Of a DNA stretch of 22,845 nucleotides, positions 1 through 22,845 are shown piece after piece. This DNA is from a virus, in the IMG/VR virus record IMGVR_UViG_3300035187_004799, positions 1-22,845 of that record; one strand, given 5' to 3'. The translations under genes were made by a program, and so were the position numbers. The notes under the pieces are model-generated. The model saw only the letters and a program-made list of their open reading frames with translations, searched no databases and was not told the origin of the DNA. Numbering within the stretch: position 1 is the stretch's first letter; the number at the start of each line of letters is the position of its first letter.

Positions 1-2
1 GA

Positions 3-521
3 AAAACCTTTACGGATTCCCAACAGGATGCAGCAATGTCGATTCTCGGAGCACTTGAATCCGAACTTGCATATTATCTAAATCGTCCGTTGGGGGCTCA
101 GGTCTTTACCGAGGAAGAACACAAACTTGTTCCAAATCAAAGACAGATTTTTTTACGTCATGCGCCGGTTCAAAGCGTAACCAGTTTTTTTGTTGGTCTT
201 CCCGGAGATGAAGTTCAGCAAAATATTACTGACTTCGATATTTTCCCTTGGGGCATCGACAACATAAGAATTGCTGGCACGGGAAATCAAGCGCTAGTTA
301 CATACACAGCAGGAATGACAGGACCAGATACTGTTGCTCTAGAGCGTGTTCTTTACTCCGCGGCAACGCGAGAGATGGGCAAGTTTTTAATAGACGCACA
401 GGGTCTTGCGAGATTCAAAGTTGAAGGAACAGATTATTTGTTTCCTGATGGCGGAGAAGGTGGATTCACCGATAGGGAACTAAATTCGGTGAAGCGATTT
501 AGGCGAAGGGTGGTTCTGTGA
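3..521 (+). CDS. Head-tail connector (gp6-like adaptor), 5'-partial
   Basis: Probable adaptor protein that docks on the portal ring and links the capsid to the tail. An ATG lies at 36, but the frame is open to the left edge of the window. The upstream in-frame residues (KTFTDSQQDAA, then MSILGALESELAYYLNRPL) continue the amphipathic helix typical of the family's N-terminus, so the true start is probably outside the window and the Met at 36 is internal. The pattern of a helical N-terminus, a cis-peptide-rich beta middle (PVQSVTSFFV, DFDIFPWGIDNIRI, ALVTYTAG) and a helical C-terminus fits phage gp6-like connectors. The next gene starts 1 nt after the stop. Family assignment rests on pattern and gene order. 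Confidence 0.72.
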   Translation, partial: KTFTDSQQDAAMSILGALESELAYYLNRPLGAQVFTEEEHKLVPNQRQIFLRHAPVQSVTSFFVGLPGDEVQQNITDFDIFPWGIDNIRIAGTGNQALVTYTAGMTGPDTVALERVLYSAATREMGKFLIDAQGLARFKVEGTDYLFPDGGEGGFTDRELNSVKRFRRRVVL

Positions 522-522
522 A

Positions 523-855
523 ATGCGTGGTGCACGAACAGCAATAACCATAAAGAATATGACACCTGGTTTTGCAAATCAGGCAGAAGGAATTTGGACA
601 AATGTCGGGACCGATACAACCGTTTTTGGTTCAATTCATCAGAAAAATTCAGAAGACGTAGATGAATCAACCACTGGACAGATGAGCGAAGAAAGAAACA
701 TCGTGTGCCGACTTCCATTAAGCGCAAGCGTTACATACGGCGACCAAATTGTTGTCGGCGGATTTCATCAGGTGGTCGACGGAACCTATGAGATAGATGC
801 TTTGCTTTACACAAGAACGCATATTAGAGCAGAATGCAGAAGGACGCTTCGTTAA
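523..855 (+). CDS. Head closure / stopper-like neck protein
   Basis: A 110-residue protein directly after the connector, the position of the head-completion (stopper) protein in siphovirus and myovirus neck modules. The fold suggested by the sequence is a small beta barrel: alternating strands with an internal acidic linker (residues about 42-55, NSEDVDESTTGQ) and a C-terminal strand pair (VTYGDQIVVGG, TYEIDALLY). No catalytic motif is seen. The ATG lies 2 nt after the previous TGA, and the gene ends 1 nt before the next ATG, so it is probably translated from the same transcript. The role is inferred from size and synteny more than from recognisable motifs. Confidence 0.6.
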   Translation: MRGARTAITIKNMTPGFANQAEGIWTNVGTDTTVFGSIHQKNSEDVDESTTGQMSEERNIVCRLPLSASVTYGDQIVVGGFHQVVDGTYEIDALLYTRTHIRAECRRTLR

Positions 856-856
856 C

Positions 857-1369
857 ATGGCAAAAAAAAGCACACCAACCCAGAAGGTTTATGCGGCGCT
901 TGCTGCTGTTGAGCCGGAAATCAAAAGCATTATTTTGGCAGGCGTTTATCAAATGCGAAAAGCAGCAGAAGAGTTGTCAATTGTGGGCTTAAATGAAGCG
1001 CAAAAACTCATTCTTCATAAAGGTTCCTACAAGGAATACACAAAGAATGGCGTAAAAAGAATGTCTTCATCTCCGGGAGAGCCGCCCGCGGCAACTCGGG
1101 GTGGGGACCTTGAGTCAAGCCTTTATCAAAAAGTTGTTAGTAGGCCAAATCAAAATCCAGCAGTAGCAGAGTTTGGCAGCAAAGCACCATTTGCAAAAGA
1201 TTTGGAATTTGGAACAACCAAATTGCAGCCACGTCCATTTATGCGTCCGGCAAGAAATAATGTTGCAAAGGTTGCTGGGAGCCACGTTGTCAGGAATTTA
1301 CAAATTGCATATACTCGAAAAACCAAGGCCCTAAAGGGTAAAACATTTGTCGTCGACATGGAGGCGTAA
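857..1369 (+). CDS. HK97-gp10-like neck / tail-completion protein
   Basis: A 170-residue protein resembling the HK97 gp10-like family, which acts at the head-tail junction. Support comes from a long N-terminal helix (residues about 8-45), a flexible Ser/Gly/Pro middle (SSSPGEPPAATRGGDLESS) and the C-terminal signature with a LEFGTTKLQPRPFMRPA segment. The 'E-G-T....PRPFmrPA' pattern is the most recognisable part of this family. The frame extends back to 797, but the ATG at 857 is preferred because AGAAGGA (about 837-843) is a good Shine-Dalgarno sequence and the upstream extension overlaps the previous gene. Its stop overlaps the next start as TAATG. Confidence 0.75.
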   Translation: MAKKSTPTQKVYAALAAVEPEIKSIILAGVYQMRKAAEELSIVGLNEAQKLILHKGSYKEYTKNGVKRMSSSPGEPPAATRGGDLESSLYQKVVSRPNQNPAVAEFGSKAPFAKDLEFGTTKLQPRPFMRPARNNVAKVAGSHVVRNLQIAYTRKTKALKGKTFVVDMEA

Positions 1370-1758
1370 TGGCTTCTATCGGCGGAGCAATCAGAACTGT
1401 GTTATTGAATGACACAATAACTGAGGTATCTACGCGCATATTTAGAGACATTGCGCCACCAGAAACCACTTATCCTTATATCACTATTTTTGATGAATTG
1501 TCAAACACTCCGGCACTTCTTGGGGACAGTTTGGTGCTGGCAAGAACCAGAATGGTTCAGGTCAGTTTGTGGCAAGTGCGCACCTCAGAAAATGTGGCCA
1601 TAATCAACGAAGTCGTTGCTGCGCTTGATAACGCCACACTCAATGCAGACCAACTTGTATTAAAGGTTAGAGTGGCTGACATACAAAGGATTTTTGATTC
1701 AACAGATGATACTATTTTGCACGCAGTCACCGTCAACGTAACACAAAAGGCACAATAA
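1369..1758 (+). CDS. Tail terminator-like protein (DUF3168 type)
   Basis: A 129-residue protein matching the tail-terminator group (DUF3168-like), which caps the tail tube and joins it to the neck. Visible hallmarks are an N-terminal helix (GGAIRTVLLND), a 'R-F-....P--.YPYITIFDE' strand region at residues about 24-45, an LARTRMVQVSLWQ strand, and a C-terminal HAVTVNVTQK strand. Position four in a connector, stopper, gp10-like series supports the call. It is joined by TAATG overlaps to both neighbours, indicating translational coupling. A terminator implies a long tail tube, yet no tube gene follows in this window. Confidence 0.7.
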   Translation: MASIGGAIRTVLLNDTITEVSTRIFRDIAPPETTYPYITIFDELSNTPALLGDSLVLARTRMVQVSLWQVRTSENVAIINEVVAALDNATLNADQLVLKVRVADIQRIFDSTDDTILHAVTVNVTQKAQ

Positions 1759-2435
1759 TGGCTTTCACACCAATTACCGTCACCGGAACCTACGTTGAGT
1801 CTGGAACGGGAGCCCCTTCGACAGGACGCGTCAATTTTCTTCTTACATCCCCAATGCGTCAGTCATCGGACAATATCACAATCTCTCCAACAGAAATTAC
1901 AGCACAATTAAGTGCATCTGGCTCATTCTCAGTGTCTCTTTACGCTACCAACGACACGGCAACGTTGCCTCAAGGTGTTACTTACGAAGTTACTGAAAGA
2001 ATTAAGGGCGCCGGGATAAATAAATATTTTATTTCAATAGATAAAAATTCAATCAATGGAACAGTCGACCTTGCTGACCTGGTTCCAAATATTGACCCAG
2101 TTGTACAGTTGAACTATGCGACAGTCGAATATGTAAATGACGCTTTTTCTGACTCTGGTGATGCTGCGACTTTGATTTTTAATCCAACCTCAGAAATAAC
2201 TTCTACAACTATTCAGGGCGCCATCGAGGAGGTGAGGTCACGTTCGCGTTTTGTCCATAACCAAGCATCTGCTTCGAGTACGTGGAATATCACGCACAAC
2301 ATGCGATTTTTCCCCAATGTAAGCATTGTCGATAGCGCTCAAAGCAAGGTCATTGGCGAGGTCACCTATATATCAGAAAACGCCCTAACGGTGACCTTCT
2401 CACACTCTTTCGCCGGAAAGGCGTATCTTTCATAG
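1758..2435 (+). CDS. Tail fibre / tail-associated structural protein
   Basis: A 225-residue protein with an N-terminal beta-rich domain (residues about 1-115, opening TPITVTGTYVESGTGAPSTG) of the kind seen at the start of phage fibres, a YVNDAF linker near 126, and an SxTIQGAIEEV segment typical of fibre trimer stalks. The last about 55 residues (from about 168, with NITHNM...FPNVSIVDS and NALTVTFSHSFAGKA) match in pattern the C-terminus of the next gene (ITHNFG...VVVQVYD, TVTVSFSVAPASNAF). That indicates a shared tip or receptor-side domain. The start overlaps the tail terminator stop (TAATG). This slot is normally occupied by the major tail protein, but the sequence reads as a fibre rather than a tube. 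Confidence 0.6.
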   Translation: MAFTPITVTGTYVESGTGAPSTGRVNFLLTSPMRQSSDNITISPTEITAQLSASGSFSVSLYATNDTATLPQGVTYEVTERIKGAGINKYFISIDKNSINGTVDLADLVPNIDPVVQLNYATVEYVNDAFSDSGDAATLIFNPTSEITSTTIQGAIEEVRSRSRFVHNQASASSTWNITHNMRFFPNVSIVDSAQSKVIGEVTYISENALTVTFSHSFAGKAYLS

Positions 2436-2458
2436 AGGAACTCTGGAGGTAAACCTAC

Positions 2459-3913
2459 ATGAAATTTGTAACAAATTTAAATCTTAACCAGAACGAACTC
2501 CAGAACGGTAAGTTTCAGGTCGTCGCCTCTGACCCTTCTATTGACAATTTTGAGGGCAGGTTAATTTACAATTCTACCGAAAAAACAATCAAGGTTTATA
2601 CGGGTAGCGCATGGCGCAAAATGGTCCATTCAGCCTCGTCTGCTGGCAGTGCTTCAGCGGCGCTTACAATCAGTGAGTCTAACGGCGCTTTAACTTTTAC
2701 TCCAGTTCTTGCAACGACATCAGCGGATGGTGTCATGTCCTCTTCAGACAAGACAAAACTTGAAGACGCTACTGCGGATGCGACTGCTTCAAAACTTGTA
2801 ATTCGTGATGCAAGTGGAAACTTCAAAGCGGCAACACCAACCGACGCCGCTCATGTCGCCACTAAGGGTTATGTTGACTCTGCACGTCAGGGACTTGATG
2901 TTAAAGCATCATCTCGTGTTGCAACAACCGCACCCGTACTTCTTGCTTCTGGTCTCGAGAACGGAGACACAGTTGACGGAGTCGTACTTGCAACTGGTGA
3001 CCGTGTTCTTGTTAAGGACCAAAGCACTGCATCAGAAAACGGTATCTATGTTGTTCAGGCATCTGGTGCAGCAGTTCGCGCCGATGACTTTGATACTTCG
3101 GGCAAGGTAACTGCGGGTGCATTTACCTTCATCGCAGAAGGCACAACAAACGGTGACCAAGGGTTTGTTCTCACAACCAACGACACGATTACTCTCGGCA
3201 CTACTGGACTTACGTTCACACAATTCTCTGGTACTGGTCAAATTGATGCGGGTGATGCTCTTAGTAAGTCTGGTAGCACTCTCAACGTCAATGTTGGGAC
3301 CGGTATCGAGGTTCATTCCGATGCCCTGCGAATCAAGTCTGACGCAGCGGGAGACGGTCTCGGCTATAGCGCAGGCGTCCTATCGGTAACCGTAGGTGCT
3401 AACACTGGTCTGGAAATTACTTCTGACTCAGTCGGAATCAAACTTGATGCAGGAATCTCTGGTTTGTCGACTGCTTCCGCAGGTCTAAAAATTGACTCGA
3501 ATATTGCGGGAGACGGACTTACCTACACAAACGGAGTCATCAGCCGAGATGTAATTGACCTTGCACAAGGCTCTAATGACACCACCGGAACACTGCCACT
3601 AGACCAAGGTGGAACTAACGCAGTTTCCGCTTCTGCTGCACGAGCAACACTTGCCGAAACCTCATCCTCGGGAGCCAACACAAGCACTCCTGTACTTGCT
3701 CGAGTTGCCTCAAAGGCTGTCGGCAACGGAGTCGATGTTGCTCACGTAATTACCCACAACTTTGGAACCAGAGCAGTAGTCGTGCAGGTTTATGATACTT
3801 CTAGTTATGACACAGTAATAGCAGACGTAGAAAGGACAACAGCCGATACGGTAACTGTTTCTTTCTCTGTGGCCCCAGCATCAAATGCGTTTACGGTAGT
3901 AATTACGGGTTAG
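2459..3913 (+). CDS. Phage tail fibre protein, 484 residues
   Basis: A repeat-rich fibre protein with no enzymatic motif. In order: an N-terminal capping domain (residues 1-55, ending TVYTGSAWRK-like), a Ser/Ala/Thr stalk (55-127), a domain at about 128-257 opening DAAHVATKGYVDSA with TGDRVLVKDQSTASENGIYVV and QGFVLTT, then stalk repeats with alternating 'sGSTLNVnVGTGIEV', 'AAGDGLGYSAGVLSV' and 'IAGDGLTYTNGVIS' units, and a C-terminal tip domain (about 415-484) shared with the previous gene. The 128-257 domain recurs in the 1182-residue fibre. A strong ribosome-binding site, GGAGG at 2445-2449, fixes the ATG at 2459. A 60-nt gap follows. Confidence 0.78.
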   Translation: MKFVTNLNLNQNELQNGKFQVVASDPSIDNFEGRLIYNSTEKTIKVYTGSAWRKMVHSASSAGSASAALTISESNGALTFTPVLATTSADGVMSSSDKTKLEDATADATASKLVIRDASGNFKAATPTDAAHVATKGYVDSARQGLDVKASSRVATTAPVLLASGLENGDTVDGVVLATGDRVLVKDQSTASENGIYVVQASGAAVRADDFDTSGKVTAGAFTFIAEGTTNGDQGFVLTTNDTITLGTTGLTFTQFSGTGQIDAGDALSKSGSTLNVNVGTGIEVHSDALRIKSDAAGDGLGYSAGVLSVTVGANTGLEITSDSVGIKLDAGISGLSTASAGLKIDSNIAGDGLTYTNGVISRDVIDLAQGSNDTTGTLPLDQGGTNAVSASAARATLAETSSSGANTSTPVLARVASKAVGNGVDVAHVITHNFGTRAVVVQVYDTSSYDTVIADVERTTADTVTVSFSVAPASNAFTVVITG

Positions 3914-3973
3914 CAATATCCATAGTGTCTTGAGGGACACAAACAATAAGAAAACAGTTGAGGCTGAATTCAC
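3914..3973 (+). other. Short intergenic gap with small hairpin
   Basis: A 60-nt gap between two fibre genes. GTGTC (3925-3929) and GACAC (3936-3940) can pair over a 6-nt loop, too short and without a T tract to be a convincing terminator. GAGG within TTGAGG near 3960 serves as the Shine-Dalgarno sequence for the ATG at 3974. Confidence 0.35.
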
Positions 3974-4567
3974 ATGACAAGATTTGTTGGCACCCCATTA
4001 CGTGGAATTGAATTTTCCACAGTCAGCGACGAGACATTTTCTGTCCGCGTGAACGGGGATAATTACGCACGAGTCAGAATTGATGCCGGCGGTCGTCTTA
4101 ATTGGTCTTCAGGCTCCGCAACCTTTGACACCAACCTTTTTAGAGATTCAGCAAACATGCTTCAAACAGACGACGCCTTCAAGGCAGCCTTGGGTATTGT
4201 TACTCTTACTACTGCAGGAGCCCCAGAAGCCGTATTGCCAGATGGGGCAATTGCGATTGACAATACTAACAACCGACTTTACTTTAGGTCCAATTCAAAT
4301 TGGCTCGCGGCTCAGGGCGGTGCAACCGTTTCTTCGGAAGCACCGGGAAGTCCAATTGAAGGCTCCCTTTGGTTTGATATTGACGACGACACTCTTTACG
4401 TTCGCGAAGGTAATTCTTGGGTAACTACAGGTGGTTCGTCCGTAACTGTTTCTGATGCAGCCCCAACTGCTGGTTTGGCTGAGGGTGATTTATGGTTTGA
4501 ATCGGACACGGGGAGAACTTTTGTTCGCTACGACTCATTTTGGGTTGAAATAGGGGGAATTGGCTAA
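3974..4567 (+). CDS. Tail protein with three LWF/LYF-type repeats
   Basis: A 197-residue structural protein. The N-terminal part (residues 1-75) is beta-rich ([18 protein letters not shown]). Three related motifs follow: residues about 89-116 ([20 protein letters not shown]), 120-154 ([19 protein letters not shown]) and 160-195 ([22 protein letters not shown]). The 'P..G.lWfD.....lyvr....W' unit recurs in fibres and baseplate-associated proteins of aquatic phages and probably forms small beta modules. The gene ends in a TAATG overlap with the next gene. No enzyme motif is seen. Exact location in the virion is unknown. Confidence 0.65.
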
Positions 4568-4773
4568 TGGCAATAAATTTCCCAAACTCTCCCTCAATAG
4601 GGGATACTCACTCATCTGGTGCCAAGACATGGACATGGGACGGGGAAAAGTGGCTGCTGAACCCAGAAGACATAGCATTCACCGTAGACAATCTGGATGG
4701 TGGTATTCTTGAAATAGATGAGGCTGAAGTGTCAAATAATTTAATTTTTACTTTTGATGGAGGTGTCTTGTAA
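4567..4773 (+). CDS. Small tail-fibre-associated protein
   Basis: A 68-residue protein opening [20 protein letters not shown] followed by DGEKWLL. This '[11 protein letters not shown]...g.tWtWdG.kW' motif is a common short N-terminal or stand-alone module in phage tail proteins. The remaining about 38 residues are acidic and beta-prone. The gene is coupled by TAATG overlaps to both neighbours, so it is almost certainly co-translated with the fibre genes. It may be a linker or chaperone-like piece for the large fibre downstream, but nothing in the sequence proves that. Confidence 0.65.
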
Positions 4774-7700
4774 TGTCCGGTGCACGAATTCAAGTCAAGC
4801 GCTCCACAGCAGCGTCATGGACGTCAAATAACCCAGTTTTGTTTGCTGGAGAAATAGGTTTAGAAACAGACACAGCAAAATTTAAAATAGGCAACGGTTC
4901 AACGGCTTGGACCAGCCTTGCTTACTCCAGCGTTCCTTTATCTTTATCAAGTATTAACGACCTTGGCGACGTAACAATCACATCAGCCTCCTCCGGCGAC
5001 TTCTTGCGATGGAACGGCTCTACATGGATTAATGATGCCGTAAATCTTTCCACCGATACCATTGGTTCGTATGTTGAATCTCTTGTTGCTGGCACGGGTG
5101 TCACACTCTCTAACAACTCTGGCGAAGCCGCAACACCAACTGTTGCCATTGGGCAGGCAGTTGGAACCTCAGCCTCAGTAACTTTTGGACAACTGACAGT
5201 TAATGGTCAGACAAATGTTGGCGGGAACATTATCCCAAACACAAACGAGGCCTATGACTTAGGTTCTGCTTCTGCTCGCTTCCGTGACATCTATCTGTCG
5301 GGAACGACAATTGACCTTGGCGGCGTAGAAATAACGAGTGACGGAACGGACATTTCGTTTTCTGGCGGAATGAGTGTTGGCGGAAGCGCAAATTTCGTTG
5401 GCGACCTGACAGGGAATGCTGACACGGCCTCAACTCTTGAGACCGCACGCACAATTTCTCTTGCTGGCGATTTATCTGGTTCTGTTTCCTTTGATGGTTC
5501 TCAAAATGTAACCATTACCGCGACGGTGCAACCTGACAGCATTGCCCTTGGTACTGACACAACTGGAAACTTTGTCAACGACCTAACAGCGGGTACGGGC
5601 GTTACCGTAACGCACACACCCGGTGAGGGCTCCAGCCCGACAGTGGCTATTGGTCAGTCGGTAGCCACGAGCGCGTCTGTAACATTCGCACATGTTTCTG
5701 CGCCAGTAACAGGCAACGTAACGGGTGATGTTTCCGGTAATGCGGTAACCGCTACAGCCCTGCAAACGGCTCGGACAATTGCTGGTCAGTTATTTGATGG
5801 TTCCGCAAGTATCTCCATCGCCCCAACAGACTTGACTGGCGTTACCTCAACAGCCGCAGAAATCAACATTCTTGATGGTGCCACTCTTTCAACAACAGAA
5901 CTTAACTATGTGGATGGCGTAACTTCTGCAATTCAAACGCAAATGGATGCAAAGGCACCACTCGCCTCCCCAACATTTACTGGAACTGTCACAGTCCCCG
6001 CACCGACCAATCCGACTGATGCCGCGACCAAGGCATACGCCGACGCAATTGGCGCTGGAATTAATTGGCACAACTCAGTAGAAACGGCAACTGCAGCCGC
6101 TCTTCCAAATACACCGACTTATGCAAACGGAACAAACGGTGTAGGCGCAACCCTTACCGCATCCGCCAACGCAAGATTGGTGATGGACGGCATCAATACC
6201 ACTACGGGTGACAGGGTTTTGGTCAAGGACCAAGCCGATGCAACACAAAACGGAATTTATGTAGTTACGGCTCAGGGTTCCGTCAGCGTTCCGTATGTAC
6301 TTACGAGGGCATCAGACCACGACAATTTGAATGATGAGGTCGTGCGAGGCGACGCTGTCTATGTGGCAAATGGTGCAACAAACATAAACCAAGGTTTCAT
6401 TATCTCTTCGGAGGGAACTGGCGAGAACGACAAACACGTTCTCGGAACCGATGACATGAACTGGTCACAGTTCACTGGCGCGGCAAACATAACTGCGGGA
6501 ACGGGAATCACAAAGACTGGCAATACTCTCTCAATAGGGCAAAGTGTTGCGACTAGTGCATCGGTTACATTCGCTCATGTAGCAGCAGACGTAACAGGAA
6601 ATGTCACTGGGAATGTAACAGGAAATGTCAATGGGAATGTAACTGGGAATGTAACTGGGAATGTAACTGGTAGTTCCGGTTCCACTACTGGAAACGCCGC
6701 AACTGCAACCGCTTTGCAGAACGCGCGAACAATCTCACTTTCTGGAGATGTCTCAGGCTCTGTATCATTTGACGGAACCAGCAATGTTTCAATCAGTGCA
6801 ACAGTTCAGCCCGACTCGGTTGCGCTAGGAACAGACACAACTGGCAACTTTATGTCCGACCTTACCCAGGGTACCGGTGTAACGATTACTCACACCCCTG
6901 GTGAGGGTTCGAATGCGACAATCGCAATCGGTCAGGCTGTTGCCACATCGTCATCTGTAACATTCGCGCATGTTTCTGCGCCATTGACAGGAAATGTCAG
7001 CGGAAACGTAACGGGCAATGTCACCGGAAACCTGACTGGAAATGCCGACACAGCCACCTCACTGCAGACCTCCCGAGCCATCTCACTTGGCGGCGACCTC
7101 AGCGGTTCTGCTTCGTTCAACGGCTCGTCGGATATTACAATCACCGCAACTGTTCAGCCGGACAGTGTTGCGCTCGGTGCAGACACGACCGGCAACTACA
7201 TGTCAGATGTTACTGCTGGCACCGGTGTAACTGTCACCCACACTCCAGGTGAGGGCTCCTCGGCTACTATCGCAATTGGTCAGGCTGTCGGCGCATCTGA
7301 CAATCCATCATTCGCTGGAATTACTGCAGATGGTGTTCAGATTGGTATTTCGGCATCAGCAGAAATTGACACAACCGCCGGCAATCTAGTAATTGACTCA
7401 GCAGGCGGAACGGTCACAATTGACGACAACTTGATTATTTCTGGTGACCTCACGGTTAATGGGACAACGACAACCGTCAATACGGAGACAATCAATCTCG
7501 CTGACAACATCATTGTTCTCAATAGCAATGAGACAAGCGCGCCATCACAGAATGCTGGTATTGAAGTTGAACGTGGAACGTCGGCAAACGTTGCCGTCCG
7601 CTGGAATGAAACAAGCGATAAGTGGGAAATCACTGAAGATGGCTCTACGTATTACGACATTGCTACAACATTTTATGTTGACGGGCAAAGCATTACATCG

Positions 7701-8321
7701 CTCGACGAGATTGGTGACGTCTCAATCACTTCTGCCTCTGCTGGCCAGTTCCTTAAGTGGAACGGTTCAGCATGGGTAAATGACTCAATTCCCACCATCA
7801 ACACGCTTGACGATGTTGGCGATGTAACAATAACTTCTGCCACTGCGGGTGACTTTTTGAAGTGGAACGGTTCAGCATGGGTAAATGACCCAATCGATTT
7901 GGGAACCGATACGACTGGCAGTTACGTTAAGTCATTAAGCATATTCGCTAGTGCAGGTCTTGACCTCAGTTCAACCGATGACAACGGAGACAAGACATTC
8001 ACGCTCAGTTTGGCAGATGTGTCAACCAATGCTCAAATCGCCAGTTACACGCTTGTGCTAGGTGATAAGAATAAGATTGTGGAAATGAATGTTGCCTCTG
8101 GAAATAACCTCACAGTCCCACCAAACTCATCCGTGGCATTTCCAGTTGGTACGCAAATCAACATTTTGCAGGTTGGCGCTGGTCAGACCACAGTTGTTCA
8201 AGGGTCTGGCGTAACCGTAAATGCTGCTCCAGGCTTGAAACTGCGAACACAATGGTCGTATGCTACGCTCATCAAGCGAGCAACCAATACTTGGGTTCTC
8301 GTCGGAGACATTTCAGCGTAA
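4773..8321 (+). CDS. Large repeat tail fibre, 1182 residues, with Mtd-type N-terminus
   Basis: Probable receptor-binding fibre. Residues about 4-50 (IQVKRSTAASWTSNNPVLFA, GEIGLETDTAKFKIGNGSTAW) match the N-terminal module of phage tropism-determinant and fibre proteins. The shaft contains three copies of a roughly 100-residue unit (TISLxGDlSGSvSFdG, ATVQPDSxALGxDTTGN, TAGTGVTVTHTPGEGS, AIGQxVaTSaSVTFAH) at about 5420-5780, 6700-7030 and 7050-7320, with a degenerate copy near 5050-5200. Residues about 409-570 hold the TGDRVLVKDQ...QNGIYVV domain also found in the 484-residue fibre. A VTGN array lies at 6591-6674. The C-terminal about 100 residues (TVPPNSSVAFPVGTQI, GVTVNAAPGLKLRTQWS) form a recognisable fibre tip domain. 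The start is fixed by TAATG coupling. Confidence 0.85.
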   Translation: MSGARIQVKRSTAASWTSNNPVLFAGEIGLETDTAKFKIGNGSTAWTSLAYSSVPLSLSSINDLGDVTITSASSGDFLRWNGSTWINDAVNLSTDTIGSYVESLVAGTGVTLSNNSGEAATPTVAIGQAVGTSASVTFGQLTVNGQTNVGGNIIPNTNEAYDLGSASARFRDIYLSGTTIDLGGVEITSDGTDISFSGGMSVGGSANFVGDLTGNADTASTLETARTISLAGDLSGSVSFDGSQNVTITATVQPDSIALGTDTTGNFVNDLTAGTGVTVTHTPGEGSSPTVAIGQSVATSASVTFAHVSAPVTGNVTGDVSGNAVTATALQTARTIAGQLFDGSASISIAPTDLTGVTSTAAEINILDGATLSTTELNYVDGVTSAIQTQMDAKAPLASPTFTGTVTVPAPTNPTDAATKAYADAIGAGINWHNSVETATAAALPNTPTYANGTNGVGATLTASANARLVMDGINTTTGDRVLVKDQADATQNGIYVVTAQGSVSVPYVLTRASDHDNLNDEVVRGDAVYVANGATNINQGFIISSEGTGENDKHVLGTDDMNWSQFTGAANITAGTGITKTGNTLSIGQSVATSASVTFAHVAADVTGNVTGNVTGNVNGNVTGNVTGNVTGSSGSTTGNAATATALQNARTISLSGDVSGSVSFDGTSNVSISATVQPDSVALGTDTTGNFMSDLTQGTGVTITHTPGEGSNATIAIGQAVATSSSVTFAHVSAPLTGNVSGNVTGNVTGNLTGNADTATSLQTSRAISLGGDLSGSASFNGSSDITITATVQPDSVALGADTTGNYMSDVTAGTGVTVTHTPGEGSSATIAIGQAVGASDNPSFAGITADGVQIGISASAEIDTTAGNLVIDSAGGTVTIDDNLIISGDLTVNGTTTTVNTETINLADNIIVLNSNETSAPSQNAGIEVERGTSANVAVRWNETSDKWEITEDGSTYYDIATTFYVDGQSITSLDEIGDVSITSASAGQFLKWNGSAWVNDSIPTINTLDDVGDVTITSATAGDFLKWNGSAWVNDPIDLGTDTTGSYVKSLSIFASAGLDLSSTDDNGDKTFTLSLADVSTNAQIASYTLVLGDKNKIVEMNVASGNNLTVPPNSSVAFPVGTQINILQVGAGQTTVVQGSGVTVNAAPGLKLRTQWSYATLIKRATNTWVLVGDISA
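6591..6674 (+). repeat. 12-nt tandem repeat array (seven units) in the fibre gene
   Basis: Seven consecutive 12-nt units of the form GTAACTGGGAAT encode Val-Thr-Gly-Asn (one unit has Asn for Thr; the last ends Gly-Ser). The last four units are nearly identical at DNA level, which is a substrate for slippage or recombination. A second, more diverged stretch of the same motif (GNVSGNVTGNVTGNLTGN) lies near 6985-7040 in the same gene. It is coding throughout and in frame. Confidence 0.85.
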
Positions 8322-8324
8322 TTT

Positions 8325-8813
8325 ATGGCAAGCAGAGCACCAAAAGACAGTGGCGGGAAAAAGCCAACGACACCGACATCCCCGACTGGCACCGCTTCGC
8401 CAGTTGTTGCAGCCGCTAACCCAAATGACTTACAAACAGTCAGTGTTGCATTCACACCATCTTCGTATGTCGGTAAAGGCACAGTTACCTATACCGCAAC
8501 TTCAAGTCCTGGCGGTTTGACGGGAACGAGTGCCACATCGCCAATCACTGTTACTGGTCTTACTTCTGGCACCGCATATACATTTACCGTTACGGCGAAT
8601 ACAAACTATGGCGTGCCCTCCGATGTTTCCACTTCATCTCCAGCCGTTACTCCCCCATACTTCCCTCCATTCTTCCCGCCGTTTTTCCCACCATTCTTTC
8701 CTCCTTTCTTTCCTCCTTATTTCCCTCCATACTTTCCTCCTTTCTTCCCTCCATTCTTCCCCCCTTTCTTTCCTCCATATTTCCCTCCATGCTTCAAGTT
8801 CGCGCCCTGCTGA
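8325..8813 (+). CDS. Fn3-domain protein with C-terminal PPxF repeat tail
   Basis: A 162-residue protein with two parts. Residues about 24-108 form a fibronectin type III-like domain (TVSVAFTPSSYVGKGTVTYT, ITVTGLTSGTAYTFTVTA, NYGVPSDVS). Residues about 110-157 are twelve uninterrupted Pro-Pro-aromatic-Phe units (eight PPFF, three or more PPYF, last PPCF), and the protein ends with KFAPC. There is no signal peptide or membrane segment. The start lies 3 nt after the fibre stop (8319-8321), so it is probably a fibre accessory, tip or linker. Proline-aromatic arrays are stiff, sticky and plausible for a fibre or protein-protein contact. Two cysteines near the end might form a disulfide. The function is unknown. 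Confidence 0.72.
   Translation: MASRAPKDSGGKKPTTPTSPTGTASPVVAAANPNDLQTVSVAFTPSSYVGKGTVTYTATSSPGGLTGTSATSPITVTGLTSGTAYTFTVTANTNYGVPSDVSTSSPAVTPPYFPPFFPPFFPPFFPPFFPPYFPPYFPPFFPPFFPPFFPPYFPPCFKFAPC
8652..8795 (+). repeat. 12-nt repeat array encoding PPxF units
   Basis: Twelve 12-nt units, each two Pro codons, a Phe/Tyr (last Cys) codon and a Phe codon. The coding strand is almost pure pyrimidine across the array, with scattered A (in CCA, TAC, TAT) and very few G. Codon choice varies between units (CCT/CCA/CCC/CCG; TTC/TTT), so the protein repeat is conserved more than the DNA repeat. Confidence 0.88.
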
Positions 8814-8828
8814 CAAAGTAGCCACTGA

Positions 8829-8840
8829 TAGTCTGATTCA
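8829..8840 (+). promoter_or_regulatory. Leaderless-type -10 promoter (TAGTCT) before the sulfotransferase-like gene
   Basis: TAGTCT at 8829-8834 fits TANNNT and lies exactly 6 nt before the ATG at 8841. No Shine-Dalgarno sequence precedes that ATG, so transcription probably starts at or next to the A of the ATG. A CTGACA at 8810-8815 resembles a -35 box but is only 13 nt away, so the -35 is unclear. Confidence 0.5.
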
Positions 8841-8849
8841 ATGAATCAG
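8833..8849. promoter_or_regulatory. Perfect 8-1-8 inverted repeat centred on the start codon
   Basis: CTGATTCA (8833-8840), a single A (8841), then TGAATCAG (8842-8849) form a perfect dyad whose centre is the A of the start codon. The left arm overlaps the last two bases of the -10 box. It is a candidate operator for a dimeric regulator, because a 1-nt loop is too tight for an RNA hairpin unless the inner pairs open. Confidence 0.5.
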
Positions 8850-9566
8850 GATGTTGGTGTATATTTTCTTCACATACCTAGAACATCTGGCAGAGCAACA
8901 CACATAGACTTGTACAACTCTGGGGTGAGTCTAAGCACGCCTTCGCTGGATGATTATCTTTCAAAAAATGAATGGGGAAATAACTCCCTGCTGTGCGGGC
9001 ACTTTGGAAATCATCCAATTAAAAAAAATGACAATGACAAAAAACTTTTACAAGAACTCTTGCCGAATCATAACCGAACCATAAAAACGTTCACCATTGT
9101 CAGGGACCCAGTATCGCATACTGCAAGTATGTCCGTTTTCGCTCCAGAAGGTGTGTCAAGAATGGAGTTTGCGAAAATGCTTATTTACGGAGAACCGTCT
9201 AACAGGTTCCCTTTTGTGGCTAATCCTCAGTCTTCATTCATATCCTCGGATATATCATTTGCCGAAAAAGGAACATGGGGAGAATATGAACTGCCACGCA
9301 TATCTTTTTCAAACAGTGCACAAGAAGTATTAGATGTAGTAAATTTTGCAGACTCAAACGGAATACAAATATACTCACTTGAAAATAGGCACATTTTTCT
9401 ACAAAAGATAGCAGAATGTTTTGACATTCATTTCGTGGAAGTTGACCACTTTCCCAAGGAAACGAATGCAGAAATTGAAGAGTTTTGCATGGACAATTCT
9501 GAAGCAATTTTGCAAAAACATCATATCGATTATGGTCTGCACTCATTGGCGGTGTTAGGGTTATAG
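8841..9566 (+). CDS. Sulfotransferase-like protein
   Basis: A 241-residue protein with the two landmarks of PAPS-dependent sulfotransferases. Residues 8-17 (YFLHIPRTSG) correspond to the 5'-phosphosulfate loop (usual form FLHIPKTGGT, here Lys replaced by Arg14). Residues 83-97 (TFTIVRDPVSHTASM) correspond to the 3'-phosphate-binding VRDPxxRxxS motif. An intermediate CGHFGNHP (52-59) matches the xGHxxxG segment of the carbohydrate sulfotransferase-2-like group. The expected reaction is transfer of sulfate from PAPS to a glycan or protein hydroxyl, in the cytoplasm. The Lys-to-Arg change in the loop and the missing second Arg of the 3' motif could weaken activity. It is the first gene after the fibres and has its own promoter. 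Confidence 0.68.
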   Translation: MNQDVGVYFLHIPRTSGRATHIDLYNSGVSLSTPSLDDYLSKNEWGNNSLLCGHFGNHPIKKNDNDKKLLQELLPNHNRTIKTFTIVRDPVSHTASMSVFAPEGVSRMEFAKMLIYGEPSNRFPFVANPQSSFISSDISFAEKGTWGEYELPRISFSNSAQEVLDVVNFADSNGIQIYSLENRHIFLQKIAECFDIHFVEVDHFPKETNAEIEEFCMDNSEAILQKHHIDYGLHSLAVLGL

Positions 9567-9567
9567 A

Positions 9568-10206
9568 ATGAGCGTAGAACAAACATCAGAAAGTCCATGG
9601 AAAATCAAGCCAGGGCACTTTGGGAATAGCGCTTCAAATATAGTGGTTATTGAAAATTTTGTGGAATTAGAAGATTTAAAACTTATTCAAGAGTTCTGCC
9701 CGACGATTAATGAATGGAACAACTCTGCCAAAAGCGTTTACGCCGAAGATGGGACTTGTCTTTACAACGCCGATTACTGGAACGACCGACAATGCAGTAG
9801 TGAAATCCTTGAAAAACTGAATAAACAGGTTTGGCTCATTGTTGAAAAATACATTGACAAAATGCAAAAAACCATTGAAGACTTCTACAAAGTTAAAGTC
9901 AGCAAACGCCCACCAGTCATAATGAAGTGGCGTCCAGGAATTGAACAGAGACCCCATGCTGATAAACAACTAAACGACGGCAGACCCAACGCATTTGTTG
10001 ATTATGACCTCAACTCTCTGCTCTACTACAACGACGATTTTGAGGGTGGAGACCTGTTTTACCCTCAACACGACATCACGATACGACCAAAGCCTGGCTT
10101 GGCCGTGATGCACCCTGGCGACGTCAACTACTTGCATGGCGTAACAATGATTACAGAAGGATTTAGGTACACGACCCCGTCGTTTTATACGGTGGTTGAC
10201 TCATAA
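9568..10206 (+). CDS. Fe(II)/2-oxoglutarate oxygenase, prolyl-4-hydroxylase type
   Basis: A 212-residue oxygenase that would use Fe(II), O2 and 2-oxoglutarate to hydroxylate a substrate. The metal triad and co-substrate residue are visible: His130 and Asp132 (RPHAD), His190 (YLHGVT) and Arg200 (GFRYTTPSFY). LLYYNDDFEGGDLFYPQ before the second half is the usual P4H-type strand pair. The length is typical for the stand-alone catalytic domain. It starts 1 nt after the previous stop; TAGGGT at 9556-9561 is a possible second leaderless promoter or a weak AGGG ribosome site. The 3' end overlaps a converging minus-strand gene by 44 nt. The substrate is unknown. Confidence 0.85.
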   Translation: MSVEQTSESPWKIKPGHFGNSASNIVVIENFVELEDLKLIQEFCPTINEWNNSAKSVYAEDGTCLYNADYWNDRQCSSEILEKLNKQVWLIVEKYIDKMQKTIEDFYKVKVSKRPPVIMKWRPGIEQRPHADKQLNDGRPNAFVDYDLNSLLYYNDDFEGGDLFYPQHDITIRPKPGLAVMHPGDVNYLHGVTMITEGFRYTTPSFYTVVDS

Positions 10207-10726
10207 TTCTGTTTTCTTTTTTTGCTTTGTCTTCGCAATATACTGGAGTCCAAATACCATCAGTAAACAGCGAGCCGATAAACTGAGCCCGCCCCCCATG
10301 TAGGAGCATCAATCGGGTCAACCCATCTTTGGCAAAAGACTCTTTTAAGGGATAGCCGTGGATTGCGCCGTCGACGTATTCATATTTTCCTTGCGCCACT
10401 GTCTCATAAAATGACTGCTCGGATGACTCGCCCCACAACGAATTAAAGTCAACAAGAAGTTTGTCAAAACCCGTATGTATCAAAAGTTCGGCAGTTTCGG
10501 GTCCGCTGTTGCCAAAACCAATTGACATAATCACGTCAGAGCGGTCTGATAATTCCTGAATTGTTCCCACATCAATTGCGTCAACAGAATTCGCTCTATT
10601 AATTGTTTTTTGCGAACGGCCTTGAGATGCCCAAATAATCGAGTGACCCGAATAGCGCAATGATGAAGCAAGTGACGAACCCATTACCCCAAGGGAAACA
10701 ATGCCGACAACAAACCGTTCGTTCAT
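10163..10726 (-). CDS. NAD(P)-binding Rossmann protein, truncated 3-hydroxyisobutyrate/6-phosphogluconate dehydrogenase type
   Basis: A 187-residue protein with the N-terminal dinucleotide-binding domain of beta-hydroxyacid dehydrogenases: residues 7-21 (VGIVSLGVMGSSLAS), the GH at 27-28, DVIMSIGFG (64-72), LVDFNSL (91-97), the FxDAPVSGG-like segment YVDGAIHGYPLKES (117-130) and a LLHGG element (141-145). The first Gly of the GxGxxG loop is Ser11. The family is normally near 290 residues; the all-helical C-terminal domain with the catalytic Lys is missing, so oxidoreductase activity is doubtful. It could be a binding domain or a decayed gene. It is divergent from the phytanoyl-dioxygenase-like gene across 22 nt and has a leaderless-type -10. 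Confidence 0.7.
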   Translation of the reverse strand: MNERFVVGIVSLGVMGSSLASSLRYSGHSIIWASQGRSQKTINRANSVDAIDVGTIQELSDRSDVIMSIGFGNSGPETAELLIHTGFDKLLVDFNSLWGESSEQSFYETVAQGKYEYVDGAIHGYPLKESFAKDGLTRLMLLHGGRAQFIGSLFTDGIWTPVYCEDKAKKENRIMSQPPYKTTGSCT

Positions 10727-10738
10727 GCCATTATGTTA
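10727..10738 (-). promoter_or_regulatory. Leaderless-type -10 promoter (TAACAT), minus strand
   Basis: Read on the minus strand, TAACAT occupies 10738 to 10733 and is followed by 6 nt and then the ATG at 10726. It shares its TA (10737-10738) with the -10 of the divergent plus-strand gene. No good -35 is seen. Confidence 0.5.
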
Positions 10739-10748
10739 GCCTGATTAT
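10737..10748 (+). promoter_or_regulatory. Leaderless-type -10 promoter (TAGCCT), plus strand
   Basis: TAGCCT at 10737-10742 is followed by exactly 6 nt and the ATG at 10749. There is no Shine-Dalgarno sequence in the 22-nt gap to the divergent gene. The -10 overlaps that of the minus-strand gene by two bases. No clear -35. Confidence 0.5.
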
Positions 10749-11762
10749 ATGAGCACTAATAAACCGAAAGATTTTGACACCTCTACCGCTTGGCACGATT
10801 ATACGGTTACTGAAATAATTGCTAGACATTTTTGGGTCGGAGAAACAACTGGTTATCAGGCTATTGCCAACGCATGGGCGCAAATAGCAGAAGGGAAAAT
10901 AGACGAATTAGGTCTTGATGTGGGTTTTACCGAAGGCGTGGGTTTTCTGCATGCCCTAAACACGTTTGGAAAAAATATTCACATCAATGGTTATGGACAC
11001 AAAACTAACGGTGGACGCCAATCATATGTCGATTATCGATTACTCGAGCAGTACACCTCCAGTAATCACAATCACTTTATGGACAATGGATATGCGGTGC
11101 GCCTGAACGCGTCACCGCACCAGGCCATTGATGACTACAAATCAAAGTATGCAAACGAAATGATTTTAGTGGAGGACGGCGGCAAATCTTATTTGCCCTC
11201 AACAAAAGAATATCTTGTTTCTGATTCTATTGTTTCCATTCTTTGTGGTGACTTTATGGAGTCGTTAGCAGATTCAATGGACACAACATATGGGCTCAAA
11301 TCAGTTAGTGCAATTATGTCAGCACCGAGAACTCATTGGAAGACGGAATCACCATGGTGCAATGAACAAGTCAATTCACCGAACGCTATTTTGGTAATGG
11401 CCGCCATAGAAGACCACCACCCTCTATCGGGCGTATTGCAAATATCTTCTGGGTCGCACAAGTTAGACGCCAACCCAGAAATCATGAAAGACCTAGGCGC
11501 TATGGAGACATACAGTGAATATGTCCAATTTTGTCATTTTTTGGCAAACCTGGATGTTGGAAAAATATATCAACACATGCCCATGGCAGGCGACATAATC
11601 GCGTGGCATGAAAAATCTTTGTATTCCAACGCATTGCCTGGCAATCACAAAGCGCATACCAGAAACTCACTAATTGGGGTGTTTGAAAAAGTCAATATCG
11701 ACGACAATAAGGATTCCTTGATACCGATTCCGAATAGAAATAGGTTGTTTCTTATTAAGTGA
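10749..11762 (+). CDS. Phytanoyl-CoA-dioxygenase-like (PhyH-type) protein
   Basis: A 337-residue protein whose C-terminal half has the landmarks of PhyH-type non-haem iron oxygenases: THWKTESPW (195-203, the HxD/E region), a long VMAAIED strand (216-222), SGVLQISSGSHK (227-238, cf. 'G.L..iPGSHk'), GDIIAWHEKS (281-290) and KAHTRNSL (301-308) containing the likely distal His and co-substrate Arg (candidates His287 or His300, and Arg305). The usual HxD is replaced by His196...Glu200 spacing, so metal binding needs testing. The N-terminal about 180 residues are not recognised. It converges on the peroxidase-like gene with stop codons adjacent inside a perfect inverted repeat. Confidence 0.58.
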   Translation: MSTNKPKDFDTSTAWHDYTVTEIIARHFWVGETTGYQAIANAWAQIAEGKIDELGLDVGFTEGVGFLHALNTFGKNIHINGYGHKTNGGRQSYVDYRLLEQYTSSNHNHFMDNGYAVRLNASPHQAIDDYKSKYANEMILVEDGGKSYLPSTKEYLVSDSIVSILCGDFMESLADSMDTTYGLKSVSAIMSAPRTHWKTESPWCNEQVNSPNAILVMAAIEDHHPLSGVLQISSGSHKLDANPEIMKDLGAMETYSEYVQFCHFLANLDVGKIYQHMPMAGDIIAWHEKSLYSNALPGNHKAHTRNSLIGVFEKVNIDDNKDSLIPIPNRNRLFLIK

Positions 11763-11784
11763 TTACATGTTCAACATGTAATCA
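11760..11784. terminator. Perfect 12-1-12 inverted repeat across convergent stop codons
   Basis: The arms TGATTACATGTT (11760-11771) and AACATGTAATCA (11773-11784) are exact reverse complements around a single C. They contain the TGA stop of the plus-strand gene and the TAA stop plus last codons of the minus-strand gene. The position suits a bidirectional terminator or transcript-end hairpin, but the stem is AT-rich and no clear T tract follows on either side. A protein-binding site is therefore equally possible. Confidence 0.5.
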
Positions 11785-12626
11785 ATATCGTCTTTGATTA
11801 TCCTTAGGGATTCGTCAATGCCTTTTTGCTGCAACCTGCTTGGATATGGGGCATTTGTCCACTCAAAGAACTCTTTTTCCCCTAATTCCTCTTTAAGTTT
11901 TTCCAAACCTTCGCCGTGCCACCACGGGAAAAACTCTCCGTGTTGACTACGTTCACCAAGGAGAAACCCGTTGTGGTATCGCATATATTGTGTTCCTGTT
12001 TTGTCAATCAAGAACTTTGTAAAATTTCCCGTCAAATTACACATGCCTTTTTTGTCTTCCGGTTTCGAAGCCTTTACCTTTGCCCATGGGATAAATTCAT
12101 CACTATACGGAGTTCCATTTTCCTGAAAGTCTGCTTCATGGCATCTTGTCAGGTAAAACCACAGTTCATGAATGTCCTGAAGTTTTTGAGTATTGGGCAC
12201 AAAGTCTTCGCTGTATGAGTGCTTATCGTAGCGACCGTTTGTCAATTCGGTGAACTCATATGTTGCACCAAAATGTGTTTGAGCATAATCTTTTGCCACT
12301 TGACCTGGTGTGAGGTGTAGGGCATTTTTTTCGGCATACGAGGCAAGCCCTCCCTGAAACTGTTCATATCCGTGGCAAACAAAGTCGTCAACGACCACAG
12401 CCAAAATTGTAAAATCAGGGTTTCCTTTGTACATTTGATGAAGTTGCTCAATTACGCCGTGTTGGGGGATATTCCCACAGCCTGCAGCGACGTTGAATAG
12501 GAGGGTCACCTTACCCTTTGCGTCGGCCAGCACATCGTCGTTTTTCCCGTCGGCGGACTTGATTTTTATGTCGTAAATAGACAACGGTAGGGTTTCAATT
12601 GTTCTGGAAATAGACTTTACGCTCAT
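11763..12626 (-). CDS. Glutathione-peroxidase-like thioredoxin-fold protein
   Basis: A 287-residue protein resembling glutathione peroxidases. LLFNVAAGCGNIPQHGVIEQ (42-61) matches the 'lNVASxCGfTpQY..Le' active-site segment, with Cys50 in the peroxidatic position. FTILAVVVDDF (72-82) replaces the 'vLgFPCNQF' segment. GNFTKFLIDKTGTQYMRY (200-217) matches 'WNFTKFLID.dG.v..Ry'. Of the usual Cys-Gln-Trp-Asn tetrad only Cys50 and Asn201 remain; Gln is Asp81 and Trp is Gly200. About 100 extra residues (83-190) include Cys84 and Cys162, and a C-terminal extension follows. A thiol-based reductase or redox partner is possible; classical peroxidase activity is unproven. It is transcribed alone from a strong leaderless-type promoter. 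Confidence 0.62.
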   Translation of the reverse strand: MSVKSISRTIETLPLSIYDIKIKSADGKNDDVLADAKGKVTLLFNVAAGCGNIPQHGVIEQLHQMYKGNPDFTILAVVVDDFVCHGYEQFQGGLASYAEKNALHLTPGQVAKDYAQTHFGATYEFTELTNGRYDKHSYSEDFVPNTQKLQDIHELWFYLTRCHEADFQENGTPYSDEFIPWAKVKASKPEDKKGMCNLTGNFTKFLIDKTGTQYMRYHNGFLLGERSQHGEFFPWWHGEGLEKLKEELGEKEFFEWTNAPYPSRLQQKGIDESLRIIKDDIDYMLNM

Positions 12627-12645
12627 ACCAACATTCTACTATGAT
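12616..12645 (+). promoter_or_regulatory. Divergent plus-strand promoter (TTTACG / TATGAT)
   Basis: TTTACG (12616-12621), an 18-nt spacer and TATGAT (12640-12645) predict a start near 12652, giving a leader of about 24 nt that holds the GAAAGG ribosome site (12661-12666) for the ATG at 12676. It overlaps the divergent minus-strand promoter. Confidence 0.45.
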
Positions 12646-12660
12646 GAGACCCATGGTCAA
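12627..12660 (-). promoter_or_regulatory. Leaderless-type promoter (TTGACC / TAGAAT), minus strand
   Basis: On the minus strand, TTGACC (12660-12655) and TAGAAT (12638-12633) are separated by 16 nt, and the ATG at 12626 follows after exactly 6 nt. Near-consensus -35 and -10 boxes and the lack of a ribosome site make this one of the two clearest leaderless promoters in the window. Confidence 0.62.
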
Positions 12661-12675
12661 GAAAGGTGCAATCAA

Positions 12676-13365
12676 ATGAACTCGGCAGTTAATGTTTCAT
12701 GCGAATACCTGGGGGACCCTCGTTTTGCGATGATGGTCTACAGGAATATGCTTCCCAAAGAATTGCGCTTAGTGGAACGCCTAGAAGATACGATAGGCGC
12801 AAGCGCGACACCGCCCTACATGTGGATGGAGGCCCTCGTTGGGCACGAGCAAAAAATGCCCGAATACAGAGACTGCTTTGACTGCAAAATTAGCGAAGAC
12901 CTTGCAAATCAGGCACCCAATGAGTTTTCTGAAATAAAGGCTATTTGGTCAGATACAACCGAAAGACTGACGCCTTGCTTGCGACACTACGAATCAATGT
13001 ACAACGTAAAAATGGATTACATGGAAGCAATCAATTACGTCAAGTATGGACCTAAGCAACACTTTCAAACGCATACCGACCACGGCTTTTCCTACACCTG
13101 CACCATATCGTCAATCATGTATCTCAATGACGACTATGAAGGTGGGGAACTGTTTTTCCCGTATTTTGATTTGAAGTTTAAACCCGAGGCAGGCGACATC
13201 GTCTTCTTCCCTTCAACTTTCATATTCGCACACGCGGCCCTACCGGTACAAAGTGGGCTAAAATACTCGGCGGTGACGATGTTTGACTACAACGATAAGA
13301 ACCACAATCAGGTTCATTTATACTCACCAACTGCAGCAACACGTGGAGTCAGTACATCTGCATGA
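12676..13365 (+). CDS. Fe(II)/2-oxoglutarate oxygenase, prolyl-4-hydroxylase type, with Lys in the 2OG site
   Basis: A 229-residue oxygenase. Visible residues are His133 and Asp135 (QTHTDHG), His186 (FAHAAL) and Lys196 (SGLKYSAVTMF). SSIMYLNDDYEGGELFFPY (145-163) and KPEAGDIVFFPS (169-180) are the standard strand pair. The position that binds the 2-oxoglutarate carboxylate is Lys rather than the Arg of its neighbours, as in animal collagen prolyl 4-hydroxylases; bacterial homologues more often have Arg. The ribosome site GAAAGG (12661-12666) supports the start. The stop overlaps the DUF6065 start as ATGA, so the two are co-translated. The substrate is unknown. Confidence 0.85.
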   Translation: MNSAVNVSCEYLGDPRFAMMVYRNMLPKELRLVERLEDTIGASATPPYMWMEALVGHEQKMPEYRDCFDCKISEDLANQAPNEFSEIKAIWSDTTERLTPCLRHYESMYNVKMDYMEAINYVKYGPKQHFQTHTDHGFSYTCTISSIMYLNDDYEGGELFFPYFDLKFKPEAGDIVFFPSTFIFAHAALPVQSGLKYSAVTMFDYNDKNHNQVHLYSPTAATRGVSTSA

Positions 13366-14069
13366 CGCATGTCCAATTTGTTAAGACGACACAAACTCCT
13401 CCTGAAATCAGGCAATCAAGAATTAAAAGAGATTGGATGGATGAAACTTACAAAAAGCATGCCTATCAGTGCATGCCTATGTCAGTCGCTAATGTTTTGG
13501 GTTGGGAACTAGTACTAAGCGAAGATGTTGTTGTGCAGTGGGATGGCGGCAACCATGTCCCAAAAATCCTGTCTGGCGAATTCTCAAAAAATGGATTCAA
13601 ACAAGTTCATTGTTCAATCATAGGAATGGTGTCTTTCGCCATGGGATGGGTTATCAGGACAGAGGATAATTACAGCACTTGGTTTTCTGGTTCACCAAAT
13701 TTCATCAAAGAAGATGCGCAGGCTCTTTCGGCAACTGTTCCCACATTTTGGTGGCCAGATGAGGTTCAAATGAATTGGAAGATAAATAAAATCGGCACGC
13801 CAGTAACATTTAGGGCAGGTGACCCGTTTTGTTTTTTTAACGTATATGAAAACACGGTGATGCTTGATGTCAGTGTTTCCGTAGGCAATTTATGGGATGA
13901 CAAAGAACTTATGGAGCAAAGAATGAAGTACGACCAACTCAAGACAAAAATCAACACCGAGAAACCGTGGACATGGGCAAAAGGAATCAAAACAGGTCTT
14001 GATGCTGACGGAAACGTTATTGGGCCATCATTCACAGGGCTCCCAGTAATTGCCGTTCCAAATCAGTAG
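13362..14069 (+). CDS. DUF6065 family protein
   Basis: A 235-residue protein that I recognise as DUF6065 from several conserved blocks in order: PEIRQSRIKRDWMDET (residues 14-29), YQCMPMSVANVLGWEL (35-50), VVVQWDGG (56-63), GMVSFAMGWVIRTEDNYSTW (87-106), VQMNWK (134-139) and FRAGDPFCFFN (147-157). The family function is not known to me; no catalytic signature is obvious beyond conserved Trp, Asn and Gly residues. The ATGA overlap with the upstream oxygenase suggests the two act in the same pathway. It is followed by a 15-nt gap that holds the next gene's -10 box. Confidence 0.82.
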   Translation: MTHVQFVKTTQTPPEIRQSRIKRDWMDETYKKHAYQCMPMSVANVLGWELVLSEDVVVQWDGGNHVPKILSGEFSKNGFKQVHCSIIGMVSFAMGWVIRTEDNYSTWFSGSPNFIKEDAQALSATVPTFWWPDEVQMNWKINKIGTPVTFRAGDPFCFFNVYENTVMLDVSVSVGNLWDDKELMEQRMKYDQLKTKINTEKPWTWAKGIKTGLDADGNVIGPSFTGLPVIAVPNQ

Positions 14070-14084
14070 TGGTATAATCGCTCC
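14050..14084 (+). promoter_or_regulatory. Leaderless promoter (TTGCCG / TATAAT)
   Basis: TTGCCG (14050-14055), a 17-nt spacer and consensus TATAAT (14073-14078) are followed by exactly 6 nt and the ATG at 14085. The -35 lies in the 3' end of the DUF6065 gene. No ribosome site exists, so the start codon is probably the first transcribed base. Dyad elements ATCG (14077-14080) and CGAT (14090-14093) flank TCCATGGA (14082-14089). Confidence 0.68.
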
Positions 14085-15116
14085 ATGGACGATAGATACT
14101 TTGGTCACTATCCAGTAATTGACGACCAGTCGGTTAGTGAAATTATGGCCATGGACATGGTCAAACTTGGTGGAGGCGTAATCTCATTTCCTAAGGCTTT
14201 TGAGGTAAATCAAGAACAGTTGCTTCCGTGGATTGACAAAGAGGGGCAAAACGCGAATGAGCAAAGATGGAAATTTGACTACGACTTATCAGGACAAAAA
14301 TACGCCGTTAACGAAGATGGCAACAAATTCTCCTTGGAACAGATGAATGAGGTGCCGAAGAGGGTGCTTCAGGTGGTTGACGATAAAACTGAACAGAGCA
14401 TGGTTGATTACTTTAGATATCTTGAGGATTCAATTTACAAATGCGTAATTAAATACATACATGAATACCCCATGGTTCTACCGACTCTCTGGTGGAGAAC
14501 AAGGGGACATGCTTTGCGATACTCAACCGGCAACTACTTGGGAGTGCACAATGACAATGACACCAATTTTAGGGCACAGAAGGGAAAGAAGTACATACCA
14601 AAAGGCCAACTAGGTGCGCGTCAGACAATCGCAATCATGGCGTATTTCAACGACTGCGTAGACGAGGGTTCGGTCGGCGAGAATCAGTATTCAGGAGGCG
14701 AGTTATTTTTCCCTTACCTGGGGGTTGAATACCAAGCAAAAGCGGGAGACATAGTTGTTTTTCCATGCAACTTTATTGCTACGCACGGCGTTAAAATTGT
14801 CAAGGAAGGCAATCGATACGGGTATTTAACTTTCTATGCTCAAGGAAGCAGCGACCGCAATGTGCTCGTAGAGGTATTCGATGTGGACACGGTCAAGGCG
14901 TGGTGTGAACCCCATTGGCTAGAGAACATTTACGACGATTACAAAAAATATTGTCTGATTGAAGAATACGGCAAAGACCAGCATGATTTAAGCAGTAATA
15001 CAAATCCCATCTTCCAGAATAGGTCGCTTGAAGGTGAAGAAGGTTTGAAGCAGCCATACAGGCACAAGGACGTGTTTGATGCCAATAATAAACGAGGAAA
15101 AGTACAGTCCCTATAA
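14085..15116 (+). CDS. Fe(II)/2-oxoglutarate oxygenase, long paralogue 1
   Basis: A 343-residue member of a four-gene paralogous family in this window. An N-terminal domain of about 100 residues begins with GGGVISFPKAFEVNQEQLL (29-47), a motif repeated in the other three. The catalytic core has LGVHNDNDTNFR (152-163) with His155 and Asp157, YSGGELFFPY (202-211), KAGDIVVFPCNFIATHGV (219-236) with His234, and NRYGYLTFYAQGS (243-255) with Arg244. The WWRTRGHALRY block (136-146) is shared with the paralogues. The C-terminal extension of about 85 residues is longer than in the others. All four key residues are present, so it is probably active. The substrate is unknown. Confidence 0.85.
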   Translation: MDDRYFGHYPVIDDQSVSEIMAMDMVKLGGGVISFPKAFEVNQEQLLPWIDKEGQNANEQRWKFDYDLSGQKYAVNEDGNKFSLEQMNEVPKRVLQVVDDKTEQSMVDYFRYLEDSIYKCVIKYIHEYPMVLPTLWWRTRGHALRYSTGNYLGVHNDNDTNFRAQKGKKYIPKGQLGARQTIAIMAYFNDCVDEGSVGENQYSGGELFFPYLGVEYQAKAGDIVVFPCNFIATHGVKIVKEGNRYGYLTFYAQGSSDRNVLVEVFDVDTVKAWCEPHWLENIYDDYKKYCLIEEYGKDQHDLSSNTNPIFQNRSLEGEEGLKQPYRHKDVFDANNKRGKVQSL

Positions 15117-15130
15117 GGGCTTTCGCCTTT
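15115..15130 (+). terminator. Weak hairpin terminator candidate
   Basis: AAGGGC (15115-15120) pairs with GCCTTT (15125-15130), with one G-T wobble, over a TTTC loop, starting in the stop codon of the preceding oxygenase. The run of three T is part of the stem and CCCC follows, so termination would be inefficient. Confidence 0.35.
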
Positions 15131-15194
15131 CCCCATTTGGGTAGCGGCGTGCTATTATTGGATACAGTACGACAAGACAAAGTAAAGGCAAAAA

Positions 15195-15431
15195 ATGAAA
15201 ATCAGCGCAAATATTGACAGAGTGACTCAAAAGCGCCTTGTGCAAGAGGCAATCGTGGCGCAAGAAACCGAAATTTTTGGCGTTTTGCTTCGCCAAGGGG
15301 TGGACGTTGATGCTTTTGATGAAAACGCTTTTTCTCCGTCTGCCGATGCTCCGCAATGGCAACTTGACGTAAAGGAAAAAATTGGATTAATTGCATCCCT
15401 TAAATCACGCTTAGAAAAACTTGAGAAATAA
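15195..15431 (+). CDS. Small protein of unknown function, 78 residues
   Basis: Not recognised. It opens with a short strand and helix (MKISANIDRVTQKRLVQEA), has an acidic middle (VDVDAFDENAFSPSADAP) and ends in a charged helix (SLKSRLEKLEK) that could be a short coiled coil. A good ribosome site, AAAGG at 15184-15188, sits 6 nt before the ATG. TATTAT at 15153-15158 may be a -10 box. It is the first of four small genes packed head to tail; the next begins immediately after its TAA. Coding is supported by spacing, ribosome site and lack of a competing ORF of better quality on the other strand. Confidence 0.6.
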   Translation: MKISANIDRVTQKRLVQEAIVAQETEIFGVLLRQGVDVDAFDENAFSPSADAPQWQLDVKEKIGLIASLKSRLEKLEK

Positions 15432-15647
15432 ATGAATCTTTCAGAAGCCCAACTCGCCAACGCAAAACAAGAAGCAAAAGAACTTCTTGAGTACTCAATC
15501 GGCGTTCTTTGTTTTTCGCTTGGTGTTGACGTCTCCACAATCGATGAGTCTTACGACCATGACTTTACAGAAGGGCATTCTGAGTATGCCGCTCATGAAT
15601 CACTCAAGCGTCAAGTCGCCAATTACGTTTTGATTTCTGGCTCTTAG
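15432..15647 (+). CDS. Small protein of unknown function, 71 residues
   Basis: Not recognised. It is predominantly helical: an N-terminal Ala/Glu/Lys-rich helix (residues 3-22) followed by a hydrophobic helix (YSIGVLCFSLGVDV) and an acidic/His-rich loop (DHDFTEGHSEYAAHES). The ATG directly follows the TAA of the previous gene, so translation is probably coupled. The phrase 'LGVDVSTID' echoes 'GVDVDAF' in the preceding protein and 'VVGLDPANF' in the fourth small protein, hinting at one distantly related mini-family. That is weak evidence. Confidence 0.58.
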   Translation: MNLSEAQLANAKQEAKELLEYSIGVLCFSLGVDVSTIDESYDHDFTEGHSEYAAHESLKRQVANYVLISGS

Positions 15648-15649
15648 AC

Positions 15650-15838
15650 ATGATTCCAAAACCTTTTGTTCCATTTGGGATAATTGAAGCACAACAAGAA
15701 AAACCAGTTGTGTTTAAGTTTGACGATTACGATAACAATGTTGCTCGATTTAATCCAAACACGCGACAGTGGGAATTTAAAAACGGTCAAATGATGAATT
15801 GCGGTGTCGGTGACGGTTTCCTAGCGGGAGAGGAGTAA
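15650..15838 (+). CDS. Small protein of unknown function, 62 residues
   Basis: Not recognised. Residues 1-16 are Pro-rich (MIPKPFVPFGIIEA); the rest alternates short strands with acidic turns (FKFDDYDNN, ARFNPNTRQWEFKNGQMMNC). It is too short for domain assignment. The ATG lies 2 nt after the previous stop and the stop is 4 nt before the next gene, fitting the same small operon. It may be an early or accessory phage protein. Confidence 0.52.
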   Translation: MIPKPFVPFGIIEAQQEKPVVFKFDDYDNNVARFNPNTRQWEFKNGQMMNCGVGDGFLAGEE

Positions 15839-15842
15839 AAAT

Positions 15843-16145
15843 ATGCCAAGGTCCTGTACTGCAAATTCATCAGAAAAACTTTTTGACGCAGACCAACATA
15901 TTGTCGATTTGTGGCAAGACATTGCTCAAATTCTTTTTGTTGTCGGTCTTGACCCTGCCAACTTTGAAAATTATGAACTTGAAGAAATTATTACTGCCTT
16001 AATGGAAACATTTTTAGTGAAAAATTCCATGTTTGGAAAAAACCCCGCACATCCATTTGTTTATGGAAAGTACAAGAGTTTGGTACACAAACTGAGAAAC
16101 GATTTTTTATACTTAAAAATATCTAAATACGGGGAACAACTATGA
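15843..16145 (+). CDS. Small protein of unknown function, 100 residues
   Basis: Not recognised. The predicted content is almost all helical: residues 10-35 (SEKLFDADQHIVDLWQDIAQ), 43-62 and 70-97 with regular hydrophobic spacing (LWQDIAQILFVVGLDPANFE, LEEIITALMETFLV, YKSLVHKLRNDFLYLKI). There are no cysteines beyond Cys5 and no catalytic motif. The stop overlaps the methyltransferase-like start as ATGA, so it is co-translated with that gene. A small helical partner protein is plausible but unproven. Confidence 0.58.
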   Translation: MPRSCTANSSEKLFDADQHIVDLWQDIAQILFVVGLDPANFENYELEEIITALMETFLVKNSMFGKNPAHPFVYGKYKSLVHKLRNDFLYLKISKYGEQL

Positions 16146-16894
16146 AACCAGAAGTCATCCTAACAGGAATGGTGAGCACGCAACTTTCTTCATCTGGTAG
16201 TTCGCTAATCTCGGAAGAATACAAGGCGAATGTAGAGGAAACTTCAACTAAGTATTGGAACACTTTGCTTGAAGCAAATGTCGATTTGACCCACAACGCT
16301 TTGGGCATGCACACTGTTGCAACAGCATTTCAACTTAGAAAACAGATGACTGATGAGATGTGGTATGGCATGTTTGTCCCTCAAATGTTAGTAGAGAATT
16401 TTTTGCTTCACACCAAAAAACCTAAATCAATATTGTTTGTTGGGGCATGCAGTAGCCCGATGACTTATTTTTTTATGTCACCAGAAAATGTTTTTGATGG
16501 CCTAAAAGACACAAGCATAAATTTTGTCAACGACGCCAGCCTTTTTCTATTTGAAAAAAATCTAAAAAATGTTTACGCAAACAGTTCTTTTGGTTATTCG
16601 GTTTATGATAAATCCGAACTACTTTCCGAGGTGGATAATAAATTTGAAATGATTGTGGCTCATGCTTATGCTTGGGATATTATGCTTGATGAGGAATATC
16701 TCAATTCATTGGTCAACAATTTGGCTTCGGGCGGGATTCTTGTTATTGCTGGCACAAACGAGTCATCATCGATATATTCATCCTCCTACCGCTGGCACCC
16801 ATATTACGACGCACATGAAGCGCTCAAAAATTTGCCAGGGGTTTCTTACCATTTTGCACAATTCTTGGGAACTTCAGTTTTTGTAAAGAACTAG
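16142..16894 (+). CDS. Class I SAM-methyltransferase-like protein
   Basis: A 250-residue protein with the outline of a Rossmann-type methyltransferase: KSILFVGACSSPMTYFFM (95-112) as the SAM-binding motif I, INFVNDAS (126-133) with the motif II acidic residue, FEMIVAHAYAWDI (168-180) as motif IV, and LASGGILVIAGTN (194-206) as the post-motif strand. The usual E/D-x-G-x-G-x-G loop is reduced to GACSSP, so SAM binding is probable at best and the protein could be a related nucleoside-binding fold. The N-terminal about 90 residues are helical. It is coupled to the upstream small gene by ATGA. A 9-bp hairpin with a U-rich flank follows the stop. Confidence 0.5.
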   Translation: MKPEVILTGMVSTQLSSSGSSLISEEYKANVEETSTKYWNTLLEANVDLTHNALGMHTVATAFQLRKQMTDEMWYGMFVPQMLVENFLLHTKKPKSILFVGACSSPMTYFFMSPENVFDGLKDTSINFVNDASLFLFEKNLKNVYANSSFGYSVYDKSELLSEVDNKFEMIVAHAYAWDIMLDEEYLNSLVNNLASGGILVIAGTNESSSIYSSSYRWHPYYDAHEALKNLPGVSYHFAQFLGTSVFVKN

Positions 16895-16901
16895 ATTCTC
16901 G

Positions 16902-16925
16902 CTATGTGGGTCTATGCCCATATAG
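16902..16925. promoter_or_regulatory. Hairpin / operator-like dyad overlapping a -10 box
   Basis: CTATGTGGG (16902-16910) pairs with CCCATATAG (16917-16925), with one G-T wobble, over a 6-nt loop. It follows the methyltransferase-like stop and its right arm runs into TAGTAT (16923-16928). It may end the upstream transcript (TATTTG follows) or act as an operator of the downstream oxygenase. Confidence 0.45.
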
Positions 16926-16934
16926 TATTTGTGT
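16923..16934 (+). promoter_or_regulatory. Leaderless-type -10 promoter (TAGTAT)
   Basis: TAGTAT at 16923-16928 is followed by exactly 6 nt and the ATG at 16935. No ribosome site precedes this ATG, and no -35 was found at the usual distance. The -10 overlaps the right arm of a 9-bp dyad. Confidence 0.52.
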
Positions 16935-17846
16935 ATGAAAGCACCAACAAATTACGGAATGGGAATTGTCTGTTTTCCAAAGTCCATAGAAGTCAACCAG
17001 GATTTGGTTGTTCCGTATTTCTCTGCACTGAAAGAAAAAGCAATTAGGGATGGCTACACGATTGTTCACGAGGATGGCTCGGAGCCTTACGCCGTAAACA
17101 GAAGCGGTCACAGATACGAAATTGACGAAATACAAAAAAGCGCTGGACGCATAATGGACTTCATTGATGACGAAAGCCCCAAAGAATTAGTTGCATTTTT
17201 TCAAGAATGTGAAAGAACTATCTATAATCATCTTTTGATGTACATAGAAATGTATCCACGTGTTCTTTCAAATATATGGTGGATGGAAACTGGTCATGTC
17301 GCCGCCTACGGTGCAGGAAGTGGCCTGGGCTTACACAACGACAACGAAGTAAATTATCAAGTTGGTTTTGAACCAGATTTGCAACTTGCCACAAGGCACG
17401 TATTGAGCGCATTGTTGTATTTAAATTCATCCGTAGGGGACAAGAAAGAGTTGGGCAAACACGAATACAGCGGTGGAGAAATTGAATTCATATATGCCAA
17501 CGCCGTGCACCAGCCCAAATCTGGTGACCTACTCATATTCCCATCAAACTACCTAGGCACCCATCAGGTGAAACCATGCTTGAGCGGAGAAAGATATGTT
17601 TACATTTCTTATTTTTCTCATGGTTCAGCCGATAGCGAAAGAGGCATACAGCCAGGACGGCCCGTTCCAGTAGGCAAGCAAAGTCAGGTTTGGCTACCAA
17701 CTATTGTTGATGATTATGTTTCCTACATCAAGGATAAACATTCCTCAAGTGACTTGATGTCTTTTATGGGTGGGGTTCTTAATCAAAATCACAGTTCAAG
17801 CACAAAGCATCATTTACCGCAAAACAGGGGTGCCGTCAATGAATAA
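16935..17846 (+). CDS. Fe(II)/2-oxoglutarate oxygenase, long paralogue 2
   Basis: A 303-residue protein of the same family as the gene at 14085. YGMGIVCFPKSIEVNQDLVV (7-26) is the shared N-terminal motif. WWMETGHVAAYGAG (115-128), LGLHNDNEVNYQ (131-142) with His134 and Asp136, YSGGEIEF (178-185), KSGDLLIFPSNYLGTHQV (195-212) with His210, and ERYVYISYFSHGS (219-231) with Arg220 complete the core. An in-frame TTG at 16929 was rejected in favour of ATG 16935, which has a -10 box 6 nt upstream. Its stop TAA overlaps the next ATG, so paralogues 2 to 4 form one operon. The substrate is unknown. Confidence 0.85.
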   Translation: MKAPTNYGMGIVCFPKSIEVNQDLVVPYFSALKEKAIRDGYTIVHEDGSEPYAVNRSGHRYEIDEIQKSAGRIMDFIDDESPKELVAFFQECERTIYNHLLMYIEMYPRVLSNIWWMETGHVAAYGAGSGLGLHNDNEVNYQVGFEPDLQLATRHVLSALLYLNSSVGDKKELGKHEYSGGEIEFIYANAVHQPKSGDLLIFPSNYLGTHQVKPCLSGERYVYISYFSHGSADSERGIQPGRPVPVGKQSQVWLPTIVDDYVSYIKDKHSSSDLMSFMGGVLNQNHSSSTKHHLPQNRGAVNE

Positions 17847-18714
17847 AAATTGTTCAATAGAAAATCTTGGCGGAGGCGTAGTTTTATTCAAGAACGCGGT
17901 CTCATTGGATTGGGATTCGGTATTCAATATTGCAGAAGTTCTCGTAGACCTTGATTCTCCGTCAATGTACAAACCAGATATTGACCCAGAAACCGGCGAA
18001 AATATTCTTTCGAAAAAAAGCGACTACATTTTTTCAGAGGACTCAGCGGGCGACATGCCTCGTAGGTGTTCGGTAGCGCATCAATCACAGGATGAAACCG
18101 TTGTCAATTTACTCAACGCACTTGAATCAGCAAAAGATGAATGCCTGCTTCATTATTTTTGGGAGTATCCGTTGGCGTACAAGGTCGTTTGGTGGAAAGT
18201 AAAGGGTCACTTTGTTTCCTATTCGCCTACTAAGGGTGGGCTGTACTTAGGGATTCATGGCGACACGAGCGCTGACTACGCATATGGGTTTGACCACCCC
18301 AAACAGCAGTTGGCTACGAGGAACAGTGTTTCGTGTTTGATTTATCTCAACGATTGCGTTGATACGGAAGAGGAACTGAACGGCAAGAACTTTACTGGTG
18401 GTCATCACCATTTCAATTATCTGAACATAACTTACAAGCCCCAAAAGGGCGACATATTGATGTTCCCATCTAACTACGTTGCTGCTCACGAAGTGAAAAC
18501 AGTTACTGGCGGTCACAGGTATTCGTATTTGGGCTGGTATGCACACGGAACGCCGAATCAATCAGTTGGCGAATATGTTGTTGACCCTTCGGTTAACACT
18601 TCGGCTACGAACGTATACATGCCTTCGCTTCGTGAGGATGTCTTGGCTCTCGCCAACAAAAAAGACCCGTCTGGAAGTTCGCACCTACACACACTTGTAT
18701 CAAGGATTTGGTAA
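17839..18714 (+). CDS. Fe(II)/2-oxoglutarate oxygenase, long paralogue 3
   Basis: A 291-residue paralogue. LGGGVVLFKNAVSLDWDSVF (10-29) is a diverged version of the N-terminal motif. WWKVKGHFVSYSPT (118-131), LGIHGDTSADYAYG (137-150) with His140 and Asp142, FTGGHHHFNYL (185-195, where the usual GGEL is GGHH), KGDILMFPSNYVAAHEV (203-219) with His217, and HRYSYLGWYAHGT (226-238) with Arg227 are present. The frame opens at 17770, but ATG 17839 has AGGGG (17825-17830) in front and gives the short overlap with paralogue 2. The extra His pair at GGHH is unusual for the family. The end overlaps the next start (TAATG). Confidence 0.84.
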   Translation: MNKNCSIENLGGGVVLFKNAVSLDWDSVFNIAEVLVDLDSPSMYKPDIDPETGENILSKKSDYIFSEDSAGDMPRRCSVAHQSQDETVVNLLNALESAKDECLLHYFWEYPLAYKVVWWKVKGHFVSYSPTKGGLYLGIHGDTSADYAYGFDHPKQQLATRNSVSCLIYLNDCVDTEEELNGKNFTGGHHHFNYLNITYKPQKGDILMFPSNYVAAHEVKTVTGGHRYSYLGWYAHGTPNQSVGEYVVDPSVNTSATNVYMPSLREDVLALANKKDPSGSSHLHTLVSRIW

Positions 18715-19592
18715 TGAACATTTATCATCATGGCTCTGGAATTGTTCAGTTTGGGAACCCATCTTTAATAAATCAAGATTTATTCAAAGAGGTGATGGAG
18801 GGAATTGAAAAAAATACATTGCCGCAGGGTTACACGGAATCGCCAAAATCAAAGGATGCAAAACTAAACAACGGTTTATACGAATACTCTGAAGACGATA
18901 TTCAATCTGCACCAATAAGGTACAACAATTACCTTTACGAAGGAATGCCTCAGAAGCATATTGATTTTATTCTTTTACTAGAAGACGCTCTCTATAAAAG
19001 CATTGTTCAGTACGCGGTGCTATTCCCCGTAGTGATTAATTCAATTCGTTGGAGGACTAGAGGTTATTTCATTAGATATGAAAATGGTCAGGGAATCGGA
19101 CCACACTCAGACTGCGATTTGCCATATGGTGAAGACAACGTAACCCCTCTTTCGTCTTTCCCTCTATCGAATACCGTCACCGCTGCGGTCGTTCTTAACG
19201 AAGATTATTCTGGAGGGGAACTCTCTTATGCGCCTTGGGGCATTGAATTTAAGCCAAAAATTGGAGACATTCTTATGTATCCATCCTCTTATGCTGGTTG
19301 TCACAGCGTAAACCCCGTTACCCAGGGTGTGCGTTATGCCTATTTGTCTTGGTTCGCACAAGGCAGAAATGAGTCAACGCCCTCTTCGGTTCACGAAACA
19401 GCCGAACTTGATTCAATCAAGTGGGTGAAAAATCTCAGGGAGGACGCGGCCAGACTTGCGAATAAAAACCTTGAGCATCGGCACATTCCAATTGGGGAAA
19501 TAGGCAGTTCGTCGGTAAATGCACCACAGCGCATAGGTGATGAGTACATTGACGGTGGATGGGAACTTTGTTATTGGCTGCGTAAAGAATAG
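18714..19592 (+). CDS. Fe(II)/2-oxoglutarate oxygenase, long paralogue 4
   Basis: A 292-residue paralogue. HGSGIVQFGNPSLINQDLF (6-24) is the shared N-terminal motif. RWRTRGYFIRYENG (112-125), IGPHSDCDLPYG (128-139) with His131 and Asp133, YSGGELSY (165-172), KIGDILMYPSSYAGCHSV (182-199) with His197, and VRYAYLSWFAQGR (206-218) with Arg207 are all visible. An in-frame TTG at 18708 is less likely than ATG 18714, which overlaps the previous TAA and has AGGA (18703-18706) at good distance. It ends the operon and a T-rich segment follows. The substrate is unknown. Confidence 0.85.
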   Translation: MNIYHHGSGIVQFGNPSLINQDLFKEVMEGIEKNTLPQGYTESPKSKDAKLNNGLYEYSEDDIQSAPIRYNNYLYEGMPQKHIDFILLLEDALYKSIVQYAVLFPVVINSIRWRTRGYFIRYENGQGIGPHSDCDLPYGEDNVTPLSSFPLSNTVTAAVVLNEDYSGGELSYAPWGIEFKPKIGDILMYPSSYAGCHSVNPVTQGVRYAYLSWFAQGRNESTPSSVHETAELDSIKWVKNLREDAARLANKNLEHRHIPIGEIGSSSVNAPQRIGDEYIDGGWELCYWLRKE

Positions 19593-19675
19593 TTTTGTTA
19601 ATTATTTATTTTTTTGTTGTAAAATCTAATCCAGCAAATTCTTCGTAGCAACTCAATGTCAGAAGGTGATGGGCT
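19593..19675. other. T-rich convergent gap
   Basis: An 83-nt gap between the end of the oxygenase operon and the stop of the minus-strand cysteine-rich gene. It holds a T-rich run (ATTATTTATTTTTTTG near 19605-19617) that may help to end transcription from the left, but no stable stem precedes it. GGTGA (19665-19669) and TCACC (19676-19680) give a 5-bp stem over the minus-strand stop, a weak candidate for termination of that gene. Confidence 0.35.
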
Positions 19676-19900
19676 TCACCATTTACCTATTGGACATACG
19701 GCGTTAGTGAGTTTTGTTTTGAGAACCATAAAGCAGCCGCACTCCTTGCACTGTTTGGTGGCTTGCACGAGACGTGGGCAAACCTCGCAAATGTTCATAC
19801 GTTTACGAGCGGTGTTTTCGTCTGTATGGTTTTCTGGGTTGAGGGTATCCCACGGCCGAGTTTCACCAAGTTTCTTTTTATATTCCTGCCAAGCGCTCAT
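19676..19900 (-). CDS. Small cysteine-rich (zinc-ribbon-like, DUF6171-type) phage protein
   Basis: A 74-residue protein opening MSAWQEYKKKLGETRPWDTL, a start I recognise from small proteins of aquatic T4-like phages. The C-terminal half has five Cys in a zinc-ribbon or iron-site pattern: C-x2-C (38-41, ICEVCP), then C-x2-C-x-C (residues about 50-55, CKECGC) and a final Cys before PIGKW. Such proteins probably bind metal; no specific function is established here. It is divergent from the first glycosyltransferase; TAGAAT on the minus strand (19936-19931) and a weak AGAAAG ribosome site are the best initiation signals. It overlaps the spurious upstream extension of the glycosyltransferase frame. 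Confidence 0.75.
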   Translation of the reverse strand: MSAWQEYKKKLGETRPWDTLNPENHTDENTARKRMNICEVCPRLVQATKQCKECGCFMVLKTKLTNAVCPIGKW

Positions 19901-19958
19901 ATTTTTCTTTCTACAGAGGGTTGCAATAGAATTCTACAAGTATATTCATAGTAGACTC

Positions 19959-21068
19959 GTGAGTGTGCATAAGTTTTCTGTTGGATTTGCTTCTCAGGAC
20001 TGGTCTCGGATTGGGGAATTACTCATACCCAACGGGTGCACTTGGTATAGGTGTGTCCTCCCGGCAAAAGAACTTAACAAAAAAGGTCACGCTGCCTTTG
20101 TTGGCACAATCGCCTCATCAACGAACGGCGATATGGGGATACACATAAAAAAGCCCCTTTACGATAATGAAGGTTTGGCAAGTGGCTTCAAGATAATTGT
20201 ATTCAAACTTGCGATGCACATATCCAACTTGACCGCAATTGAAAGAGCGGAATCAAGCGGACAAAAAATTGTCGTGGATATTGATGACTGGTTTGAGGGA
20301 CTTCCGGAATCGAACAGGGCGTTTACAACTACTCACCCAGAATTGAATAAAGAAAACAACAGAGATATTTACTTTTCTATAATTGAGCGGGCGCATGCGC
20401 TCATTTGCTCAACTCCTTTTCTTTATGAACATTACAGAAAAAAACATCCCTCTAAACCAATATTTATGGTGAGGAACGGGATTGATTTAGATAGGTGGAA
20501 AAAGAAAAAACACTTGTTTAAAAAACCGGTTATTGGCTGGGTTGGGGCAACGCCATGGAGGGGCAATGACCTAGAACAACTAAGTGGTTTTTTCGGTAAC
20601 TATTTGATTCGGAACAATTTAACTTTTCATCATTCCGGACATGTGGAGAATGCTTCACAAGCATCAGAACTTCTTGGAGTGCCAAAAAATAGACACACAA
20701 AGCAGGGAATGATTCCGATACTCAACCTTCCAGAACTCTTCAAGGAAATTGATATCGGCATCGTCCCGCTAAACAACATTCCCTTCAATCACGCAAAATC
20801 ATATTTAAAAGGGCTAGAATATGCCGCAGCAGGGATACCTTTTGTCGCCTCCTACTCCCCGGAGTACGAAGTCCTTGCACAAAATGGCATTGGCCGAGTA
20901 GCCTATTCTGAGTCAGATTGGGTTTATCATTTTGATGAGTTACTCAATCACAACATGAGAAATGATGAAGTTGAAGTTTCTCAAGAGATACTTAGAGAAA
21001 AATTTTCTATTGACGTAATGGCAAAAGAATGGGAAACGACATTTGCAAACATTATGGACATTAAATAA
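19959..21068 (+). CDS. GT-B glycosyltransferase (GT4-like), copy 1
   Basis: A roughly 369-residue glycosyltransferase with a GT-B outline: N-terminal VGFASQDWSRIGELLIPNGC then TWYR, GQKIVVDIDDWFEG, HALICSTPFLYEHY, SKPIFMVRNGIDLDRW (linker between the two Rossmann domains), PVIGWVGATPWRGND (start of the donor-binding domain), DIGIVPLNNIPFNHAKSYLK then GLEYAAAGIPFVAS, which holds the acidic region equivalent to the EX7E motif. It probably adds a sugar to a protein or glycan in the cytoplasm. The frame is open to 19656, but the first 300 nt are antisense to the cysteine-rich gene and do not match copy 2. GTG 19959 (or GTG 19965, 7 nt after TAGACT) is the likely start. Copy 2 follows directly. 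Confidence 0.8.
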   Translation: MSVHKFSVGFASQDWSRIGELLIPNGCTWYRCVLPAKELNKKGHAAFVGTIASSTNGDMGIHIKKPLYDNEGLASGFKIIVFKLAMHISNLTAIERAESSGQKIVVDIDDWFEGLPESNRAFTTTHPELNKENNRDIYFSIIERAHALICSTPFLYEHYRKKHPSKPIFMVRNGIDLDRWKKKKHLFKKPVIGWVGATPWRGNDLEQLSGFFGNYLIRNNLTFHHSGHVENASQASELLGVPKNRHTKQGMIPILNLPELFKEIDIGIVPLNNIPFNHAKSYLKGLEYAAAGIPFVASYSPEYEVLAQNGIGRVAYSESDWVYHFDELLNHNMRNDEVEVSQEILREKFSIDVMAKEWETTFANIMDIK

Positions 21069-22163
21069 ATGAATATTTTTTCCAAGGCAAATGTTGGATT
21101 TGTCTCCCTTGATTGGTCCATTGTTGACGAACAGTATGTGCCAAACGGCTGCACATGGTATCGCTCAATACTTCCGTCGCAACAGTTGAACCTTGCGGGA
21201 ATCGCATCGTCTTTTGGATTTTTGTCCATAAAGCCAAGTGGAGAGTTCACCGTCAAAAGACTAAACGGAAGTTTTTCGCGAAAAAACAACGTAATTGTTT
21301 TGAAGGTAATCATGTCTCTCGATGTACTAGAAGGGATTCCAAAAGCGCAATCACTTGGGCAAAAAATAGTTGTTGACATAGATGACTTATATGACGAACT
21401 GCACACAGCAAATCTTGCGTATCAGTCGTCTTCTTCAAAATCAAACAAACATAACAATAGAGAAATATATTCAGAGATAATCAAAATCTCCGATGCGCTT
21501 ATTTGCTCAACTCCTTTTATTCGCGACTACTTCACAGCAAAATATCCTTCCAAGCCAATATTCATGGTGAGGAACGCAATACAAGATAATTCTTTCCAGA
21601 GGTTAAAAGCAATAAAAAGGGCACCGGTAATTGGTTGGCTTGGGGCTACACCTTGGAGGTCGATGGACCTTGAGGTAATGCAGCCATTTTTAAATTCGTA
21701 TCTGGTGAAAAACGGTATAAGGTTTCATCACGCAGGTAACTTGCCGTGGGCGCCCGCAGCGTATTTGAGACTTGGTATTGACTCGAAATTGTGCGATGTC
21801 AGCGGAATGGTTCCTCTTTTTGAAATGCAGCAAGCGCATAAAAATTTTGACATCGGCATAGTTCCGCTTAACGACATACCCTTCAACAGAGCAAAATCCT
21901 TTATCAAGGGGGTGGAGTACGCTGCTTCTGGAATTCCATTTGTTGCATCTGCTTTGCCCGAGTATGAATACCTTGCCTCCATGGGCGTCGGTAGAGTTGC
22001 TGTATCTGATGCTGATTGGATGAGTCACTTTGACGAACTTCAACAATTTAAAGTCAGAGAAGAAGAGTCACGCAAAATAAAAAGAATTATTGATAAGGAA
22101 TTTACAATGTCAAAAACTGGTCCGGAATGGATTTCTGTGTTTTCGGAAATAATCAACCTGTAG
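21069..22163 (+). CDS. GT-B glycosyltransferase (GT4-like), copy 2
   Basis: A 364-residue tandem paralogue of the preceding gene, starting at the base after its stop. It keeps the same motifs in order: NGCTWYRSILPSQQL, GQKIVVDIDDLYDEL, DALICSTPFIRDYF, SKPIFMVRNAI, PVIGWLGATPWRSMD, FDIGIVPLNDIPFNRAKSFI then KGVEYAASGIPFVAS. At DNA level several blocks are shared (for example ATTTGCTCAACTCCTTTT), so the duplication is not ancient. Sequence differences cluster in the loop after 'NxIDLDRW' (IQDNSF here) and the acceptor half, which suggests a different acceptor or sugar. It ends in a terminator-like hairpin. Confidence 0.8.
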   Translation: MNIFSKANVGFVSLDWSIVDEQYVPNGCTWYRSILPSQQLNLAGIASSFGFLSIKPSGEFTVKRLNGSFSRKNNVIVLKVIMSLDVLEGIPKAQSLGQKIVVDIDDLYDELHTANLAYQSSSSKSNKHNNREIYSEIIKISDALICSTPFIRDYFTAKYPSKPIFMVRNAIQDNSFQRLKAIKRAPVIGWLGATPWRSMDLEVMQPFLNSYLVKNGIRFHHAGNLPWAPAAYLRLGIDSKLCDVSGMVPLFEMQQAHKNFDIGIVPLNDIPFNRAKSFIKGVEYAASGIPFVASALPEYEYLASMGVGRVAVSDADWMSHFDELQQFKVREEESRKIKRIIDKEFTMSKTGPEWISVFSEIINL

Positions 22164-22181
22164 TTTGGCTATACAGGTTTT
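22155..22181 (+). terminator. Hairpin terminator candidate after the glycosyltransferases
   Basis: AACCTGTA (22155-22162) and TACAGGTT (22172-22179) are perfect arms with a 9-nt loop, spanning the TAG stop (22161-22163). They are followed by TT, so the U tract is short (TTTT including the stem). It is a moderate candidate for the end of the glycosyltransferase transcript. Confidence 0.45.
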
Positions 22182-22203
22182 GGGTCCTATAAAGACTATT
22201 TGT

Positions 22204-22229
22204 TTTTGCAACATAAATTTGTTGCAAAA
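22204..22229. promoter_or_regulatory. Perfect 10-6-10 inverted repeat at a start codon, with -10 box in the loop
   Basis: TTTTGCAACA (22204-22213) and TGTTGCAAAA (22220-22229) are exact reverse complements. The right arm ends on the A of the ATG at 22229. The 6-nt loop, TAAATT (22214-22219), fits the TANNNT -10 pattern, so a dimeric regulator bound here would cover the promoter. As RNA it could also form a start-codon hairpin. Confidence 0.5.
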
Positions 22230-22845
22230 TGTCTACATTTTCCCACCACCGCAAAGCACTGTCCAGAATTCTTGGGCCAGTTTCTCTTCTAATTGCGCTG
22301 ATTGGCCTATCTTCGCCCGTTCAAGCAGCCACCATCCCTAATACTGGTTTTGAGGATGCAACTTTTGCTGGTTGGGATAAAGGAACTCAGTCTGGGACAC
22401 TGGGTAGCACCATTACTGGCAACGGTAGTGGTGTAACCATATTTGCTGGTTCCCGAACTTTTACCCACGGTTCTAGGGGTGCTGTTGGAAGTCCTTCTAG
22501 CCCGTACTACGCACCAGCAGTTGCTTCTGGCAGTTGGACATTCTCCCCCAATAACGGAACAAACGCTGTTCTGCTTCAACCCAAAAACGAACAGACTTTT
22601 AACCAAGCAGCAAGTGCTTTAGGTCTTTCGGCTGGCTCGGTGACAGAAATCAAAAACATGCTTACATCGCAGGCACAAGCATCTGGCAATGGCGGAGGTA
22701 CACCGACAGACGCGGCATGGATAACTCGTGAGGTGCAACTGACAGCAGGCACGACATACACAATGGCTTGGAACTACGTCGGAACTGACTATGTTCCTTT
22801 TAACGATGGCTCCATAACTTCACTCGTTCCCGTGACTGTTACTGG
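22229..22845 (+). CDS. Secreted protein with N-terminal signal peptide, 3'-partial
   Basis: Open to the right edge of the window (about 205 codons read, no stop). The N-terminus has the form of a Sec signal peptide: positively charged n-region (SHHRKALSR), hydrophobic core (ILGPVSLLIALIGLSS) and likely signal-peptidase site after PVQA (before ATIPN). The mature part begins IPNTGFEDATFAGWDKGTQ, the 'G-F-E....f.gW' opening of secreted beta-sandwich proteins, and continues with Gly/Ser/Thr/Asn-rich beta sequence (AWITREVQLTAGTTYTMAW). It is probably exported; it may be a cell-surface or extracellular carbohydrate-related protein. No ribosome site; the start is preceded by a perfect inverted repeat. 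The fold is not assigned with confidence. Confidence 0.6.
   Translation, partial: MSTFSHHRKALSRILGPVSLLIALIGLSSPVQAATIPNTGFEDATFAGWDKGTQSGTLGSTITGNGSGVTIFAGSRTFTHGSRGAVGSPSSPYYAPAVASGSWTFSPNNGTNAVLLQPKNEQTFNQAASALGLSAGSVTEIKNMLTSQAQASGNGGGTPTDAAWITREVQLTAGTTYTMAWNYVGTDYVPFNDGSITSLVPVTVT

Follow-up and report, generated by a model that had tools for sequence, protein, structure and literature searches.

What a phage gains from a protein that ends in a long proline-aromatic repeat, and whether the genes next to it bear on that repeat, are the questions raised by an ORF in a 22,845-base virus record from IMG/VR, which was analysed over its whole length and is referred to here as the window. The ORF (8325–8813, + strand, ATG to TGA) encodes a protein of 162 aa that consists of an N-terminal peptide, a fibronectin-III (Fn3) domain, twelve PPxF units and a terminal KFAPC; we refer to it as the tract gene. 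A preliminary description of this DNA had read it as an Fn3 protein with twelve PPxF units, which was borne out exactly.

The tract protein and its repeat

The N-terminal peptide includes the motif KDSGGKKP (8343–8366), which is common to many Fn3-type relatives and is a putative attachment peptide. It is followed by the Fn3 domain (8376–8630; aa 18–102), which Pfam PF00041 matched over aa 39–102 with an E-value of 4.9e-5 and 23.9 bits against a cut-off of 25, while the same domain reached 58–63 bits in three relatives (L017, L056 and L064). The AF2 model showed strands over aa 18–93, with high pLDDT, arranged as a beta-sandwich. Fn3 domains also led the Foldseek results, the best PDB match being that of chitinase A1 (1k85, 4.5e-4). 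The PPxF tract itself (8652–8795; aa 110–157), the putative distal rod and hydroxylation substrate, was modelled with low confidence and no secondary structure, and a PDB search with the tract alone gave no match. No signal peptide was evident by eye, and a search for promoters and terminators near the gene gave counts not above those of shuffled sequences.

The units run without interruption in the order PPYF, four PPFF, two PPYF, three PPFF, PPYF and PPCF, and then KFAPC (8796–8810). Eleven of the twelve units are distinct as DNA, as against three kinds of unit as peptide. Codons 1, 2 and 4 vary only synonymously, while codon 3 encodes Phe, Tyr or Cys; thus, the suggestion that the DNA repeat is more variable than the protein repeat holds for the window.

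A DNA pattern of five units matched at least 120 IMG/VR stretches. Among 84,980 prokaryote genomes it matched only four times, three of them in phage-like contigs; the fourth, in Paraburkholderia (L203), seems to be an out-of-frame artefact and was rejected as a true tract. The three phage-like contigs came from MAGs of Verrucomicrobiales and Gammaproteobacteria and may be mis-binned. A Verrucomicrobiales MAG contig (L202) that is probably a phage contig and offers a possible host hint carries tandem tract genes with 7 and 16 units and ox1-type oxygenase genes (see below) downstream. No psbA was found in the 45 records searched, so a cyanobacterial host is without support.

Among the matches listed there were 123 distinct tract proteins (99 complete) with 5–31 units each, and 165 distinct tracts of period 4 and like composition spread over many contigs, a recurrence that argues against a chance repeat. 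A single imperfect internal unit, GPFF, was detected in the 1562 units examined, a regularity that the search pattern itself enforces in part. Position 4 was Phe in 1603 and Tyr in 10 of 1613 units, these being the two residues that the pattern permitted there, and position 3 was Phe, Tyr or His in the majority of units. The earlier view of a highly regular repeat under selection at the protein level is supported.

The number of units differed even between contigs with identical flanks (L008, L009 and L183 with 21, 24 and 27; L077 and L078 with 12 and 17; L092 and L178 with 22 and 29), differences that are a lead rather than proof since metagenome assembly can miscount repeats. In the near-identical phages L008, L009, L183, L260 and L359, tract lengths were 21, 24, 27 and 30, all multiples of three, and such three-unit steps fit a higher-order repeat PPYF-PPFF-PPFF. 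The preliminary description had held that random variation in repeat number without conserved composition would count against it; the number does vary among relatives, yet they keep closely to one composition, and the variation seems to be in the length of a constrained rod.

That description had also placed the repeat in no named phage structural family, and our searches agree with it. The protein had no match in PHROG or NCBIfam, and tblastn against 50,697 phage records, with the low-complexity filter on, gave nothing at E ≤ 0.01, the weaker matches (E 2–9) covering only the Fn3 domain. The string PPFFPPFF was absent from the open-access papers searched, a scope outside which most subscription journals and preprints lie.

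Fibre neighbourhood and exchangeable tips

The tract gene starts 3 bp after a long tail fibre gene (4773–8321, + strand) with matches to tail PHROGs and an Mtd_N N-terminal domain (Pfam 6.2e-11). In relatives, too, a fibre-like gene lay directly upstream in 81 of the 92 cases that could be tested, as called by phmmer against the fibre genes of the window, some of which are repetitive. The proximity to a fibre gene that had been noted for the window is thus a recurrent feature, and it is the position expected of a tail-fibre tip gene.

The pairing of Fn3 and repeat fared less evenly. An Fn3 start followed by the tract does recur, but PASTA domains can precede the tract as well (Pfam 2.7e-6 and 9.6e-6), and Fn3 relatives can bear other tips, namely Peptidase_S74 (3.8e-12), Gly_rich_2 (3.5e-16) or Lcl_C (1.2e-11). 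Where the end is Peptidase_S74, a chaperone domain, it comes after four PPFF units. Further ends found on the Fn3 start are kelch-like, Cys-rich or (PPVT)n, as well as T-runs or P-runs before Cys-rich ends, and in three contigs (L088, L115 and L161) the tract is internal and followed by other domains. The domain architectures thus mark the PPxF tract as an exchangeable fibre-tip module on Fn3 or PASTA proteins. It resembles the S74, Lcl_C and Gly_rich_2 tips as an exchangeable C-terminal module on the same Fn3 start, and differs from these folded domains in being a repeat for which no secondary structure is predicted.

KFAPC, for which a disulfide or metal site had been proposed, is not conserved; among the matches listed it was present in this phage alone, while 53 of the 99 complete tract proteins end in ...FK.

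Several variants of this architecture were observed. Two Fn3 hub genes (L016:3652–4317 and L028:7974–8537) have (PPVT)n in place of PPxF and then a Cys-containing end, the former with a 2OG gene 671 bp downstream. A Hint/intein-like domain follows the tract in L066:5996–6856, L119 and L185, with scores for the Intein_splicing and Hint models below the Pfam cut-off; it is arranged as if self-cleavage left the tract as the mature C-terminus. L066:5996–7541 holds two adjoining Fn3-PPFF genes, one with the Hint-like end and the other with Peptidase_S74. Self-cleavage is known for the S74 family, and in S74-type tract proteins the PPFF end would become the mature terminus after it.

Two other ORFs of the window may be mentioned. 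The first (19676–19900, − strand) encodes a DUF6171 protein with a Cys-rich pattern, and by eye like starts were seen downstream of the tract genes in L120 and L147. The second, an open ORF (22229–22843, + strand), has a signal-peptide-like start and, by eye, a PEP-CTERM-type exported look, which is unusual in phage.

An oxygenase subfamily that accompanies the tract

Many genes after tract genes resemble one family of 2OG-Fe(II) oxygenases, that of ox1 (9568–10206, + strand), a prolyl-hydroxylase-type oxygenase and putative modifier of the PPxF prolines. The ox1-type gene is the most informative feature of these loci, and it was missed by the preliminary description. Between it and the tract gene lies a sulfotransferase-like gene (8841–9566, + strand; weak match to phrog_3347, 0.0012), which is not constant in relatives and is missing from this place in L004.

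In a PDB sequence search the nearest proteins to ox1 were procollagen lysyl hydroxylase LH3, prolyl 3-hydroxylase 1 (P3H1) and the prolyl 4-hydroxylase (P4H) of B. anthracis, and a profile of 58 sequences matched P3H1 (3e-10), B. anthracis P4H (1.2e-7), PiuC (1.5e-6) and PBCV-1 P4H (1.4e-3). The iron triad of the HxD...H...R site was found in full, with H130, D132, H190 and R200 invariant in the 58 relatives. In the AF2 model (pLDDT 94.2, pTM 0.88), Foldseek ranks 1–4 were vCPH of PBCV-1 (5c5t, the top match at 2e-9) and P3H1, and VIA Z-scores were 17.9 for P3H1, 17.3 for PHD2, 16.8 for vCPH and 16.4 for PiuC. With P3H1, PHD2 and vCPH as the best matches, the fold is prolyl-hydroxylase-like, PiuC-type PKHD hydroxylases scoring near the prolyl hydroxylases in both profile and fold. 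The Lys that binds the C5 carboxylate of 2OG in collagen-type P4H is replaced in ox1 by Arg200, ten residues past H190, a mode of binding which we take to be that of PHD2 and P3H; thus, C4, C3 or even another residue are all possible targets. We conclude that ox1 has a predicted prolyl-hydroxylase fold with intact catalytic residues, a fold that does not fix the exact reaction.

When ox1 was used as query, 80 loci were recovered, which are 72–100% identical to it and thus partly one lineage; the tract lay 47–2608 bp upstream in 67 of them, 13 were too short to tell and none was without it. A query with the fibre N-terminus, blind to both tract and ox1, gave 45 loci with 7 kb downstream. All 13 with a tract had a 2OG gene, in each case with a score of 200 bits or more against the ox1 model, while 11 of the 32 without a tract had any 2OG gene (Fisher 3.7e-5) and none reached 200 bits; this threshold and that of 150 bits used below were picked after the data had been seen. 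Three of the tract-less loci scored 197 bits; they appear to be one lineage with a Pro-rich tail, PPSFGPSFPPPFGPSF, by the enzyme, as read in L372, where the Fn3 protein ends in PPSFGPSFPPPFGPSFGPSFAPAFK with the enzyme alongside.

A third query, with a tract-less Fn3 relative, found a 2OG gene in 6/6 loci with a tract (five at 150 bits or more) and in 4/47 without (none at 150 bits or more), one of the four having a (PPVT)n tail. Among loci found by the hub or by the tract pattern, 2OG genes were present in 33/35 with Fn3 and tract, 24/35 with a tract and no Fn3 hub, and 7/17 with Fn3 and no PPxF, a group in which (PPVT)n and PPSF-type tails occur. The ox1 type accompanied 32/34 Fn3-type tract genes and also 12/17 of the PASTA type, whose N-terminus is unrelated. 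Over whole contigs, it was absent at E ≤ 1e-40 from all 35 tract-less records searched, and was found in 6 of the 15 tract records, which had mostly seemed negative or weak near the tract before. Collapsing lineages by shared nucleotide sequence preserved the signal, with 7/7 against 1/11 fibre-query clusters and 46/54 against 5/15 hub loci (p 2e-4); these clusters are nucleotide-based and shallow, and related phages are not independent. The ox1 type is lacking in tract-less relatives that share the Fn3 hub or the fibre, so the presence of this enzyme subfamily goes with the tract rather than with either of those.

Pairs within one lineage were of less help, since most tract-minus contigs, judged by their lengths, seem to stop before the tract gene. 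The one clear contrast is L360 and L363, 80% identical over 8.4 kb, of which L363 has the tract and ox1 and L360 has neither, its 2OG match being weak (86 bits). The two genes are not always adjacent, with up to about 2.6 kb and other genes between them, and no 2OG gene was found in tract contigs L088, L115 and L161 or in the short contigs L120, L126 and L159. A search for cultured relatives of ox1 returned two distant single-cell marine viruses (L278 and L279), whose 2OG oxygenases lie near fibre-like genes with no PPxF tract. The linkage of ox1 and tract is no proof of substrate.

The window holds six 2OG-Fe(II) oxygenase genes of one superfamily within about 10 kb (9568–19592), and the linkage figures given above concern the ox1 subfamily. 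The second, ox2 (12676–13365, + strand; 2OG-FeII_Oxy_3, 1.5e-12), gave 208 bits against the family model of ox1 and may share the substrate of ox1; the other four lie at 14085–15116, 16929–17846, 17833–18714 and 18708–19592, all on the + strand. Between the oxygenases, on the − strand, are a gene similar to NAD-binding 6PGDH (10163–10726; 1.3e-4) and a glutathione-peroxidase-like gene (11763–12626; GSHPx, 4.2e-6).

A proposed hydroxylated fibre tip and its alternatives

The explanation that we favour, with about even confidence, is a phage-made rigid proline-aromatic fibre tip whose hydroxylation would fall to a prolyl hydroxylase that the phage encodes for this purpose. The product of 8325–8813 would be a tail-fibre tip or appendage protein, with the N-terminal peptide and the Fn3 domain linking it to the long fibre encoded just upstream. 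Its (PPxF)n would form an extended rigid rod, serving as the distal tip (most end in ...FK) or as a stalk on which another tip sits. In peptides, Phe-Pro bonds are cis more often than other bonds to Pro, and 4R-hydroxyproline promotes the trans form and polyproline II. Hydroxylation of some or all tract prolines by ox1 may thus favour trans, polyproline-II geometry at the expense of the cis form, to which aromatic-Pro bonds are prone; we propose that the rod would be stiffened in this way, with its aromatic side chains pointing out and the added hydroxyls available for host-surface contact.

Plant extensins and animal collagens likewise join a proline-rich repeat rod to a dedicated 2OG-Fe(II) hydroxylase, an analogy of working only, as repeats, organisms and compartments differ and no homology of substrate is claimed. 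Closer to phages, the collagen-like side-tail fibres of E. coli O157 prophages (EPclA) also have a proline-containing repetitive stalk, but theirs are G-X-Y repeats described as unhydroxylated (PMC3368898), whereas PPxF has period 4, no Gly and a hydroxylase-type gene. For the enzyme, the nearest parallel is vCPH of the chlorovirus PBCV-1, also a small virus-encoded prolyl hydroxylase. It differs in belonging to a eukaryotic algal virus and in having no proven natural substrate, whereas ox1, whose 2OG-binding residue is Arg, has a candidate encoded nearby; the chlorovirus enzyme is active on peptides, and hydroxyproline was sought in PBCV-1 virion proteins and not found (PMC7019647).

Perhaps oxygenase and tract travel together only because a set of related aquatic phages has both in one fibre cassette that is mobile or variable, and the enzyme acts on another fibre protein, a host protein or a small molecule. 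This would suit the six oxygenases of the window, the genes that separate ox1 from the tract in many loci, the marine single-cell viruses with 2OG genes beside fibre-like genes and no proline tracts, and the cyanophage 2OG genes, for which action on 2OG levels (2OG metabolism) or DNA repair has been proposed (PMC3037559). We consider it rather unlikely, as it does not account for the lack of the ox1 subfamily where the Fn3 hub or the fibre N-terminus is shared but the tract is missing, for its presence with PASTA-type tract genes, for the other Pro-rich tails found in several of the tract-less loci that do have a 2OG gene close by, or for the lead of prolyl hydroxylases among the fold matches of ox1. 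Were the tract left unmodified, as a rigid spacer or as an adhesive, hydrophobic tip of the fibre whose length changes by unequal recombination and tunes its reach, this would in turn explain the range of 5–31 units, unequal even between identical flanks, the occurrence of (PPVT)n, T-runs or P-runs in its place, ahead of Cys-rich ends, and its location between other domains in L088 and L115. This reading leaves unexplained both the linkage to a prolyl-hydroxylase-type gene and the near-constant Phe at position 4 with a mostly aromatic position 3, and we regard it as improbable.

The remaining two readings carry much less weight. That the tract protein is secreted or intracellular, such as a factor for host takeover or superinfection exclusion, and no part of the virion would agree with the location of its gene at the border of structural and auxiliary genes; the fibre neighbourhood, the lack of a signal peptide evident by eye, and the N-terminus shared with S74, Lcl_C and Gly_rich_2 tip proteins, which are structural in known phages, make it very improbable. 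A functionless simple-sequence expansion or an assembly artefact is scarcely credible. The repeat is in tandem, collapse may have distorted its counts in metagenome contigs, and some contig pairs differ by three-unit steps; but 11 of the 12 DNA units of the window are distinct at synonymous sites, so it is not a fresh microsatellite, and one imperfect unit in 1562 and 165 distinct tracts in many contigs also speak against it.

We thus retain the hydroxylated fibre tip as the working explanation. In Baltic Sea water, prolyl 4-hydroxylases belong to the viral auxiliary genes found in abundance, and their use has been called cryptic (PMC9301287). The titles and abstract openings listed in the open-access literature for phage tails or fibres together with prolyl hydroxylases report no phage hydroxylase-fibre pair. 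The tight pairing of an enzyme with one repeat module gives a concrete, testable substrate in two small genes. If true, this would be the first enzyme-substrate pair of its type in bacteriophages, and, if confirmed, phages would build fibre parts that are hydroxylated after translation, with PPxF as a new kind of fibre-tip module across many uncultured phages. We give a little less than an even chance to the view that many aquatic phages encode a proline-aromatic tip together with its own prolyl hydroxylase, so that their virions would carry hydroxyproline rods and at least part of the cryptic P4H genes of the virome would be explained.
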